Shown here one piece after another: positions 1-64,000 of a stretch of 64,000 nucleotides of DNA. The stretch is from an uncultured Myxococcales bacterium (lineage in GTDB: Bacteria > Myxococcota_A > UBA9042 > DTJE01). Location of the stretch: assembly GCA_903936705.1 (NCBI GenBank), contig CAIZWN010000002.1, positions 35,870-99,869 of the forward strand. The letters run 5' to 3'. Numbering within the stretch: the first letter of the stretch is position 1; the number at the start of each line of letters is the position of its first letter. Below the pieces are notes generated by a model. The model was not told where the DNA came from. It saw nothing but the letters and a program-made list of their open reading frames with translations, and did no database searches. Both the position numbers and the translations under genes were made by a program.

Positions 1-1530
1 GAGCCTGGACTGCAATTCCTTGACGAACGAGCACTTCGGGTCGCCGCACTCAAGGAACATCGGCTCGAGAACGGCCCCGAACGCCTGCATCGAGGCGCCC
101 TCGGCTGCCAGGATCAGGCCCGTGCCAGTCTTCAGGTGCGCCACGGCACCCTTCGCATCCACATCTTTCAGCCCGGTAACCTTGCCGCCTGCAAAGGTGC
201 CAGCCTTCAGGCCATCGGTGCCGATCCACACCGTCGGACCAACCGCGCCAGGCAGATCAGCCGCATCCGGCACCTGGCCCAGCGGCCGGCATTTCAGCGC
301 GCCAACGCCTTCCACGACCACCTTGCGTGCAACCACCGGGACCTCGCGGAACGTCAACTTGCCGAATACCGTGCGACGGTTCATGTTGTCCAGGCGACGG
401 CGCGCACCGAACGCAACGTAACGGGGCGGCTGCTTCTTGAAAATCTCGACCAGCGCCGCTGGAATGTTCATCGTGGCGTCCTTGTCCATCGACACCAGCA
501 ACGTCTCGAGGTTCTCGGGACCGCGCTCCTTTTCCATGTCGGGCATGCGATCAACCACTGCCTTTTCGAACACCTTCCAGTCCTTGGACGGCACAGCCCA
601 ACCCTTGTCGAAGGACAGGTAGTCGCGCTCTTCCCAGGTCAGCCCGGTCTTCATCACGGTCACGATCGTGTCGCCGACATATGGGGCCTTGGCAATCCCG
701 TCCACCATGACCGGTTCCTCCGAGAACGAAGGAATCGTCAGAAGGCGTGCATCGACATCGGCCAGAAGCGGGGCAAACACCTTGTTGAACTTCGCGTCCG
801 GATGAGCCTTCAGATAGTCGCCGACGATGCGCTTGACGGCTGTCAGGTAGGGGCGCTCCAGCGCAAAGTGGACCGACTCGAACGGGACCGTCTTGCAGAA
901 GTCGCCCATGTGATTCATGCACAGGCGAGCCAGGTACTCCGAGACAGCCTCGCCCTTTTCGCGCGGAAAACTGAACGCCACCTGCCAGTGCCGGAAGAAG
1001 TACACGGCGCGGTCGTCGCCCTCCATGTCCTGGGCGCCATAGAAGGCCTCAAGATGCACGAATGCGTGGTCGAAGTCGGCCAGCAGGTTGGCCACCGGGT
1101 CATCGCACGTCTTCTTCAGCTTGTCATAGGCCGCCATGTAATCCTTGAAATCGACTTCCTTCTTCCAGAACTTCTCCATAGTTTCGAAGAAGTTCGGAAT
1201 GGCATCGAAGTCCTTCTCGACCACGGTGCCCTTCGCCGGCACGACTGCCGCCGTCAGGGGCCGCTGCCAATCGTACTTGAACGTGTCCAGGCGCCAGCGG
1301 ACCAGCGGGCTCTTGGATTTCTCGAACTTGCGCACGTCCTCGGGAACGGTCTTGGCCATGTCCTCGACCCAGCCGTTCAGCGCCTTGTCGACTTCTGCCG
1401 TGATCGCGACCTTCTTTGCGGCAAACGCCGCCTTCTGCTTGGCCGCCATGTCGCCCTTGCCGCAGCCTATGGCTGCCAAGGCAACCATGGCCGCCATGAC
1501 GATCCGAATGTTCCCGGTATTCGAACGCAT
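1..1530 (-). CDS. Large lipoprotein of unknown function (3' end outside window)
   Basis: An open reading frame of 510 codons runs from ATG at 1530 to the window edge without a stop, so the C-terminus is missing. The N-terminus is a lipoprotein signal: a hydrophobic stretch ending in the lipobox AAIGC, with the lipidated cysteine at residue 23, followed by a charged, Lys/Ala-rich start. The rest is soluble, mixed alpha/beta in composition, with a short Lys/Phe-rich segment near residues 90-120. I recognise no domain family. It lies downstream of the MepA-type endopeptidase on the same strand after a 126-bp gap, so it may have its own promoter. Localisation to an envelope membrane is well supported; function is unknown. 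Confidence 0.75.
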   Translation of the reverse strand, partial: MRSNTGNIRIVMAAMVALAAIGCGKGDMAAKQKAAFAAKKVAITAEVDKALNGWVEDMAKTVPEDVRKFEKSKSPLVRWRLDTFKYDWQRPLTAAVVPAKGTVVEKDFDAIPNFFETMEKFWKKEVDFKDYMAAYDKLKKTCDDPVANLLADFDHAFVHLEAFYGAQDMEGDDRAVYFFRHWQVAFSFPREKGEAVSEYLARLCMNHMGDFCKTVPFESVHFALERPYLTAVKRIVGDYLKAHPDAKFNKVFAPLLADVDARLLTIPSFSEEPVMVDGIAKAPYVGDTIVTVMKTGLTWEERDYLSFDKGWAVPSKDWKVFEKAVVDRMPDMEKERGPENLETLLVSMDKDATMNIPAALVEIFKKQPPRYVAFGARRRLDNMNRRTVFGKLTFREVPVVARKVVVEGVGALKCRPLGQVPDAADLPGAVGPTVWIGTDGLKAGTFAGGKVTGLKDVDAKGAVAHLKTGTGLILAAEGASMQAFGAVLEPMFLECGDPKCSFVKELQSRL

Positions 1531-1656
1531 GTCTCCCCCATCATCGAAGGCCCCATCCCGGTTCGGCCAAACTCGACCCGCCCCGGGGGGCGCCCGGTCG
1601 GCCGATGATAGTGCGTGTCGGTTACCGGGGGAAGGGGCGTAAAGTGCCTTCGGACA

Positions 1657-2505
1657 TCAACCCTTGCACTGTCGGTCACCCTTTGGGCACCTGAATCGGA
1701 CGTGCAGGTGAGTCATGTGCTCGTTGTCTCCCTGGATCACTCCATTACCGAAGAACTTCAGATAGCGACTGCGCAAGGACCGATTTTTCACAACGTAGGC
1801 CTTCAACGAGTTGACGACCGTCCAGGACGCGAAGATGAACTGGGTCTCGCGATTGTCCAGCAGGCATTGGATCACGGTCCATTCCTTCTGGACATCCAGG
1901 TTCGTGGCGGTCGCCTCCCGGTTGAAAACCCCTATCGACTGAGGAGGCTTCGTCAGAAAGCCAAGGTCCACATCACGGCCCGACTGGTGCGACAGGTGGT
2001 TCCCGACGTGGCCGCCGTCCCTGGTGGACAGGTCTCCGATGTTGACCGGGGCGCCCTTCTTGTAGTTTGCACGGTAGCGCGACATGCACTGGCGAATGTG
2101 TCGAACGGTGGCCGGCGTACCCCAGGACGTCGTGCGCCCTGCCGGAAGCACGAAACCGACGCCCTTGCGATCGCCGTCGGTATCCAGGTTCACCCCGCCA
2201 CGCAAGTTGCCTGCATTGCAGGAACCCACGGACCCCGGCACGAATACCGGCACGCAATAGCGCAGGTTCTGCCCGCCTCGAACCTGCGGGCCGTTCAGCC
2301 GATTCCAGCGTTGCAAATCAGCGACGCTGGTCTTTGTTCTGCCGGCAACACCTGCCAGAGTCTCACCCTTCTGAACGTTCGTCTGGCGCGCCTTCGTTCC
2401 CTTGGGGCACGTGCGAGGCGATGCTGCGTATGCGTTGGCAGTCGTTGCCAGGATGGCAAGAACCAGCTTCACGACCAGTTTCATTAACGGTACCGGCTTA
2501 TTCAT
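1657..2505 (-). CDS. Penicillin-insensitive murein endopeptidase (MepA/M74-like) with LysM domain
   Basis: The 282-residue protein has a signal peptide (hydrophobic residues about 8-28, ending near AYAAS), then a LysM peptidoglycan-binding module at about 35-85 (KGETLAGVAGRTKTSVADL), then a MepA-type metallopeptidase domain. The catalytic zinc signature is visible as GNHLSHQSGRDVDLGF near residue 168 and HLHVRF close to the C-terminus, both diagnostic of peptidase M74 enzymes that cut D-Ala-meso-DAP crosslinks. It should act in the periplasm on murein crosslinks; the LysM module, absent from E. coli MepA, would tether it to the wall. The start at 2505 overlaps the upstream gene by 8 bp, suggesting translational coupling. 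An internal ATG at residue 8 is an alternative start. Confidence 0.88.
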   Translation of the reverse strand: MNKPVPLMKLVVKLVLAILATTANAYAASPRTCPKGTKARQTNVQKGETLAGVAGRTKTSVADLQRWNRLNGPQVRGGQNLRYCVPVFVPGSVGSCNAGNLRGGVNLDTDGDRKGVGFVLPAGRTTSWGTPATVRHIRQCMSRYRANYKKGAPVNIGDLSTRDGGHVGNHLSHQSGRDVDLGFLTKPPQSIGVFNREATATNLDVQKEWTVIQCLLDNRETQFIFASWTVVNSLKAYVVKNRSLRSRYLKFFGNGVIQGDNEHMTHLHVRFRCPKGDRQCKG

Positions 2506-3319
2506 CGGGTGCCTGCTGCTCCAGTACGACGTGAATACGCTGCGTCAAGCCGGGTGCGACATGCACCATGAACTGTCGGATCCGGCCCGACTCGCCGGTA
2601 ACAACCACCTGGTGTTCGCCCTCGACGACCTGAAGCGCATCCACCGGCAACTGGACCGTGTCCCAGCCATCGATCGTCGCCGATGCCGGTTCGGATGCGG
2701 TCATGGTCACCCACCCCAGCTTCTCGGCCGGATAGTAGAGATCCCGCATGGGCAACGTATCCAGGCGGGCGCGAACCTCGGCCGTCACCGACGATATGAC
2801 GCGCAAGGCGCATGGCGCCTCTCGAAGAGCCGCCTGGGTCAGATGATAGCGCACCATGCTCCGACCCCAGGCCGACCATACCTCGTACCTGGGCTGATCC
2901 GCCGGGGCAGTTTTGTTGGCAGCCCTCCCGGCCGTCGCAACGCCGGGAACCTGACACGTCCAGGCACCTGCCTCCTTCAAAACAGCCAACAGCGACGCAG
3001 CATTATTTCCTTCCAGCAGGCGAACGCGCTCGCGCTGGCCGGTCTGGCAAAGGTTCTCCTTGACCAGACTGACGATGACCGTCGAACCGCGAACCGTGAC
3101 GTCCCACGACACAACCGTAAACGGCGACACGCCGCCATCAAGAGTGATCCTGACAAACGATCCGTCCGGTGCTGCTGTCGAATCGACCACTGGCAGGGCC
3201 GGTTCGGCGGCCGCGACGAACGCCGGAAGACACAGGACAGCGGCAGCAAGAAGGACGCCCGCGCCACCAGCGCCGGCAAGCTTCAGTCTGCTGGACCCTG
3301 ATACAACCCGCGAGTACAT
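2498..3319 (-). CDS. Secreted protein with C-terminal PEGA-like domain
   Basis: The 273-residue protein starts at ATG 3319; an upstream in-frame GTG at 3355 would add 12 residues and nearly touch the divergent gene. A long hydrophobic segment at about residues 15-38 ending AFVAAAEP is a signal peptide. The middle contains two cysteines (ENLCQTGQ and AWTCQVPG) that could form a disulfide. The last 80 residues (EPASATIDGWDTVQLPVDAL...GEHQVVVTGESG) resemble a PEGA beta-sandwich, a fold common in surface proteins of deltaproteobacteria. It is cotranscribed with the murein endopeptidase gene, which it overlaps by 8 bp, so a role in cell-wall remodelling is plausible but only inferred from context. 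Confidence 0.7.
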   Translation of the reverse strand: MYSRVVSGSSRLKLAGAGGAGVLLAAAVLCLPAFVAAAEPALPVVDSTAAPDGSFVRITLDGGVSPFTVVSWDVTVRGSTVIVSLVKENLCQTGQRERVRLLEGNNAASLLAVLKEAGAWTCQVPGVATAGRAANKTAPADQPRYEVWSAWGRSMVRYHLTQAALREAPCALRVISSVTAEVRARLDTLPMRDLYYPAEKLGWVTMTASEPASATIDGWDTVQLPVDALQVVEGEHQVVVTGESGRIRQFMVHVAPGLTQRIHVVLEQQAPDE

Positions 3320-3356
3320 CCCACCGCCGTCGCTGTCACGTGCTAGAATCCGCACG

Positions 3357-3998
3357 ATGCGCCTTGCCTACTGCATCGCGACCGTCTTCGCGGTCGCAAC
3401 GCCGGCTACTCTAGCACGCGCGGAAACACCCCGCGAATGCGCAGCCATACCACGCCCATCTGCCGGTGAGACACGGCCATTCGCCAAATCCGGCCCGTAC
3501 GCCGCCGGATTGAAGGCATTGGTCCCAGGTCGAGAGGCTCGGGCGTCCAGGGATCTGGCTGCCGCCTGGGGCAGGGTTCGCGCCGAACTTTCAAAAGCGT
3601 TCGCATCCGGCGAATGCAAGGAAACCGTCATACAGAAGGCGCTTGACCGCAGGGTCTTCGTAAACCCACCTCACGCCGTCGCGGGCGAGGACCGATACCT
3701 GCCACCACGCCCGGTTGCGTTGGCCGTGGCCGCTGGCCTGTGTGCCTCGGGTGACCCCGATGGTGCGGCGATCTGGCTGATGGACACCACCGGCGCCGAG
3801 GATGCGCCTGCACGGGCCTCGGCAGCGATTCTTTGGGCCGCCGCCGGGAGGCTTGATGCCGCAAGGGCGCTGCTGCCGCCCAATGCGAAAGGACCCCACT
3901 GGGAAGCGGCCAGACGTGCCATCGAATTCCGTTCCAGCCAGGCTGCCGACGAAACGCAGTCGCCGCAGTTGGCAAAACCAAGGCGGAGTATCCAGTGA
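3357..3998 (+). CDS. Secreted alpha-helical protein of unknown function
   Basis: The 213-residue product begins with a clear signal peptide (MRLAYCIATVFAVATPATLARA, cleavage near residue 22). The open frame extends further upstream, but that part lies antisense to the divergent gene and lacks a signal, so ATG 3357 is preferred. The mature part is Ala-rich and helical, with TPR-like segments such as GDPDGAAIWLMDTTGAEDAPARASAAILWAAAGRLDAARALL, but no family can be named. The stop overlaps the next start in a GTGA arrangement, indicating translational coupling with the small cysteine protein and the ATP-grasp gene that follow. Confidence 0.65.
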   Translation: MRLAYCIATVFAVATPATLARAETPRECAAIPRPSAGETRPFAKSGPYAAGLKALVPGREARASRDLAAAWGRVRAELSKAFASGECKETVIQKALDRRVFVNPPHAVAGEDRYLPPRPVALAVAAGLCASGDPDGAAIWLMDTTGAEDAPARASAAILWAAAGRLDAARALLPPNAKGPHWEAARRAIEFRSSQAADETQSPQLAKPRRSIQ

Positions 3999-4222
3999 AG
4001 GCTCACGTGAAACCCTATTTGCCCTCACCGGGCGAGCACGAGCGCTTCCTTGCGCAGGTGGCGACATTTGATTTCAGGTGGCGCTGTCCCGACTGCATTC
4101 ATGTGGCGCCAGCATCCGAAAAATGCAGCCTGGAGTTCCGCACGCAGGACTTGATGGCAGCGACATCGTTCGTTGAAGCCCGTGGAAACTTCACATTCTG
4201 CAAGTATTTCGAGGCTGCGTAA
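3995..4222 (+). CDS. Small cysteine-containing (putative metal-binding) protein
   Basis: The 75-residue protein starts at a GTG that overlaps the previous stop codon (GTGA). It has four cysteines, arranged as CPDC near residue 31, a single C 12 residues later and a final C near the C-terminus (FCKYFEAA). This pattern suggests a small zinc or iron-sulfur site. The coupling to its neighbours and the conserved-looking cysteine spacing support a real gene despite its size. I do not recognise the family. Confidence 0.6.
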   Translation: MKAHVKPYLPSPGEHERFLAQVATFDFRWRCPDCIHVAPASEKCSLEFRTQDLMAATSFVEARGNFTFCKYFEAA

Positions 4223-4239
4223 GCCGGTGGAGGCGTTGC

Positions 4240-5304
4240 GTGCTTGGATCGGCAAAACGCGTTCTGGTCCCAGGTGCTGGCGGTCCGGGCGCCGTGAACC
4301 TTACCAGGGGCCTGCTGGCCGCACCCGAACCTGTGTTCACCGTGGGGTGTGACGCCAGCCCCTATTACATCCATCTGGCCCTGACACACGAAAGGGCACT
4401 GGTACCTCGCTGTTCAGACGAGACAGCTTACATGGACGCGGTCTGCACCTTGATTCGCAACTACCGCCTGAATGCTGTCTTCCCGAACAGCAGTCTCGAA
4501 ATGCTGGTGCTGACGAAAAACCGCGAGCGCCTGGAGGAACTGGGTGCCCGGATGCTGGTGCCGTCCCTGGAAACGCAGCTGATAGCCGCAAGCAAATGGC
4601 AGACGTGGCAGCATTGGCAGGCCGCCGGTATTCCGATACCGCAAACCGTAAGCATTGATAGCGACGATGACATCCAGCGGGCGTTCGACGAGATCCCGAC
4701 GCGGCCAGTCTGGTTCCGAGGTTCCGGCATCCCTGGTCGCGGGATCGGCGGTGGTGCCCTGCCCTGCCGCACCCCGCTGGAGGCGCGCGGCTGGATAGCC
4801 TTTCACGACGGCTTCGGCGCCTTCATCGCATCGGAATACCTGCCGGGCGAAAACCTGACGTGGCTGGGCCTGTTTCGCAACGGGGAGTTGGTCACCAGCC
4901 AGGGCCGTCAGCGTGACGCGTACGTCATCCCGCATGTCAGCCCGTCGGGAATTACCGGCGCGCCAGCCATCAGTCATACGGTGCACCGCAAGGACCTGAA
5001 CGACCTGGGCCTGCGGTGCGTCCTGGCCGTTGATCCGGCATTCCACGGGGTTGCGTTCGTCGATGCAAAGGCGGCTGCTGACGGCTCGCTGAAGCCTACC
5101 GAGGTGAACGCCGGGCGCCTGGGCACGACCCACCACTTCTATTCGGCAGCCGGCGCCAATTTCCCCTGGTGGATGCTTCGGATTGCCTTCCGCGAATCCA
5201 TGCCTGAACTGGCGCTGTTCGACATTCTTCCGGCAGACCTTTACTGGATTCGCACACTTGACGCGGGACCAGTACTGGTGAACAAAACCGACCTGAGTTT
5301 GTAG
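4240..5304 (+). CDS. ATP-grasp enzyme, carbamoyl-phosphate-synthase-like
   Basis: The 354-residue protein starts at GTG 4240 behind a GGTGGAGG ribosome-binding site. The N-terminus is a pre-ATP-grasp Rossmann-like domain (RVLVPGAGGPGAVNLTRGL). It is followed by an ATP-grasp core with ASKWQTWQHWQAAGIPIPQT, the nucleotide-binding segment WFRGSGIPGRGIGGGAL, SEYLPGENLTWLGLF, and a terminal metal-ligand region FVDAKAAADGSLKPTEVNAGR. Such enzymes join a carboxylate to an amine or thiol through an acyl phosphate. The substrate cannot be read from the sequence. It closes a three-gene unit with a secreted protein and a small cysteine protein, and its end is only 9 bp from the convergent gspN stop. Confidence 0.75.
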   Translation: MLGSAKRVLVPGAGGPGAVNLTRGLLAAPEPVFTVGCDASPYYIHLALTHERALVPRCSDETAYMDAVCTLIRNYRLNAVFPNSSLEMLVLTKNRERLEELGARMLVPSLETQLIAASKWQTWQHWQAAGIPIPQTVSIDSDDDIQRAFDEIPTRPVWFRGSGIPGRGIGGGALPCRTPLEARGWIAFHDGFGAFIASEYLPGENLTWLGLFRNGELVTSQGRQRDAYVIPHVSPSGITGAPAISHTVHRKDLNDLGLRCVLAVDPAFHGVAFVDAKAAADGSLKPTEVNAGRLGTTHHFYSAAGANFPWWMLRIAFRESMPELALFDILPADLYWIRTLDAGPVLVNKTDLSL

Positions 5305-5313
5305 GGCTGGTGA

Positions 5314-6828
5314 CTATTCCTGGCCTTCGCCTTCGCCTGCAGCAGGGGCCGCTGCCGGGGCAGGAGCAGCCCCGTCGGATCCTTCCCCCGCTTCCCCGCC
5401 GCCTTCTGGAACCAGGCCTCGGATGCGCGCACGGCCTATTACAGTCGGCATCATGGGTTGCGACCTGGCCGCTGCCTGCGCCGCTGCCTGCGCCGCTGCC
5501 TGCGCCGTAGCGGCTGCATTCGCGGCACCGGTCAGACCCCCTGACATCCCGGCGCCACTGGCAGTATTCTCCGCCGTTGGCAGGGGCTCCTGACGAGGAG
5601 GCTGGGGCGGGATCTGCACTGGCATGGCAGGGGCCTGCGGGGCTGCAGGGGTCGGGCTCGTCGGCGCCGTCCGTGGCACATTCGGAACGACGGGCTTCGA
5701 ACCCGTATCCTTGGCATCTGTCTTGTCGTCAACCTTTGCCGGCAACTTGAAGTCGCCGCCGCGAATCGACGGTTTCTTGGGCTGGCACGATGGGCGCTCG
5801 ACCGTTCCCGAGCACGTAAGCCCCCAGTAGGACCCGGACTGGGCCGAACGCCACTTCGGATCCATGCCCAGGATGGTGCGCAGGAACCTGTTCGGAGTTG
5901 ACACTTCGGTCCCGGCTCGAACCTGCCTGTCGAAGAACGGTTCGCTTAGACTGAACGCCAAATCCACGGTCAAGGCTCCATCCTTGAACGGGCGGGCTGG
6001 CACCAGCCGAATCACCGAATGGCCCTCGACCTGGGCTTTTGCGTCAGATCCGTCCAGGTCGGCCTTTTCGATATGCAGGACTGTCGCGTCGCCGCCCGGA
6101 CCCTTGCGGTCGGCCTTGAAGGCCGGAATGTTCGAACGCTTGTCCAGGTTTATCGCCAGGGTCAGCGTGCCAAGGTCCACGTCGGACAAGCTGATATTTG
6201 CATGCGTCGAACCTCTCAACGTTGGCTTCGGGACGCGAATCCCATCGGCCTTCAGGTCCAGATGCCCCTTGCTGGAGGCCAAACCTCCCTTCAAGTCATA
6301 CGTCATCGTCCCCTTCAGCACAGACAGCTTCCCGAAAAATCTGATTCCGAAGACGGGCATATCGGAAGGCAGCGGAAAATCCTGCGCAGACTCAATTTCG
6401 ACAGTCACGGTCTCGGCAGTTTTCACGACGACAACTGGCCCAAGCACGCCCTCGCCCGAGTAGACCGTGGCCTTCACCTTCAGGTCGCCTAGAAGCAGAC
6501 TTAACAGGCCCAGGGACAGATCCAGCCGGTCGGCCGACAAGGTACGCAGATCCTCGTACGCGGAGCCGTCCGGATTTGTCCCCCGATCCGGCGGCAATTC
6601 GACCTTCAGCCCGGTCAAACGAACGCTGCCGAACCCGCGAATGGACAGATCCTGGATTTTGACGGTCACCCCGCCCTGGGACAGGCGGTTTTCAAGATAC
6701 CCGCGCAGTCGCGAGGCCGGGAAGGTCCAGACCACCGACAGCGCGAACAGCAGCAACCCGAATGCAACGTATCCTGATATGCGGGCGGCCTTTCTTACGA
6801 CCGGTTTCCGGGTCCACTCGAACGTCAT
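5314..6828 (-). CDS. gspN: Type II secretion system protein GspN (AsmA-like inner-membrane protein)
   Basis: The 504-residue protein is the last gene of the gsp operon. A single transmembrane helix at about residues 18-38 is followed by a periplasmic beta-rich domain (LRGYLENRLSQGGVTVKIQDLSIRGFGSVRLTGLKVELP), typical of GspN proteins of deltaproteobacterial systems that belong to the AsmA/DUF748 superfamily. The C-terminal 130 residues are low-complexity: a Pro/Gln-rich stretch (about 390-420), then repeated AQAAAQAAA, then an acidic Gly/Glu tail. ATG 6828 is chosen over the TTG one codon upstream because AAGGAGG precedes it. The domain order and operon position make the identity firm; the tail is unusual. 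Confidence 0.82.
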   Translation of the reverse strand: MTFEWTRKPVVRKAARISGYVAFGLLLFALSVVWTFPASRLRGYLENRLSQGGVTVKIQDLSIRGFGSVRLTGLKVELPPDRGTNPDGSAYEDLRTLSADRLDLSLGLLSLLLGDLKVKATVYSGEGVLGPVVVVKTAETVTVEIESAQDFPLPSDMPVFGIRFFGKLSVLKGTMTYDLKGGLASSKGHLDLKADGIRVPKPTLRGSTHANISLSDVDLGTLTLAINLDKRSNIPAFKADRKGPGGDATVLHIEKADLDGSDAKAQVEGHSVIRLVPARPFKDGALTVDLAFSLSEPFFDRQVRAGTEVSTPNRFLRTILGMDPKWRSAQSGSYWGLTCSGTVERPSCQPKKPSIRGGDFKLPAKVDDKTDAKDTGSKPVVPNVPRTAPTSPTPAAPQAPAMPVQIPPQPPRQEPLPTAENTASGAGMSGGLTGAANAAATAQAAAQAAAQAAARSQPMMPTVIGRARIRGLVPEGGGEAGEGSDGAAPAPAAAPAAGEGEGQE

Positions 6829-6852
6829 CAACCCCTCCTTACCCAGCCGACC

Positions 6853-7551
6853 CTACTCGGTAGCTCCCGAGGCTTCCGTTGCCGCGGCCGGTGTCTCGTC
6901 GCCACCGCCGCCTCCCCCCTGGAACTGGAAGGTCGCTACGGTGACCTGCGCCCGAACGTGCTCCATGTTGTTGAACTTGCGGGCAAGGTCCAGCCTGGTC
7001 ACGAACAGGATCTCCTTGCCCTGTTCCACCTGGTCCAGCAGCGACAGAAGATCTGCGCTGGGAACCTCCTTGAACTCCAGGCCCTGCTCGATCTGGACTA
7101 TACCGGTGGCAGATTCCTTTGATTTGCCCTTGGCCGCCTTCTTCCTGGACTTGCCCACCTCGACCGGGGTGTCGGTCGTCTTTCCCTCGAACGACACTAT
7201 GTCGGCAAGGGTGTCGCCCAGCGCACCAGGCACATCCGAGGACATCGACTGCCTCTTCAGCAGGTCGTTCACCAGCGAGCGAGCCGTCGATTTGTTCCCC
7301 CGGATCGCGTCCTCGATGGCCTTCTTCTGGTCGCTGAGTTCCTTGTATCGCGGCTCCAGGGCGCGGGCCTCGGCCATCACGGTCCTGCCGTGGTCTATCT
7401 CGTCCTGGATCGACCCGAATACCGCTGACATGGCCAGGAAAATGGCCACCAGCACGGTCCCGCAAGCCGCAGCGGCCAGGACAAGAAACAGCCGCCGCTC
7501 GCGCTGCGTCATCCGGGCCACCATGGCGTCGAACGAATCAACCAGTTTCAT
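6853..7551 (-). CDS. gspM: Type II secretion system inner-membrane protein GspM
   Basis: The 232-residue protein has a short cytoplasmic N-terminus (MTQRERRLF), a transmembrane helix at about 20-40 and a long periplasmic coiled-coil followed by a small ferredoxin-like domain. This is the classic bitopic GspM layout, larger than many GspM proteins (about 160-200 residues). It partners with GspL in the inner-membrane platform. It lies 23 bp downstream of gspL and 24 bp upstream of gspN. The C-terminus has a glycine run (QGGGGGGDE). Sequence similarity of GspM proteins is low, so the call rests on topology and operon position. Confidence 0.82.
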   Translation of the reverse strand: MKLVDSFDAMVARMTQRERRLFLVLAAAACGTVLVAIFLAMSAVFGSIQDEIDHGRTVMAEARALEPRYKELSDQKKAIEDAIRGNKSTARSLVNDLLKRQSMSSDVPGALGDTLADIVSFEGKTTDTPVEVGKSRKKAAKGKSKESATGIVQIEQGLEFKEVPSADLLSLLDQVEQGKEILFVTRLDLARKFNNMEHVRAQVTVATFQFQGGGGGGDETPAAATEASGATE

Positions 7552-7574
7552 CGGTTCGAACCCTCCCCGCGCCT

Positions 7575-9305
7575 TCAGTTGGCGGACGCGGCCTTATCCT
7601 TCGAGCCGGTTTCCTTGGCCCCGTCCTTCGCTCCGTCCTTCGCTGCGTCCTTGGCACTGTCCTTGGCAACGTCCTTGGCGCTGTCCTTGACCTTCTTGGC
7701 AGCATCCTTGGTGGTGCAATCGACCGTCATTCGCAACGTGAATCGCTGCCAGCCCTGGTGTCGCTGAAACTGGATGCGCTCGGTACTTTCGGACACCACC
7801 TCGCTGATGCACGAATCAGCGTTGAGGTTTGCGACAAAGTGGTCCAGGGTTTCGATTGTCTCGGCCTCGCCACGAATCGTGGCCTGCCGCTGTTCTATCC
7901 GCAGGTTCTCCAGTTCAACCGCCCAGGCACCTTCCGCCGCAGCAGGCGCCGATTCGGTACCGTCCTCACCACTCTTTACCGCAGCCGGGGCGCTGTTGAC
8001 GGCATGACCGACGTCCATCATGGCCTTCGAGATGCGCTGCAACGTGCCCACCGCAGTCCACCTGGGGAAGATCCGCACGTCCTCCTCGGACACCGATTTC
8101 AGGGTCTTCAGCACGGTGTCGAAACTGTCCTTCTCGGCGCCAAGGACCTCCTTGGAAAAGGCCTTCAACTCGGCAATGCCGGCATCGCGTTCGGCCCTCA
8201 AACCCATGTATCTGACGACGCCTCTACCGATACCCAGCGACGCGAACAGCGCCAGGATCACGAAGAAATATATCGCCCGCTCACGAAATACGCTGCTTGC
8301 GCCCTCGGTGGCAAAGACGCCCGATCGCAGGTTCAGACTGCCGGGACCTCCACCGCTTGCGGTACCCAATGCCAGCGCAAGGGCCTTTGTCATCGCCGGC
8401 GACAATCCTTGACATGAGGACGCACCTGGAATCGGCAAGCGGCCCGGATCCAGGATATCGCACGGAAGGTTCAACGCCTCCTGCAGCGGACCTGCCAGCA
8501 CGAACGCATCGGGCCCGGCCACAAGGACACGCCCTACCGACGCCCCACCCTCGGCCGCCACAGCCGCGCTGAGGACCACTTCGCGCAGGAATGCGGCTGC
8601 GACATCCCCGCCGCCTACCACCGGTTCGCCAAGGCGCACCGCCCTTGTCAGTACCGATTGCTGCCCCCTGGCGACGGCGATCTCCACGAGGTCGTCATCG
8701 ACCCAAACCAGCATCTGAACCTCGCTGGCCCCGTCGTCAGCAACACTTGCGGTGAACGGCAACAGGCTCAGAAGGCACTGCCCCTCCACACCCACATGTG
8801 CCGGTTCCAGACCGTCAACCCGCGCCGCATCAAGGAATTCGCGAAACTCGTTCATCGGCACGGCAACCGCCAGAACCTCGGTCCCGGCAGCCCCTTCGAT
8901 CGGAACCTTCTCGTAGGCACAGTGGATCTGGTCGGGATTAACGGGCACCAACCCGATCATCTGGAACGGCAAGGCCGCCTCGACCTGCGAGGCCTTCTTG
9001 AACGGCAGGGACATGCGCCGAACGAACGCCCGGTCGCCAGGATAAGCCAGCACCACCGTATCGCCGGGCGCCGGAGGAGGCGTCACACAGTTTGCCACAA
9101 GGTCCCAGGTACGCTGAAGCGTTCGCGAATCCTCGGCGGACTCGTCCGGAGGTTCCTCGGCGCCTTCCCAGGCCATGACCGTCGGCTTGGCCCTGCGCGA
9201 CATCTCGAAGGCCGCCTTCAACTCGAAACGCCTCAGCCGGGTCTCGATGACAGCCACGCGGACCATCTCGTTCCCGACACAAATCCCGAAGACCCGGTGA
9301 CCCAT
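7575..9305 (-). CDS. gspL: Type II secretion system protein GspL (PilM-like cytoplasmic domain)
   Basis: The 576-residue protein has an N-terminal actin-like (PilM/GspL) cytoplasmic domain (about 1-330), beginning FGICVGNEMVRVAVIETRLRRFELKAAF, a transmembrane helix near 348-366, and a periplasmic ferredoxin-like domain after about 380. It links the GspE ATPase to the membrane platform. ATG 9305 is chosen because GAGGTGAGC precedes it; an upstream GTG adds two residues. The last 45 residues are a Lys/Asp/Ala-rich repeat (KDSAKDVAKDSAKDAAKDGA) encoded by a 12-bp tandem repeat, which standard GspL proteins lack. It is 10 bp downstream of gspK. Confidence 0.87.
   Translation of the reverse strand: MGHRVFGICVGNEMVRVAVIETRLRRFELKAAFEMSRRAKPTVMAWEGAEEPPDESAEDSRTLQRTWDLVANCVTPPPAPGDTVVLAYPGDRAFVRRMSLPFKKASQVEAALPFQMIGLVPVNPDQIHCAYEKVPIEGAAGTEVLAVAVPMNEFREFLDAARVDGLEPAHVGVEGQCLLSLLPFTASVADDGASEVQMLVWVDDDLVEIAVARGQQSVLTRAVRLGEPVVGGGDVAAAFLREVVLSAAVAAEGGASVGRVLVAGPDAFVLAGPLQEALNLPCDILDPGRLPIPGASSCQGLSPAMTKALALALGTASGGGPGSLNLRSGVFATEGASSVFRERAIYFFVILALFASLGIGRGVVRYMGLRAERDAGIAELKAFSKEVLGAEKDSFDTVLKTLKSVSEEDVRIFPRWTAVGTLQRISKAMMDVGHAVNSAPAAVKSGEDGTESAPAAAEGAWAVELENLRIEQRQATIRGEAETIETLDHFVANLNADSCISEVVSESTERIQFQRHQGWQRFTLRMTVDCTTKDAAKKVKDSAKDVAKDSAKDAAKDGAKDGAKETGSKDKAASAN
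7623..7694 (-). repeat. 12-bp tandem repeat encoding the GspL C-terminal tail
   Basis: Six consecutive 12-bp units of the form GTCCTTSGCNNN (plus strand) encode the tetrapeptide series K-D-x-A at the C-terminus of GspL. The units differ mainly in their last three bases, so the array is an imperfect tandem duplication in frame. Copy-number change would alter tail length by four residues per unit. Confidence 0.85.
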
Positions 9306-9315
9306 GCTCACCTCG

Positions 9316-10560
9316 TCATTCAGACGCCTGCTGTTCAGGCGTCTTCTTTGGTACCATCAGCGACGTCGCGTCGAATCCGGTCTCGTGCCAGTGCAGCCAG
9401 TTGACCGACCCCCGGTCGATCACGCCGGTAATCTGCCAGCCTGACGTCCCGACCCAGCCGCGCGACGTCACCCTGACAACCTTGCTCTTGACCCCAGCCA
9501 GCGGTTCCAGGCCGGTCGCGTTCACGTTCAACAGACCGCTGAATTCGATGCTGGAAATCAGGTTCAGCATCTTGGGAAATTCGGTCGCGTTCGCGAAAGG
9601 CGGCATGAAGACCAGCCGCTTGATGCGCCGGCACGTGTCCAGCACCTGAAGGCCAAGATCAACCAGGGCATAGGGACTGTTTGCAGGAGGGACACATGCC
9701 AGGACAGGATCGCCGATCAAATTGGTGCACCACAATGCGCGCAGCGTACGCAAATCGGCGTCGTTCACGTTGATCTTGTCCGTCTGGTATACGGTGAACT
9801 GGTCGTGGATTTCGCAGAACAGTTCGTCGGTCATGCCCTCGACCAGACGCAGTTCCTCGACGCTGTCCATGCGGGAGTTCCGGGCCCTGTAGCCGTACCT
9901 GGAATAGTCCACGTTCTCGCCTGCCCCGCCCGCGGCGACCAGGTTTCCGTTGCTGTCAATATCGGACCGCTGGTCGTCAGGATCCACCCAGTCCATTATG
10001 TTCAGGATCAGTTCCTTCGCCTTCGGATCCAGTCCAGTTGACGTCCGAAAACTGTCCGGATCCACCCGCCCCGCCAGCAACGGGTACAGCCTTGCAAAGA
10101 AGGCACTGCGGCCCTTGGCGGACGAATCTCCAAGGCTGACACTGGCCCTGGCGTCCTCCGACTCGACGTCAAGCTTGAAGGACCCTTCATCGACGCCCAG
10201 GCCCTCAGCCCCCTTCAGGTCGATCAGATCGATACCCATCAGCTTCAGCGTCCGATTCGCAAAGATGTCCGCGAACATCGACGCAAACCGCCACAGTTCG
10301 ATCTTGTCGGCCATACCGGCCGCCATCGCGTTCAGAGTGGTCTTCTGGAAGTCCACCACCAGGCGCGCGATCTCGATGCCAGAACGAGCGTGAAAATATG
10401 CCTGAATCTGCTTTTCGAGGTTGTTCGCGGCCTGGATGCCGACGCGGGACCGGTAGGTGAATTCCGACGAGAACGCCGCCAGGATGGTGATCCCTGCCAG
10501 GACCACGATCAAGGCCACGCCCTTCGACTGCCTCCACCGCTGCCGCAACCGGCCCATCAT
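9316..10560 (-). CDS. gspK: Type II secretion system minor pseudopilin GspK
   Basis: The 414-residue protein has a short basic leader followed by the hydrophobic pseudopilin helix KGVALIVVLAGITILAAFSSEFTY. It is far longer than other pseudopilins because of the alpha-helical insertion domain and C-terminal SAM-like fold (INVNDADLRTLRALW) typical of GspK, which caps the pseudopilus tip with GspI and GspJ. The usual glutamate at mature position 5 is not present in the standard form, which is normal for GspK. ATG 10560 is chosen over an upstream GTG because AGGTGGGG lies 6 bases before it. It is 50 bp downstream of gspJ and 10 bp upstream of gspL. Confidence 0.88.
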   Translation of the reverse strand: MMGRLRQRWRQSKGVALIVVLAGITILAAFSSEFTYRSRVGIQAANNLEKQIQAYFHARSGIEIARLVVDFQKTTLNAMAAGMADKIELWRFASMFADIFANRTLKLMGIDLIDLKGAEGLGVDEGSFKLDVESEDARASVSLGDSSAKGRSAFFARLYPLLAGRVDPDSFRTSTGLDPKAKELILNIMDWVDPDDQRSDIDSNGNLVAAGGAGENVDYSRYGYRARNSRMDSVEELRLVEGMTDELFCEIHDQFTVYQTDKINVNDADLRTLRALWCTNLIGDPVLACVPPANSPYALVDLGLQVLDTCRRIKRLVFMPPFANATEFPKMLNLISSIEFSGLLNVNATGLEPLAGVKSKVVRVTSRGWVGTSGWQITGVIDRGSVNWLHWHETGFDATSLMVPKKTPEQQASE

Positions 10561-10610
10561 CGGGTTCCCCACCTAGCCAGACACGAAACCATACGCGCAC
10601 CATGCCGCCA

Positions 10611-11378
10611 TCAGAAGTTCAACGGCAGCCTCATGTGTATCCTTGCCTGGGTCTCGAAGACGTGTTCCAGGCCGTCGGAATCCTCCAGTACCAGCCTCAC
10701 GAAGACCCGCTCGGGAAGCTGGAACTTCTTCAGTTCCTCGTTCTGGGCCTCCTTGTACATCTGCGACCCGGCAGGGTTCAGGACGGGCGTGTACTTGCCT
10801 GTATCGCCGGCCTTGCCGTCCTTGACCGCCGGCTCCATCTCGGCCTTCCAGTCGCCCTTCCAGTCTTCCTGCTTGTCATCCCAGTACTGCAGCCTGAACT
10901 CTTTGACCCGACTGACCAGGGTTTCCTTCGTCCCCCCCCGCTCGGGCTCGGTGTCCGGAATCGCCTTCTCGCGACGCTCGATTGTCCGCCCGTCGTCATC
11001 ACGCCCAAGCCGGTACTCGACCACTCCCTGGTCCGACTCCCGCGCCCCACGCCTGCGCCGCTCGTGCCCCAGATAGCTGAACATCAGCGATTCCTCGTTG
11101 CCGACGAACAGTGTCGTGGATGCAGGCTCGTCGCGGTTCACGTGGTTCGACAGGTACGCCATCGACACGTCCGTCACGATCTTCCTCAGGGCCACCCTGG
11201 CCGCATGATTCAGTTCCTCGACCCTGGCGATCTGCTCGCGCGTCTTGAACGTCAGCGATATCGCCTCGAACATCAGCAGCGACAAGATCCCCAGCAGGCC
11301 AACCGCAACCAGGACTTCAAGCAGCGTGAAGCCCGCCTGGCCTGTGAAACGGTTTCGCGGCCCGATGCGCCCCCTCAC
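10611..11378 (-). CDS. gspJ: Type II secretion system minor pseudopilin GspJ
   Basis: The open frame reaches 11585, but the biological start is the GTG at 11378, which overlaps the gspI stop as GTGA and gives a 16-residue leader before the prepilin cleavage motif (QAGFTLLEVLVAVGLLGILS). The mature protein is about 240 residues, with a C-terminal beta-domain (EFRLQYWDDKQEDW, VFVRLVLEDSDGLEHVFETQ) characteristic of GspJ. The prepilin peptidase that processes it is not in this window. It belongs to the tip complex with GspI and GspK. Confidence 0.88.
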   Translation of the reverse strand: MRGRIGPRNRFTGQAGFTLLEVLVAVGLLGILSLLMFEAISLTFKTREQIARVEELNHAARVALRKIVTDVSMAYLSNHVNRDEPASTTLFVGNEESLMFSYLGHERRRRGARESDQGVVEYRLGRDDDGRTIERREKAIPDTEPERGGTKETLVSRVKEFRLQYWDDKQEDWKGDWKAEMEPAVKDGKAGDTGKYTPVLNPAGSQMYKEAQNEELKKFQLPERVFVRLVLEDSDGLEHVFETQARIHMRLPLNF

Positions 11379-12139
11379 TTTCCAGGCTCCTTCTGTGTCA
11401 CGGCAACCACGAACGTCTGCACCTTCAATTCGCGCTGCCCCCGAGGGCCGTCGCGCCAGGACAACCTGACCGTCAACTGGCGCGTCCGCTGGGTAATCTG
11501 GTTCACAATCATCGGCAGGAAACCCAGCACGCCCATCGCGCCAGTCGCAAGCTGCGACATGAGAACGGTCGGCTGAATCCCGCATACGGCCTGAAGCTGC
11601 GGGTTTGTCAGAGCCGACTGCAACAGCATTATCTTTTCCATGTCGGCGCCCTGGATGCCTGCCCCCGACAGCCCCTGCTGCACGGCCTCGGCACCGCCGT
11701 CGCCCCCCATCAGGCCGCCCAGAAGACCGCTGGCTCCCGATGAACCGCCACCCTTCCCGCCTGCATTTCCGCCACCCGCATCGGGCGCACCTGTCAACTT
11801 CTGCATGGTCGCCTGGGTCAGCCCCTGGATCTGTTCGGGCGTCAGATCCAATGCCTTCAGGTCATAGCTGCACGAGAACGTGCCTGCGAAATCGCGGGGC
11901 AGATCGCAATCCTTGTCCTCAAGGCTGTTAGTCGGGAAACCCTTGCGCACGTAGTACGCCTGAGTGTCGTTGACGACGCCCTCGACAAGGAACGCCGCGG
12001 TGGTCATGCGCGTGATCCGGGCCACGTGGGAAACTGCCGCAGAATTGGCATACGTGATCGCCCCCAGGCCCATCGCCAGGATCAGCAGGGCAATCATGAT
12101 CTCCAGCAGCGTGAAGCCGCGGTCGGCCGTCCGACGCAT
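11375..12139 (-). CDS. gspI: Type II secretion system minor pseudopilin GspI
   Basis: The 254-residue protein starts at ATG 12139 behind GGAGGGTCTTCG. A very short leader (MRRTADRG) precedes the pseudopilin motif FTLLEIMIALLILAMGLGAI. GspI proteins are usually about 125 residues; this one carries a long insertion at about 100-170 that is Gly/Ala-rich (GGGNAGGKGGGSSGASGLLGGLMGGDGG), then resumes with a typical C-terminus (RQLTVRLSWRDGPRGQRELKVQTFV). It is translationally coupled to gspJ through GTGA. Confidence 0.86.
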   Translation of the reverse strand: MRRTADRGFTLLEIMIALLILAMGLGAITYANSAAVSHVARITRMTTAAFLVEGVVNDTQAYYVRKGFPTNSLEDKDCDLPRDFAGTFSCSYDLKALDLTPEQIQGLTQATMQKLTGAPDAGGGNAGGKGGGSSGASGLLGGLMGGDGGAEAVQQGLSGAGIQGADMEKIMLLQSALTNPQLQAVCGIQPTVLMSQLATGAMGVLGFLPMIVNQITQRTRQLTVRLSWRDGPRGQRELKVQTFVVAVTQKEPGK

Positions 12140-12170
12140 CGAAGACCCTCCATGCCAGACACCAGGGTTC

Positions 12171-12953
12171 CTAAGACTCATCCAGCAGATCCCTGGAATC
12201 CAGTTCCACGCGATGCACCCTGGCCGCCCCTTTCAGCGGCACGGTCTCGATCGTGTAGACCTCGTCGCCCTGCTGCATATAGATGTACGCCTTCTCGACA
12301 TAGCCGCTGGGGAAGAAGTAGATCTCGGCCTTCCCCTCCTCGGTAGGTTCGTCCTGGTGACCGGTCATCACCTTCGAAAAAGACAGGCCTTTCGACAGGT
12401 TGTGTCTTTCCAACAAACGTTCACGCACGGCCCTCGCATCGGCCTTGGCGCCCGAAACCGGCGCCCCATCACCGCCGCCTGGCGCGCCGCCCGTGGCCGC
12501 CGGCCCCTGCATCAACGCCGCCAGCCCACCGGGCTGCAGCATGGCTTCCCTGATGGCCCGTTCGGACGGCCTCCCGGACCCTCCGGAACGTGCCGAGCCA
12601 TCAGACTCCTTGGGGCCGAACTTCATCTCCTCGTCAGACGGCAGCAAGGCGGCCCCGCAGCCCATCGACGGATCCGCAGGCTCGCCCCAGTAGGCACCCG
12701 AGGCCAGATCAACCACCAACCGGTACGGCCGGTTGGTCACGACAGCCAGGTCGTATAGATAGCGCACCGCGGAAGTCATCCGCGACGCCGCCGTGCTGAT
12801 GTTCGCCTGGCGCACGGAACGCAGCGTCGCGATGCCAGCGACCGACAAAATCATCGCGATAGCCACGACCGCGGACAGTTCGATCAGTGTATAGCCGGCA
12901 TCAATCGGGCAGGACCGGCGTCCCGATGGACCCGAATATCTGGCAATCTTCAC
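12171..12953 (-). CDS. gspH: Type II secretion system minor pseudopilin GspH
   Basis: The 260-residue protein starts at GTG 12953, two bases after the gspG stop. The prepilin motif is DAGYTLIELSAVVAIAMILS, and the segment SAVRYLYDLAVVTNRPYRLVVDLASGAYW matches the GspH/FimT C-terminal beta-domain. A Gly/Ala/Pro-rich insertion at about 130-160 enlarges it relative to ordinary GspH (about 170 residues), the same trend seen in GspI here. It sits between the major pseudopilin gene and gspI. Confidence 0.85.
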   Translation of the reverse strand: MKIARYSGPSGRRSCPIDAGYTLIELSAVVAIAMILSVAGIATLRSVRQANISTAASRMTSAVRYLYDLAVVTNRPYRLVVDLASGAYWGEPADPSMGCGAALLPSDEEMKFGPKESDGSARSGGSGRPSERAIREAMLQPGGLAALMQGPAATGGAPGGGDGAPVSGAKADARAVRERLLERHNLSKGLSFSKVMTGHQDEPTEEGKAEIYFFPSGYVEKAYIYMQQGDEVYTIETVPLKGAARVHRVELDSRDLLDES

Positions 12954-12955
12954 GT

Positions 12956-13366
12956 CTATTCCTGGCAGATGTCGTCTTCACCACCGGACCGTCGATCAGG
13001 ACCATTCGAGCACAGGTCGAATTCCCGCGACTTCTCTTGCGACGGGTAGGCATAGCGGAAATCCTGGCCCCATGGATCCTTCAATTGCTTGGGCTTCAAC
13101 GGCGCACCGGCCCCCTCGGTCAGGACCTGGAGATTTGCCGGATAGTCCCCGTCCAGGGAGTACATCTGGACCGCATTCGCGATGTTGGACAACTGGGACT
13201 TGGTGGCGCTGATCTTGGCCTTGTTCAAATAGCCGACCACGCCCACTCCGATTGCGGTCATGACGATGCCGATGATCGCGATGACGACCATGATTTCCAG
13301 CAGCGTCATGCCACGCGCGGACTGAAACGCCGCCTTCCTGCTCATCAACGCGTTCCGCCAGTTCAT
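12956..13366 (-). CDS. gspG: Type II secretion system major pseudopilin GspG
   Basis: The 136-residue protein starts at ATG 13366 behind GGGAGGTGCCGT. Its signature is the prepilin helix RGMTLLEIMVVIAIIGIVM, the segment ATKSQLSNIANAVQMYSLDGDYPA and the C-terminal block LKDPWGQDFRYAYPSQ. The acidic end (SGGEDDICQE) matches the calcium-binding loop region of GspG. It forms the shaft of the periplasmic pseudopilus. Cysteines near positions 118 and 134 could form a disulfide. Confidence 0.92.
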   Translation of the reverse strand: MNWRNALMSRKAAFQSARGMTLLEIMVVIAIIGIVMTAIGVGVVGYLNKAKISATKSQLSNIANAVQMYSLDGDYPANLQVLTEGAGAPLKPKQLKDPWGQDFRYAYPSQEKSREFDLCSNGPDRRSGGEDDICQE

Positions 13367-13417
13367 ACGGCACCTCCCGGCCGGCACATCGCCAGCCACG
13401 AACCGACACCCGGTCTC

Positions 13418-14734
13418 CTATGACCCCGATATGACCTCGTTCATCTTCAGCATCGGCATCAGGATGGCGAACACCAGGAAGGCCACCATGATGCCCATGC
13501 CCACGATCATCACCGGCTCCAGCACTGCCGTCAGGGTGGTGACGCGCGCCTCGACTTCGGCGTCGTAAGCGTCGGCCACGTTTCCCAGCATCTCCTCCAG
13601 TTGCCCGGTCTTTTCGCCAATCGCGATCATGTGGGTCATCATCGGCGGGAACAGGCCGCTCTTCTGCAGGGGGCCGGCAAGGCTCTCGCCCTCGCGCACG
13701 GCGACCTTGGCATCCTCGATGGCCTTCGAAAGAATCACGTTGTTCACGATGCTCTTGACGATGTCCAGCGACAGCAGAACCGGCACGCTGGACTTCAGCA
13801 GAGTCGCCAGGGTCCGCGCGAACCTGGACACCGCCACCAACCGCACGACCGGCCCGAAGATCGGTGCGCGCAGGACGAACGCATCCCATTTCCAGCGCCC
13901 AGCCTCGGTCGCACGCCAACGCCTGAAGTACCAGACCGACCCGATCATCAGCGGCAGCGCGATGTACCAGGTCTGCGTAAAGAAGTTGCTGATGGTGATC
14001 AGGATCCGCGTCAGCAAAGGCAGTTCGCCGCCCATGTCCTTGAACAGGTCTACCATGCGCGGCACCACGAACAGCATCATCAACGAGATCAGCACCAGCG
14101 CCACGCAGAACATCAGGGCCGGGTAGATCATCGCCGCCGTCACCTTGGAACGCAGCCTGACGCTGGATTCCAGGAATTCGGCCAGCCGATTGAGAACTAT
14201 ATCCAAGGTGCCCGATGCCTCGCCGACCCGCACCATGTTGATGTACAGGTCGGGAAAAACCTTCCGGTGGTCGCCCAACGCATCCGCAAGCGAGCCGCCC
14301 TCGCGCACCTTCTCGCGAATCTGGCTTAGAACGGTGCGCAGCTTGGCCGCCTCCTGCTGCTCGACCAGGGCGTTCAGAGCCTCGGTCATCGGGATCCCGG
14401 CCTTCAGCAAGGTGCCGAACTGGCGCGTCATGACGGCCAGGTCCGTTGACTTCACCCGCTCGAAGACCTTCTTCAGGTCCACCTCGCGAGCAAAGATGCT
14501 GCTGGCAACCGGGGCATTGCCGGCCGCTCCGCCTGGTTTTGCCGAGGGCTTGGCCGCACCGGCCTTTGCAGCGCCTTTGCCGGCAGCTGCCTTTCCCCCG
14601 GCCTCGACAAAACCGGTAAGGAACAGGCCGTCCTTGGACAGTTTGGCGCGCAACTCGGCCGGGCCGTCGGCTTCGACAAGCCCCGAAACCGCCTTTCCCT
14701 TCGCGGTGAACGCCTTGTAATCGAACAATGGCAT
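13418..14734 (-). CDS. gspF: Type II secretion system inner-membrane platform protein GspF
   Basis: The 438-residue polytopic protein has two T2SSF domains, MTRQFGTLLKAGIPMTEALNALVEQ and FARTLATLLKSSVPVLLSLDIVKSIVNN, each followed by transmembrane segments. An Ala/Lys/Gly-rich linker at about 45-75 separates the N-terminal cytoplasmic part from the first domain. GspF connects the assembly ATPase GspE to pseudopilus extension. It lies 88 bp downstream of gspE. Confidence 0.93.
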   Translation of the reverse strand: MPLFDYKAFTAKGKAVSGLVEADGPAELRAKLSKDGLFLTGFVEAGGKAAAGKGAAKAGAAKPSAKPGGAAGNAPVASSIFAREVDLKKVFERVKSTDLAVMTRQFGTLLKAGIPMTEALNALVEQQEAAKLRTVLSQIREKVREGGSLADALGDHRKVFPDLYINMVRVGEASGTLDIVLNRLAEFLESSVRLRSKVTAAMIYPALMFCVALVLISLMMLFVVPRMVDLFKDMGGELPLLTRILITISNFFTQTWYIALPLMIGSVWYFRRWRATEAGRWKWDAFVLRAPIFGPVVRLVAVSRFARTLATLLKSSVPVLLSLDIVKSIVNNVILSKAIEDAKVAVREGESLAGPLQKSGLFPPMMTHMIAIGEKTGQLEEMLGNVADAYDAEVEARVTTLTAVLEPVMIVGMGIMVAFLVFAILMPMLKMNEVISGS

Positions 14735-14822
14735 CAGGTACCACCCGCGTCACGGCCGCTGCATGCGGCCCGGTTCCGGTAGTCAGCCTGCTGACGGCAG
14801 CCGACCAACCGCCACAGACAAC

Positions 14823-16553
14823 CTAGTCAACGTCCCCCTGGGTCACCCGCATCACCTCCTCGGCGGTGGTGACGCCTCGGCGGATCTTCAGGACACCGTC
14901 CCCGCGAAGGGTGCGCATGTTCCTTGCCAGAGCCGCCTTCTTGATCTGGCCTGCGTCCGCGTTCCGCATGACCAGCTCGCGCACGCTGTCATCGACAACC
15001 AGCAACTCGTAGATTGCCTGCCGACCGGCGTATCCGGTGCCACTGCACGACGGGCATCCGGTGGCCCGATAGAACGTATCAGTGGGTTCGATCCTCGTCA
15101 GGCCCAGGGTTTCCAGCTCGCCCGGCGACGGCGTGTAGGGCTGGCGACACTCGCGGCAAACCACGCGCACCAGGCGCTGCGCCACCATCGCCAGAACGGA
15201 CGAAGCTATCAGGAAGGGCTCGACGCCCATGTCGACCAGGCGCGTGAAGGCCGATGCCGAATCGTTCGTATGCAGCGTGCTGAACACCAGGTGGCCGGTC
15301 AGCGACGCCTGCACTGCGATCTCGGCGGTCTCCTTGTCACGAATCTCGCCGATCAAGACCACGTCAGGGTCCTGTCGCAAAATGGCCCGCAGACCGTTCG
15401 CGAAGGTGAAGTCGATCTTGGCGTTGACCTGCATCTGGCCGATGCCCGTGATCTGGTATTCGACCGGGTCCTCGACCGTCAGGATGTTCTTGTCAGGCGT
15501 GTTGATGCGCACCAGGCATGCGTACAAAGTCGTGGTCTTTCCCGAACCGGTCGGCCCGGTGACCAGGATGATCCCGTGGGGCCTCGTGACCAGATCCTCC
15601 ATTCGATCGTGCAATTCGGGATCAAGGCCCAGGTCGGCCAGTTCCAGGACCGTCGACGTACGGTCCAGGATTCGCATGACCAGGCGCTCGCCGAATGTGG
15701 TGGGCACGGTCGAAAGGCGGATGTCGATCTCCTTGCCGGCAACCACGCGCCGGATACGGCCGTCCTGGGGCAAGCGCTTTTCCGCTATATTCAGATTGCC
15801 CATGATCTTGATGCGGCTGGCGATGGACGCCTGAAACCGCTTGGGTGGGCGCAGCACCTCGCGCAGGATGCCGTCCTTGCGGAATCGCACCGACAGGTGT
15901 TTTTCGAACGGCTCGATATGGATGTCACTGACGCGCTCCTTGACCGCCTGGGACAAGACGCTGTTGACCAGACGGATGATCGGCGCTTCGTCGGTGACGT
16001 CCAGCAGGTCCTTCGTGGACTCCTCGATCTCGTGAGCAATCGACCCAAGATCCTCGTCCTGGAAGACCTCGCCCGCGGTGCCCTCCAGGCCCGTCTTGCG
16101 GTCATACAGCCGGTTGATGCCGTCGAAAACGACCTCGCGTGGGGCCAGTTGCGGCACTATGCGAGCCTTGAGGATCACCCTCAGGTCGTCCAGCACCGCC
16201 AGTCCCAGCGGGTTCGAAACGGCGACGAAAACCCTTTCTCCCTCGCGACGCAATGGCAGAACGTAGGACTGCTTGGCCCACGTGATCGGCAGTTCGCCGA
16301 TCAGTTCGAGGTCGATTTCATCGACGGGCAGAGTGTCGGCGACCTCGATGCCCAGAAGGGCGCCAAACGCAGCCAGATAGCGCCTCTCGTCCATCAGGCC
16401 AAGGTTCAACAGGGCTTCCACCAGGCCCACGTCGGGCCTGGCGATACGCGCCTCCTCGGCCTTGCGAACCGCCTCCTGATCGACAAGGTGGTGGTCAATC
16501 AGCAGGCGCGTCACGAATTCGTTGCCCCGAGGGGCCGATGCGATTTCCGCCAT
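14823..16553 (-). CDS. gspE: Type II secretion system assembly ATPase GspE
   Basis: The 576-residue cytoplasmic ATPase has an N-terminal T2SSE_N/MshEN-type domain (about 15-160) and a RecA-like core with Walker A GPTGSGKTT, an Asp box and Walker B (PDVVLIGEIRDKETAEIAVQ) and a His box (FSTLHTNDSASAFTRL). The four-cysteine zinc module (CREC ... CPSC) specific to GspE/PilB proteins is present near residue 470. It powers pseudopilus assembly. The preferred ATG at 16553 has GAGGGG 7 bases upstream; the in-frame GTG at 16571 overlaps the gspD stop (GTGA) and would add six residues. Confidence 0.95.
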   Translation of the reverse strand: MAEIASAPRGNEFVTRLLIDHHLVDQEAVRKAEEARIARPDVGLVEALLNLGLMDERRYLAAFGALLGIEVADTLPVDEIDLELIGELPITWAKQSYVLPLRREGERVFVAVSNPLGLAVLDDLRVILKARIVPQLAPREVVFDGINRLYDRKTGLEGTAGEVFQDEDLGSIAHEIEESTKDLLDVTDEAPIIRLVNSVLSQAVKERVSDIHIEPFEKHLSVRFRKDGILREVLRPPKRFQASIASRIKIMGNLNIAEKRLPQDGRIRRVVAGKEIDIRLSTVPTTFGERLVMRILDRTSTVLELADLGLDPELHDRMEDLVTRPHGIILVTGPTGSGKTTTLYACLVRINTPDKNILTVEDPVEYQITGIGQMQVNAKIDFTFANGLRAILRQDPDVVLIGEIRDKETAEIAVQASLTGHLVFSTLHTNDSASAFTRLVDMGVEPFLIASSVLAMVAQRLVRVVCRECRQPYTPSPGELETLGLTRIEPTDTFYRATGCPSCSGTGYAGRQAIYELLVVDDSVRELVMRNADAGQIKKAALARNMRTLRGDGVLKIRRGVTTAEEVMRVTQGDVD

Positions 16554-16567
16554 TATCGGTCCCCTCG

Positions 16568-19327
16568 TCACTGGCCAGCCGGTTCTGCAACCGGGGAAGC
16601 AGGCTCGGCAGCCGGCGAGGCTCCTGCAGCACCCACGGGCGGAACAATCGCCGGCGGCGCCTGTTGCTGCGGCACGACACCTGCCGACACCTCGGTGTTC
16701 GCATCCCCCGCTGCCGCACCGGGCGCGTTGCCAATCGGGGTGAAGGGGTCGTACTCAAGGTCGTGCGTCTCGGGTGCGCCGACGCGATCAACCTCGTCAA
16801 ACCTGGTCTGCTCCAGCAGGTCACGATCCTTGCGGACACGGTCCATCGTCTTCCGGATGTCCTCCATCACGCCTGTCTTCTTGCGGTAGTCGATGTTTCC
16901 GGCCGCCTCCTTCTTTTTCGCGGACATGTACTCCGCGAACTTCTGCATCTCGTCCATCTTCTGTTCGTGAATCCTGCGCAGGTCCGACGGGTCCTCGATG
17001 ATGTAAGGCGTGATGATCATCAACAGGTTGCGCTTCTCGGTGCGCGTGGCTGTCTTGCGGAACAAAACTCCCAGCAACGGGATGTCGCCCAGGAACGGCA
17101 CCTTGTCGACGCCGGTGACTTCCATGTCCCGCATCAGGCCGCCAATGACGACCGGCTGCTGGTCCCGCACGACGACCGTGTTCGACACCTTGCGCTTGGA
17201 GGTTGTCGGGCCCAGCGTGGCGTCCAGCGATTCGACATCGTCGATCTGCTGATTGATCTTCAGCTTCACGAAGTTGCTCTCGCTGATCTGGGGCGTGATC
17301 TTCAACGTCAGATCGACGTCGATGCGCTGGACGTAGTTGGAACCATAGCCACCCAATCCGCCGCTGCCCATGAGGCTGCTGGCAAGGCCGCCGGTCAGGC
17401 TTGATGCTCCCGGAATCGCAGATGCCAGCGAGCCAAGGCCCGATGAACCGCCCAGCAAGCTCGACAGGCTGTTGTTGCCCGTTGACGAAGCCTGGTAGGG
17501 AATCGTCTTGCCCACGACGATCTCGGCTTCCTCGTTGTCCGTGGTCAGGATGTGTGGCGTCGACAGGATGTTGACGTCCGAGTTTGCCTGGAACGCCTGG
17601 ATCAGGAAACCGTATGAAGGCAGCGAAAGTGAACCGGCTGTCGATGCTGAACCGGTTGTACCCGTGCTGACGTCCAGCAGGGGGCCGGTCAGGCCCATGG
17701 CCAGGCCGCCCTTGTTCAACTGCTGCATGTCCAGGCCCGAAATACCCAATCCGCCCATGCCCAGCATCAACGGCACGTCGTTCCCACCTATGTTCACCGA
17801 GGCGCCGCCGCTGGCCGAGATACCCAGCTTGCGGTCCTTGTTGGAGGAAATTTCCATGATGACGGCTTCGACATAGACCTGCTTGCGACGCACGTCGATC
17901 TGCTGGACCACTCGTTTGACCGACAGGTAGTCCTTCAGGCTGGATTCGATGACCAGGCTGTTTGTCGCCTTGTGGGCCGTGATCTTGACCTCACCCGAGA
18001 AAAGGGATGCCGCCGAAGGTGCCCCGCCTCCGCCAGCCTTGCCGCCCGCCGCCGACTTCTTCGCACCGCCGCCCGAGGTCAGCGAGGACAAGGTCGATGC
18101 CACGTCCTCGGCCGCTGCGTTCTCGAGGTAGTAGATGTGGATCTGGCCCTCGCCTTCGATCGGCATGTCCATTCGGCGCAACAGGTGGTCGATCTTCAGA
18201 TAGGCTGACGGCGTGGCGACGATGATCAACTGGTTGGTACGCTCGTCGGCAATCACCTTCGAAAGGGTCGATGGACCGTCAATCGCCTCGCCGCCAGAGA
18301 CCGCTGCCGCGGCGTTCGCGCCGGCAGCACCCTTGGGCGAGGGACTGGGCGCGCGCCCGGCCGATCCGCCACCCTTTCCGGCCTTGTCCCCGAACAGGCT
18401 GGTGACCAGGTTCGCCATGTCGGTCGCATTGGCGTACTGGACGGGGCGTACCCAGATCTTCTCGCGACCGGTTGGGATATCCAGTTCGCCGATGAACTTC
18501 AACATGCGGACGACGTTGCGCCCCATGTCGGTCACGATCAGGCTGTTGGCCGGCGCATAGGAACTGATGTCGCCCGCGCCCGTCTTGAACTTGTTCAGGA
18601 CCGGCTCGATGTCCTTCACATCGATGTAACGCAGCGCAATGATACGGGTGATCAGTCGGTCTTCCTCGGGCACATCCTCCCTGGAACCGAAGATCGGGAC
18701 CGGTTCCGACTTTGCCTTGGCCGTTTCGATGATCTTGTAGAACGGACCCGACGGAATCACCGTCAACCCGTTGATGTCGAGGGCGGACAGGAACGCCTTG
18801 TAGGCCTCGTAGACCGTAACCGGCGTGGTTGACAGGATCGTGACGCTCTTGCCCTGCTTCATGTTGGTGCCCAGCAGGTAGTTGCGCTGGGTGATGCACG
18901 CAATGAACTTCAACACGTCGTACAGCGGGGCTTCCTCGAAATCCACGCTGATCTTCGAGTTCAACGGCAGCGGGACGCACTTCACGTCCTTCTCGAAGTT
19001 GGTCTTGAAGGACATCACTTCGTCGAGTTCCTGGCCGGCCGCCCTTACCGATCCTGTCGCACCCTTTCCAGAAGCCCCGGAAGTCGCGCCGCCCCCCCCG
19101 GACATGCCCGAGGCGCCGGCGGAGGCCGGGAACTGGCCCGGAATCTTCTGGGCAGATCCTGGAATAGTCGGGGGTGGCAGCCCCTTGGCCTTCGGGAGAA
19201 CGGCAGTTCCCCTGGCTGGCGCCTGGGCGAAAACCCAGCCCGGCGCCGCCGCCGCCGCCACCGCCAAGGCCGCCAGGGTCGCCACACACGCGGCCCCGAT
19301 CCCCCTGCCACAGCAATTCCGATCCAT
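16568..19327 (-). CDS. gspD: Type II secretion system secretin GspD
   Basis: The 919-residue outer-membrane secretin starts at ATG 19327 behind GGAGGGACC; the frame stays open to 19414 but the added part has no signal. A signal peptide covers about 1-36. N0 to N3 periplasmic domains follow (for example ISVDFEEAPLYDVLKFIACITQRNYLLG and ITRIIALRYIDVKDIEPVLNKFKT). The beta-barrel secretin core includes VYVEAVIMEISSNKDRKLGI and VVVRDQQPVVIGGLMRD. Gly/Ser-rich insertions occur in N3 and in the gate region. The C-terminus ends in a Pro/Ala-rich tail. It forms the outer-membrane channel for folded exoproteins. Confidence 0.94.
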   Translation of the reverse strand: MDRNCCGRGIGAACVATLAALAVAAAAAPGWVFAQAPARGTAVLPKAKGLPPPTIPGSAQKIPGQFPASAGASGMSGGGGATSGASGKGATGSVRAAGQELDEVMSFKTNFEKDVKCVPLPLNSKISVDFEEAPLYDVLKFIACITQRNYLLGTNMKQGKSVTILSTTPVTVYEAYKAFLSALDINGLTVIPSGPFYKIIETAKAKSEPVPIFGSREDVPEEDRLITRIIALRYIDVKDIEPVLNKFKTGAGDISSYAPANSLIVTDMGRNVVRMLKFIGELDIPTGREKIWVRPVQYANATDMANLVTSLFGDKAGKGGGSAGRAPSPSPKGAAGANAAAAVSGGEAIDGPSTLSKVIADERTNQLIIVATPSAYLKIDHLLRRMDMPIEGEGQIHIYYLENAAAEDVASTLSSLTSGGGAKKSAAGGKAGGGGAPSAASLFSGEVKITAHKATNSLVIESSLKDYLSVKRVVQQIDVRRKQVYVEAVIMEISSNKDRKLGISASGGASVNIGGNDVPLMLGMGGLGISGLDMQQLNKGGLAMGLTGPLLDVSTGTTGSASTAGSLSLPSYGFLIQAFQANSDVNILSTPHILTTDNEEAEIVVGKTIPYQASSTGNNSLSSLLGGSSGLGSLASAIPGASSLTGGLASSLMGSGGLGGYGSNYVQRIDVDLTLKITPQISESNFVKLKINQQIDDVESLDATLGPTTSKRKVSNTVVVRDQQPVVIGGLMRDMEVTGVDKVPFLGDIPLLGVLFRKTATRTEKRNLLMIITPYIIEDPSDLRRIHEQKMDEMQKFAEYMSAKKKEAAGNIDYRKKTGVMEDIRKTMDRVRKDRDLLEQTRFDEVDRVGAPETHDLEYDPFTPIGNAPGAAAGDANTEVSAGVVPQQQAPPAIVPPVGAAGASPAAEPASPVAEPAGQ

Positions 19328-19424
19328 GGTCCCTCCGATGCTGGATACCGACGGGCCAACGCCCGACCGGTCTGCAACCGCCTCGTTCCGATTTTGCGAA
19401 TGGTCCGTTTTCATCGGCTCCCGC

Positions 19425-20348
19425 TTACTTGATCTGGTACATCTGCGTAACCTTCTGGCCCCGTCGTTCGATGTCCAGGCTGATCGACGGGCTGTTCCGA
19501 AGCTGCTCGAACAGTTCTATGGCCTTGTTAGGCGTGTCGATGTCGCTGCCGTTCACGCGCCGGATCAGGTCGCCGGACTGCAGGCCGATGGCCTTGTAGA
19601 TGCTGTCGGGACGAACCCCAACCAGCCTGAAGCCCGCATACCGGCCGCCTTCGTAGTTCGGTACTATCCGGGCCTGCATGCCAAGTTTGCTGAGGTCTTG
19701 CAGGTTTTCTTCCAGCATCGACCGGTCGATCTGGTAGTCGTTAGCACCCGTCTTCTTGACTCCCTTGGTGAAGTCCTCGGCAGGCGGCCCACCGGCAACC
19801 GCAACCTGGCTGGCCGGCGCCTTCTTGGCTGCGGCAGCCTTGTCTGCGGTCTTGACGTCCCACAGACGAACCACCTGCTGCTTGGCGCCGTTCTGCAGCA
19901 CAATATAACGGGCGGTGATCTCGACCACTTCGGCCTTGTCCGACACCGTGACGCCAATCCGGATCAGCTTGGAAGTCCCGTCCACGCGAATCGTTGCCAG
20001 GGACCATTCGGGCTTGGCGGAAACCAGCGTGCCCAGCAGGTCGATGTTCAGGTCCAGACCGTCGTTTGCCGCGCCCGCGTTCGCATCGTCCGCAGACTCG
20101 ACGACCTTTGGTTCCGCGTCGAACAGGTTCCTGCCGCCAAGGGTCGTCAGCAGGACGCCACCCGGCTCGGGCTTGACCGGCCTTATCGACAGGTGCAGCG
20201 AATCCTTCGCGGCCCTGGCCCCGACCGCGGGCGGCTTCAGGATCAGCACGGCCGCGACCTCGGTCACCAGACCTGCCGCAAGGAACGACCCGACGGCAAT
20301 AGTCGCCAGGTTGACAGACCAGAAGTTGCGCCGGAGAAAGTCCTGCAT
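19425..20348 (-). CDS. gspC: Type II secretion system protein GspC (PDZ-containing)
   Basis: The 307-residue bitopic protein starts at ATG 20348 with GGGAG upstream. It has one transmembrane helix at about 10-32 (NLATIAVGSFLAAGLVTEVAAVLIL), an HR domain (LGTLVSAKPEWSLATIRVDG), and a C-terminal PDZ domain (GRYAGFRLVGVRPDSIYKAIGLQSGDLIRRVNGSDID). GspC couples the inner-membrane platform to the secretin and helps select substrates. As the first gene of the operon it sets the order C-D-E-F-G-H-I-J-K-L-M-N. Confidence 0.92.
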   Translation of the reverse strand: MQDFLRRNFWSVNLATIAVGSFLAAGLVTEVAAVLILKPPAVGARAAKDSLHLSIRPVKPEPGGVLLTTLGGRNLFDAEPKVVESADDANAGAANDGLDLNIDLLGTLVSAKPEWSLATIRVDGTSKLIRIGVTVSDKAEVVEITARYIVLQNGAKQQVVRLWDVKTADKAAAAKKAPASQVAVAGGPPAEDFTKGVKKTGANDYQIDRSMLEENLQDLSKLGMQARIVPNYEGGRYAGFRLVGVRPDSIYKAIGLQSGDLIRRVNGSDIDTPNKAIELFEQLRNSPSISLDIERRGQKVTQMYQIK

Positions 20349-20638
20349 CTGTGGCTCCCGTCTCCTCGGGGCGCGACCGCCCGCCATTGGTACAAGCAAG
20401 GGTCGTACCACGACAAGAACAATATTCGATCGGCCTGAAACAACGCCTTCTGCGACGGTTGGGCGGCCCGAGCCACGGGAATCCCAGGGGCAACTGCCGC
20501 CGTGGTCCAGCCTGTCCAGGTCGCCGAGACCGGCTTCGCAAGGTCACGGATGACAAATTGACAACGCCCCACGAAGGACGGTGGTCAAGCTGACAGGAGG
20601 AACAAGGCCGGTCACGACACCCCCGCAGCCCGCCCCGT

Positions 20639-20668
20639 TTGACTTGAGGGGATGCGGGTCGGGATAAT
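20639..20668 (+). promoter_or_regulatory. Sigma70-type promoter for the IPT/TIG lipoprotein gene
   Basis: A TTGACT -35 hexamer (20639-20644) and a GATAAT -10 hexamer (20663-20668) are separated by 18 bp. Transcription would start near 20675, placing a short leader with GGAGG (20682-20686) before the GTG at 20692. This supports 20692 rather than the more upstream GTG codons. Confidence 0.6.
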
Positions 20669-20691
20669 ACCTGGTGCCTCCGGAGGTGCCG

Positions 20692-23600
20692 GTGATCAAG
20701 GCCTTTCGTCAAACCACACAGAACCCGTGCCGACACGGTACATGGAACATCATGGGGCTGGCCCTGACTGCGGCCTCGGGCCTTGCTTTCGGGTGTTCCC
20801 TATCCGGTTTTGCGCCTCCGTCTTCCGGATCTGACATCCAGGAGGTGCAGGACATATTCGAACCGCCTGACAACTACGTCCAGGGTGACGGGGATGCCCC
20901 TGGCTTCCTGGTTTCCACCGTGGATCCTTCGCGAGGGCCCATTGCCGGCGGCACCAGGATCGAGATCGCAGGCGTCGGCTTCCAGGCAGGGTCCATCGCG
21001 ATCATCGGCGCATCCACGGCATCGGAAGTCGTTGTCCAGACAGGCAGTTCCATCCTCGCCACGACCCCCTCACACCCTGCTGGGTGGGTTGATGTCACGG
21101 TCAAGCGCCCGGATGGAAAGACCGCTCGCCTGGAAAACGCCTTCTTCTACGAGGCATCGGTCGGTGCTTTTTCGGTCGAGCCCGCGGTCGGCCCCAGTGG
21201 CGGAGGCACTCCGATCACCGTCCGGGGCAGCGGAATCACGGCCGGCAGTCGTCTTCTGATCGGCGGGCGCGAGGCTCAGGGTACCCTGGTGCTGGACGAA
21301 CGATCGCTGCTGGCAGTCACACCTCCGGGCACGACCGGCCCAAGGGACGTAACCATCCTGAACGATTCGGGTGCGGCAAGCCTGCGCCGCGGCTTCAGGT
21401 ACGTGGCGGAACCCGGCTTGATCAGGTGTGACCCGGTCCTGGCAATCACGAACGAACCGGTTGACGTGACCGTTTCGGGTAGTGGCCTGGATGACGGAAC
21501 GATTTCGTTTTCGCCTGGAGCGGCAATGCAACTTGCGCCTTCGACCGGCAGAACGGCGCGGTTCAGCTTTACACCATCGCAGACGGGACCGGTAACCGTG
21601 TCGTTCCAGGGACCCGGCGGATCATCGACCCGGCAGGCGTGTCTTTTTGCCGTCTCGGCCCAGGAACTGACCGACCCGACGCCCCGAGTGCTGGCAGTGA
21701 CCCCATCGACTGGAAGCACTGTCGGCGGGGATCCGGTCACGGCGTTGATTCTTGGCTTTCAAACAGTCAATCCCGGCGAACTGGCTGTGAAGATTGGCAC
21801 GGGCACGGCGCTGGCGGTCGCTGTGTCATCGTCCGGCGACGAGGTTGCCTTCACTACTCCCCCTGGTGCCGTCGGAACGGTTGACGTGACCGTCAGCGGC
21901 TCGGGACTTCAGGCCACTGCAGCCCGGGCATTCCAGTATCTGGCGGACGTTACGCTGGTATCTGTTACCCCGGACTTCGGCCCCTGCGAGGGCGGCACGC
22001 CGGTCAGGGTCGAAGGCACCGGACTGGACCAGATCCAGGAGGTGTTCATTGGCCCCCAGCCAGCCGTGGTCGTTCAGGGCGGGCCCGGAGGAACGTTCGT
22101 CGACGTGCGCACGGGGCCGGCAAACCCGGGTCGTCATGACGTTGCCGTGACAACACGCACGGGCAGACGGGTCGTCCTTGCCGGGGCGTTCGTTTTCGGG
22201 GCGACCTCACCCGGCCTTGTAGCGGTTACACCTGACACAGGCTCGCAGTCTGGCGGCACCCTGACCTTCATCGCCGGCAACGGCTTTATACCTGGGGTTT
22301 CCGCATGGTTCGACGGACGCGAGGCCGCCGTGGTCGACGACCGGGACCCAGCCCTCCTGAAGGTTAAAACGCCGTCTGCCGACAAGGCTGCGCGCGTGGA
22401 CGTCGAGGTGCGCTGGCCTGACGGCACTTCCCGGTTGCTGCGCCAGGCGTTCGGATACTTCGACCCGACCGGGTACTTCGGCGGCACCTGGGGCGGTTTC
22501 GTCAACGGTTCCGTGAACGTTACCGTGCTGGATTCATACAACAACAAGCCGGTAAAGGACTCGTTCGTGATCCTCGGATGGCAGACCGAAACGCCCTTCA
22601 AGGGCCGCACCGACAAGCGAGGCCAGATCACGCTGTCCGGCGAGGACCTGTTCGGCCCGATCCAGGCCACCGCTGCGCGCGAAGACTATTCGACATCGAC
22701 GATAGTCGGCGTTGACGCCGAAAACATCACCTTGCACATCGACCCCATGAAACCGGTAATCAACCCGGGTGGCGGAGGCGGTGGTGGTGCCACCAACCTG
22801 CCCCCAGGCGTAGTGTCCGGACGCGTCCTGGGGATAGACAAGTACCTGCTGGCCAAGCCTGATTCCTGCAGGGATCGGCCGTTGAACAACGGTTTCCTGT
22901 GCCGTCCCTGCGCATCAGATGACGACTGTGGAACCGACGGCATCTGCACATCCATCGCGTCGGGGGGATTCCACTGCTCGACTTTGTGCGCCGGCCTGTC
23001 CGACTGCCCGGAAGGCTATGCCTGCAACCAGCTTGTGGACCGCCGAACCGGCTGTGTCCCGGCAGCGGGCCAGCCCGAGGTGCGGTGCGATACCTCGGCG
23101 GGCGGTGCGTTCTCGTCGGGGACGTCCACGGCCCCCGGATCGATGGCGAATGCCAGTGGCGACTACGCCCTCAGCGCCAAGGTTGGCGAGGTGGCTTTGT
23201 ACTGCATCGGAGGATTGCGGCGGTTCGATGATGGCACGTTCGAGCCAGTGGCGATGGGGATCGTCCGGCACGTCCCGGTCAGTTCCGCCAGGATCACGGA
23301 CAGTGTCGACATGGACCTCTCGATTCCCCTGGACAGGGAGGTCGATGTGCGCCTGATCAACGCTCCAGGCGGCCCGGGCGGCCCGAACGACCACGTGGTC
23401 GTCGTGTCGTTGGACCTGGGTTCCGACGGCAGCCTTGACCTTTGGCCCACGATGACGGCGATCGATGGCGACCGGTTCGTACTGCGCCATCTTCCCCGCG
23501 ACTTCACTGGGTTGCTGGAAGGCGCGGTCATGTTCGCGCACGCCGAGGCGAATTCGCACACGCCGGACTCTTTGCCATATTCAGCATCACACGTGCTGGA

Positions 23601-24840
23601 CTGGACGCCCGGACGGGACCTTGGTGTCGTGGAGATCCTGGATGGAACAGGGCGCCTGTTGTCCCCCGACATCCGGCCCGACGCGACAGGCGGTTGCGCA
23701 CTGCCCGACGGCAGCAGCCTTGTCCTGGGACATCAGGGCCTTGCGTGGACCGTCAACCTGGAAGGGGCGATCGAGGCCGGTCCTTCGATGGGGCGGACAA
23801 CCCTGCGGGCCTGTTCAGCGCTGGGCGAAGAGGTGCTGGCGGTGGGCGACGGGGGTGTCGTCGTTCGATCGGGACCGGCAGGGACCGCAGTCGAGGCCGC
23901 GCCGGGCGGTGCAGACCTGCGGGCCGTAACGTGGTTGCCTGATGGCACGGCCTGGGCGGCCGGTGACGGGACCTTGTTGCACATGGACTTGTCGGGGGCC
24001 TGGGCCCGCGTCGAATACGGTTCCCGCACCCCGCTGAACGCCCTTGCGGCGCAGTCGAACGGCACCGTCTGGGCGGCCGGTTCGAACGGGATGGTCGTCC
24101 GGATTACCGGAACGAGGGCAACGCCGATATCCCCGTCTCCGGCAGTTGATGACCTGTTCGCGGCCACGACATTCGGCGATCTGCCCATGCTGGTTGGCAC
24201 CAGGGGGCTGGTTCTGCTGGGGGACGGTTCCGGCGAATTCACGTCGCTGTCGGCCGGGGGCATGGACGACCTTCGCGCCGTATTGGCGCAGCCCGACGGG
24301 ACGGTGGTTGTCGGCGGTTCCCGGGGAACGTTGCTGCGCCTGAAGAACGGCACCTGGGAAAGCGCGTCACCGGCGGGGTTTACGGGCGAGGTCACGACCC
24401 TGGTACCGACCGGTCAGGCAGGCCTGGTGGCCATGACTGGCGATGCGCTGGTTCTGGGGCCGTTCCTGCGGGTCGCCACCTTCACAAACCCGATAAACGG
24501 CCTGCCATGGACCGATCGAACACTGGAATGGACCAGGGATGGCCCTCCAACGCCTTCGCTGACATACACGATGATCTACGGCACGCTGGGAAACGCCGGA
24601 CCTTGGGCCATAGCGGCCGAGGGATCCATCCAGCAGATCAAGCTGCCGGACCTGACAGCCGCCAGCGCGCCGCCCCCACTCGGCCAGGCGCCCCTCGAGG
24701 GCCTGCCTTCTGGCAACATCGTGATAGACGCCAGCCAGATGCTGATCGACGATTTCGACATGAATTCCTACGACCAGGACAACCTGCATTCGAACCGCTG
24801 GCGATCGTGGCAGGAATCGGTGGTGCGCCCCATTCGATAA
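20692..24840 (+). CDS. Giant IPT/TIG-domain lipoprotein with C-terminal beta-propeller-like region
   Basis: The 1382-residue protein starts at GTG 20692, five bases after GGAGG. A lipobox LAFGC puts the lipidated cysteine at about residue 35. About six tandem IPT/TIG immunoglobulin-like domains follow (about 65-590), each opening with a pattern like VDPSRGPIAGGTRIEIAG or VTPDTGSQSGGTLTFIAG. Next come a carboxypeptidase-regulatory-like domain (about 595-690), a Gly-rich linker, and a cysteine-rich module (about 705-800) with pairs such as CRPCASDDDCGTDGIC. The last 450 residues contain repeated segments like LPDGTAWAAGDGTLL and QSNGTVWAAGSNGMVV, suggesting a propeller. It looks like a surface-exposed binding or adhesion protein. 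It has its own promoter, divergent from gspC. Confidence 0.82.
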   Translation: MIKAFRQTTQNPCRHGTWNIMGLALTAASGLAFGCSLSGFAPPSSGSDIQEVQDIFEPPDNYVQGDGDAPGFLVSTVDPSRGPIAGGTRIEIAGVGFQAGSIAIIGASTASEVVVQTGSSILATTPSHPAGWVDVTVKRPDGKTARLENAFFYEASVGAFSVEPAVGPSGGGTPITVRGSGITAGSRLLIGGREAQGTLVLDERSLLAVTPPGTTGPRDVTILNDSGAASLRRGFRYVAEPGLIRCDPVLAITNEPVDVTVSGSGLDDGTISFSPGAAMQLAPSTGRTARFSFTPSQTGPVTVSFQGPGGSSTRQACLFAVSAQELTDPTPRVLAVTPSTGSTVGGDPVTALILGFQTVNPGELAVKIGTGTALAVAVSSSGDEVAFTTPPGAVGTVDVTVSGSGLQATAARAFQYLADVTLVSVTPDFGPCEGGTPVRVEGTGLDQIQEVFIGPQPAVVVQGGPGGTFVDVRTGPANPGRHDVAVTTRTGRRVVLAGAFVFGATSPGLVAVTPDTGSQSGGTLTFIAGNGFIPGVSAWFDGREAAVVDDRDPALLKVKTPSADKAARVDVEVRWPDGTSRLLRQAFGYFDPTGYFGGTWGGFVNGSVNVTVLDSYNNKPVKDSFVILGWQTETPFKGRTDKRGQITLSGEDLFGPIQATAAREDYSTSTIVGVDAENITLHIDPMKPVINPGGGGGGGATNLPPGVVSGRVLGIDKYLLAKPDSCRDRPLNNGFLCRPCASDDDCGTDGICTSIASGGFHCSTLCAGLSDCPEGYACNQLVDRRTGCVPAAGQPEVRCDTSAGGAFSSGTSTAPGSMANASGDYALSAKVGEVALYCIGGLRRFDDGTFEPVAMGIVRHVPVSSARITDSVDMDLSIPLDREVDVRLINAPGGPGGPNDHVVVVSLDLGSDGSLDLWPTMTAIDGDRFVLRHLPRDFTGLLEGAVMFAHAEANSHTPDSLPYSASHVLDWTPGRDLGVVEILDGTGRLLSPDIRPDATGGCALPDGSSLVLGHQGLAWTVNLEGAIEAGPSMGRTTLRACSALGEEVLAVGDGGVVVRSGPAGTAVEAAPGGADLRAVTWLPDGTAWAAGDGTLLHMDLSGAWARVEYGSRTPLNALAAQSNGTVWAAGSNGMVVRITGTRATPISPSPAVDDLFAATTFGDLPMLVGTRGLVLLGDGSGEFTSLSAGGMDDLRAVLAQPDGTVVVGGSRGTLLRLKNGTWESASPAGFTGEVTTLVPTGQAGLVAMTGDALVLGPFLRVATFTNPINGLPWTDRTLEWTRDGPPTPSLTYTMIYGTLGNAGPWAIAAEGSIQQIKLPDLTAASAPPPLGQAPLEGLPSGNIVIDASQMLIDDFDMNSYDQDNLHSNRWRSWQESVVRPIR

Positions 24841-24933
24841 TCGCCCTCGGTCCGACGGGAACGCCCAGCCGCTTTAGGGCATGGAAGTAACGGACGTCCG
24901 TGGGAGATAAGCAGGGTTCATTTTTCGTCCATT

Positions 24934-24950
24934 ATGCAATCCGATTGCAT
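24934..24950. promoter_or_regulatory. 17-bp dyad, possible operator
   Basis: ATGCAAT-CCG-ATTGCAT is a perfect inverted repeat with 7-bp arms in the 260-bp gap between the TIG lipoprotein and hicB. It resembles a dimeric regulator site, but no promoter was identified next to it. The rest of the gap shows nothing recognisable. Confidence 0.35.
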
Positions 24951-25100
24951 GACAGCCGAACGAACCGTTGAAACCAAGGCCGAATGCCAACACGTGCTTT
25001 CGGCCAGTCGGGATCCAGATATGCGTATCGCACCTGCTGGCCGACGGCTCGTGGCAACTAGCGTTCAGGAACACCGCCCCCCCCCAGGATGGCAAAGATC

Positions 25101-25541
25101 CTACGCGGCCCGGCGGCCCTCCCTTGCGTCGACCAATTCCATCTCGAGGTCCAGGAACGAAAGGATACGGGTCAAGGTCTTTAGGGTCACGTTGCCCTTC
25201 AGCGGGCTCTCGAAGCGCTGATAGACCTGGTAGGTCACGCCCATCGCGTCGGCCACCTGCTTCTGTGTCAAGCCAAGCGCCTTCCGACGCTCGCGGACCA
25301 ACAGCGGCACACGAACGTCGAGAGCTGGTTCGACATGGTAGGGGGTGTCGATAGCCGACGGAACCGGCACACCAATCTTCCCGGCGGCTGCCTCCTGCAA
25401 CCACAACGAGATGGCCTCCCTGGCGTTGACCAGTGCCTCTTCGACTGTCTGGCCCCAGGTGAAACAACCGTCGAGGTCCGGAACTACAACCGCGAACGCG
25501 CCGTCATCCGTGCGAATCAGAACAGGGTAGTGCAGATCCAT
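25101..25541 (-). CDS. hicB: HicB-family antitoxin with C-terminal helix-turn-helix
   Basis: The 146-residue protein has the degenerate RNase H-like HicB domain at the N-terminus (YPVLIRTDDGAFAVVVPDLDGCFTWGQTVEEALVNAREAISLWL), followed by a linker and a Cro/CI-type helix-turn-helix (RRKALGLTQKQVADAMGVTYQVYQRFES). The N-terminal part would neutralise the HicA RNase and the HTH would repress the operon. It lies 5 bp after hicA; toxin-first order is normal for hicAB. A 14-bp palindrome inside the hicA promoter is the likely binding site. Confidence 0.9.
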   Translation of the reverse strand: MDLHYPVLIRTDDGAFAVVVPDLDGCFTWGQTVEEALVNAREAISLWLQEAAAGKIGVPVPSAIDTPYHVEPALDVRVPLLVRERRKALGLTQKQVADAMGVTYQVYQRFESPLKGNVTLKTLTRILSFLDLEMELVDAREGRRAA

Positions 25542-25546
25542 GATTG

Positions 25547-25735
25547 CTACCTCTTCAGTTCCAGGCCGGTCTGCCGCAGGATCGCGTGCAGCGTGCCGGT
25601 CGGGATGTCGCCCTTGCCGTGAACCGGAACAATCACCGTCAACTCGCCCTTGACGAGCTTATGGTGGCTACCGCGAACCCCGACCACCAGCCATCCCGCC
25701 TCGCGCAGCACCTTCAGCAGTTCGCGTCCAGTCAT
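25547..25735 (-). CDS. hicA: HicA-family mRNA interferase toxin
   Basis: The 62-residue protein is a complete HicA: double-stranded-RNA-binding-like fold with MTGRELLKVLREAGWLVV, the catalytic histidine in GSHHKLVKG, and the typical end VPVHGKGDIPTGTLHAILRQTGLE. HicA cleaves mRNA independently of the ribosome and is held in check by HicB. The open frame extends far upstream but only the last 62 residues match HicA. The ATG at 25735 lies six bases after the -10 hexamer of its promoter, so the transcript may be leaderless. Confidence 0.9.
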   Translation of the reverse strand: MTGRELLKVLREAGWLVVGVRGSHHKLVKGELTVIVPVHGKGDIPTGTLHAILRQTGLELKR

Positions 25736-25741
25736 GTCCCA

Positions 25742-25770
25742 AAAATACAGCTTAAAAGCTGCGTCGTCAA
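25742..25770 (-). promoter_or_regulatory. hicAB promoter with palindromic operator in the spacer
   Basis: On the minus strand TTGACG (25765-25770) and TATTTT (25742-25747) are 17 bp apart. The spacer contains CAGCTT-TT-AAGCTG (25748-25761), a perfect 6-bp inverted repeat that is a natural operator for the HicB helix-turn-helix. Only six bases separate the -10 from the hicA ATG. Confidence 0.65.
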
Positions 25771-25881
25771 CTATCTGCGCGTGGCTGGCGCTGGCCCGAC
25801 GCCAACGAACCGTCCCGATGGGGTTTGGGCGCCGCACCGCGGCTATGCGCACTCCACCACGCAGGCTCACCCGGCAGACTT

Positions 25882-25909
25882 CTCTGGCCCAGCCACTCTG
25901 GCCCAGCCA
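25882..25909. repeat. Perfect 14-bp tandem repeat upstream of the DUF4143 ATPase promoter
   Basis: CTCTGGCCCAGCCA occurs twice in direct succession, ending one base before the -35 hexamer at 25911. It may be an activator or repressor site, or just a small tandem duplication. Confidence 0.6.
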
Positions 25910-25910
25910 C

Positions 25911-25939
25911 TTGACCCGCGTACAACTGACCTGTAATCT
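25911..25939 (+). promoter_or_regulatory. Sigma70-type promoter for the DUF4143 ATPase
   Basis: TTGACC (25911-25916) and TAATCT (25934-25939) are separated by 17 bp. The start codon is at 25971, leaving a leader of about 25 nt with only a weak ribosome-binding site. Confidence 0.5.
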
Positions 25940-25970
25940 AACGCCACTGATCCCTTTTTTGGTAGATAAA

Positions 25971-27128
25971 ATGGATCTGCTCCCACGTTTATTGCAGGCG
26001 CCGGCGTCCAGTTTCTTCCTATTCGGGCCTCGCGGGACCGGCAAATCACTGTGGGTCAGGACGGCGTTTCCCGATGCCGTGCGGATCGACCTGCTGGACC
26101 CGGCAGAGTTCCACTCGCTGCAGGCGCGCCCGGAACGCCTGCTGGAAAGGGTCCGTGGCATGCGCGATGCCGGTGTCGTGATCATTGACGAGGTCCAGAA
26201 GGTCCCGGAACTTCTTTCGGCGGTTCACCTGCTGATCGAGGAAAATCCTGCCCGCCGATTTGTTCTGACCGGGTCCAGCGCCAGAAAGCTGAAGCGGGCC
26301 GGAGTGGACCTGCTGGCCGGACGCGCAGCCATGCGTTCGATGCACCCGTTCATGGCGGCCGAACTAGGCAGCCTGTTCGACCTGACGACAGCCCTTGAAA
26401 CAGGAATGGTGCCTCTGGTGCGGGCGGCCGTCGATCCCCGCGAGGCGCTTGCTGCATATGTCGGACTGTACCTGCGCGAGGAGATCCAGGCCGAGGGTCT
26501 GGTCAGGCAGTTGCGCGCCTTTGGCAGATTCCTGGAGGCGATCAGCTTTTCTCACGGATCGGTTCTGAACGTGGCCAACGTATCCCGCGAATGCGAGGTC
26601 GAAAGGACAACTGTAGAGGGCTATCTGGCCGTTCTGGAGGACCTGCTGCTTGCGTTCCGGATTCCGGTGTTCACCAAGCGGGCACGCCGCCAGATGACCA
26701 CTCACCCCAAGTTCTACCTGTTCGATGCCGGGCTGTTTCGCAGCCTGCGCCCCTCCGGCCCCCTGGACCAGCCTGAAGCCATCGGGGGGGCTGCGCTGGA
26801 GGGTCTGGTGGCACAGCACTTGCGGACCTGGATCTCGCTGCGAGGCGGTTCAGAAAACCTGTATTTCTGGCGGACCACCGACGCAGTCGAAGTGGACTTC
26901 GTAATCTACGGGCCAGGCGGCTTCTGGGCGATCGAAGTCAAGAACACAGCCAGGGTGCGTCCCGACGACCTTGCCGGACTGCGCGCCTTCGGCACCGACT
27001 ACCCCGAGGCGAAAAGAATCCTCCTGCACCGCGGACCGCACGCGCTGGAGATCGACGGAATTCAGTGTCTTCGGGTCGATGAATTCCTGCTGTCACTGGT
27101 CCCTGAACTGGGACCAGGAGACGCATAG
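25971..27128 (+). CDS. AAA ATPase with DUF4143 domain
   Basis: The 385-residue protein has an N-terminal AAA_14-type ATPase domain with Walker A GPRGTGKS and Walker B VVIIDEVQKVPE, and the sensor LTGSSARKLKR. A helical DUF4143 domain follows, ending in a PD-(D/E)xK-like fold (AVEVDFVIYGPGGFWAIEVKN, with D and E-x-K in place). Proteins of this type are widespread in bacteria and archaea and usually uncharacterised; some are near toxin-antitoxin loci. ATG 25971 is used because it starts the conserved domain and follows the promoter at 25911. Its last 56 codons lie within the first copy of a 259-bp direct repeat that recurs at 29524. Confidence 0.85.
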   Translation: MDLLPRLLQAPASSFFLFGPRGTGKSLWVRTAFPDAVRIDLLDPAEFHSLQARPERLLERVRGMRDAGVVIIDEVQKVPELLSAVHLLIEENPARRFVLTGSSARKLKRAGVDLLAGRAAMRSMHPFMAAELGSLFDLTTALETGMVPLVRAAVDPREALAAYVGLYLREEIQAEGLVRQLRAFGRFLEAISFSHGSVLNVANVSRECEVERTTVEGYLAVLEDLLLAFRIPVFTKRARRQMTTHPKFYLFDAGLFRSLRPSGPLDQPEAIGGAALEGLVAQHLRTWISLRGGSENLYFWRTTDAVEVDFVIYGPGGFWAIEVKNTARVRPDDLAGLRAFGTDYPEAKRILLHRGPHALEIDGIQCLRVDEFLLSLVPELGPGDA

Positions 27129-27219
27129 GCTGGGAAGAATGGGGTTCACCGAGCGGTTACTGTTCTGGCGCTCCATACTGGCCGAAAACGGGCCGATGGA
27201 TTTTTGAGGAGGCACAGGC
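26961..27219 (+). repeat. 259-bp direct repeat, copy 1
   Basis: This segment covers the last 56 codons of the DUF4143 ATPase gene plus 91 bp downstream. It recurs at 29524-29782 with no gaps and 10 mismatches by my count (about 96% identity). Downstream of the stop it contains a mini-ORF (MGFTERLLFWRS..., 22 codons) that is also open in copy 2. The repeat ends exactly where the truncated HEPN remnant begins. Confidence 0.9.
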
Positions 27220-27222
27220 TAT

Positions 27223-27339
27223 CTACGGATCGTCAGTCCGAAAGGACGCGGCAATTGAACCCTCAATGAACGCACCAATCTTCTGCATAGCGGACTGGAT
27301 GTCTTCAAGGTAGTCGAGTGCCTCTCGGCCGGCGATCAT
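27223..27339 (-). pseudogene. Truncated HEPN-domain (HepT-like, DUF86) toxin remnant
   Basis: The ATG at 27339 overlaps the MNT stop (ATGA) exactly as in intact MNT-HEPN operons. The product MIAGREALDYLEDIQSAMQKI... matches the start of HepT-type HEPN proteins but stops after 38 residues, at a TAG near the edge of the direct repeat. The RxxxxH RNase/binding motif and most of the four-helix bundle are missing, so it is a remnant. Intact family members are about 110-140 residues. Confidence 0.6.
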
Positions 27340-27518
27340 GCCCAGACAACCTCCCGAAGGACCTTCTGGCCGACTCGACCTCGAAGCGCCCCGCGGCTGA
27401 CCAGGTCGATCCGCCTGCCAGTCATCGATCGCAGCAGGCTCTGAAGGTCCATCAATCCGAACAGATTCGGCGGACTCCGAAATTCGACAAGCACGTCAAG
27501 GGTTGAAACTCCCTGCGC
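27336..27518 (-). pseudogene. Truncated MNT-type nucleotidyltransferase (MntA-like) antitoxin remnant
   Basis: The minus-strand frame encodes ...TLDVLVEFRSPPNLFG LMDLQSLLRSMTGRRIDLVS RGALRGRVGQKVLREVVWA, the C-terminal two thirds of a minimal nucleotidyltransferase. The GSxxxG motif and first catalytic aspartate region at the N-terminus are absent, and no start codon with a ribosome-binding site is visible; the fragment begins only about 10 bases after the DUF4276 stop. It is followed by a truncated HEPN gene in the usual ATGA coupling. Confidence 0.6.
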
Positions 27519-27527
27519 CGTGGCCCT

Positions 27528-28226
27528 TCAGATCCCGAAAACCTCGATCTTCGCCAGCCACTCGGCGAAGTGGGGGCAACGGGCCCGCAATGTTGGAAGC
27601 CCGATCTTATCGGCAACCAGAGGACCGGCAGAGGCCTTGCAGCCGTCGTATTCCGGGATTTCCTTGATGATTCGCTTCGACGGTGCGGTTGCGGCGCCAT
27701 CGTCGATCACCTCGGGGGCCAGTTGCTGCGACAGGTTGATCAGGCGCCCGATGGCAGCGTTGTGGTCGATGAACTCGCAGTCCAACTTCGTCGGGTCAGC
27801 GAACACAAGCGCCTCGAATTCGTGCAGTTGGATGTACGGGATGAACCGCTCGGGCGGCAGGTAGTACCCAAGTTCATTCAGAATGTCCTTGCTGAGGGCC
27901 GCCTCCAACTCGGTCACTCGGTCCACGGGAGCCTTGGTGGCTGCGGCAGCGAAGCCGGGGAAGTCACGAGGAAGGGCGTAGAGGTCGAACATCGTGGTAA
28001 AGCGTGCGTCGTCGTTCTTGTCCTGGTGCATCCGGCGCAGCAGGTCCTGCCGGAGGTGATCGTACGACCTTCCGCCACCCTTTCCCTTCCGCCCGAGTCC
28101 CAGGCGAGTCGTGACCATCGTGACATCGGCGAACACGTTCAGGCCCCCGAGGTAGGGACCCAGCGTCCGGTTCACAAAGTTCTCTTCGGATAGCCCTTCG
28201 ACTATGAAGTGGAGGCGGGCGCTCAA
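27528..28226 (-). CDS. DUF4276 (Toprim-like) protein, probable nuclease partner of AAA ATPase
   Basis: The 232-residue protein starts at TTG 28226, overlapping the ATPase stop as TTGA. The N-terminus LHFIVEGLSEENFVNRTLGPYLG has the conserved glutamate block of Toprim-like folds, and TTMFDLYALPRDFPGF supplies the acidic motif typical of DUF4276. IQLHEFEALVFADP is another family hallmark. Such proteins are commonly paired with AAA15/RecF-like ATPases, an arrangement reminiscent of a split OLD nuclease and suspected to act in phage defence. The nuclease role is inferred from family and context. Confidence 0.78.
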   Translation of the reverse strand: MSARLHFIVEGLSEENFVNRTLGPYLGGLNVFADVTMVTTRLGLGRKGKGGGRSYDHLRQDLLRRMHQDKNDDARFTTMFDLYALPRDFPGFAAAATKAPVDRVTELEAALSKDILNELGYYLPPERFIPYIQLHEFEALVFADPTKLDCEFIDHNAAIGRLINLSQQLAPEVIDDGAATAPSKRIIKEIPEYDGCKASAGPLVADKIGLPTLRARCPHFAEWLAKIEVFGI

Positions 28227-29347
28227 GACGGCCTACCTCCGATGACGCCCTTCTCCCACAGTTCGCCGGTCGAGTACTCCTCCAGCCATTCCTTCAGCGG
28301 CTCCGGGTCCAGCCGACGGAACAGCGATTCGCGCCCCCGCCGCTCGACAACGACGATCTCCTCCGGCTTGAAGGCATCGACAAACCGCGGCGACTGGGTC
28401 GCTACGATGACCTGCCGCGAGAGCGACGTGCTGCGGACCAGGCCGGCGATCACATCGAGGCCCATAGGGTGCAGGCCGAGTTCGGGCTCATCAAGGATCA
28501 GAACCCAGGGAAGCCCCTTTGGAGGCTGAAGCAGCAACGTCACCAGCGCGATCATTCGCAGCATGCCATCCGACGCCTGGCTGGCGTTGAACAGCAGGTC
28601 GGTGCCACGCTCCCGCCACTGCAGGAGGATTGAACCCTCGATCGGTTCAAGTACGAAGTCGTCGAAGAACGGCGCGATCAGCCGCACCGTGTTCACGATC
28701 CGGTGGTAGTAGGCCAGCTCGTGGATGCGCATCCGTAGAAGGAACGCGGAAAGGTTCGCCCCGTCCTCCCGCAGGAGGTGGTTGTCCTCAACGTTCCATC
28801 GGGCCTTAATCCGGGCCGTGCCGGACGTGTTGTGGAACTGGTAAACGCGGCAGTTGCGTAGTAGGGAATGGATGACGCCAGCGGTCTTCTTCCCGTGCGC
28901 CTTCACGCGTGCGGCATGAGGACCCAACTCGCTCTCGCGATTCCCCTGGCCGAGCGTCGTCCACTGGGCGTCGGCGATGTCGCCTTTCGCGGCAGACAAG
29001 AACCGGAACGCCTCGTCATCGAAGTAAAGGACGTCGCCAGCTCCGTGCGACAGGCTGAACCGGTACTGGTTGACGCCCGCGACCGTCTTGAACGTCAGGC
29101 ATGCCCCAATGCTCCTGGTGACCGCAGCGCCGTCGAACAGGGTCGCGTTTGCGCCCCCAACATCCTCGAGCAGGTAGGTCTGAAGATGCTGCGACGACAG
29201 GTGACTCAAGGCACGGAAGAACCCCACAAAATTCGACTTGCCCGCTCCGTTTGCGCCCACAAGAACAGTCAGGGCGTCCAGCGGGAAGTCCTTCAGTTCC
29301 CGAATCGACTTGAACCCGTGGATCTCTATGGACGTCAATCGGTTCAT
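28223..29347 (-). CDS. RecF/AAA15-like ABC-type ATPase (OLD-like defence ATPase)
   Basis: The 374-residue protein starts MNRLTSIEIHGFKSIRELKD and has Walker A VLVGANGAGKSNFVGFF at about 32-45, an ABC-like signature region (FNASQASDGMLRMIAL), Walker B WVLILDEPELGLHPMGL and the downstream switch VIVATQSPRFVDAF. This is the SMC/RecF-type AAA_21 architecture found in OLD-family and other anti-phage ATPases. It is the first gene of a two-gene operon with DUF4276, coupled through TTGA, and is preceded by its own promoter. Confidence 0.86.
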   Translation of the reverse strand: MNRLTSIEIHGFKSIRELKDFPLDALTVLVGANGAGKSNFVGFFRALSHLSSQHLQTYLLEDVGGANATLFDGAAVTRSIGACLTFKTVAGVNQYRFSLSHGAGDVLYFDDEAFRFLSAAKGDIADAQWTTLGQGNRESELGPHAARVKAHGKKTAGVIHSLLRNCRVYQFHNTSGTARIKARWNVEDNHLLREDGANLSAFLLRMRIHELAYYHRIVNTVRLIAPFFDDFVLEPIEGSILLQWRERGTDLLFNASQASDGMLRMIALVTLLLQPPKGLPWVLILDEPELGLHPMGLDVIAGLVRSTSLSRQVIVATQSPRFVDAFKPEEIVVVERRGRESLFRRLDPEPLKEWLEEYSTGELWEKGVIGGRPS

Positions 29348-29380
29348 GCAACTGCCAACAAAAGCCCCGTCGCCAGGGCG

Positions 29381-29410
29381 ATCCTAGACCAAATCTTGGT
29401 GGGAAGCCAA
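29381..29410 (-). promoter_or_regulatory. Putative promoter of the ATPase/DUF4276 operon
   Basis: On the minus strand TTGGCT (29405-29410) and TAGGAT (29381-29386) are 18 bp apart and 34 bp upstream of the ATPase ATG. The hexamers each match four of six consensus bases. Confidence 0.4.
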
Positions 29411-29523
29411 GGTTTGAACGTCAGGCTGCGACCGGCGTGGACCGCGTCGGGGTCGACGCCGGGACTGGCCGGCGCCTACTCGCCAGGCCCGGGCGCAGCG
29501 TCACTGCGCGTGGCCGGCGCTGG

Positions 29524-29782
29524 CCCGAGGACCTTTCCGGACTGCGCGCCTTCGGCACCGACTACCCCGAGGCGAAAAGAATCCTCCTGCACCGCGGACC
29601 GCAGGCGCTGGAGATCGACGGAATTCCGTGCCTTCGGGTCGATGAATTCCTTCTGTCACTGGTCCCTGAACGGGGACCTGGAGACGCATAGGCTGGGAAG
29701 AATGGGGTTCACCGAGCGGTTACTGTTCTGGCGCTCCATACAGGCCGAAAACGGGCCGATGGACTTTTGAGGAGGCACAGGC
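29524..29782 (+). repeat. 259-bp direct repeat, copy 2 (DUF4143 ATPase 3' remnant)
   Basis: A gap-free second copy of 26961-27219 with 10 mismatches. It retains the last DUF4143 codons in frame but has no ATPase body, so it is a gene remnant. Just before it, 29502-29528 resembles 25779-25805 upstream of the intact ATPase gene (25 of about 27 bases). The copy therefore looks like a deletion derivative of an ATPase locus joined at a CCCGA(C/G)G microhomology. From 29783 to 30033 I see no gene. Confidence 0.85.
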
Positions 29783-30033
29783 AGATTCCTGAACTCGGTT
29801 CGTAAGCGAGGCATGGGGACCCGCCGAGAGCCGATGAGGGCGGCCAGACAACCGAGGGCTCTCACCCTAAGGGACCCAGTTGTCGGGTAGCCGAATCAGC
29901 AGGTCATTTGTCCGAGCCGGGCGCACGGTAGTATCCGTTCGCCCGGCCCGGCCCAGGGGCGCGGACCCATGGCCAATGCCTTTGCGCGGGCCGCCGGACC
30001 TTGATCCGGACGGCAGCGGGCCGCAGCATCGGG

Positions 30034-30158
30034 CTCAGACAGCGGGCCCCGTTGTTCGCGTTGCGGTTGTCCGGCGTGTCGTTGTTGCGATTCGACGATC
30101 GCAGGTTCGACGCGTCGTTGTTGAAACTGCCGCCACGGATCACGCGGTTGTCGCCGTT
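30034..30158 (-). repeat. DGR template repeat (TR)
   Basis: A 125-bp template repeat starts 64 bp after the reverse-transcriptase stop. Read on the minus strand it begins AACGGCGACAAC and contains eleven AAC codons, the classic DGR signature because adenine mutagenesis of AAC can reach 15 residues without making a stop. Its last 18 bases (GGGGCCCGCTGTCTGAG region) are identical to the variable repeat and would be the IMH* element. The 3' flank then differs (GAGC versus GAGG). Confidence 0.95.
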
Positions 30159-30222
30159 GTCGATCCGTCCCCGACAGGACCGTAGCACGCAGTCGACAAA
30201 TCGTCGATGACAGGTTCCACGC

Positions 30223-31248
30223 TTACGGCCACAAGGCCATGGCAAGCCGCCTGGTATTCGAACCTGCGTCGGCGGCTGCCGCGTGACCCAGCCTGGTTTC
30301 GATCCCGGCACGCACGCGGTCAGGGTCTTCGCAACTCCCATCACGGATTGCGGCACAGGCATCACGCACCCGCCTCTGGATACGCACGAAAGTCTGCCTG
30401 CACGGAACTACAGCGCCTGGATATACCCGAAAACCCAGGAAACCTATTCCCTCTTTGGCCGGGACCAGCCGGGTTGCCGCCGGCTTCAACGTCAGCCCCA
30501 GGCCGCACACCACGTCGTCGATACATCGCCAGGCATCCCACAGCCGCCGCTTTGACGGACCGAACACCACGATATCGTCCATGTATCTGACGTGGTCACA
30601 GTCGGGATAATCCTTCCGCAAGCACCGTTCGACAGGATCAAGGCCCACGTTGCCCAGAAACTGGCTGGTCAACGCGCCTATCGGTATGGAACGGCCACGG
30701 GGCGAATCATTCCCAGGTGCCCCGTCCAGAACGCGGCCCATAAGGCGCAGATAGTTTGCCGGAACACCCATGTCATGCAGAATTCCCAGCAGCGAACCAT
30801 GCGGAACTTCAGGAAAATAGTGACGAATATCCAGCGATAGTGCCCAGTCGTGAACACGCAAAAATTCCTGGGATCGACCAACCGCGCGGTGCAGTCCCTT
30901 GCCCTTCCGGCAAGCATACGATTCCGGATCCAGCAGTTTCTCGACCCCAGACTCCAGGGCCGCCACCAACGCATGATGGACCACACGATCGGGAAACGCG
31001 GTCTCACAAACGGTCCGGGGCTTCGGGTCTCGAATGGCAAATGTCCGAACCGGCAGAGGTACCCAGGTGTCGTTCAAAAGGCGTCTTGACAGGTCGCACA
31101 GCGACGGACCGCAAGACAGCATGAAGGCTGCAGCACCGGGGTCGCGGCGATGCCCTTGAAGAGCCCTGCCGTACGCCAGGTACAAACCCCCGACCGAGAA
31201 CGTCCTGTTGAACGAAGGGAAAATGACCGCTTCCCTCGCAACGTTCAC
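30223..31248 (-). CDS. DGR reverse transcriptase
   Basis: The 341-residue enzyme starts at GTG 31248, which overlaps the avd stop (GTGA) and has GGGAGG just upstream; an upstream in-frame ATG at 31302 is less likely. Reverse-transcriptase motifs are in order: PVRTFAIRDPKPRTVCETAF, SYACRKGKGLHRAV, WALSLDIRHYFPEV (first catalytic Asp), IPIGALTSQFLGNVGLDPVE with the DGR-type SQ motif 4, YMDDIVVFG (catalytic YMDD) and GIGFLGFRVYPGAV. There is no maturase or endonuclease domain, as expected for DGR enzymes. It copies the template RNA with low fidelity at adenines, together with Avd. Confidence 0.95.
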   Translation of the reverse strand: MNVAREAVIFPSFNRTFSVGGLYLAYGRALQGHRRDPGAAAFMLSCGPSLCDLSRRLLNDTWVPLPVRTFAIRDPKPRTVCETAFPDRVVHHALVAALESGVEKLLDPESYACRKGKGLHRAVGRSQEFLRVHDWALSLDIRHYFPEVPHGSLLGILHDMGVPANYLRLMGRVLDGAPGNDSPRGRSIPIGALTSQFLGNVGLDPVERCLRKDYPDCDHVRYMDDIVVFGPSKRRLWDAWRCIDDVVCGLGLTLKPAATRLVPAKEGIGFLGFRVYPGAVVPCRQTFVRIQRRVRDACAAIRDGSCEDPDRVRAGIETRLGHAAAADAGSNTRRLAMALWP

Positions 31249-31619
31249 CGGTCCTCCCGCTGGCCCGAGTCCCGGATCCAGCCACCCAGCATCCTTCCAC
31301 ACTCGTCAATTGCCGTCATCGAATGCTCATGAGCACCAGGGGACATGACCTCCACGCTACGCGCCACCTCCAACAGAATCCGAAGACGGCTTACACGGAC
31401 GTTCGCCTCCTTCAGCAGGTCCTGCTTCTGACGCCGGTACGACGCCTCGGTCAACAGGGTCATCACATCCAGGCACTCGTTGTCGATCCGGTGTACCAGG
31501 CTGTGGCGCCAGTGTCGGGGCATCCGTTCCGTGGTCTTCAGCAACCATACCGTCAGGTCCAGCCACCGCGTCACCAGCGGCAGCCGCGCCAGGTCGCGAC
31601 GATCGAGATCCGGTTCCAT
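31245..31619 (-). CDS. avd: Avd-like DGR accessory protein
   Basis: The 124-residue, strongly helical, basic protein (LPLVTRWLDLTVWLLKTTER MPRHWRHSLVHRID, then RRQKQDLLKEANVRVSRLRILLEVAR) matches the four-helix-bundle Avd family, related to 23S rRNA intervening-sequence proteins. Avd pentamers bind the reverse transcriptase and template RNA and are needed for mutagenic cDNA synthesis. It ends in a GTGA overlap with the reverse-transcriptase gene. Its ATG follows an in-frame TGA directly, and it overlaps the open frame of the HRDC gene by 263 bp, which is odd. Confidence 0.85.
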   Translation of the reverse strand: MEPDLDRRDLARLPLVTRWLDLTVWLLKTTERMPRHWRHSLVHRIDNECLDVMTLLTEASYRRQKQDLLKEANVRVSRLRILLEVARSVEVMSPGAHEHSMTAIDECGRMLGGWIRDSGQREDR

Positions 31620-32112
31620 TCAGCATCTCCAGCAAAATGTCGCCGTAGGATGCAATCTTCCTGTCGCCAATGCCCTTGACCTCGGCCAGACCGGCCTTGG
31701 TTCCAGGTCTGCGCCGGACCAACTCGACCAGAGTCGCATCGGCGAAAATCATGTAGGGGGCCCTGCCCTCGCGGTTCGATGCCTCGCGCCGCCAACCACG
31801 CAGGCGGTCATACAGGGCCCTTTCGCGTTCGTCCATGTCGGACAGAAGTTCGCGGATCGCCTCCTGGCGTGCGCGATCAATCACGGTTCCCTTGTTGCCA
31901 TCGGCATCTTCGCCAGGTACGAGGCTCTCGGCTGCCTGACGCCGTCGCCATGTCAAACACAGGGACCAGAAGGGACGCCCTGCATGCGAGAACGAAAACG
32001 TGTCGCACGACAGACACTCCTTGTCGACAAGAAAATCCCTGACCCGTTCGCTGGGAAAACCCTCCAGCAACGGGTCAAAGGCCAGGGTCAGAATCGTCAA
32101 CTCGATCGCCAT
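31357..32112 (-). CDS. HRDC-domain DGR accessory protein
   Basis: The 251-codon frame has an N-terminal region of unknown fold (MAIELTILTLAFDPLLEGFP, CLSCDTFSFSHAGRPFWSLC) and an HRDC domain at about 94-166 (ALYDRLRGWRREASNREGRA PYMIFADATLVELVRRRPGT KAGLAEVKGIGDRKIASYGD). HRDC proteins are a known DGR accessory type, presumed to bind nucleic acid during retrohoming. The last 85 codons overlap avd in another frame and are low-complexity, so the true C-terminus may be near residue 165. A one-base shift there would meet the TGA just before the avd ATG. Confidence 0.78.
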   Translation of the reverse strand: MAIELTILTLAFDPLLEGFPSERVRDFLVDKECLSCDTFSFSHAGRPFWSLCLTWRRRQAAESLVPGEDADGNKGTVIDRARQEAIRELLSDMDERERALYDRLRGWRREASNREGRAPYMIFADATLVELVRRRPGTKAGLAEVKGIGDRKIASYGDILLEMLNGTGSRSSRPGAAAAGDAVAGPDGMVAEDHGTDAPTLAPQPGTPDRQRVPGCDDPVDRGVVPASEAGPAEGGERPCKPSSDSVGGGA

Positions 32113-32160
32113 ACGTCACCCAGCGCACCGCGCCGCCCCCGCATCAGCGGTGACGGCGCG

Positions 32161-32220
32161 CACGGCTCCGGCTTGGCCACAGGGTCGCGCCGCTGCGCAG
32201 GCGACCCAGCCGGAGCCGTG
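32161..32220. promoter_or_regulatory. Large inverted repeat (hairpin or cruciform) downstream of the DGR variable repeat
   Basis: CACGGCTCCGGCT (32161-32173) pairs perfectly with AGCCGGAGCCGTG (32208-32220), and inside it GGGTCGC (32182-32188) pairs with GCGACCC (32201-32207), leaving an 8-base bulge on one side. It lies in the gap between target gene and HRDC gene, about 66 bp beyond the variable repeat. Hairpin or cruciform structures after the variable repeat promote homing in studied DGRs. There is no T-run on either side, so it is not a classic terminator. Confidence 0.75.
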
Positions 32221-32272
32221 AGCCCCAGTAGGCCCAAAGGGAAAGAGTGTTAAAGTTCGCAAGTGAAAAGCC

Positions 32273-33415
32273 TCATGGTATGGGCCTCAGACAGCGGGCC
32301 CCGAAGTACGCGTAGCGGTAGTCCGGCGTGCCGGTGTAGCGATTCGACGACCGCAGGAACGACGCGACGATGAGGAAACTGCCGCCACGGATCACGCGGC
32401 CGTCGCCGGTATCCACCCAGGCACTGCCATCCGTCGGCGCTCCCGTGTAGTTCGAGTGGTACCAATCCTCCACCCATTCCCAAACGTTACCTGACATGTC
32501 CAACGCCCCACTCCAGGACACGCCAGCCGTCTTCGACCCGACAGCAAGAGTCCCTCCCGAGCTGCACCCATAACCAGCTGTCGTTCCGGCCTCGTTGAAC
32601 ACCGCCGTATTGTTCGCGCACGTCGGCGCGGGCGTACCCCCCCACGGGTACTTCCGGTGCGTCGGACCTGTCGCCGCGTACTCCCACTCGGCCTCGGACG
32701 GCAGACGGCCAAACAGCCACGTGCATACCGCACCCGCCTGGGCCCACGTCAACCCGTTCTGAGGGTGCGTCGAACGCCCGTTCGCCGACGTGTTCGTTCC
32801 TTGCGTACCGGCCCAATCTTGGGTGCTGGGTGGGGTACAGGTCCCTGGTGAATCCGCCTGGCAAGCCTCGTACTGAAGGACGGTCACCTCGTACTTCCCT
32901 ATCAGGTAGGCGGAGGCGAACGTCACCGTATGATTCGGGTCCTCGTCGGTGCTACGTGAAGATTCAGTCGATGGCGACCCCATCGTGAACGAACCCGCCG
33001 GAACGTGCACCCACACATCCCACTGCTTCCAGCCGGTAGTGTCAACATTCGCGTACTCGCAATGATCCTGGGCATTGCATGTGGCGGTGTACCCGGAGAT
33101 AACAGCGCATGTTGCGCCGTTGCAGGTATCCACGACGATGTCCTGGCCGAGATCGCTGCCGATGTCCTGGCCGAGGTCGCTGCCGATATCCTGGCCGGGG
33201 TCATCCGTCAATGGCGGTTCAACGCCTGGGCACTGGCACCAGCCGGTGTATCCAGCGCCTGCTGGCGCTGCGATGCAGGTGCAGCCTTGGCCGCAGGATC
33301 CGCCTGGGTTTTCGCAGGTGAACCGGCGGGTTCCAAGCTGGTCGCCTATGCATCCTGCCGACAGGGAGGCCGCGGACAGGACCGCGGCGACCATGGCGAA
33401 TCTGATCATGTACAT
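32273..33415 (-). CDS. DGR target: surface lipoprotein with FGE-sulfatase/C-type-lectin variable domain
   Basis: The 380-residue protein starts at ATG 33415 behind GGCGAGG. The lipobox LSAGC places the lipidated Cys at residue 22. A cysteine-rich segment (about 30-65) and a QDIGSDLG tandem linker lead to an FGE-sulfatase domain from about 135 to the end (VHVPAGSFTMGSPSTESSRS, IGKYEVTVLQYEAC, LPSEAEWEYAATGPTHRKYP, MSGNVWEWVEDWY, VIRGGSF, FGARCLRP). The C-terminal 40 residues are encoded by the variable repeat; thirteen differ from the template's translation. The catalytic GFRC-type motif is GARC here, typical of DGR ligand-binding proteins rather than enzymes. It is anchored in a membrane, probably facing outward like other DGR lipoproteins. 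Confidence 0.93.
   Translation of the reverse strand: MYMIRFAMVAAVLSAASLSAGCIGDQLGTRRFTCENPGGSCGQGCTCIAAPAGAGYTGWCQCPGVEPPLTDDPGQDIGSDLGQDIGSDLGQDIVVDTCNGATCAVISGYTATCNAQDHCEYANVDTTGWKQWDVWVHVPAGSFTMGSPSTESSRSTDEDPNHTVTFASAYLIGKYEVTVLQYEACQADSPGTCTPPSTQDWAGTQGTNTSANGRSTHPQNGLTWAQAGAVCTWLFGRLPSEAEWEYAATGPTHRKYPWGGTPAPTCANNTAVFNEAGTTAGYGCSSGGTLAVGSKTAGVSWSGALDMSGNVWEWVEDWYHSNYTGAPTDGSAWVDTGDGRVIRGGSFLIVASFLRSSNRYTGTPDYRYAYFGARCLRPIP
32286..32410 (-). repeat. DGR variable repeat (VR)
   Basis: A 125-bp segment at the 3' end of the target gene, ending 10 bp before the stop codon. Gap-free alignment with the template repeat at 30034-30158 shows 18 substitutions, all at template adenines (coding strand): 12 to T, 3 to C and 3 to G. 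All eleven AAC codons of the template have changed. Thirteen residues are altered and one change is silent (CGA to CGG). The conserved 3' end is the presumed IMH. Confidence 0.96.
33137..33205 (-). repeat. 24-bp tandem repeat in the linker of the DGR target gene
   Basis: Two near-identical 24-bp units and a partial third encode QDIGSDLG-QDIGSDLG-QDIVVD. It spaces the lipid anchor from the variable domain. Confidence 0.85.
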
Positions 33416-33432
33416 GTTCAAACCTCGCCATA

Positions 33433-35385
33433 TCATCGGATGTTCACCATGACTACTGCCCCGCCAGGTAGTGGCACGACACCGCCCGCCACCGACATCA
33501 CTGGCTTCGGGCCCGTTTCGGCATGGCTGGCGGCCGGACGATGAACCAGGTCAACGATCCCCCAGACCAGGCCCGCCAGGGTGGCGGCACCGCCGATGGC
33601 GTACATTGCCGTGGATGCATTCTGGTAGGTTTTTGCCTGGGATTGCAGAGCTGCCGCACGCGACCGGTCGATTCGTGACGTGCCGTCGGGGTAGGTGCCG
33701 GAAGACGCCAGCTTGCCGGATTCGTTGTGCGCGGCCCAGGTCAGCACACCTCCGGTTACAAGCCCTGCAAGGCCGGTACCGAAGATCACCCATGCACCGA
33801 CCGACGTCTTATGGGCTGGCGCTGGTGCCGCAACCCCCGGGACCTGGTGTTGCGATGGGCCCGAGGCAGTTGGATTCAGCGGACCCGCCGATGGCAGTGC
33901 CACGGCCTTCCTGCGTCCGGGGGCCGAAATCGACAGCGCCAGGGGCCGACGTTCGTTGTGCACCACGTTCACCGAGGCAGAGGCCTCGCCGTCGGGACAC
34001 ACGACCCTGACCTTGTGAGGCACGGCCAGGACCTCCTGCTTCCATGGCGTCTGGCCCACGGCCTTCCCGTCAAACGATACCTCACCCTCGCAGGGGGTCC
34101 CGTCATCGTATGCCGATGTAACTACCAGCAGGCCCATTTTGCCTTTCAGCGTCACGGACATCTTCACGATCTCGCGGTTCAGCACCGTCGCCCGCTGGAC
34201 CGCATCCCCGTAACCCTCCAGGCCAAGTTTCACAACCGCGATTCCGGGTTGCAGGGTCGGGAACGTGAACGGAGTCTTCTGTCCGGTCGCCTCGTCGTTC
34301 AGCGTGATCGCTGCACCTGGCGGGTTGCTGTCCACGACCAGGGACCCGAAATTCTGCTGCAGAGCTGCCTTCACAACTGCGGTTTTGCCGTCCTCGACCA
34401 CGACCGAACTTTCGTGTCTCAGGTAGTTCGCCTTTTCTACCCGAACAACATAGCTTGCCGAGGGCTTCGGGTCGGCGCTCCACGGTGTCGTTCCAACCCG
34501 CTCGCCGTCCAGGCTGACTTCCGCGCCAGACGGGTCGCTTGTGACCTCCAGGCGACCGAACGCCGGAGGCAGGGTCAGGGTCACGCGCTTCCCGGTCTGG
34601 TCCAGGTCGATCTCCTGGCGAGCCGGGCGGTACAGTTTTCCGATCTCGGCGACCAGGACGTACCGGCCAACCATCTGCTCGATCTGCAACGGCGCCTTGC
34701 CCATCTCCTTGCCGTTCAGCGTGATGATTGCACCCGTCGGCTCGGACTTGATGACCAGAAACCCGGTCTGGTCGGTCACCTGGTTCACGATGCTTTGGCC
34801 CTTGTCGATGATGATGCCGCTTTCGACCGTGCCGACGCCAAGCAGGACCGGTGTCCGCCCTGGCCCAGGCTGGGATGCCGGGGCAGCAGTCCCCGTCAGT
34901 TTCTCGATAGCCGCGCCCAGCGAGGCCACCAGACCGTCTTCCGTGCACGCTCCGGATGCCGTTGACGCCGTCTCGCTGGTCGCCCGACCCAGGTCGAAAA
35001 CGTTCAGGCTGATCATGCACTGCGAACCAACCTTGGCGATTCGGGTAGCCAGCGTCTTCTGGGCTGCAACCTCCCTGCCCAACGCGATCTGGCAGGACTC
35101 GTCATAGCATTCCTTGTAGGACTCGGTCTTGGCCTCGGCAAGGCGAGCCTTCAACTGGGCACGCGGCACAACCTGGAACTTGCCGCTCTCGGCAAGTCGT
35201 GACGCCACGTAGTCACTCAGGCTGTCCACGACATGGGCGGCCAGTTGAATGCCCTTGGTCTCGACGTCAAATACCGCAATGATGGGGGCGCTGCCCTCGG
35301 CCTGGCACAGGCCCGGAACCGTCAGCACCCCTGCGGCAACCAGGGGCCAGCATCGAAACCATCGAACGGACCTGCGAACCGCCAT
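33433..35385 (-). CDS. PEGA-domain repeat protein, envelope-anchored
   Basis: The 650-residue protein starts at ATG 35385 behind GGGGGGACTT and has a signal sequence ending near GLCQAEG. A first domain (about 30-170: IIAVFDVETKGIQLAAHVVDSLSDYVASRLAESGKFQVV) resembles the CsgG/TolB-like N-terminal domain found in myxobacterial proteins. It is followed by four PEGA-type repeats (for example LVIKSEPTGAIITLNGKEMG, LEVTSDPSGAEVSLDGERVG, LVVDSNPPGAAITLNDEATG). Near the C-terminus are two transmembrane helices (SVGAWVIFGTGLAGLVTGGV and AMYAIGGAATLAGLVWGIVD). The DGR target gene starts 17 bp downstream, so the two may be cotranscribed. Confidence 0.8.
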   Translation of the reverse strand: MAVRRSVRWFRCWPLVAAGVLTVPGLCQAEGSAPIIAVFDVETKGIQLAAHVVDSLSDYVASRLAESGKFQVVPRAQLKARLAEAKTESYKECYDESCQIALGREVAAQKTLATRIAKVGSQCMISLNVFDLGRATSETASTASGACTEDGLVASLGAAIEKLTGTAAPASQPGPGRTPVLLGVGTVESGIIIDKGQSIVNQVTDQTGFLVIKSEPTGAIITLNGKEMGKAPLQIEQMVGRYVLVAEIGKLYRPARQEIDLDQTGKRVTLTLPPAFGRLEVTSDPSGAEVSLDGERVGTTPWSADPKPSASYVVRVEKANYLRHESSVVVEDGKTAVVKAALQQNFGSLVVDSNPPGAAITLNDEATGQKTPFTFPTLQPGIAVVKLGLEGYGDAVQRATVLNREIVKMSVTLKGKMGLLVVTSAYDDGTPCEGEVSFDGKAVGQTPWKQEVLAVPHKVRVVCPDGEASASVNVVHNERRPLALSISAPGRRKAVALPSAGPLNPTASGPSQHQVPGVAAPAPAHKTSVGAWVIFGTGLAGLVTGGVLTWAAHNESGKLASSGTYPDGTSRIDRSRAAALQSQAKTYQNASTAMYAIGGAATLAGLVWGIVDLVHRPAASHAETGPKPVMSVAGGVVPLPGGAVVMVNIR

Positions 35386-35415
35386 GGCAAGTCCCCCCTT
35401 GGTAAACCGCGGCAT

Positions 35416-35421
35416 ATTGTA
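35416..35421 (-). promoter_or_regulatory. Extended -10 promoter element upstream of the PEGA/DGR-target operon
   Basis: On the minus strand TGGTACAAT gives a TGn-extended -10 (TACAAT, 35416-35421) about 30 bp upstream of the start codon. No good -35 is seen. It may drive the PEGA gene and, by read-through, the DGR target. Confidence 0.4.
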
Positions 35422-35564
35422 CCAGCAGTTGGGTTGGGCAGTATGATCGGCTTCACAGCGATAATTCGTCCAGGGATTCAGCCGAACGCGACCTGGTTCC
35501 ACGTTTTCATTGATTTGAGTTTGATGGTGGTAAACTCGACTCCGTTGTCGGCAGGTTGGCTTTG

Positions 35565-35822
35565 ATGGCACCAACCCTACTTCGGGAAGGTCCCTACCGC
35601 TTCTTCTTCTACCTCAACGAGGGACAGGAACCGGCACACGTTCATGTGCAGGAGGGCAACAAGACAGCTAAATTCTGGCTTCAGCCGTTTGGCCTTGCGT
35701 CCTCCAAGCACTTTCCCGCCCATCAACTGGCTGAATTGACAAGAATCATTTCCCTTAACCGGGAAACTTTCCTGGAGGTTTGGAATGAGCGCTTTCCCCG
35801 AGCTGGCCGAGACCCTCGCTGA
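35565..35822 (+). CDS. DUF4160 protein
   Basis: The 85-residue protein matches DUF4160: PTLLREGPYRFFFYLNEGQE PAHVHVQEGNKTAKFWLQPF, then NRETFLEVWNERF. DUF4160 genes are regularly followed by DUF2442 genes, as here, and the pair is regarded as a possible toxin-antitoxin-like or mobile-region module of unknown function. ATG 35565 is chosen from family alignment; a TTG at 35556 is in frame. The 3' end overlaps the next gene by 38 bp. Confidence 0.8.
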   Translation: MAPTLLREGPYRFFFYLNEGQEPAHVHVQEGNKTAKFWLQPFGLASSKHFPAHQLAELTRIISLNRETFLEVWNERFPRAGRDPR

Positions 35823-36051
35823 CGCAGTCGAGGTTACCGACACCCAACTGATCGTCGATCTGGTCGATGGTCGACGCGTCCTGGTGCCCCTGGCATGGTT
35901 TCCGACCCTGCTTGGTGCCACGCCTGAGCAGCGTTCGCACTTGGAATTGATTGGCGACGGCGAGGGCATCCATTGGCCAGACATCGATGCTGATATCAGT
36001 GTGTCAGGCCTGCTTTTCGGTCTGCGGGAATCGGCCGCCACCGGGTGCTGA
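35785..36051 (+). CDS. DUF2442 protein
   Basis: The 88-residue protein has the DUF2442 core: VTDTQLIVDLVDGRRVLVPL AWFPTLLGATPEQRSHLELI, GEGIHWPDIDADISVSGLL. A strong ribosome-binding site (GGAGG) precedes ATG 35785, inside the upstream DUF4160 gene. Function is unknown; it accompanies DUF4160 in many genomes. Confidence 0.82.
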   Translation: MSAFPELAETLADAVEVTDTQLIVDLVDGRRVLVPLAWFPTLLGATPEQRSHLELIGDGEGIHWPDIDADISVSGLLFGLRESAATGC

Positions 36052-36079
36052 ACTGTGGAATCCAAGGGGGTTCGGGCCG

Positions 36080-37786
36080 TTACTTGACCACCCGCGGCGC
36101 GGCTGAAGCCAGCAAATCAAAGAGGATTTTCGGGGGGCGGCGGACGACGGCGGCCTCGACGACGCGTCCCAGGCGCAGCAGCAGGGCCTCGTCCCAGGCG
36201 CGGCCCATCAACTGGAAGCCTATCGGAAGACCATCGGCGTCATAGCCTGCCGGTACAGTCAGGGCCGGCAGGCCGGTCAGGTTTCCCGGCTGTGCGAAAC
36301 GCATGATTCGCGTGGTCAGTTCAAGATTCGATTCCCCGGTCGCAAGCGAGTCGGCCGGTATGATGGGGGCGGTGCAGGCCGCCGTCGGGGACGCTATGAC
36401 ATCGACGTTTGCCAGCACGGCTTGGAAACTGCGGATGAGGCCGGTGCGCAACCTTTGGGCGTGCACGTAGTCCCGCGCAGTCAGCATCCGCGCCAGCGCC
36501 AGGGACAGGCGCGTGTCGGCCCCGTATTCGCGGCGATGCTGACGGTCGTACCTGGCGTGGGCCGTCGCCATCTCGCAAACGATCGTGACCAGGTGGACCG
36601 TGCGCAGCAGGCCAAGGTCTGGCAGTTCGATCGGGCAAACTGTTGCGCCGGCCGCGACCAGGATCCCCAGGGCATCGCGACACGACGCCACGACGGCTGG
36701 GTCTGCGTGGTCGAACCATGGGTCGTACACGCCGACTCGCACGCCACGAAGATCGGCATTTTTCCACCCGGCTATTGTTGGCCGCGGCTGTGGGCTGGAA
36801 TTCGGGTCCAGCGTGTCAACGCCAGCGATCAACGCATAGCCCAGCGCCACGTCGCCCACGGTCGCTCCAATGGGACCCACATGGGCCACCGACCAGCACA
36901 ATGGCGCCGCACCAACCTCGCTGACACGCCCGAATGTCGGCTTTAATCCGACCACGCCGCACAGTGCCGCCGGCAGCCGGATCGACCCTCCCCCGTCGGC
37001 ACCCAAGGCCAGGGGACACAGGCCGGATGCCACGGCCGCGGCGGACCCGCTGGAGGATCCCCCGGTGGCTCGCGCCGAATCGTATGGATTGCGCGCGGGG
37101 CCATGGTGTGGGTTCACTCCCGTCACCCCGATCCCGATCTCGTGCATGTTCGCCTTGCCGATCAATATGGCGCCGGCCGCCCGCAAACGCGCCACTACCG
37201 TGGCATCCTGCGCTGGCACGTCTTTCAGAAAAGCAGTCCCAACGGTTGTCGGATAGGGAACCAGGTCCAGTTCGTCCTTGATCGCAACCGGCACCCCGTC
37301 CAGCGGCCCCAGGGGCCGGCCATCCCGCCAGCGACTTGCGCTGGCCCTGGCCTGTGCCAAAACGTCGGCAGGGTCCTGCGCGACGATTGCCCGCAGCGCC
37401 GGGGAAAGGCGTTCGGACGCCGCGCAGGCATCCAGAACAGCCTGCGCGACAAGCTCGGGGGTGCTGCGGCCCTCCTGGTAGGCGGCCGAAAAATCCAGGA
37501 CTGTCCTGATGGCTTCAGGCCCCGGTGCGTGGCCGGCGGCTTCCAGCGGCGACAGGTCCGCGAACGGCGCACCCGGGGTTGACGGTTCGGTCACGTTGCG
37601 GGGCGACCCCAAGGGCCACATCGGATCGTCCGAAATCGCCTCGCGGAAGGCCGGGATGCCGGCGCTGGCCAGCAGCGTCTTCCCCAGCAGCATCGGCCCA
37701 AGCGGCCCCTCGGCCACGCGCGCCAGGACCTTCAACATCCCCCCCGCGGTTCGGGGAGCCCGCACTGGCCGCGCGTCGTATGCCAT
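36080..37786 (-). CDS. Amidase-signature family enzyme
   Basis: The 568-residue protein has the amidase signature: catalytic Lys in PLDGVPVAIKDELDLVPYPT, cis-Ser and nucleophile Ser in ATGGSSSGSAAAVASGLCPL ALGADGGGSIRLPAALCGVV. It is the Ser-cisSer-Lys triad of GatA/FAAH-like hydrolases. About 90 extra N-terminal residues precede the domain, and no GatB or GatC gene is adjacent, so a general amide hydrolase is more likely than a Glu-tRNA amidotransferase subunit. Substrate cannot be told from sequence. The 3' end is 28 bp from the convergent DUF2442 gene. Confidence 0.88.
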   Translation of the reverse strand: MAYDARPVRAPRTAGGMLKVLARVAEGPLGPMLLGKTLLASAGIPAFREAISDDPMWPLGSPRNVTEPSTPGAPFADLSPLEAAGHAPGPEAIRTVLDFSAAYQEGRSTPELVAQAVLDACAASERLSPALRAIVAQDPADVLAQARASASRWRDGRPLGPLDGVPVAIKDELDLVPYPTTVGTAFLKDVPAQDATVVARLRAAGAILIGKANMHEIGIGVTGVNPHHGPARNPYDSARATGGSSSGSAAAVASGLCPLALGADGGGSIRLPAALCGVVGLKPTFGRVSEVGAAPLCWSVAHVGPIGATVGDVALGYALIAGVDTLDPNSSPQPRPTIAGWKNADLRGVRVGVYDPWFDHADPAVVASCRDALGILVAAGATVCPIELPDLGLLRTVHLVTIVCEMATAHARYDRQHRREYGADTRLSLALARMLTARDYVHAQRLRTGLIRSFQAVLANVDVIASPTAACTAPIIPADSLATGESNLELTTRIMRFAQPGNLTGLPALTVPAGYDADGLPIGFQLMGRAWDEALLLRLGRVVEAAVVRRPPKILFDLLASAAPRVVK

Positions 37787-37925
37787 TTATGACTCCGGAT
37801 TAGAAGACCGGGTGATCGTAGGGCAGTAATTGCCGCCGGGCAATCGCAGACGTAACCCAGAAAACGAAAGCATTCAACCTGGGCCGGGATTCCGATTTGT
37901 GGGCGGCGGGAAAATACCGTGCGAA

Positions 37926-38702
37926 TCAGCGGTGGCGGCGCTTGCGCTTCTTTTTGCCGTCCGGGCCGACGCCCTCGGCGCCATCGAAGGCGGCCATCGA
38001 GATGGTTTCGTTGGTCAAGGGACCGTCTTCGTCGGCTGGCTGGGAAGCGTCTGCGGCGTTGCCGTCGGCCGGCAGCGCGGGGATGGCATCGAACGAAACA
38101 GTCGCAAGCGACGGGCTTTCAGGCTGGTTCCAGGAGTCTTCCTGGCGCACAGCGGCCGGCTGCGCCTGGGGTGGCGGCGGCAAATCGATCGCCTCGAATG
38201 CCTGGGTGGCCATGTGCTCGGGCGCCTCGTATGCCGGCGCCTGGTATTCGGGGGCCTCGGGTTCCGTTTCCCCGACAGCCTGGATCATCCTGGTTGCGTC
38301 GGCGTCGGACGCGACATCATCGACAATCGAAAGAACCACCTGGCTGGCGTCGAACGAAATCGTCGCGGTCCCCGAGTCGTGCGAGTCCGCCTGTTGCAGG
38401 TCCAGCGCGCCGACATCCTGTGCCGAGACTTCCTCGACCGCCTCGGGCACCTCGAACAGCACTTTGGTTTCGGACTGGTCCACAGGCTGGGGGTCGGCAG
38501 CGACGGGCGCCGACGAATGGAAAATCCGCGTCGGCTGGGGTTCCGGTTCCGGCTGGGCAACCGGGGCCGCAGGTTCGACATAACCGGCCGGAACGCCGGC
38601 GTACCGCGCCTGATAGCGTTCAAGGATCTCGACGGACGTAGGCACTTTGCTGTGCCGCTGCAGCAGGTCAATCACGATGGGACCTTCAAGGACCTTGCTC
38701 AT
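37926..38702 (-). CDS. Acidic, Pro/Ala/Glu-rich protein of unknown function with basic C-terminus
   Basis: The 258-residue protein starts at ATG 38702 behind GGGAGG. A short ordered start (MSKVLEGPIVIDLLQRHSKV PTSVEILERYQARYAGVPAG) is followed by a long disordered stretch rich in Pro, Glu, Gln and Asp, with repeated motifs such as TISFDASQVV, TVSFDAIP and TISMAAFD. The last ten residues are strongly basic (KKKRKRRHR), perhaps for nucleic-acid or ribosome binding. It is 36 bp downstream of alaS. I do not recognise the family. Confidence 0.6.
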   Translation of the reverse strand: MSKVLEGPIVIDLLQRHSKVPTSVEILERYQARYAGVPAGYVEPAAPVAQPEPEPQPTRIFHSSAPVAADPQPVDQSETKVLFEVPEAVEEVSAQDVGALDLQQADSHDSGTATISFDASQVVLSIVDDVASDADATRMIQAVGETEPEAPEYQAPAYEAPEHMATQAFEAIDLPPPPQAQPAAVRQEDSWNQPESPSLATVSFDAIPALPADGNAADASQPADEDGPLTNETISMAAFDGAEGVGPDGKKKRKRRHR

Positions 38703-38738
38703 GGGATCCTCCCGAACTTCGAAGAAACGGGCCGGCCG

Positions 38739-41372
38739 CTAGGATGACAGAGCAGCAAGCAGCCCGTCAAGTACCAGACCAGCCCCAGCAACATCCGGAA
38801 TGCTGCCCTGCGCCAGCGATGGATTTCCGCCACCGCGTCCGCCCAGCGCACCGACAATCTGCCCCAGCAGACGCCCGGCGGGGAACCGGTCAGCCAGATC
38901 CTGCGTCACCGCCAGGATGACCGCAAGCTTGTCGCCGTCTGCGCGCGTCAGCAGCACGATTCCAGCCCCGATTCTGCCACGCAGGACATCAGCCAGATCG
39001 CGAGCGCCTTTTGCATCGATCCCATCCGCCGACGCCACAAGCACATTCACCCCGTTGACGACGCGAACGTCGCCAGCCCCGTCAGCACCGATACCGCCGG
39101 CAGCCGATTTCACTTTCAGGTCGGCCAGTTCCTTCTTCAGTACCTTCTCGTCCGCCAGCAGCCGGCTGACCTTTTCGACCAGGCCGGTCGCCTCGGTCTT
39201 CAGCAAGGCTGCGGCCTCGATTGCCAGACGGGCGCGTTCCTTCAGCCAGACCATGGCGCCAGGGCCGGTGATGGCCTCCAGACGCCGGACACCGGCCGAG
39301 ATGCCCGTTTCAGCAAGGATCACCACCGGACCAATCTCGCCGGTCCTGCCCGCGTGGGTACCGCCGCACAGTTCCTTGGACTGGCCCATCGACACCATGC
39401 GAACCACGTCGCCGTACTTGTCCCCGAAGAAGTGCAAGGCGCCACGGGCGATAGCCTGGTCGATCGGCACCACATCCGTCGTCACAGGCAGGTCCTCCAG
39501 GACCACCGCCTGAACCCGGGCCTCGACCTCGCGAAGTTCGTCGTCCGTCATCGAGCCCGTGTGGCTGAAGTCGAAACGCAGCCGATCGGGAGTCACCAGA
39601 GATCCCCGCTGCCGCACGTGGTTTCCCAGAACGGCACGCAGCGCATTGTGCAGCAGGTGTGTCGCGCTGTGATTGCGCCGAGTCCACCTGCGCGCGACGT
39701 CGGGCATCAGGTTCACGACCTCGCCATTCGCGATCGCCCCTGATTCCACCGTGCCGACGTGCAGGATGAATTCATCGGACGGGCGACGAACGTCCTTGAC
39801 CAGCATACGGCCGCCCGGCCCTTCCAGAACGCCCTTGTCGCCCGCCTGACCGCCCGATTCGCCATAGAACGGCGTTTCGCGCACCAGGATCACGATGTCC
39901 GTACCGGCCGCGGCCGAAACAACCGGCGTCCCATCGACCAGGAACAGGCCCAGCACCTGGGATCGCCGCCCGGCATCGATGGCTTCGTCATAGTCGTACC
40001 CGTTGAACGACGACGCCAAACCGGCCTCGCGACAAGCCGCCACGATAACCGCCAGGTCCTCGACCCCGGCCTTCCACGAGGCGCGACCGCGTTCGCGCTG
40101 CTGCTGCATGCAGGCCGTGAATCCTTCCTGGTCAACGGCCAAACCCTGTTCCGCGGCGATGACATCGGTCAGATCCACCGGGAACCCGTGCGTGTCATAC
40201 AGGTTGAAGGCAACGTTGCCGTCCAGACGTGGCTGGCCGGCGACCTTCGCCGTGGCGATCGCGGCGTCCAGAAGTTCAAGCCCGGACGACAGTGTGCGCA
40301 GGAAACGGTCCTCCTCCTGGCCTGCCACGCGCTGGATCACGTCCCTGTTTGCCTGAAGCTCGGGCCAGGCTGCCCCCATGACTTCCTGGACGTGCAGGAC
40401 GACGTCAGTGAAGAACGGCCCCTTCAGGCCCAGCTTGTTGCCGAATCGCAGCGCGCGCCGCATCAGCCGGCGCAGAACATAGCCCCGCCCTTCGTTGTCG
40501 GGATAGATGCCATCCGCAATCAGGAACGCCGTTGCCCTGGCATGGTCCGCAACAACCCGCAGCGCGGTATCGACATGTTCGTCGCGCCCGTACTTCACGC
40601 CGGCTATTCCGGCAGTCAGGTCCATCAGCGGCAGGAACAAATCGGTTTCATAGTTGGTCCTGACGCCCTGCAGCACGCTGCATATGCGCTCGAGCCCCAT
40701 CCCGGTGTCGATCGACGGCGCAGGCAGCGGCGTCAACTTGCCGTCGGCATCCCGGTCGTACTGCATGAACACCAGGTTCCACAGCTCCATGAACCGGTTG
40801 CCCTGGTCGTGCATCGACGACCCGGTATACGTCGGCCCGCGGTCGATGTGGATCTCGCTGCAATGCCCGCAAGGCCCGGTGTCGCCCATTGACCAGAAGT
40901 TCGTTGGGTCGTCAACAAGGCGCGACGGATCAACGCCGACCTCGCTAATCCAAAGCTCGCGCGCCTGGTTGTCGTCGGGATGGACGGTGATCCACAGGTC
41001 GTCGGCCTTCAGCCCGTACACGTTGACCAGCAGGTCCCACGCAAACCTGACGGCGTCGGCCTTGAAGTAGTCGCCAAAGCTGAAGTTCCCCAGCATCTCG
41101 AAGAACGTGTGGTGCCGCGGCGTACGACCCACCTGTTCAAGATCGTTGTGTTTGCCGCTGACCCGAAGGCACTTCTGGGTCGTCGTCGCCCGACGCCACA
41201 CCGACTCGCGACGGCCGGTAAAAACGTCCTTGAACTGCACCATACCGGCGTTCACGAACAGCAGCGACGGGTCGGCAGGCGGCAGCAGCGAATGGCTGGG
41301 CACGACACGATGGCCCTGGCCCTCGAAGTACTTCAGGAACTCGGTTCGAATGTCATTCGACGTCACGTTCAT
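38739..41372 (-). CDS. alaS: Alanyl-tRNA synthetase
   Basis: The 877-residue enzyme has the full class II AlaRS layout. The catalytic domain begins NDIRTEFLKYFEGQGHRVVP SHSLLPPADPSLLFVNAGMV QFK. It is followed by a tRNA-recognition domain and the editing domain with HSATHLLHNALRAVLG and the zinc ligands CGGTH. A C-terminal oligomerisation domain with GGRGGGNPSLAQGS completes it. It charges tRNA-Ala and clears Ser/Gly mischarging. The start is set at ATG 41372, eleven bases after the pilT-like stop; GTG 41366 is an alternative with better ribosome-binding-site spacing. Confidence 0.96.
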   Translation of the reverse strand: MNVTSNDIRTEFLKYFEGQGHRVVPSHSLLPPADPSLLFVNAGMVQFKDVFTGRRESVWRRATTTQKCLRVSGKHNDLEQVGRTPRHHTFFEMLGNFSFGDYFKADAVRFAWDLLVNVYGLKADDLWITVHPDDNQARELWISEVGVDPSRLVDDPTNFWSMGDTGPCGHCSEIHIDRGPTYTGSSMHDQGNRFMELWNLVFMQYDRDADGKLTPLPAPSIDTGMGLERICSVLQGVRTNYETDLFLPLMDLTAGIAGVKYGRDEHVDTALRVVADHARATAFLIADGIYPDNEGRGYVLRRLMRRALRFGNKLGLKGPFFTDVVLHVQEVMGAAWPELQANRDVIQRVAGQEEDRFLRTLSSGLELLDAAIATAKVAGQPRLDGNVAFNLYDTHGFPVDLTDVIAAEQGLAVDQEGFTACMQQQRERGRASWKAGVEDLAVIVAACREAGLASSFNGYDYDEAIDAGRRSQVLGLFLVDGTPVVSAAAGTDIVILVRETPFYGESGGQAGDKGVLEGPGGRMLVKDVRRPSDEFILHVGTVESGAIANGEVVNLMPDVARRWTRRNHSATHLLHNALRAVLGNHVRQRGSLVTPDRLRFDFSHTGSMTDDELREVEARVQAVVLEDLPVTTDVVPIDQAIARGALHFFGDKYGDVVRMVSMGQSKELCGGTHAGRTGEIGPVVILAETGISAGVRRLEAITGPGAMVWLKERARLAIEAAALLKTEATGLVEKVSRLLADEKVLKKELADLKVKSAAGGIGADGAGDVRVVNGVNVLVASADGIDAKGARDLADVLRGRIGAGIVLLTRADGDKLAVILAVTQDLADRFPAGRLLGQIVGALGGRGGGNPSLAQGSIPDVAGAGLVLDGLLAALSS

Positions 41373-41382
41373 CCTCGGTTGT

Positions 41383-42534
41383 TCAGAAGGAATAATCGTC
41401 GGGACCGCCCCGCACCTGGACATCATCGGAAGCCGTACCGCCGATGCCCTTCAGTCGCAACGCAAAGTCCGCCGGGCTGCTGGCGTGGTTCATGGCTTCC
41501 TCGTACGATATCCTGCTGTCCCGATACAGGCCCATCAGAGACTGATCGAATGTCTGCATCCCGTACTGGGCCTGGCCTTGGGAGATCGTTACCGGGATCT
41601 CGTCCGGTCCCTCCTCGGTCTTCAGCAGGTCCCGGATTCGCGGGGTAGCCAGCATCAATTCGACCGCGGGCACGCGACCGGTTCCGTCCTGCCGCACCAG
41701 CAGGCGCTGGCTGACCACCGCACGCAGCACGGACGCCAGCATCTGGCGGACCTGCTGGTGTTCGTGTTTCTCGAATACCGACAGGATGCGGTTCACGGTC
41801 TCGCGGGCGTCAACCGTGTGCAACGTCGAAAGGACCAGATGCCCGGTCTCGGCCGCCTGAAGGACGGTTTCAATGGTCTCGCGGTCGCGCATTTCGCCCA
41901 GCAGGATCACGTCCGGATCCTGGCGCAGGGCCGACCGCAGACCGGCGGCAAACGACGGTACGTCGGTCAGCACCTCGCGCTGAGACACCACTGCGCGCCG
42001 ATCATCCACGATGAACTCGATCGGGTCCTCGATGGTCACGATATGGCATGCGCGGGTGCGGTTGATTTGGTCCACCAGGGCAGCCATCGTGGTTGATTTG
42101 CCCTGCCCGGCGGCGCCGCTGACCAGGATCAGGCCACGCCGTTCGTTCGCCAGGTTCGCCAGCGATTGAGGCAGACTGAGTTCTTGCAGCGTCGGGATGC
42201 GGGACGGGACCACACGCAGTACCGCCTGCAGGCCCATCCGGCTGCGGAAGACATTGATGCGGAAGCGGCCAATGCCCGAGATACCCCAGCCGAGGTCGAC
42301 GCCGCCCTGTTCGCGCAACAGGATGCGATGATGTTCCTCGAAGATCGGGTCCACCAGGGCCTGGACGTCGCGCGCCTCGACAAGCGTGGTGTTCCGGGGA
42401 CTGACGAGATCCATGGCGTTGCCGCGGCGAAAGATAGGTGGCCGCCCCGGCTTGATATGCACATCGGACAACCCCTGCGTCACTGCGAACCGCAGCAGGC
42501 TCTCCAGTTCGATCCCCAGAACAGGCTCAGCCAT
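41383..42534 (-). CDS. PilT/PilU-like retraction ATPase
   Basis: The 383-residue protein is a GspE/PilT-type ATPase: N-terminal PAS-like region ([20 protein letters not shown]), Walker [11 protein letters not shown], Asp box IEDPIEF, Walker [21 protein letters not shown] and His box [17 protein letters not shown]. Its length and the AIRNLIRE-like C-terminal region ([14 protein letters not shown]) fit PilT/PilU. Walker A reads GAAGQGKS rather than the usual GPTGSGKS but keeps Gly, Lys and Ser. It overlaps recA by 8 bp and precedes alaS by 11 bp. No pilin genes are nearby. Confidence 0.88.
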
Positions 42535-43594
42535 CTACAACCGCCGTCAAAGCCACGCCACGACCCGCCAGTCCGACCTTTGCCAGCACGGCATCGGAGA
42601 CCTGCGTGTATGCCTGGGGGCGATCCTGCAGGAAACCCATTGCCTGTTCGCGCCCCTGCCCCAGTCGTTCGCCAGCGAACGAGAACCACGAGCCGCTTTT
42701 TTCCAGGACGCCCAGGTTTGCCGCCAGATCGACGACTTCGCCCATCCTGTTCACGCCCTCGCCGTAGATCAAGTCGAATTCGGCCTCCCTGAAGGGCGGC
42801 GCCAGCTTGTTCTTGACGACCTTGACCTTGACCCTGTTGCCCGTCGCCGACCCGCCATCGCCATCCTTGATGGTTGCGCCGCGACGCACCTCCAGGCGAA
42901 CCGAAGCATAGAACTTCAGCGCGTTGCCGCCGGTGGTCGTTTCCGGGTTACCGTACATCACGCCGATCTTCATGCGGATCTGGTTGATGAAGATCAGGCA
43001 CGTGTTCGACTTGCTGAGGACACCCGCCAGCTTGCGCAGCGCCTGGCTCATCAGGCGGGCCTGCAGGCCGACGTGGCTGTCGCCCATCTCGCCTTCCAGT
43101 TCCGCCTTGGGGACCAGCGCCGCGACCGAATCGATGACCACGACATCGACGGCGTTGGTACGGACCAGCGTTTCGGCGATTTCCAGGGCCTGTTCTCCAG
43201 TGTCGGGCTGCGCCAGCAAAAGGTCGTCAATGTTCACGCCCAGCTTCCTGGCGTAATTGATGTCCAGCGCGTGTTCGGCGTCGATGAAGACCGCCAGGCC
43301 GCCCTTCTTCTGGGCTTCCGAAATCGCCAGCAGCGCCAGAGTGGTCTTGCCCGACGATTCCTGGCCATAGATTTCCACCACGCGGCCCTTGGGATATCCG
43401 CCGGTGCCCAGCGCCACATCCAGGCCCAGTGAACCTGTGGGAATGACGGCCACTGGAACGTGGGACTCGCCTTCCTTCAGGCGCATGATGCTGCCCTTGC
43501 CGAACTGGCGCTCGATGGTCTGGACGGCGACCGCGATGTTGCGCTCGCGGTCGTCGGAAAGTACCGGTGCAGGTGCCTTGGGTTCCTTCGCCAT
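42527..43594 (-). CDS. recA: Recombinase RecA
   Basis: The 355-residue protein is a standard RecA: N-terminal helix, [23 protein letters not shown], Walker [30 protein letters not shown], Walker [12 protein letters not shown]1/L2 loop regions ([40 protein letters not shown]) and a shorter C-terminal domain. It forms filaments on single-stranded DNA for recombination and SOS induction. I do not see a clear SOS box upstream. It is cotranscribed with the pilT-like gene. Confidence 0.97.
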
Positions 43595-43681
43595 TTCGGA
43601 CCTCCAAAAGGGACGGGCAGACTCTAGCAGAGGGGTGCGACGCAGGCAACGGGGCGGCGGGAACCTGGCGCAACTGGGCCG

Positions 43682-44629
43682 CTACATGCACTGGGTCATG
43701 CAGGTCTTCACGTCGACGTACTGGATGGTGCAGCAGACCAGGGGCGAGCCGCAATCGGTGTCCTGGGCGCAGTTGCAGACCTTGGCCAGCGAATAGCCAA
43801 ACGCGCCGACATCCTGGCAGGTCTGGCCCCCGCAGTCGGTATCGGCCACGCACTCGGACAGGCACAGTTTTGTCAGCCCCAGAAGGCTGACGCAAGTCTG
43901 GCCGCCCGAGCAGTCCGCAGTGGCCTCGCACGTGGGAACGGTGCCGCCGCCACTGCAGGTCGCCGCGCACTGGGCTGGCTGCCCATACTGACCGGGGCAG
44001 CACTGCTGGTTGTTGCTGCAGTCCTGCGCCGACTGGCATGCAATGGTGCCGCGGCACTCGTCAGGAGCCGTGCACCGCTGGCCCATCATCGAACTGCAGC
44101 ACACCTGGTCGGCAGGGCACGGCGGATTGTTGCCGCAGTTCAAGGGAACCGATCCCTCGTCGGTCGTCACGCCAGGATCGACCGGCACGACCAGGTCCTC
44201 GACGACGGGAACGTCGACTGCAACGTCGGCTGGACCAACCGTGTCCATGGGAGGCTGGAACATATCCTCGCCGGGCACCGAAGTGTCCTCGACAGGCACA
44301 TCCTCGCCCACAACCACGTCACCACCCGGAACGCCCTTGCAACCAGTCGAGGTGCAAGCCTGGCCGTTGGGGCAGGTGATCGACATCCAGTCCAGCCCGT
44401 CAACATTGCAAACCAGGAACACCGAACCCATGCAATTGGTCTCTCCGGGCCGGCAGACAAAGCCATCCGGCAGGGGCGCATCTGTCCCCGCGTCCCCCGA
44501 ATCCAGTTCGGCGGTGTCGCCACCGGGACCAGAAATGTCCAGGGATTGCAGGGTGCTAGAATCCGCGCCACAACCCATCGCCATTGCCAATGCCACAACA
44601 ACCAACCCGCTGCCGCAAATCTTCATCAT
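43682..44629 (-). CDS. Cysteine-rich lipoprotein
   Basis: The 315-residue product starts at ATG 44629 behind GAGG. The lipobox MAMGC puts the lipidated Cys near residue 20. An acidic Gly/Asp/Pro linker with a short Cys module (FVCRPGETNCMGSVFLVCNVDGLDWMSITC in pieces) is followed by many spaced cysteine pairs in the C-terminal half (CPADQVCCSS, CQSAQDCSNNQQCCPG, CEATADCSGGQTC, CVADTDCGGQTC, CAQDTDCGSPLVCC). This Dickkopf-like CxxxxxC pattern is common in myxobacterial exported proteins. Function unknown. Confidence 0.78.
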   Translation of the reverse strand: MMKICGSGLVVVALAMAMGCGADSSTLQSLDISGPGGDTAELDSGDAGTDAPLPDGFVCRPGETNCMGSVFLVCNVDGLDWMSITCPNGQACTSTGCKGVPGGDVVVGEDVPVEDTSVPGEDMFQPPMDTVGPADVAVDVPVVEDLVVPVDPGVTTDEGSVPLNCGNNPPCPADQVCCSSMMGQRCTAPDECRGTIACQSAQDCSNNQQCCPGQYGQPAQCAATCSGGGTVPTCEATADCSGGQTCVSLLGLTKLCLSECVADTDCGGQTCQDVGAFGYSLAKVCNCAQDTDCGSPLVCCTIQYVDVKTCMTQCM

Positions 44630-44848
44630 CTGTTCTACCTCGGTGGAAGGGATGGACCATCCGGACGGCGATGTTAGTCCCAGAAGAACGCTAGTCAACC
44701 GATAATTCGTTACCCGTCGATCGTAAGGCATCGTAGGCGCGCGGTTTGACATGGACGCCAAACAGCCACAACGGATCGGGGCCGAGCCTGCGCCGTGCCT
44801 TGAACAGCCTTGGTCACCCGGGAACAGATCAGGTCTGCGCGCCGGTTA

Positions 44849-44877
44849 TTGACTCAATTACGGACGGCCATTAGCAT
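44849..44877 (+). promoter_or_regulatory. Sigma70-type promoter for the CrtC/AttH-like lipoprotein
   Basis: TTGACT (44849-44854) and TAGCAT (44872-44877) are 17 bp apart, with the start codon 27 bp further on. It lies in the divergent gap between two lipoprotein genes. Confidence 0.5.
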
Positions 44878-44904
44878 CCCCACTGACACAACCAGGGGAT
44901 CCGT

Positions 44905-46278
44905 ATGCGAGTCTTGGCAGCCATGGCCGCCGTTATCCTGTCGCTTCCGATCGCGCTTTCGTCGTGTTCGACGTCGGAACAGGCCAGTGACTCGCTGGTG
45001 ACCGATAATTCTGGCGACGTCCCGGATTCCGGTGGTGACATTGCCAGGGACGAACTGACCGGCGAACTATCGGTTGATCTGCCGTCCGATCTGGCAGGCG
45101 ACCTTCAGGACGAGGCAACCCAGCCGACCGGTCGCGACGGCCTTCCCGGATGGAACATCCTTGGAAGTGCCTTCCTGGACGACAGCGCAATCGACGGCAT
45201 CTCGTTCGAGTGGGACTACTTCATGGTCCATGACGAGGCGGCCAACTTCACCGGCAGCATCGGCTATCTGATCGCAAACCCCAGGCAAAGGGACGACTTC
45301 TTCGGAAACCAGGTACCCAAGGGAGGCAACGTCGCGATGGCCGGCCGCTGGCCCGACGGTTCGATAACTTCCGAGTACGCCAATTTTGGATACGAGGGCT
45401 TTTCGGCCGGGGCAGACATCCGATCGTTCACAGCGGGCCCTCTGGTATCCGGCAACTTCGGGCGCATGACCCCTGACAAGGCGACAAACAGCCTGCGACT
45501 TGAGGGAAAGAACGGCAAGGCCGAGTGGGACCTGGTAGTCAGCCAGGGATGGCTGGCGCTGAGTGCCACAAAGGACCAGTTCATCCCCGTTCATGCGACC
45601 GACGTTGGTGTCCTGATGCCTGACGATGAACAGTGGAACGTGGACATGCTGTGGCCCTACACGCTAATCAAGGGGACCATCCACAACCTGGTGACAGACA
45701 CGACGCTGACCATAGACGGGCACGGCTATCGCGAAAACTCGTGGGGGCGATGGGGCTTCAACATGGGCGGATGGGACTTCGCGGTAGTCGGGGACAAGAA
45801 GGCCGGAGTGATGTGGGCCTGGCAGACCTACCACTTCGAATCGACTGCGCTGGACTACCTTGATTTCGGGATCGAACGTGACGGAAAACTGGATCTGGCC
45901 ACCTTCCGGGCCGAGCGCGGGGAACTTGGCTGGCGGCACGACACGTGGCGCTGGGACTCGGTTGCCCGGCAGTGCGTTCCAAGATCAGCGCTGGTCATTG
46001 CCAAGAACTCGAAGTACCTGGTAGAGGCCACCGTCGATGTCGGCGCCAATTCGACACCCATGCTGTCAGACGCCACCGATGCCACCGCGGCGTACGTCAT
46101 CTTCATTCTTTTCCCAACAGTGACCGGAACCGTGAAGGATGCGACAACCGGGGACTTGCTGGCTTCCTTCAGCGGGTTGGCGGGCGGCGAGTTCGCGAAC
46201 GCCAGATCGGAGGCGGTTTCGATGACCGAGGAGGAATGCGCGGTGTTCGGCGCCGACTACACGTCCCCAATGCCCTAG
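44905..46278 (+). CDS. Lipoprotein with lipocalin-like (CrtC/AttH-type) beta-barrel
   Basis: The 457-residue protein has a lipobox ALSSC (Cys at 21) and a Asp/Ser-rich linker to about 75. The body has Trp/Gly-rich beta-strand motifs, FEWDYFMVHDEAANFTGSIG YLIANP, and especially GHGYRENSWGRWGFNMGGWDFAVVG in segments, that resemble tandem lipocalin domains of CrtC/AttH/Svf1-type proteins. That family includes carotenoid hydratases and Diels-Alderases, but the active residues cannot be assigned here. It has its own promoter and is followed by a PAAR gene. Confidence 0.65.
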   Translation: MRVLAAMAAVILSLPIALSSCSTSEQASDSLVTDNSGDVPDSGGDIARDELTGELSVDLPSDLAGDLQDEATQPTGRDGLPGWNILGSAFLDDSAIDGISFEWDYFMVHDEAANFTGSIGYLIANPRQRDDFFGNQVPKGGNVAMAGRWPDGSITSEYANFGYEGFSAGADIRSFTAGPLVSGNFGRMTPDKATNSLRLEGKNGKAEWDLVVSQGWLALSATKDQFIPVHATDVGVLMPDDEQWNVDMLWPYTLIKGTIHNLVTDTTLTIDGHGYRENSWGRWGFNMGGWDFAVVGDKKAGVMWAWQTYHFESTALDYLDFGIERDGKLDLATFRAERGELGWRHDTWRWDSVARQCVPRSALVIAKNSKYLVEATVDVGANSTPMLSDATDATAAYVIFILFPTVTGTVKDATTGDLLASFSGLAGGEFANARSEAVSMTEEECAVFGADYTSPMP

Positions 46279-46345
46279 CGGAACCTGCATTGACCGGCAG
46301 GACCCAATCGAAGGATACTTCCAGTCCAGGTTGCCAGGAGTTCCC

Positions 46346-46666
46346 ATGCCGGGCGCGGGTCGAGTCGGAGACATGTCGCAGTGCCCTGCCGACGCCCACG
46401 GTTGCCCGGGGTGCGCCCATCCTGTCATGGGGCCGGCAATTGCGGGATCCGTGAACGTCCAGATAAACGGGATTCCGGCTTTGCGCATAGGCGATCCCGG
46501 AATCCACGCGGCATGCTGCGGCCCCAATCAGTGGAAGGCGACACTGGGCAGTTCGACCGTCATGATCAACGACATTCCGGCACACCGCATGGGCGACATG
46601 ACCATGCATTGCGGCGGCGTCGGGAAGTTGATCCAGGGCAGTAACGACGTCATGATCGGCGGATAA
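46346..46666 (+). CDS. PAAR-domain protein
   Basis: The 106-residue protein starts at ATG 46346 with AGGAG five bases upstream. It is a single PAAR domain: MPGAGRVGDMSQCPADAHGC, VNVQINGIPALRIGDPG, STVMINDIPAHRMGDMTMHC GGVGKLIQGSNDVMIGG. PAAR proteins sharpen the VgrG spike of type VI secretion systems or phage-like injectors and bind zinc through His/Cys. No VgrG, Hcp or effector gene is next to it, so it is an orphan here. Confidence 0.88.
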   Translation: MPGAGRVGDMSQCPADAHGCPGCAHPVMGPAIAGSVNVQINGIPALRIGDPGIHAACCGPNQWKATLGSSTVMINDIPAHRMGDMTMHCGGVGKLIQGSNDVMIGG

Positions 46667-46702
46667 CGTCAACACCAACGGCCCGTTTCGGGAACCAGGG
46701 AA

Positions 46703-47305
46703 TTATCGACGCGAACCTTGACGCAGCAGGGGGGCGTACCGCATCCGCACCGGGCTCCAGCCGCGACCGTCCGTGTTCGTCAAGCCGGCGTGAAGGCACA
46801 GCCCTCCGACCAGCCAGCCGCCCCGAGGGGTGTCGCGACCCTCGGGAAGCGCCTGGGAAACGGCCTGCATGGCCGGTTCTCCCGTCACCAGGGCCAGGGT
46901 CACGCCGACGGTATCCAGCGCCTGGACGTCCATACCGATCTCGTTCAGGCGACTGGCTGCAAGGCTGGTCACGGCAGCAAGCTCGTCGCCCTTCGAGGTC
47001 AGAACCACCATGATGAGCCCCTCGGCATCGCCCTGACGCAGCAGGACCGGCGGGGCCATCTGGACCCCGAATTCCTCAAGTTCACGGGTTGCCAACCTAA
47101 GAGCCTCGCCCGCCGCTTCCTCGCCACCCGCCGACCCCAAGGAGCCCATTGCAAGGGGCGCCACGTACTGATGCGGAGGGACCCAGGCAACACCGGTGAC
47201 CTTCGGACCCAGGTCCCCGGCAAGATGCCGCGCAACGTCCAGCAGGCCGTTCACTACCTGAACGGATGGCTCGATTACGCAGCCAAACCGGATCTCGTCA
47301 GACAT
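46703..47305 (-). CDS. Uncharacterised cytoplasmic protein
   Basis: The 200-residue protein starts at ATG 47305 with GGAGGAAACG upstream; the open frame extends to 47575 but that part has no support. It is mixed alpha/beta (MSDEIRFGCVIEPSVQVVNG LLDVARHLAGDLGPKVTGVA WVPPHQYVAPL). No convincing family; a two-histidine phosphoesterase fold was considered because of the WVPPHQY segment, but the required HxT pair is absent. It lies downstream of the CinA gene on the same strand. Confidence 0.6.
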   Translation of the reverse strand: MSDEIRFGCVIEPSVQVVNGLLDVARHLAGDLGPKVTGVAWVPPHQYVAPLAMGSLGSAGGEEAAGEALRLATRELEEFGVQMAPPVLLRQGDAEGLIMVVLTSKGDELAAVTSLAASRLNEIGMDVQALDTVGVTLALVTGEPAMQAVSQALPEGRDTPRGGWLVGGLCLHAGLTNTDGRGWSPVRMRYAPLLRQGSRR

Positions 47306-47372
47306 CGTTTCCTCCAGCGAATTACCGAGGCAGCCGCCACGGTCGTCCGGATTTCCGTTTCCCAATGAATCG

Positions 47373-48044
47373 TTACCGACAACGACGACGCACGCCGTCC
47401 ATTGCCTCGAAGGCGGCTGCGCGGCGCACCTTGTCCCGACCGCCTTCGAACACCCGCACGCGCGATTCGACCAGCCCGCGGTCATCCCACGCCAACCAGA
47501 CTGTTCCCACCGGTTTTTCGGGGGATCCGCCACCAGGCCCGGCCACGCCAGACACGGCGACAGCCAGATCGGCACCAGCCAGCGCCCGGACCGAGCGCGC
47601 CATGGCCTCTACAACCGGCCCCGACACCGCACCATGGTCGCGCAGCATTTCAGGCGGGACACCAAGCACGCCGGCCTTGACCTCGTCCGAATACGCAATC
47701 ACTCCGCCGCGGAACACGGCGCTGCTGCCTGGCACATCGGTAATCAACGTGGCAATCAGGCCGCCAGTGCACGATTCGGCGGTTGCAAGTTTTCGCCCCG
47801 ACGCAGCCAGCGCAGACACGACCACCGCCTCGAAGGACTGACCGTCAATGGAAACCACCTGATCCGCGAAGCGATCCAGCAGCGCCTCCATTGCCGGGCG
47901 ATCGGGGCACTTTACATGCACCTCCGGATAGACCTCCCAGGCAATCATCGGGTTGGCTGGGACCGACACGTCGCGGCCCAGGAGCACGACATCACCGATA
48001 GCGGCACCGTACAGGCGCACGACCCTGGGAAAATCGCGGGACAT
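47373..48044 (-). CDS. CinA C-terminal-type nicotinamide-nucleotide amidohydrolase (PncC-like), N-terminally truncated CinA
   Basis: The 223-residue protein starts at ATG 48044 behind GGAG. Residues about 75-220 form the CinA C-terminal domain: LAASGRKLATAESCTGGLIA TLITDVPGSSAVFRGGVIAY SDEVK and AVSGVAGPGGGSPEKPVGTVW, with the catalytic Ser/Thr motif SCTGG. The first 70 residues (FPRVVRLYGAAIGDVVLLGR DVSVPANPMIAWEVYPEVHV) match the end of the CinA N-terminal half, but the MoaB-like domain is missing. It would deamidate NMN to nicotinate mononucleotide in NAD salvage. It looks like a naturally shortened CinA. Confidence 0.85.
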   Translation of the reverse strand: MSRDFPRVVRLYGAAIGDVVLLGRDVSVPANPMIAWEVYPEVHVKCPDRPAMEALLDRFADQVVSIDGQSFEAVVVSALAASGRKLATAESCTGGLIATLITDVPGSSAVFRGGVIAYSDEVKAGVLGVPPEMLRDHGAVSGPVVEAMARSVRALAGADLAVAVSGVAGPGGGSPEKPVGTVWLAWDDRGLVESRVRVFEGGRDKVRRAAAFEAMDGVRRRCR

Positions 48045-48088
48045 CAAGGCTCCAGGCCGGCATTTTGCCGACGATCAAGGCGGGTTCT

Positions 48089-48532
48089 TCAGTTCTTCTT
48101 TGGGGCGTCCTCGCCCTCCTTGGTCAAGGAGAACTTGTGACGGACGTCGGCCGGCAATTCGTGGGTCTTCCTGTAGCGCGGTTCAAGCTGATCGACCGGA
48201 TAGGCCTCGGGGCCGATTTCATCCTCTTTCACCATGTCGCCCGCCATGAACCACTTGGTCTCGGAAAACTCGCCCTTTTTCGTCTTGGGCGCCGCCGCCG
48301 GCTTGGCCGCAGCAGGCTTGGCCGCAGCAGGCTTGGCCGCCACTGGAGGCCGGGACACGGGCTTCGCTGCCGGCGCAGGCGCAGGCGCAGGCGCAGGCGC
48401 GGCCGGAACGATCCTCGTCACTTCCTCGCTGTCGCCATCCCGCAGTTTGACATCCTCCAGCGGCGTGCCGTCCATGGGACAGAACCTGCCTCCAGACGGC
48501 CAGGTGCGCTGGCATTTCGGGCAGATTTTCAT
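48089..48532 (-). CDS. Zinc-ribbon protein with Pro/Ala/Lys-rich linker
   Basis: The 147-residue protein starts at ATG 48532 with AGGGG upstream. An N-terminal zinc ribbon (MKICPKCQRTWPSGGRFCPMDGTPL, four cysteines) is joined by a PAPAPAPA and KPAAAKPAAAKPAAA linker to a conserved-looking end (KWFMAGDMVKEDEIGPEAYP, ADVRHKFSLTKEGED). The linker DNA has short tandem repeats. Unknown role; such ribbons often sit on regulatory or secretion-linked proteins in deltaproteobacteria. Confidence 0.68.
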   Translation of the reverse strand: MKICPKCQRTWPSGGRFCPMDGTPLEDVKLRDGDSEEVTRIVPAAPAPAPAPAPAAKPVSRPPVAAKPAAAKPAAAKPAAAPKTKKGEFSETKWFMAGDMVKEDEIGPEAYPVDQLEPRYRKTHELPADVRHKFSLTKEGEDAPKKN

Positions 48533-48685
48533 TTGCGATCCCCTGCAAGGTCCGGACTGGACTTTACCACGCCTGCCGCGCAGGCTCCAACGACGCGCTT
48601 GCCAGGGGTGCACGATTACGCACCTGGATGGTTGCAAGCACCTGAAATCAGAAGAACGTCCGAAAGCGGTAGAAGCCGCGGTTAC

Positions 48686-50515
48686 CTATTGTCGGGCGCC
48701 GACATTCCAGTTCACTGCGTGCGAACCACAGGTGAAAGTCCCGGCTTCCCAGAGGCCCCCTGGCGCAAGTGGCACGGATGAAACATCGATCTGACCGGTG
48801 TTGTCGACGACGGCGATGGTCGCCTGGACCGGGCCCCAGGCACCAGCAAGTGGATAATCGGCGCCGAATCGGAAAACCTGCCCGACGGTACATCCTGACA
48901 GTTGAATCACGACGACCTCTGGCACCATCCCGTCCAGGCTGTAAGACGGCATTGACACACAGTCGATGCCGGAACCGGAACATTCCCAGTCGGATCCGGA
49001 TGGGTTCCGATTTTCCCAGAAGCAGTCGTACGGAATGTTGTCGAAACCGTCAGGACGGGCAGGTGCAAAGCGGTGCAGAACGTGCAAGTCGAGGTCTGGT
49101 CCCGCGCCGGGATTAACCTTGGACCCGTCCTGATTCGTCCAGGTCAAAACCATCGCTGCCACCAAACCGCGTTCCACCGTCACCTTCTGCACGGCATCGC
49201 CGCACGTAAGGTTTCCATTGTCGTCGGAAACCTCCAGGTGGAAGATGTAATCACCCGGCACTGCGGCGAACAGGGAAACGTCGCTTCGCGTATCGTCCGG
49301 AACCAGTGTCCCAAGGTTCCCCACTGGCTGTTCCACAGTCCACTTGTACCCATTGACGACGCCAAAATCCGACCTCGACGGGAAGCTGGAGGCGAACAGA
49401 AGGGTCCCGGCAGGCACCGCCACCGGTTCGAACGGACGAATCCCCGGCTGCGCACACTTGACCGCGTAGGCAGTACCGTTAAGTGGCAGTGACGTAGACA
49501 CCATGAACTGGTTCCCCACGAGGGTCACGAGGCCGGACAAGGGACTGAAGAATCCGCCAGGCCCAGCCGAGGTCGGCGCCCAGACGACATTGATATCCAC
49601 CGAGGCTCCAGGGGCCAGTGTCAGAGGAACCGCGGCGGTCGGAGCCATGCCGCCAGGCAGTGTCGAATAGTCGAGACTGACACCGGCAGCAGCACCGGGG
49701 CCATCGACCACCAGGCTGCTGATGATAAGCGCCTTCCCGCCACAGGATTCAATCCTGACCGAGACCGTGGCAGTTTCACCAACCATCACCGGGCCGAATG
49801 CGACCTCATTTGGCACGAACACGGCGCAAGCCGTCTGGAGATTTCCGCGAAGGAAGACCTTGGGAGGGGCGTCGGGAGCACTGGTATCGCTGCTGAAAAC
49901 CTCGAATATCGCCTCGGCCTTTCCGTCGGTTGTAGGCGAGAAGACCATGAACTGCTGCATGGTGCCATTCTTTGCAAGGACGCGGGGGGGGGCCAGAACC
50001 CATTCACGACCGCCAGATACCGCCGTCGGTTCGACGTCGATCTCGGGAGCAAAGTCCTGCGAGCCTGTTATCTTGAAACGATCGATACTCAGGTTGCCCT
50101 GGCCGATGTTGCTGACCGATATGGCGCGCCTGGACGAGCCGCCAGCGAACACGTATCCGAATTCCAGGGTGAACGGCTCGAGCTTGCAGACTCCTGACGT
50201 CTCGGCACCAGGATCGCCCGGCAAATCCTTCAGGGGCACATCCAAAACCGGGACGTCCACACCATGATCGACGCCACCTGGGTCGCCAACATCACCAGGG
50301 GAATCAAGGCCCGGGTCGATGGAACCGGGTTCCTCCAGCGTTTCCAGCAGGTCGTGGCCGGATGAATCCGCATCGGGAACCCACAGATCCGAGGGGACGT
50401 CCGACTGGCTTGCCTGGTCATTTCCGGCATCCCCGGAAACTGACCATCGGGTGCAGCCTCCGGCCGCTGCCACGATAACCAGCACCCAGGTCAAGGCATC
50501 CGGGCACACCCGCAT
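48686..50515 (-). CDS. Large lipoprotein with ASH/choice-of-anchor-like domains
   Basis: The 609-residue protein has a lipobox AAGGC (Cys at about 21) and an acidic Asp/Gly/Pro/Ser-rich linker to about 105. A beta-sandwich region (FTLEFGYVFAGGSSRRAISV SNIGQGNLSIDRFKI, VAFGPVMVGETATVSVRIES CGGKALIISSL) resembles tandem ASPM/SPD2/Hydin-type domains. A PKD-like segment (GDYIFHLEVSDDNGNLTCGDAV) and a C-terminal domain (LTWTNQDGSKVNPGAGPDLDLHVLH) follow. The pattern is common in myxobacterial surface lipoproteins. GGAGGG precedes the start. Confidence 0.75.
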   Translation of the reverse strand: MRVCPDALTWVLVIVAAAGGCTRWSVSGDAGNDQASQSDVPSDLWVPDADSSGHDLLETLEEPGSIDPGLDSPGDVGDPGGVDHGVDVPVLDVPLKDLPGDPGAETSGVCKLEPFTLEFGYVFAGGSSRRAISVSNIGQGNLSIDRFKITGSQDFAPEIDVEPTAVSGGREWVLAPPRVLAKNGTMQQFMVFSPTTDGKAEAIFEVFSSDTSAPDAPPKVFLRGNLQTACAVFVPNEVAFGPVMVGETATVSVRIESCGGKALIISSLVVDGPGAAAGVSLDYSTLPGGMAPTAAVPLTLAPGASVDINVVWAPTSAGPGGFFSPLSGLVTLVGNQFMVSTSLPLNGTAYAVKCAQPGIRPFEPVAVPAGTLLFASSFPSRSDFGVVNGYKWTVEQPVGNLGTLVPDDTRSDVSLFAAVPGDYIFHLEVSDDNGNLTCGDAVQKVTVERGLVAAMVLTWTNQDGSKVNPGAGPDLDLHVLHRFAPARPDGFDNIPYDCFWENRNPSGSDWECSGSGIDCVSMPSYSLDGMVPEVVVIQLSGCTVGQVFRFGADYPLAGAWGPVQATIAVVDNTGQIDVSSVPLAPGGLWEAGTFTCGSHAVNWNVGARQ

Positions 50516-50614
50516 TCAGACCCTCCACGAACCGGATCCGACGGAATGATACATTGGCTTCAAGCGCGATGCTGGAAAGACGTGATTTGCCCTTCAGCCA
50601 TGCCATTCCCCGGA

Positions 50615-51421
50615 TCAGGAAGACCGGCCGGAATCGTCGGACCTGCCGGCCAGGGCATCCGCCAGACCGTCAAGAACAACTCCAAGGTCCGGCCGCGAAG
50701 GCACCAGACCTGGCTTGATCCCGCGGGCTTCCAAGGCCATCGCAGTAGTGGGACCGATCGCAACCACCAGCGCACACCGAAGAATGCGCCGGGCTGCGTC
50801 GTCCCCAAGAATCTCGAAGAGTCCATCAAGGGAGGAAGGGCTTAGGAACAGCGCCGCATCCAGTGCATCCGCACCAAGCAAGGCCGCGACCTCTTCCGGG
50901 GTATGGCTGGCCGTCACTGTACGGTAGGCCACGACGGATTCGACGTTCCCGCCGGCCGCCCTGAGCCCGTCGATTACAACCTCCCGACCGGCCTGAGCGC
51001 GCAGCACCAGCACTCGCCCCGCTGATGCGCCATCGGCCAGCAACGCCTGCAGCAGCCCGTCGCCGTCCTCGCGGGCAGGCACCAGCACGCCAGTCGCCCC
51101 GGCCTTCTCCAGTGCCGCCGCCGTTGATCGCCCAACCGCTGCAAACCTGGGACGGCCCATGGCATCGGGCACCAGGCCGGAAGAACCTACACCATCAGCC
51201 AGGACTGCGGCCCCGGTCGGCGAAGTCACGACGACGTAATCGAATGCATGCACGGCGGCAAGCGCTTCCAGCAGAGGTGCGGTCGGTTCCGGAGCGGCAA
51301 ACCCTATCGTGGGAAAGACAACCGCCACGCCGCCACGTTCCTCGATGGCGGCAGCCGTCTGCCCGGCCTTCGCGGCATCGCGGGTTACCAGGATCCGGCG
51401 ACCTGCAAGCGATGCGCCCAA
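50615..51421 (-). CDS. hemD: Uroporphyrinogen-III synthase
   Basis: The 268-residue protein starts at a TTG (51421) with GGAG five bases before. It has the two-lobed HemD fold: GRRILVTRDAAKAGQTAAAI EERGGVAVVFPTI, VVVTSPTGAAVLADG, VLVLRAQAGREVVIDGLRAA GGNVESVVAYRTV, DALDAALFLSPSSLDGLFEI and VVAIGPTTAMALEARG. It closes the tetrapyrrole ring made by HemC. The gene is 30 bp downstream of hemC. Confidence 0.9.
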   Translation of the reverse strand: MGASLAGRRILVTRDAAKAGQTAAAIEERGGVAVVFPTIGFAAPEPTAPLLEALAAVHAFDYVVVTSPTGAAVLADGVGSSGLVPDAMGRPRFAAVGRSTAAALEKAGATGVLVPAREDGDGLLQALLADGASAGRVLVLRAQAGREVVIDGLRAAGGNVESVVAYRTVTASHTPEEVAALLGADALDAALFLSPSSLDGLFEILGDDAARRILRCALVVAIGPTTAMALEARGIKPGLVPSRPDLGVVLDGLADALAGRSDDSGRSS

Positions 51422-51451
51422 GTAATCTCCATGTCGTTTTGAACGTGAACC

Positions 51452-52381
51452 CTAGCTGGCAGCCGCCTCAAGTTCATCAAGAATCTGGCGCCCCCCGTTG
51501 GCCAGCAGTTGCTGGGCAACCTGACGGCCTGCATCCTCGGGAGACTTCACGGAACCCTCGACATTGACCAGTCGCAGGTCAGTGCCATCGGGCCGGCCAA
51601 GCATCCCAGCCATCACGATCGCCTCGCCCTCGATCCTGGCAAACGCCCCCAGCGGCACCTGGCAACCGCCGCCCATCGCGGCAAGGAAGGCCCGCTCGGC
51701 GCGCATCACAATCCGGGTTGGCGCATGCTCGAGTGCCCGGCGCAGCAAATCCAGCACCTCGCTATCGTCGGTGCGACACTCGACCACCACGATGCCCTGC
51801 CCCGCTGCCGGCACGAACTCGGGCGGCGTCAGGAAGGCCGAGATCCGGTCCGACAAGCCCAGCCGGCGCAGGCCAGCAGCGGCCAGCACGATGGCGTCCA
51901 GGCCCTCGTCCAGTTTCCGCAGACGGGTTTCGACGTTGCCCCTCAAACTGACGACGCACAAATCAGGCCGAATCGCCATCAGCATGGCCTGCCTACGCAG
52001 GCTTGAAGTCCCGACGCGCGCCCCCTGAGGCAGGCTCTTGGGACACTGCCACGAGCGCGATACGAATGCGTCATAGGCGACCTCGCGAACCAGCGCCGCA
52101 CCCAGAATCAGTCCATCGGGCAGCTCGGCAGGCACGTCCTTCAGGCTGTGCACTGCCAGATCGCACCTGCCATCCAGCAGAGCTTCCTCGATTTCCTTCA
52201 CGAAAAGACCCTTGCCTCCAACCTTCGCAAGCGGCACGTCCAGGATCTTGTCGCCCTTCGTATGAATAATCTCGATACCGATCTCGATCCCAGGAACTGC
52301 CGCCTTCAGCCCAGCCGCGACCATCTCGGTCTGCGTTATCGCCAGACGGCTTCCCCTGGTACCAATCATCAGGCTACGCAT
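51452..52381 (-). CDS. hemC: Porphobilinogen deaminase (hydroxymethylbilane synthase)
   Basis: The 309-residue enzyme has the canonical motifs: IGTRGSRLAITQTEMVAAGL, VHSLKDVPAELPDGLILGA, GTSSLRRQAMLMAIRPDL, LRGNVETRLRKLDEG and the dipyrromethane-cofactor cysteine in MGGGCQVPLGAFA. It polymerises four porphobilinogens to hydroxymethylbilane. Two adjacent ATG codons compete; the second (52381) has the better spacing from GGGAGG. It overlaps the 3' end of hemA by 8 bp. Confidence 0.95.
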   Translation of the reverse strand: MRSLMIGTRGSRLAITQTEMVAAGLKAAVPGIEIGIEIIHTKGDKILDVPLAKVGGKGLFVKEIEEALLDGRCDLAVHSLKDVPAELPDGLILGAALVREVAYDAFVSRSWQCPKSLPQGARVGTSSLRRQAMLMAIRPDLCVVSLRGNVETRLRKLDEGLDAIVLAAAGLRRLGLSDRISAFLTPPEFVPAAGQGIVVVECRTDDSEVLDLLRRALEHAPTRIVMRAERAFLAAMGGGCQVPLGAFARIEGEAIVMAGMLGRPDGTDLRLVNVEGSVKSPEDAGRQVAQQLLANGGRQILDELEAAAS

Positions 52382-53708
52382 CATTTCCTCCCTGGCCGGA
52401 TTCCGGCACCTGATCCCCAGGCCTGGTCTCGCCTTCCAGCCGGAACAGCCGTCTGGTTGCATCTGCCAGGCCCTCGCCCATGCCGGCGTGGGCGGCCTCT
52501 CTCAAAGCACAGATAGGGTCGTGCAGAAGCTTGCCCGACAGCGAAGTCGCCAGGGCCTCCAGCACCTTCCGCACCTCGGGCGAGGCATCGGGCAGTTCCT
52601 TCAGAGCCCTTGCCAATTCGCGCTCGCGCAGTTCCTGTGCCCGCTGTCCCAGCGCAGCGATCAGCGGCTGAACCTCCAGCGCACGCAGATAGCGCGAAAC
52701 GACCTCGACTTCACGCGCAACGATTTCGTCTGCCTTCCGAACATCGCCCGAGCGCCTGCCTACGTGCTCGACGACAATCTGGTTGAAGTCGTCGATATTG
52801 TACAGGTATGCGCCTTCCAGCTTCCCGGCCTCGGGATCTATAACGCGCGGCACGGCAATATCGACCAGGAACACGGCACGATGACGCCGACGCGCCAGGA
52901 CAACCTTCAGCAGCGCGCGGTCCACGACGTATCCAGGCGACGCCAGCGATGCGATCACGACATCGGCCTCGACCATCAGGTCTGGAAGGTCGGCCAGAGG
53001 CGCCCCAGCCCACCCGTATGTCTCGGCCACACGCATCGCCTTCTCGACGGTGCGGTTTGCCACGACAACACGTTGGGCCCCTGCCGCGGCAAGCGTCTTG
53101 CCGACCGCCTCGGCCATCTTGCCAGCGCCCAGCAGCAGCACCGTCGATTTCGACAGATCTCCGAAAACCTGACGGGCCAGATCGACGGCTATGGATCCGA
53201 CGGACACCTGCCCGGTGCCGACGCCAGTCGTCGTCCGCACCTCCTTCGCAACCTTGAACGCCTTCTCGAAGAAGCGCGCCAGCAAGGCACCTACCGTCCC
53301 GCTTTCCGTGGCGATCCTGTATGACTCCTTGGCCTGTCCCAGTATCTGCGGCTCGCCGATTACCAGCGAATCCAGCGATGAAGCGACCCGGAACAGATGC
53401 CGCACCGCGTCCAGCCCTTCAAGCCGGTATATGTGCGGCGCAATATCGTCAGCCACCGCACCGCGATCCTGCGCCAACGCATCGACTGCGACACGACCGA
53501 CCGAGTCGGCATCCTGCTGGTCCCCGCCAACGGCGTATATCTCGGTACGGTTGCAGGTGGACAGGATCACCGACTCGCGCACACCAAACCCTTGCAACTT
53601 CCCCAGCACGCGCCGGCAGGCATCCTCGTCCATGGAAAAGCGCTCGCGAACAGCCACCGGCGCGGTCCGGTGCGACAATCCAACGAGGATGAGGGGCGTG
53701 GCGGCCAT
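52374..53708 (-). CDS. hemA: Glutamyl-tRNA reductase
   Basis: The 444-residue enzyme starts at ATG 53708, which shares one base with the upstream stop (TGATG). Motifs: GLSHRTAPVAVRERF, catalytic Cys in ILSTCNRTEIYAV, SLVIGEPQILGQAKESY, NADPH-binding VLLLGAGKMAEAVGKTLAA and the C-terminal dimerisation helix. It makes glutamate-1-semialdehyde from Glu-tRNA, the first step of C5-pathway heme synthesis. The N-terminal extension in the longer open frame is not real. Confidence 0.95.
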   Translation of the reverse strand: MAATPLILVGLSHRTAPVAVRERFSMDEDACRRVLGKLQGFGVRESVILSTCNRTEIYAVGGDQQDADSVGRVAVDALAQDRGAVADDIAPHIYRLEGLDAVRHLFRVASSLDSLVIGEPQILGQAKESYRIATESGTVGALLARFFEKAFKVAKEVRTTTGVGTGQVSVGSIAVDLARQVFGDLSKSTVLLLGAGKMAEAVGKTLAAAGAQRVVVANRTVEKAMRVAETYGWAGAPLADLPDLMVEADVVIASLASPGYVVDRALLKVVLARRRHRAVFLVDIAVPRVIDPEAGKLEGAYLYNIDDFNQIVVEHVGRRSGDVRKADEIVAREVEVVSRYLRALEVQPLIAALGQRAQELRERELARALKELPDASPEVRKVLEALATSLSGKLLHDPICALREAAHAGMGEGLADATRRLFRLEGETRPGDQVPESGQGGNDA

Positions 53709-54508
53709 CAGCCAAGCCTCCTCAGAACGTACATCACCATCATCGGCAAGGTAGACAGGAAGCCGACCACCGTCAGCACGGCAGACCTGCGCCCGCGCCA
53801 TCCTGTAGTGGCCGACAGCAGCACGATCACGGCGTACAACACCCACACTCCGACACCCAACAGGTACTCGGGCAGCAGCATGGCCCCGCCATCTCCGCCC
53901 CAATAGGACCAGACGGTGCCCAGGATGATCCCAAGCGTATAGAACGGAAATCCGATCCGGACCGCACCTGCCGACCACTCCTCCAGACGCGACACCGGCG
54001 GCAAAGGAGGCCAACCCTGGCCCCTGCGTTCACGCAGACGCTGGTCGGCGATGATGGTCAGGGTCGATGACACGAACGATACCAGGAAGCACAAGAAGCC
54101 TATTGCCGATGTGGCGATATGCACCGGTGTAACGAATCGCATGAAGGTCAGACGACCAGCCGTGTGCTCGACGCCGGCCTGGTTGAACAATGTGACCAGA
54201 ACCATCAAGGCCACGGTGGCCACGAAGGCGCCCAGGATCCTGGTGCGCGCGAACAGGTCCGCCACGACAAACACGGTCACGGCGATGAAAACGCCCAGGT
54301 TCATCCAGGAGGGCGGCGCGTCAACGGGGGGCGGAAAGCCTCCGAGATGCTGGTGTCCGATGGCCAGCAGATGCGCCAGGGCGGCCGCAGCCAGCAAGGG
54401 CTTGGCCACCCGCATGGCGCCCGGCCACACGCGCGACAGCGCCAGCATGTGGAACACGGAGCTGGAACCGTACAGCACCAAAGCCAGAAGCATCGGTATC
54501 GAATGCAC
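53708..54508 (-). CDS. CcsA/HemX-like cytochrome c assembly membrane protein
   Basis: The 266-residue protein has about eight transmembrane helices and the CcsA-type segment LGTVWSYWGGDGGAMLLPEYLLG, close to the heme-handling WGxxWxWD motif although the tryptophan pattern is altered. PVHIATSAIGFLCFLVSFVSSTLTII holds one of the conserved membrane histidines. Such HemX-like proteins are often the first gene of hem operons, as here, where the stop overlaps hemA. They regulate HemA or take part in heme delivery. GTG 54508 is chosen as start; an ATG at residue 6 is an alternative. Confidence 0.78.
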   Translation of the reverse strand: MHSIPMLLALVLYGSSSVFHMLALSRVWPGAMRVAKPLLAAAALAHLLAIGHQHLGGFPPPVDAPPSWMNLGVFIAVTVFVVADLFARTRILGAFVATVALMVLVTLFNQAGVEHTAGRLTFMRFVTPVHIATSAIGFLCFLVSFVSSTLTIIADQRLRERRGQGWPPLPPVSRLEEWSAGAVRIGFPFYTLGIILGTVWSYWGGDGGAMLLPEYLLGVGVWVLYAVIVLLSATTGWRGRRSAVLTVVGFLSTLPMMVMYVLRRLG

Positions 54509-54673
54509 GGCCCAACCCCCCCCCGGCGCCGCCGTTCGCGGACGCGGGATTCTACCACAGCCAACCAGGATCCCGGGGCAGGTAGGTCCGATAAAGCTCG
54601 GCAATCCTTCCGTGATCCGGATGACAAGGCCGGGTCATGAGTCCCCGGATTCCCTGTGATGCCAGGGAAGAAA

Positions 54674-55783
54674 TCAGCCCGGGTCGGTCAGCATCGTGCC
54701 AACAGCCCCGACCGACCCGATCGCGTAGAACACCACGATCGCCTCGGGAACCTGGGCTATCGCCATCAGCAGGAAGGCGAACAGGTAGGCGTCACGCTTG
54801 ACCAGCGGTGCCAGCCACGTCGTGAAAAACCGACGCCATCCGGACGCCTGCCTGCCGCCGCTCCAGTCTATGGCGCCAGAATCCGAGTGCCCGGTCTGGA
54901 TCATCCGTCGATAGGTGGCGTAGGCCACGGGAACGGCCATGACAAAACCAATCGCCGCCAGGATCAGCAGCAACGTCCCGAACCAGTCCCCGCCCCGGAT
55001 CAAATACAGCCCGATTCCTGTTGAAAGCGCGAACACGTTGTTCGAGATGTCGTCAAAAACGGTATCCAGCCACCCGCCAAGCTTCGACGACTGGTACTTC
55101 AGTCGCGCCACCTCGCCATCGCAACCGTCCAGAACCGACGAGACGTGCATCAGCACCGCCCCCAGAACGAAATGCCCCGACACCATCAGCCCGGCCGCAC
55201 CCAGAGCCAGCAGGAAACAGATCACGGACAGGTGGTTCGGGGTCAACGGGGTTGCGACTATGATGGAGGACACGGCAATGGACACGGGCCGATTCAGGGT
55301 CCTGGACACCAGACCGTCAATCGGCTTGCGCAACGCCTTCAGCAGCATCGACCTGGCATAATCCCGCGACGCCTGATCTGTCACCAGTATCGTTGGCGTC
55401 TGAAGGGTTCGCGTATCCGTGACACCGGACGCTGCCAGCCGGTAGGCATCGTCGGGCGTAAGGATTCCGGCCAGCAGCGCCGCACGTTTCTGCGCTCCAA
55501 CCAGCAGCACCGGTCGCCCGATACCGTCACCCGATGTGTCCCCTGCCAGCAGGCCGATTGCCGCGAAAACCTCCGGGCCGGCCACGTTGATGGCTGCTAT
55601 CTCCTTTCCCAGGGCACCAGGACCGACGCGCTCGCCCGGGTACAACACCAGTGGGCCGTCCCCGAAAATCCCGCTGGCCGCCTGCAGACCCGCAGCGGCC
55701 AGCATCTTCGTCCCACGCTCCTCAAGACCAAGACCCAGCAGGTTGCGAACGTCTCCCTTCGCGGGAATCACCAGGAATTCCAT
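54674..55783 (-). CDS. CDP-alcohol phosphatidyltransferase with N-terminal domain (DIPP-synthase/inositol-lipid type)
   Basis: The 369-residue protein starts at ATG 55783 behind GGAGG. An N-terminal soluble domain of about 150 residues is followed by LLKALRKPIDGLVSRTLNRP VSIAVSSIIVATPLTPNHLS and a CDP-alcohol phosphotransferase core with VLDGCDGEVARLKYQSSKLGGWLDTVFDD in segments, i.e. the DxxDGxxAR...GxxxDxxxD catalytic motif, with about five transmembrane helices. The closest familiar architecture is the bifunctional enzyme that makes di-myo-inositol-phosphate phosphate, but here the N-terminal part lacks an obvious nucleotidyltransferase signature. It lies next to inositol-1-phosphate synthase, with a separate nucleotidyltransferase nearby, so the donor is probably CDP-inositol. 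Confidence 0.82.
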   Translation of the reverse strand: MEFLVIPAKGDVRNLLGLGLEERGTKMLAAAGLQAASGIFGDGPLVLYPGERVGPGALGKEIAAINVAGPEVFAAIGLLAGDTSGDGIGRPVLLVGAQKRAALLAGILTPDDAYRLAASGVTDTRTLQTPTILVTDQASRDYARSMLLKALRKPIDGLVSRTLNRPVSIAVSSIIVATPLTPNHLSVICFLLALGAAGLMVSGHFVLGAVLMHVSSVLDGCDGEVARLKYQSSKLGGWLDTVFDDISNNVFALSTGIGLYLIRGGDWFGTLLLILAAIGFVMAVPVAYATYRRMIQTGHSDSGAIDWSGGRQASGWRRFFTTWLAPLVKRDAYLFAFLLMAIAQVPEAIVVFYAIGSVGAVGTMLTDPG

Positions 55784-55854
55784 CGGTCCTCCAGGGCAGG
55801 CGAATGTCCAACGAGACCCGGCCCACAAGACGCCAGAGCAGCGACTTGCGACGC

Positions 55855-57183
55855 CTATCGGTCGTCGAAATAGTTGTAGTACTCGACGCCGAGGTGGGTA
55901 ATCAAGTCCTCGCCCATCAAATAGCGCAGGGTGTTCTTCATCTTCATCTGCTGGATGAACAGGTCGTGTTCCGGGTACAGGCCCTCAAGGTGCATCGGGC
56001 TCTTGAAGAAGAACGACAGCCATTCCTGGATGCCGCCCATGCCAGCCCGCTGGGCAAGGTCGTTGAACAGGACCAGGTCCAGGGCCACCGGCGCAGCCAG
56101 GATGCTGTCGCGACAAAGGAAGTTGACCTTGATCTGCATCGGATAGCCCAGCCATCCGAAGATGTCGATGTTGTCCCAGCCTTCCTTGTTGTCACCGCGT
56201 GGCGGGTAATAGTTGATGCGCACCAGGTGCGTATAGTTGCCGTACAGGTCCGGGAACTGGTCGGGGTTCAGGATTGTGTCCAGCACCGACAGCTTGGATT
56301 CTTCCTTGGTCTTGAAGCTGCCAGGATCGTCCAGCACCTCGCCGTCGCGGTTGCCAAGGATGTTCGTCGAGTACCAGCCCGACAGGCCCAGCATACGAGC
56401 CTTGAAGCCGGGGGCCAGGATGGTCTTCATCAGGGTCTGGCCCGTCTTGAAGTCCTTGCCGCACACCGGGATCTTGTGCTCGGCCGCATACTGGTAAAGG
56501 CACGGCACGTCGGCGGACAGGTTCGGCGCGCCGTTGACGAAGGGCACGCCTGACTTCAAGGCGGCATAGCAGTAGATCATGGAGGGCGCCACGTCCTCGT
56601 GGTTGGCCTTCATGGCGGCCTCGAAGGTCGCCAGATCGCGGTGGATGTCGCCGACACGGATGAACGTCTCGGTGGAAGCGCACCACAGCATGACCAGGCG
56701 AGCGCAGCCGTTGTCCTTCTTGAACGTCTTCATGTCCTCGATCAACTGCATCGCCAGGTCGTACTTGGTGGCGCCGGTCTTGACGTTCGGCCCATGCAGG
56801 CGTCGCACGTAGTTCTGGTCGAACACTGCCTTCATGGGATGCAGCGCCTGCAATTCCTCGCGAACAGCCTCGATATGCTCGTTCGACAGGACGGCGGCGT
56901 GCTTTGCAGCCTCGTAGGCCGTGTCCTCGAAGATGTCCCAGCCGCCGAACACCAGGTCATCCAGCTTGGCCAGCGGAACAAAATCCTTGATGAATGGAGA
57001 CCGGTTATCGGTCCGCTTTCCAAGACGAATCGTTCCCATCTGGGTAACCGAGCCGATGGGCTTGGACACCCCCTTTCGTACCAGGTGAACTCCCGCGATC
57101 AAGGTCGTGCCGACGGCACCGAGCCCGACAACCAGCACGCCCAACTTCCCCTCGGCCGGGGCGACCTCGTGACGACGATCCAT
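55855..57183 (-). CDS. ino1: myo-Inositol-1-phosphate synthase
   Basis: The 442-residue enzyme has the NAD-binding motif GVLVVGLGAVGTTLIAGVHL near the N-terminus and the family signatures FGGWDIFEDTAYEAAKHAAV, GVPFVNGAPNLSADVPCLYQ, VCGKDFKTGQTLMKTILAPG, LGLSGWYSTNILGNRDGEVL and YYPPRGDNKEGWDNIDIFGW. It converts glucose-6-phosphate to L-myo-inositol-1-phosphate with NAD. It is divergent from the HAD phosphatase gene with a 297-bp gap and is 71 bp upstream of the CDP-alcohol phosphotransferase gene, which fits an inositol pathway. Confidence 0.95.
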   Translation of the reverse strand: MDRRHEVAPAEGKLGVLVVGLGAVGTTLIAGVHLVRKGVSKPIGSVTQMGTIRLGKRTDNRSPFIKDFVPLAKLDDLVFGGWDIFEDTAYEAAKHAAVLSNEHIEAVREELQALHPMKAVFDQNYVRRLHGPNVKTGATKYDLAMQLIEDMKTFKKDNGCARLVMLWCASTETFIRVGDIHRDLATFEAAMKANHEDVAPSMIYCYAALKSGVPFVNGAPNLSADVPCLYQYAAEHKIPVCGKDFKTGQTLMKTILAPGFKARMLGLSGWYSTNILGNRDGEVLDDPGSFKTKEESKLSVLDTILNPDQFPDLYGNYTHLVRINYYPPRGDNKEGWDNIDIFGWLGYPMQIKVNFLCRDSILAAPVALDLVLFNDLAQRAGMGGIQEWLSFFFKSPMHLEGLYPEHDLFIQQMKMKNTLRYLMGEDLITHLGVEYYNYFDDR

Positions 57184-57480
57184 GACTCCTCCTCGTTCGC
57201 ATTGATTCCAGGAATTGAACTTGACGCTTGGACAGCTACCTTGTTAGCAATTTTCCTGCCACGAGCCGCTGGCCGCCCCCCTAAAAGAAAATACCATGTC
57301 TTCCGGCGTGCTCCGAGACTTCAGTACGCACTGCCCCCCTTGGCGACAGCCACGACAGCTTGCCGATGTGGCGGTATTTGCCATGAATTGGATGAAGGAT
57401 GCTCCACTTCGACCCTGGTATCTCGACGCGCGGCACGACTCCTGCTAGTCTCCCGCCGCAGACACCCCGGGAGATTTCGA

Positions 57481-58119
57481 TTGAGTCGTGTCCGTGCCGT
57501 GATGTTCGATTTCGACGGAACCCTGGTCGATACCATGGGTGGCTTTGCCGACATAGCGGCCGACGTGATCCACCGATTGTTCGGCCTTGATCGCGCTTTC
57601 GCCCGTGCGGAATATCTCAGAACCTCGGGGCTGCCCTTCCGCCAGCAACTGGAAGTGATCTGCCCCGGCGATGATCGAAACGACCTCGCGTCGGACCAGT
57701 TCGAGGCCCGCAAGCAGGAAGGCTTCTTTGCCGAACACTTCGACGACGACGTCAAGCTGGCAATTGCCGGCCTGCACCAGAAGGGCCTGCGGGTCATCGT
57801 TTCCTCGAACAATTTCCAGGAACTGGTCGATCAGTTTGTCGCCCGCGAATCCGACGTCAGTTTTGACATGGTGCTGGGAGCCCGTTCGAACTTCTTCAAG
57901 GGCGCCGATCACTTCCGTCATGTCATGGAGGTCTTGGGGCTGGCCGCGGACGAATTGCTGTTCGTGGGCGATTCCCTGAACGACGGATTGAAGGCCCTGG
58001 AAAACCACGTGCGGTTCATCGGCCGCACGGGGACGTTCACCGCAGTTGATTTCACAAGGACCTTTCCAGGTGTGCTGACCGTGGATCGACTTACCTCTTT
58101 GCTGGACGTCATAGAATGA
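57481..58119 (+). CDS. HAD-superfamily phosphatase of the inositol cluster
   Basis: The 212-residue protein starts at TTG 57481, behind GGGAGA; the open frame extends much further upstream but without any domain. HAD motifs are MFDFDGTLVDTMGGF (motif I, catalytic Asps), VIVSSNNFQEL (motif II), a lysine in FFKGADHF, and ELLFVGDSLNDGLKA (motif IV). It is coupled by ATGA to the nucleotidyltransferase gene. In context it may remove the phosphate from a phosphoinositol product, but substrates of HAD enzymes cannot be read from sequence. Confidence 0.85.
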   Translation: MSRVRAVMFDFDGTLVDTMGGFADIAADVIHRLFGLDRAFARAEYLRTSGLPFRQQLEVICPGDDRNDLASDQFEARKQEGFFAEHFDDDVKLAIAGLHQKGLRVIVSSNNFQELVDQFVARESDVSFDMVLGARSNFFKGADHFRHVMEVLGLAADELLFVGDSLNDGLKALENHVRFIGRTGTFTAVDFTRTFPGVLTVDRLTSLLDVIE

Positions 58120-58862
58120 AGCCGAACACTGTGATCCTGCTGGCTGCCGGTCTGGGCGCTCGTCTTCGCCCCTTGACCCATAAAGTCCCGAAGGCCCTGA
58201 TCATTTGCGCCGGGTGGCCTTTGCTGGCGTACGACATCGCCTTTGCCCGCCGGGCTGTGGCGCCCGGAGGCCGCATCGTTGTGGTTGGCGGTTATCACGA
58301 GGACCTGGTGAAAGAGTACCTGGAGGTCGAGGCACCTGACATCACCATGGTAGTCAACCCCGACTACGAGAAGGCCAACATCCTGTCAGTTGCCGCCGGC
58401 GTGCGAGCGGTTGACGGCGACTTCCTGCTGATGAACGTCGATCACATCTACCCCCTGGCCTTCGCGGACCGCTTCACTTCGACATCGGGCGACGTCGTTT
58501 GCGCAACCGATTTCGACCGCAAACTGGGCGCCGACGACATGAAGATATCGCTGGACGCCGAACGGCGGGTGCGGCGAATCAGCAAGAAGCTTGAAGAGTT
58601 CGACTGCGGCTACATAGGAATGACACTGGTTCGACCGGAGGGCGTGGCGGCCTGGCGCGAGTGTTTCGAATCGGTCCTGGCCACTCGACCCGAAAACGGG
58701 GTCGCCGAGGAAGTGGTCCAGGCCCTGGCCGACAGTGGCCGCCCTGCGTCGATCTGCGACCTGTCCGGCCTGGGCTGGCTGGAGGTTGACACACTTGGCG
58801 AACTGGAGACGGCCGAGGAACAGTTGATGGAAGACCAGGACTTTCTGAAGCGGACGTGGTAG
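58116..58862 (+). CDS. Sugar/inositol-phosphate nucleotidyltransferase (CTP:inositol-1-phosphate cytidylyltransferase-like)
   Basis: The 248-residue protein has the nucleotidyltransferase signature ILLAAGLGARLRPLTHKVPKAL, a conserved NPDYEKANILSVAAG segment, and NVDHIYPLAFADRF in the metal-binding region. NxxxxxxNIxS patterns of this kind are typical of choline/inositol-phosphate cytidylyltransferases (LicC and IPCT types) rather than sugar enzymes. With ino1 and the CDP-alcohol phosphotransferase next door, formation of CDP-inositol is the best guess. Confidence 0.82.
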   Translation: MKPNTVILLAAGLGARLRPLTHKVPKALIICAGWPLLAYDIAFARRAVAPGGRIVVVGGYHEDLVKEYLEVEAPDITMVVNPDYEKANILSVAAGVRAVDGDFLLMNVDHIYPLAFADRFTSTSGDVVCATDFDRKLGADDMKISLDAERRVRRISKKLEEFDCGYIGMTLVRPEGVAAWRECFESVLATRPENGVAEEVVQALADSGRPASICDLSGLGWLEVDTLGELETAEEQLMEDQDFLKRTW

Positions 58863-59000
58863 ACGGTCACTGGAACTGGCGAAGTCGTTCAACCAACCCC
58901 GAAAAATTCGTTAATGACGTGAAGTTGCCACTCCCAAGCCGCAGGCCCTAGCATCCGGGCTGATACATCCATGGCGAGCTGCATCGCCGGGGAGCACTCG

Positions 59001-60332
59001 ATGTCAGTCGAAATCGGGTCCGCGACCAATCGTCGAATCGATCCGCGCGACCTTCTTGAAATGCATGCGTGGCTTGCCTGCCTGGGCACGGAATCATTTC
59101 AGCCTGCCGTTGCCTGGATCCGATTGATGCCGGATCCGGAACGTGGCGAAACACTGGACTGGCTGCTTGATCCAGCCAACAGGTCTGCCGCTTCGCAGGC
59201 GATAGGTACACAACTGTCCGCCAGCCTGGTTGCACGGGGGCGTACCGCCCAATCCCCGCTTCTGGGACTGCTGCCGGGACTGGTCGCGGTGGATGCCTAT
59301 GTCGGTTTCGACGTTTTGCGTCAAACTGCGCTGGCCATGCCGGCTTCGTCTGCAAGGGACTTCGGAGAGGCCTTGATGACACTGGCCCTTGCCGAAGGGG
59401 CTGCCTTGACTAAATCCTGTGAAGACGACCCACAGGCGCTTGCGCACCGCGACCGTCTGGGCTGCCTGATCGAGTCGCTGGCAGAACTGGACCAGGTTTC
59501 AGAGGCGCGGGCCAGGCTGTTCCTGGCGCTGTCCCAGACTTTGGCTCCATCCCTGGTTCGATCGCTGATCGTTCCCACCAAACTGTTTCCGTCATTGGCT
59601 CAGGAGGGTGGAACTGTCCTGACCGAAGGAAGCGACGATGCCGTCCGCGCGATGCTTCATGGAGCTTCGACCCGCGCACGAGGCCGAGCCGAATTCTTCG
59701 AATCCTGCCGGCACGTCATGGATACTGGTCTCGATACAGGCCTGTTGGTGCTGGGGCGGATCTCGCGTCTTCTGGACGGATCGGACCGCAGTCTGCGCGC
59801 CCTTGAATCCCTGGTTCGAGCGGCCGCGCTGACGGCGCTGGAACGTTGTGCGCAGAAGGGTCCTGGACTTGCAAAAAGAATCCCCGCGAACTCGGACATC
59901 TGGACCTTGCGCCTGCTGGCGGTGCTGGCCCCAGCCATTCCCGAGCCCGGTCGAACCGTGTTGTGCGACATCATGATTGCACGGGCTGGCGTATTGCTGC
60001 GCGCAATGCAGGTAGGCACGGTGGATGCGGATGCGTTCGTCGAAACGGTTGTCGGATCGTCAGTGCTGCACTCGAGTCCTGAAATCCCGTCCGCGGAGGT
60101 ACGCAGGATGCTGCTTGACGTTGCCGGCCAGCTGCGCGTGCAGTTGTTCTCGGCCGAACGTCCGCCCGAGGCGCTTTTCGACATCTCGATGGCCTTCGAG
60201 CGCATAGCCATCTCGCTGGGCAACGAATTCCGCAGGCGCCAGTCCCTGGCATCTGCCCTGTCGTCGGTCCTGCCCATAGTGTCCGACCTGTCAAACCCAC
60301 GGGAAGCCTTGACCCCGATCTGGGCTGATTGA
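59001..60332 (+). CDS. Alpha-helical protein of unknown function
   Basis: The 443-residue protein starts at ATG 59001 behind GGGGAG. It has no signal peptide or transmembrane helix and is rich in Ala, Leu and Arg, with helical stretches such as LGCLIESLAELDQVSEARARLFLALSQTLA in pieces. It could be a HEAT/TPR-like scaffold, but no motif is diagnostic. It does not appear to be part of the inositol operon (138-bp gap). Confidence 0.6.
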   Translation: MSVEIGSATNRRIDPRDLLEMHAWLACLGTESFQPAVAWIRLMPDPERGETLDWLLDPANRSAASQAIGTQLSASLVARGRTAQSPLLGLLPGLVAVDAYVGFDVLRQTALAMPASSARDFGEALMTLALAEGAALTKSCEDDPQALAHRDRLGCLIESLAELDQVSEARARLFLALSQTLAPSLVRSLIVPTKLFPSLAQEGGTVLTEGSDDAVRAMLHGASTRARGRAEFFESCRHVMDTGLDTGLLVLGRISRLLDGSDRSLRALESLVRAAALTALERCAQKGPGLAKRIPANSDIWTLRLLAVLAPAIPEPGRTVLCDIMIARAGVLLRAMQVGTVDADAFVETVVGSSVLHSSPEIPSAEVRRMLLDVAGQLRVQLFSAERPPEALFDISMAFERIAISLGNEFRRRQSLASALSSVLPIVSDLSNPREALTPIWAD

Positions 60333-60384
60333 CGCTTCGATGCCGTGGATACATTTATATTTTCCATTTGTTAAGCTACCCCCC

Positions 60385-60412
60385 TTGACGTTTTGACGCA
60401 GCGCGTTATTAT
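60385..60412 (+). promoter_or_regulatory. Promoter of the Lys/Ala-rich protein gene
   Basis: TTGACG (60385-60390) and TATTAT (60407-60412) are 16 bp apart, followed by a 40-nt leader with GAGGAGG before the ATG at 60457. It is among the most consensus-like promoters in the window. Confidence 0.55.
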
Positions 60413-60456
60413 TCAAGCGTCAGGTCAATCAATGAAATTTTGAGGAGGTATTCATC

Positions 60457-60960
60457 ATGAACGCAAGAACTATCGGAACACAGGTCAAGGACATCTTTGA
60501 CGAATCCGCAGCCAGGCTGAAGGGACTGGAAGGCAAGGGGCGCAAGGCCGCCCTCGATGTGGCAGCCAAGGCCATCGAGACGGCATCCCATGGCCAGGAA
60601 GCCTTTGCAAAGGGCCAGAAGGCGGTCCAAGGTCTGCTGGGCGACATCCGCCCGCACGACCTGCTGGAACGCTATGGCCGGATGACCGTCCCCGAGTTGA
60701 TCGAGAAACTGAAGTCCTCCGAACTCAGCCGCGACACCGAAGCGATTCGCTCCGAGGTCCTGGGATTCCTGAAGGTGCCGAGGGCCGACCAGGTAGCGCG
60801 ACTGGACGCGGCAGTGACCAAGTTGAACAAGGAAGTCGCTGCTTTGAAGGGTCTGAAGGCCGAGATCAAGAAGATGTCCGAGAAGGCCAAGGCGCCGAAG
60901 GCCGAGGCAAAGGCCCCTGCGGCAAAGGCAGCCAGCAAGCGGACTGCCAAGACAAAGTAG
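60457..60960 (+). CDS. Lys/Ala-rich helical protein with histone H1-like tail (phasin-like)
   Basis: The 167-residue protein has a strong ribosome-binding site (GAGGAGG) and promoter, implying high expression. The first 130 residues are helical with heptad-like patterns (VKDIFDESAARLKGLEGKGR KAALDVAAKAIETA; QVARLDAAVTKLNKEVAALK GLKAEIKKM), like phasins or coiled-coil proteins. The last 25 residues (KAPKAEAKAPAAKAASKRTAKTK) resemble histone H1-like tails of bacterial DNA-binding proteins. Role is unproven: granule-associated or nucleoid-associated are both possible. Confidence 0.7.
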   Translation: MNARTIGTQVKDIFDESAARLKGLEGKGRKAALDVAAKAIETASHGQEAFAKGQKAVQGLLGDIRPHDLLERYGRMTVPELIEKLKSSELSRDTEAIRSEVLGFLKVPRADQVARLDAAVTKLNKEVAALKGLKAEIKKMSEKAKAPKAEAKAPAAKAASKRTAKTK

Positions 60961-60975
60961 ATCCGGCCTGATCCG

Positions 60976-61566
60976 CTACAGCCCCAGCAACTCTTTTCTC
61001 TTCAGCTCAGACGCCTGAAGCACCTCGCGATGCAGGCTGCCGCCGACGGAATCCATCGTCACTACGACAGGAAAATCCTCGACGTCCAGGACCCAGAAAG
61101 CCTCGGGCACCCCGAACTCCTCCAGCATCCGCACTTCGCGAACCTTCTTGACGCAACGCGCCAGAAGGGTTCCGGCGCCTCCTACGGCGTGGAAGTAAAC
61201 CGCACCACTCTTCTTCAGGCCGGCACTGGTCTTTTCGCCCATCCCGCCCTTGCCGATGACGCCAGCCAGCTTGTACGTTTCGATTACGTCCGCCTGGTAG
61301 GGTTCCTCGCGGGCCGAAGTGGTTGGCCCTGCGGACACTATGCGCCAGCCATCCCCGTCGGCCACCATGATCGGGCCGCAATGGTATATCAGCGCCCCCT
61401 CGAGGATGTCCCGAAGGGAATCGGGCCGCTGCTCGACCATGTACTTGTGGGCCATGTCACGCGCCGTAACCACGGTCCCCGAGATCAGAACCTCGTCCCC
61501 GATGCGCAGGCTGCGCAAAGTATCCTCCGAGGCCGGCAGGCGCAGTTTGATGGATTCCTTGATCAT
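60976..61566 (-). CDS. Class I fumarate hydratase, beta subunit
   Basis: The 196-residue protein starts at ATG 61566 behind GGAGG. It matches the C-terminal (beta) domain of iron-sulfur fumarases: GDEVLISGTVVTARDMAHKY, LIYHCGPIMVADGDGWRIVS AGPTTSAREEPYQADVIE, VIGKGGMGEKTSAGLKKSGA VYFHAVGGAGTLLA. Bacteria and archaea often split this enzyme into two subunits. It lies 11 bp downstream of the alpha subunit and catalyses fumarate hydration to malate in the TCA cycle; L-tartrate dehydratase is a close paralogue that cannot be fully excluded. Confidence 0.9.
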   Translation of the reverse strand: MIKESIKLRLPASEDTLRSLRIGDEVLISGTVVTARDMAHKYMVEQRPDSLRDILEGALIYHCGPIMVADGDGWRIVSAGPTTSAREEPYQADVIETYKLAGVIGKGGMGEKTSAGLKKSGAVYFHAVGGAGTLLARCVKKVREVRMLEEFGVPEAFWVLDVEDFPVVVTMDSVGGSLHREVLQASELKRKELLGL

Positions 61567-61577
61567 TGCATCCTCCC

Positions 61578-62447
61578 TCACAGCACCTGTGCAACCCCAT
61601 CGCGTACCACCAGACGGTGCCGGCGGTCGGCCCAGCAACAGTAGGCGATCGACACGAAGAACGAGGCCGGGTGTCGGTGCATCCAGCCAACCTTGACGCC
61701 CAGAAGGGTGGTCAACCCGCCGAATCCCATGGGTCCGATGCCCAGCTTGTTGGCGGTTTCCAGCAGGCGCGCCTCCATCTCGGCAAGCTTCGGATCGGCA
61801 TTCGTGTCGTCCAGGCGACGCAGCAGTTGCTTTTTTGCACCCATATAGCTGCCGGCCCGGTCCCCGCCGATGCAGACGCCCAGGATCCCCGGCGCGCAAC
61901 CCTGCCCCTGCGCCTTGTGGACGGCATCGATAACGCACCGCTCGACACCCGCCAAATCTCGCCCTGCCTTGATCGAGGCTTCGGGCAGGCGGTACTGGGC
62001 TCCGCAGTTTTCGCTGCCCCCGCCCTTCAGAAGAAGGTCGATCGTCACGGCATCATCGACGGCTGGCTCGAACTCGATGTGCGGCAGGTCGATGCCCACG
62101 TTGTCGCCGGTGTTACGCTCGGTAATCGGGTGCACCGAGTTTGGCCGCAGGATCCCTTCCCGCGTAGCCTGACGAATCGCCTCGATCAGGTCTGCGCGCA
62201 CCTGTTCGGCATCGAAGCCTCGAGGCAGATGCACGAAGAACGTGGTCAACCCCGTGTCCTGACAGATTGGCGTCTTGCCCGTGCGCGACATGTCGATGTT
62301 CGTAAGGATGCTGTCCAGCACGTTGCGGGCCGTTGTTCCCGCAGGTTCGGCGTCGCGCCCCTTGCGAACCGCTGCCTCGACGTCAGGAGAAAGGTCCGAC
62401 GACGCCCGCCGGATGAGTTCAAGGCCCCATTCCACGAATCCCGGCAT
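61578..62447 (-). CDS. Class I fumarate hydratase, alpha subunit
   Basis: The 289-residue protein starts at ATG 62447 behind GGAGGTG; the open frame's extra 30 residues are not supported. It has the iron-sulfur cluster cysteine in TPICQDTGLTTFFVHLP, SVHPITERNTGDNVGIDLPH, LLKGGGSENCGAQYRLP and GCAPGILGVCIGGDRAGSYM GAKKQLL. It forms the [4Fe-4S] active site with the beta subunit encoded next. Confidence 0.92.
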   Translation of the reverse strand: MPGFVEWGLELIRRASSDLSPDVEAAVRKGRDAEPAGTTARNVLDSILTNIDMSRTGKTPICQDTGLTTFFVHLPRGFDAEQVRADLIEAIRQATREGILRPNSVHPITERNTGDNVGIDLPHIEFEPAVDDAVTIDLLLKGGGSENCGAQYRLPEASIKAGRDLAGVERCVIDAVHKAQGQGCAPGILGVCIGGDRAGSYMGAKKQLLRRLDDTNADPKLAEMEARLLETANKLGIGPMGFGGLTTLLGVKVGWMHRHPASFFVSIAYCCWADRRHRLVVRDGVAQVL

Positions 62448-62695
62448 GAACACACCTCCGAATTGGGAAACCGGCCACATCAAACTGTCGGTTCGATGAC
62501 GGCGGTCAGGTTGGCACGAACAGCGGTCGGCGGTCAATCACCAACGACGCCTGACGGCTATCCAGCAAAGCCTTGGCCGCGATCCGGCCAAGCCTTCTCA
62601 TATGCCATTACACCTCAGGCGCAAAAGGCGTCGGTAATCCGGCCCGACATATCGCTGGAAGGAAAATTATCCGAGTTCGTTTGGGCGAATCAACC

Positions 62696-63808
62696 CTACT
62701 GGCAGGCCGCACTGGCAGTGTCATCAAAATTGGTCTGGTTCGGGAACGCCTGGTTGCAGCCCGGCGAGTCGCAGTAAGCGTCGGTCATCCAACCGCAGAC
62801 ATCGGCAACGGCGCATGTGCATGGGGTGTAAACACCCTCGGTGCACTGGTTCTGGACCTTGGCCGGGTCGGCGCACGAAAAGCTCTCGCAGACACACGAG
62901 CCCTGCTGGGGATCACAGACGCCGCCAGTTCCGCCCATGTCGGCGCAGAAGGTGGCACAGTTCTCGACCGCCTGATCAGTACCGGAACAGGTGCAGGCGC
63001 CAGCGTCGAGCGTGCAGTACCCCTCGAACTGGGCTGGGTCGCACGTGCCCGAGCAGGCGCAATCGGCCGTGTCCGTGAAGTGGTCGGCCGGGAACAGCGT
63101 GACGCACGCGCTGTCGCAGTAGCCATCGACCAGCCACTTGCAGGGATCGGGGGTGCCGCAGGTGCATTCCGTGTATTTGGTACTGTCGCACTGGCCCGCG
63201 ACCAGAGTCACGTTGTTGCAGTCGTTGGTGCAGTTGCAGGTGTCGCCGTCAGCAGTGGGGACACACTGGTCACCGACCATGTTGTTGGCGGCGCAAGCGT
63301 CGGCACAGACATACGGCGTCCAGGTGCTGGTATCCTGAGCGCAGACGCAAATCGTGGTCCCGTCGACCAGGCACCGAGTCGATTGAATCAGTGGGTCGCA
63401 GGCGCCCGAGCAACCGAGTTCCGCGGTATCGGTCCCATTCGTGTCGGTCACATTCGTGTCGGTCCCATTCGTGTCGGTCCCGTTCGTGTCGTTCACGACG
63501 GTGTCCGTGACAGGATTGTCGGTAAAGACGCTGTCGGTCGCCACAGTATCGGTCACCACAGTGTCGATCACGACTGAATCCGGGACGACGTTGTCACCCG
63601 AGACCACATCAGTCTGAACCTGGTCAGAAACGACGTCGTCCGGGCGGCCTGTGTCAGGCGTGTCGCCAACCACGTCATTCCGAACGTCCCCGCCAAGGTC
63701 GAAAACCACGATGTTGTCGGGGTTTTCCGGAATCGGGTCGCCGCCTCCGCAGGCAGCCAGACCGAAAATCAGAGTCGAAAGGACTGCAGTCACGTGGTTG
63801 CGAAGCAT
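62696..63808 (-). CDS. Cysteine-rich lipoprotein with Thr-Asp repeat linker
   Basis: The 370-residue protein has a lipobox GLAAC (Cys at about 20) and a long acidic linker (about 25-130) rich in Val, Asp and Thr that ends in TDTNGTDTNGTDTNVTDTNG. The remaining 240 residues carry more than 35 cysteines in repeated modules (CNCTNDCNNVTLVAGQCDST KYTECTCG; CACSGTCDPAQFEGYCTLDA GACTC). It should be an extracellular disulfide-rich lipoprotein. The 248 bp between it and the fumarase operon hold nothing I can identify. Confidence 0.8.
   Translation of the reverse strand: MLRNHVTAVLSTLIFGLAACGGGDPIPENPDNIVVFDLGGDVRNDVVGDTPDTGRPDDVVSDQVQTDVVSGDNVVPDSVVIDTVVTDTVATDSVFTDNPVTDTVVNDTNGTDTNGTDTNVTDTNGTDTAELGCSGACDPLIQSTRCLVDGTTICVCAQDTSTWTPYVCADACAANNMVGDQCVPTADGDTCNCTNDCNNVTLVAGQCDSTKYTECTCGTPDPCKWLVDGYCDSACVTLFPADHFTDTADCACSGTCDPAQFEGYCTLDAGACTCSGTDQAVENCATFCADMGGTGGVCDPQQGSCVCESFSCADPAKVQNQCTEGVYTPCTCAVADVCGWMTDAYCDSPGCNQAFPNQTNFDDTASAACQ
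63431..63490 (-). repeat. 15-bp tandem repeat encoding TDTNG in the lipoprotein linker
   Basis: Four 15-bp units of the form GGTCCCATTCGTGTC (with one or two substitutions) encode consecutive T-D-T-N-G/V pentapeptides. A degenerate unit flanks each side. Confidence 0.85.
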
Positions 63809-63832
63809 GTTGTACCCCTAAAAGCGGCGATT

Positions 63833-63861
63833 AATATATCAAAATAGGCTCTCCACGGCAA
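63833..63861 (-). promoter_or_regulatory. Promoter of the cysteine-rich lipoprotein gene
   Basis: On the minus strand TTGCCG (63856-63861) and TATATT (63833-63838) are 17 bp apart, with the ATG 25 bp further. The last 140 bp of the window beyond it contain no gene I can support. Confidence 0.5.
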
Positions 63862-64000
63862 GCCAGGGGTTCGCTGACCAATCCCCTCATATCTCGGCGG
63901 GGCCGTCTGGGTCCGGTGATGGCATGGGCAGCCTTACGCAAGCCTTCGAATTTTCTCACAAACAGGTGATTTTTCATTTGACAAAACAGGGGCCGACACC

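Follow-up and report, generated by a model that had tools for sequence, protein, structure and literature searches.

The reverse transcriptase gene beside a 125-bp repeat that recurs at the 3′ end of an FGE-sulfatase-fold gene raises the question of whether this locus is a complete and active diversity-generating retroelement (DGR), and whether its action is limited to one target. The locus is located in a stretch of 64,000 nucleotides (the window) on contig C2 of the genome G000 (4.85 Mb, 84 contigs). Gene families were assigned using Pfam and NCBIfam, and gene overlaps were read from the sequence. The order on the minus strand, to which all genes and repeats of the cassette given below belong, is a PEGA-domain gene, the FGE-fold target, an HRDC gene, Avd, the reverse transcriptase (RT) and the template repeat (TR). 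A preliminary description had claimed a complete DGR, and its RT, Avd, HRDC gene, FGE target and pair of template and variable repeat (VR) could all be confirmed by Pfam, NCBIfam and alignment. The interval given there, 30034-33415, holds the TR through the target and omits the upstream PEGA gene (33433-35574).

The RT reading frame spans 30223-31302, with a GTG codon at 31248 as the likely start, which overlaps the Avd stop codon as GTGA and agrees with the length of P0121, a copy in the database (341 aa). The motifs YMDD (residues 240-243) and LTSQ (211-214, within IGxLTSQ) are shared by all 16 related RTs that were aligned, and the catalytic site, a defect of which had been named as an objection to the DGR reading, is intact in both. 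Avd-like and HRDC-domain genes were said to lie in between, and this holds: Avd (31245-31619) matches PF22296 (6e-15) and NF033474 (93 bits, cut-off 80), and the HRDC gene (31357-32112), with its domain at residues 98-163 (PF00570, 2e-19), extends 263 nt into Avd in its reading frame. General and defence RT models also match the RT, as a group II intron maturase or defence RT beside a coincidental repeat would do, namely the NCBIfam group II model TIGR04416 with 100.4 bits and the PADLOC general RT model with 1.3e-32. The group II score is far below its cut-off of 300, and together with the best PDB sequence match, the reverse transcriptase chain of 8ub7, the LTSQ motif, the Avd neighbour and the TR/VR pair leave such an RT class hardly any probability. 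The assignment of the window's RT to the DGR type is supported by its motifs, by Avd and by the repeat pair.

The TR (30034-30158, 125 nt) and the VR (32286-32410, 125 nt), which forms the 3′ end of the target gene, could be aligned without gaps on the minus strand at an offset of 2252. Of the 125 positions, 18 are different between them, each being one of the 33 template adenines (hypergeometric P = 4.3e-13), and 0 of the 92 non-adenine positions are changed. The substitutions from TR to VR are A>T (11), A>G (4) and A>C (3), and 15 template adenines are kept. Read in the VR frame, none of the 11 AAC codons in the TR is kept, and the 14 codon changes in total comprise 13 non-synonymous and one synonymous change. 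The first non-adenine mismatches are found at C30159 on the 5′ side and C30033 on the 3′ side. Thus, the repeat boundaries first reported are correct, and the counts of differences, the eleven altered AAC codons and the 13 varied residues were reproduced as well. An assembly artefact or a chimera of two strains might be suspected in an assembly of 84 contigs. Random assembly error cannot confine differences to template adenines (p 4e-13), and the target and the RT fall into database clusters at 90% identity (P0001 and P0121) that represent 13 and 5 contigs, which makes this explanation very improbable.

At the 3′ edge of the TR, an IMH*-like element (30030-30039) reads CTGAGC in the TR and CTGAGG in the VR, the edge base being C at 30033 and G at 32285. 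Across the genome, this base is G in 11 of 12 VR-like ends (A in that on contig C21) and C in four TRs, and the AGC/AGG difference is present in most, not all, of the further TR/VR pairs compared. On the 3′ side of the target stop codon, an inverted repeat with arms of 22 nt each (32155-32176 and 32205-32226, 86% complementary) is separated from the VR end by 59 nt, and it is also conserved 3′ of the target at C68:254.9k. In the DNA fold of 32140-32290 (z -4.3), the VR end pairs with a 7-nt stretch about 45 nt on, the strong inverted repeat lies further out, and no short stem-loop is found directly 3′ of the VR. In Bordetella phage BPP-1, a short stem-loop is located directly 3′ of the VR. The present locus differs from BPP-1 in this respect and also in its cellular genome, its HRDC gene and its predicted lipoprotein target.

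The target gene (32273-33436, start at 33436 or 33415; 380 aa in the database copy P0001) had been described as encoding an FGE-fold lipoprotein. The fold is borne out by PF03781 (6e-50) and by the structure model, and the lipoprotein status is a prediction based on a signal with a lipobox-like LSAGC that was read by eye. According to PF03781 and the model, the VR sits in a C-type-lectin-fold domain at the C-terminus. Modelling of this domain had been proposed, and the predicted target model matches the solved DGR variable proteins TvpA, TaqVP and Mtd. Some VR positions that are unaltered are poorly conserved in homologues (S359 17%, S364 30%, L383 38%).

The PEGA-domain gene (33433-35574) is located directly upstream of the target, and its stop codon overlaps one of the two possible target starts as ATGA (33433-33436). 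Its product shares 61% identity over 706 aligned positions with the trans target at C68:254.9k, best over the N-terminal PEGA part; in the latter protein, a VR-bearing FGE domain replaces the C-terminus of the PEGA homologue. Since the two are a gene pair in the window and a single fused protein at C68:254.9k, the sequences suggest that the PEGA protein and the target work together, and the overlap and the fusion name a likely partner for the diversified binder.

Judged from the genome sequence, the cassette does not stand alone: three more are present, and VRs in other genes match its template as well. Four RTs of the DGR kind could be identified, each beside Avd and HRDC genes, on C2 (the window), C5, C68 and C12. 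The other three are 36-38% identical to the window's RT, and the closest pair is C5/C68 with 54%. A fifth RT match on C46 (27%, E 3.5e-6) was not counted as a cassette, and no Avd or HRDC match was found on that contig. A contig scan with the single RT sequence as query yielded no relative, and with the RT alignment as query it yielded at least 80 matches.

The genome contains 32 FGE-sulfatase matches, the places of which are all covered by the 25 sources of a wider VR scan (24 loci and the window). The C2 and C12 templates were compared with the whole genome, and the C5 and C68 templates with the 24 loci and the window only. Counted as adenine/non-adenine differences in the best segment, the C2 template gave 18/0 in cis, 26/2 on C79, 16/2 at C68:254.9k and 18/7 at a C28 end; the C5 template gave 17/0 in cis, 14/2 on C58, and 17/4 and 15/4 at two C28 ends; the C68 template gave 20/0 in cis and 18/3 on C22; and the C12 template gave 16/8 in cis and 18/12 on C21. 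In the wider scan, eight VRs keep at least 0.91 of the non-adenine positions of their own template and six weaker ones keep 0.71-0.89, compared to 0.60-0.70 for one template against the TR or VR of another cassette. One template is thereby tied to several VRs within one genome.

The clearest case is C79, where a near-copy of the window's TR is found in a reading frame of 3,189 codons. Excluding the last 14 nt, 85 of 87 non-adenine template positions are kept in this VR as compared to the cis VR. The FGE domain upstream is identical to the cis target at 612 of 747 positions (p 2e-5 against the VR), and beyond the VR, identity over the next 100 nt downstream is at chance level (0.72 vs 0.70 shuffled), so that the identity is limited to the VR. 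The other VR-bearing genes could instead be ordinary gene duplicates, as homologous FGE domains make up cis and trans targets alike. On C58 and C22, as on C79, the non-adenine identity of the VR exceeds that of the upstream flank (0.98 vs 0.90, p 0.017, and 0.95 vs 0.77, p 1e-5), and downstream it is at or near chance (0.68 vs 0.70 and 0.79 vs 0.73 shuffled), which argues against simple duplication. Two loci speak for it: at C68:254.9k the VR keeps 0.98 against 0.57 upstream, and the downstream 100 nt are also 93% identical (0.93), and on C21 the VR keeps 0.82 against 0.62 upstream, with 0.95 downstream relative to the C12 cis target. VR identity was for this reason dropped as proof of homing in trans at C68:254.9k, where part of the identity is explained by a whole 3′ module that was grafted or duplicated; the same applies to C21.

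Where an adenine site is changed in two VRs of the same TR, the two carry the same base at close to the rate expected by chance. The three cleaner C2 VRs form three pairs with 13 shared bases against an expectation of 11.1. The count is 29 against 24.3 for the full set of six C2 pairs, and 68 against 58.6, a slight excess, for the 14 pairs from the four templates together. The adenines therefore seem to have been drawn largely independently among the VRs of one TR. Combined with the VR-limited identity on C79, this is the mark of editing in trans, and ordinary gene duplication is unlikely. The window's TR likely edits VRs on other contigs (C79, C68:254.9k), and the C79 patch between diverged flanks can be seen as a natural test of homing in trans.

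In the working proposed for the cassette, a template RNA would be transcribed from the TR and copied by RT and Avd with errors at adenines, and the cDNA would replace the 3′ end of the FGE-fold gene by retrohoming. Codons of the predicted ligand-binding face, 13 of which differ in residue now, would thereby be re-drawn, and the target would be displayed on the cell surface as a lipoprotein with the PEGA protein as its partner. The claim of direct evidence of retrohoming made earlier stands for the adenine-only TR/VR differences; retrohoming itself is deduced from the sequence. A relict DGR, a cassette that has fallen silent and keeps its TR/VR difference as a trace of earlier homing, would agree with the decayed look of the C28 VRs and with two genomes of the same genus (G001, G002), in which no match to the window's TR was found at E 1e-5. 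Every gene is open, however, and the catalytic motifs are intact. The 92 unchanged non-adenine positions indicate that TR and VR have not drifted apart after the most recent homing, and the C5 and C68 cis targets are equally clean. A silent cassette is consequently considered improbable, and very probably the locus is a complete DGR with adenine-only TR/VR differences that likely re-draws the predicted ligand-binding face of its target and whose TR likely also edits in trans.

This type of cassette is already known, and its setting here is unusually rich. In Treponema denticola, FGE lipoprotein targets, an HRDC gene and remote targets have been described (PMC4891356); an HRDC accessory gene and an FGE target occur here too, with the lipobox recognized by eye only. 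The HRDC gene of T. denticola is reportedly located between TR and RT, whereas HRDC and Avd lie between target and RT in the window, and the four cassettes in one genome and the PEGA gene overlapping the target are further differences. For Thiohalocapsa PB-PSB1, nine diverged DGR loci with 15 targets were reported, including trans targets, FGE domains and targets with several VRs (PMC10907252). The likeness consists in several diverged DGRs per genome, trans targets, FGE domains and targets with several VRs; the loci are fewer here, and HRDC and PEGA are not named in the main text of that paper (0 hits). In Marichromatium purpuratum 984, a single ORF of 3366 bp holds FGE paralogues in tandem and three VRs, an arrangement that the authors suspected to be an artefact (PMC3521204). 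The C28 frame, in comparison, contains four FGE domains, the ends of which match two different templates in alternation and weakly. Only 76-89% of the non-adenine template positions are kept in these four VR-like ends, which were for this reason not counted as active VRs, and three of them agree with cis VRs at 0.83-0.92, the value for the flanking domain being 0.78-0.84. These ends may be relics or may receive their sequence from other templates.

The targets of the C68 cassette and on C22 have a caspase-like N-terminus according to sub-threshold matches to NCBIfam NF047832 (3.5e-22 and 8.8e-22; 78.9 and 77.6 bits, cut-off 140). No Pfam hit to these N-termini was obtained at E up to 1, and no PDB sequence hit to that of the C68 target. 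Caspase-type effectors were discussed for PB-PSB1, with the proposal that DGRs diversify the sensors of conflict systems (PMC10907252), and the caspase-like N-termini predicted here fit this idea.

GAC codons abound in the template of the C12 cassette and in those of its relatives from G007 and G027, and GAC-rich templates occur in six genomes (G000, G001, G004, G007 with two, G009 and G027). Three GAC pairs (C12, G007, G027), picked after the pattern had been noticed, were evaluated without their last 12 nt. A template G directly 5′ of an A corresponds to G (21), T (16), A (0) or C (0) in the VR; 16 of 37 are thus changed, compared to none of the 72 remaining template G (Fisher p 2e-9). T at the G site occurs eight times beside a changed and eight times beside an unchanged A, and a single C and a single T of the templates are changed too. 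Drift of the TR from AAC to GAC after the last homing was rejected, as it predicts about 30% A at the VR sites (6 of 20 first A of AA are kept in the same three pairs) and 0 of 37 were seen (P 2e-6); recent template drift also does not explain G>T because GAC-rich templates are present in six genomes. The remote C21 VR, which has many other changes and stands outside the three pairs, shows three G>C, one G>T and one G>A at G before A of the C12 TR and conflicts with a change to T only.

In 76 other clean pairs, G before A is changed at 28 of 425 positions (T 11, A 10, C 7) and other G at 18 of 1703. These pairs passed a filter applied to 113 pairs, which include some VR-VR and wrong-strand pairs and were obtained from 114 by dropping one; exact repeats were skipped, the C21 and C28 pairs of G000 were excluded, and L115, identical to L180, was counted once. 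In the comparison that gave the C21 values, L080 was dropped as identical to L122. A 2019 survey describes non-adenine substitutions in DGRs generally, with G more often changed to A (PMC6642488), and a 2026 context study treats template adenines (PMC12875486). A rule for G before A is named in no title or abstract opening of the DGR literature searched, with subscription papers mostly outside the search. It is conceivable, at somewhat less than even chance, that a network of four HRDC/Avd DGRs edits surface and caspase-linked FGE domains in cis and trans, with one branch using a two-letter mutagenic code. GAC-rich templates would then be rewritten at A to any base and at the G preceding A to T. 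If true, each aspartate codon could become Tyr, Phe, Ser, Cys, Val, Ala or Gly, never stop, and DGRs of this branch, if it is real, would violate the rule that only adenines are changed.

Template adenines also appear to be conserved between cassettes. In directed comparisons among 55 anchored templates, taken at a non-adenine identity of 0.55-0.65, the adenines agree better than the other positions in 1013 of 1083 cases; comparisons with the C12 template give little or no excess. As the comparisons are not independent of each other and AAC repeats increase matches by chance, the result is taken only as consistent with selection keeping the sites mutable. All 27 adenines of the C68 template have an A at their place in the C5 template, and 67 of 100 other positions agree.

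In diverged templates, the adenines are more conserved than the other bases, as determined for 55 templates from this genome and its relatives. Between the templates of the C68 and C5 cassettes of the same genome, 27 of 27 adenines are conserved vs. 67 of 100 other bases. Besides adenines, certain guanines of GAC-rich templates are altered in the corresponding VRs. Such a template/VR pair is located on contig C12 of this genome (L050, 391-520 and 2605-2734), and further pairs are found in the loci L207 and L115. In these three pairs, 16 of the 37 guanines preceding an adenine are altered in the VR, with T as the sole replacement; of the other template guanines, none (0/72) is altered. In the remote VR of contig C21, C and A are also present at such guanines, besides T.

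All four TRs of the genome's HRDC/Avd cassettes have AGC at the 3′ edge, and 11 of 12 VR-like ends carry a G at this last base (30033 in the TR and 32285 in the VR of the window). The same last-base difference is present in most TR/VR pairs of relatives. This C/G difference is a candidate IMH*/IMH mark.

In one putative trans target (L051:6623-9010), a homologue of the PEGA protein adjoining the window's target (33433-35574) is fused to a VR-bearing FGE domain. A 3,189-codon frame on contig C79 (L093:2950-12519) has at its 3′ end a VR that corresponds to the template of the window, and a single 1,935-codon frame on contig C28 (L054, C28:46000-60000; 2283-8090) contains four FGE domains. The ends of these domains alternately match the C5, C2 (window), C5 and C2 templates and keep 0.89, 0.76, 0.83 and 0.84 of the non-adenine template positions, respectively. 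Two DGR targets (L049:5859-7970 and L057:5801-7918) have a caspase-like N-terminus, assigned by a sub-cut-off match to NF047832.

In the window's cassette, the HRDC frame is stop-free up to Avd and extends 263 nt into it in a different frame (31357-31619), reflecting either a genuine overlap or the loss of a stop codon. Elsewhere in the window, PADLOC detected the two-gene candidate anti-phage system HEC-01A/HEC-01B (27528-29347; 1e-125 and 7e-67). In the ORF list, a pair of stretches resembling each other lie on either side of it, one at 26971-27207 and the other at the end of 28868-29770; judged by eye, they seem to correspond to the 3′ end of an ATPase gene.
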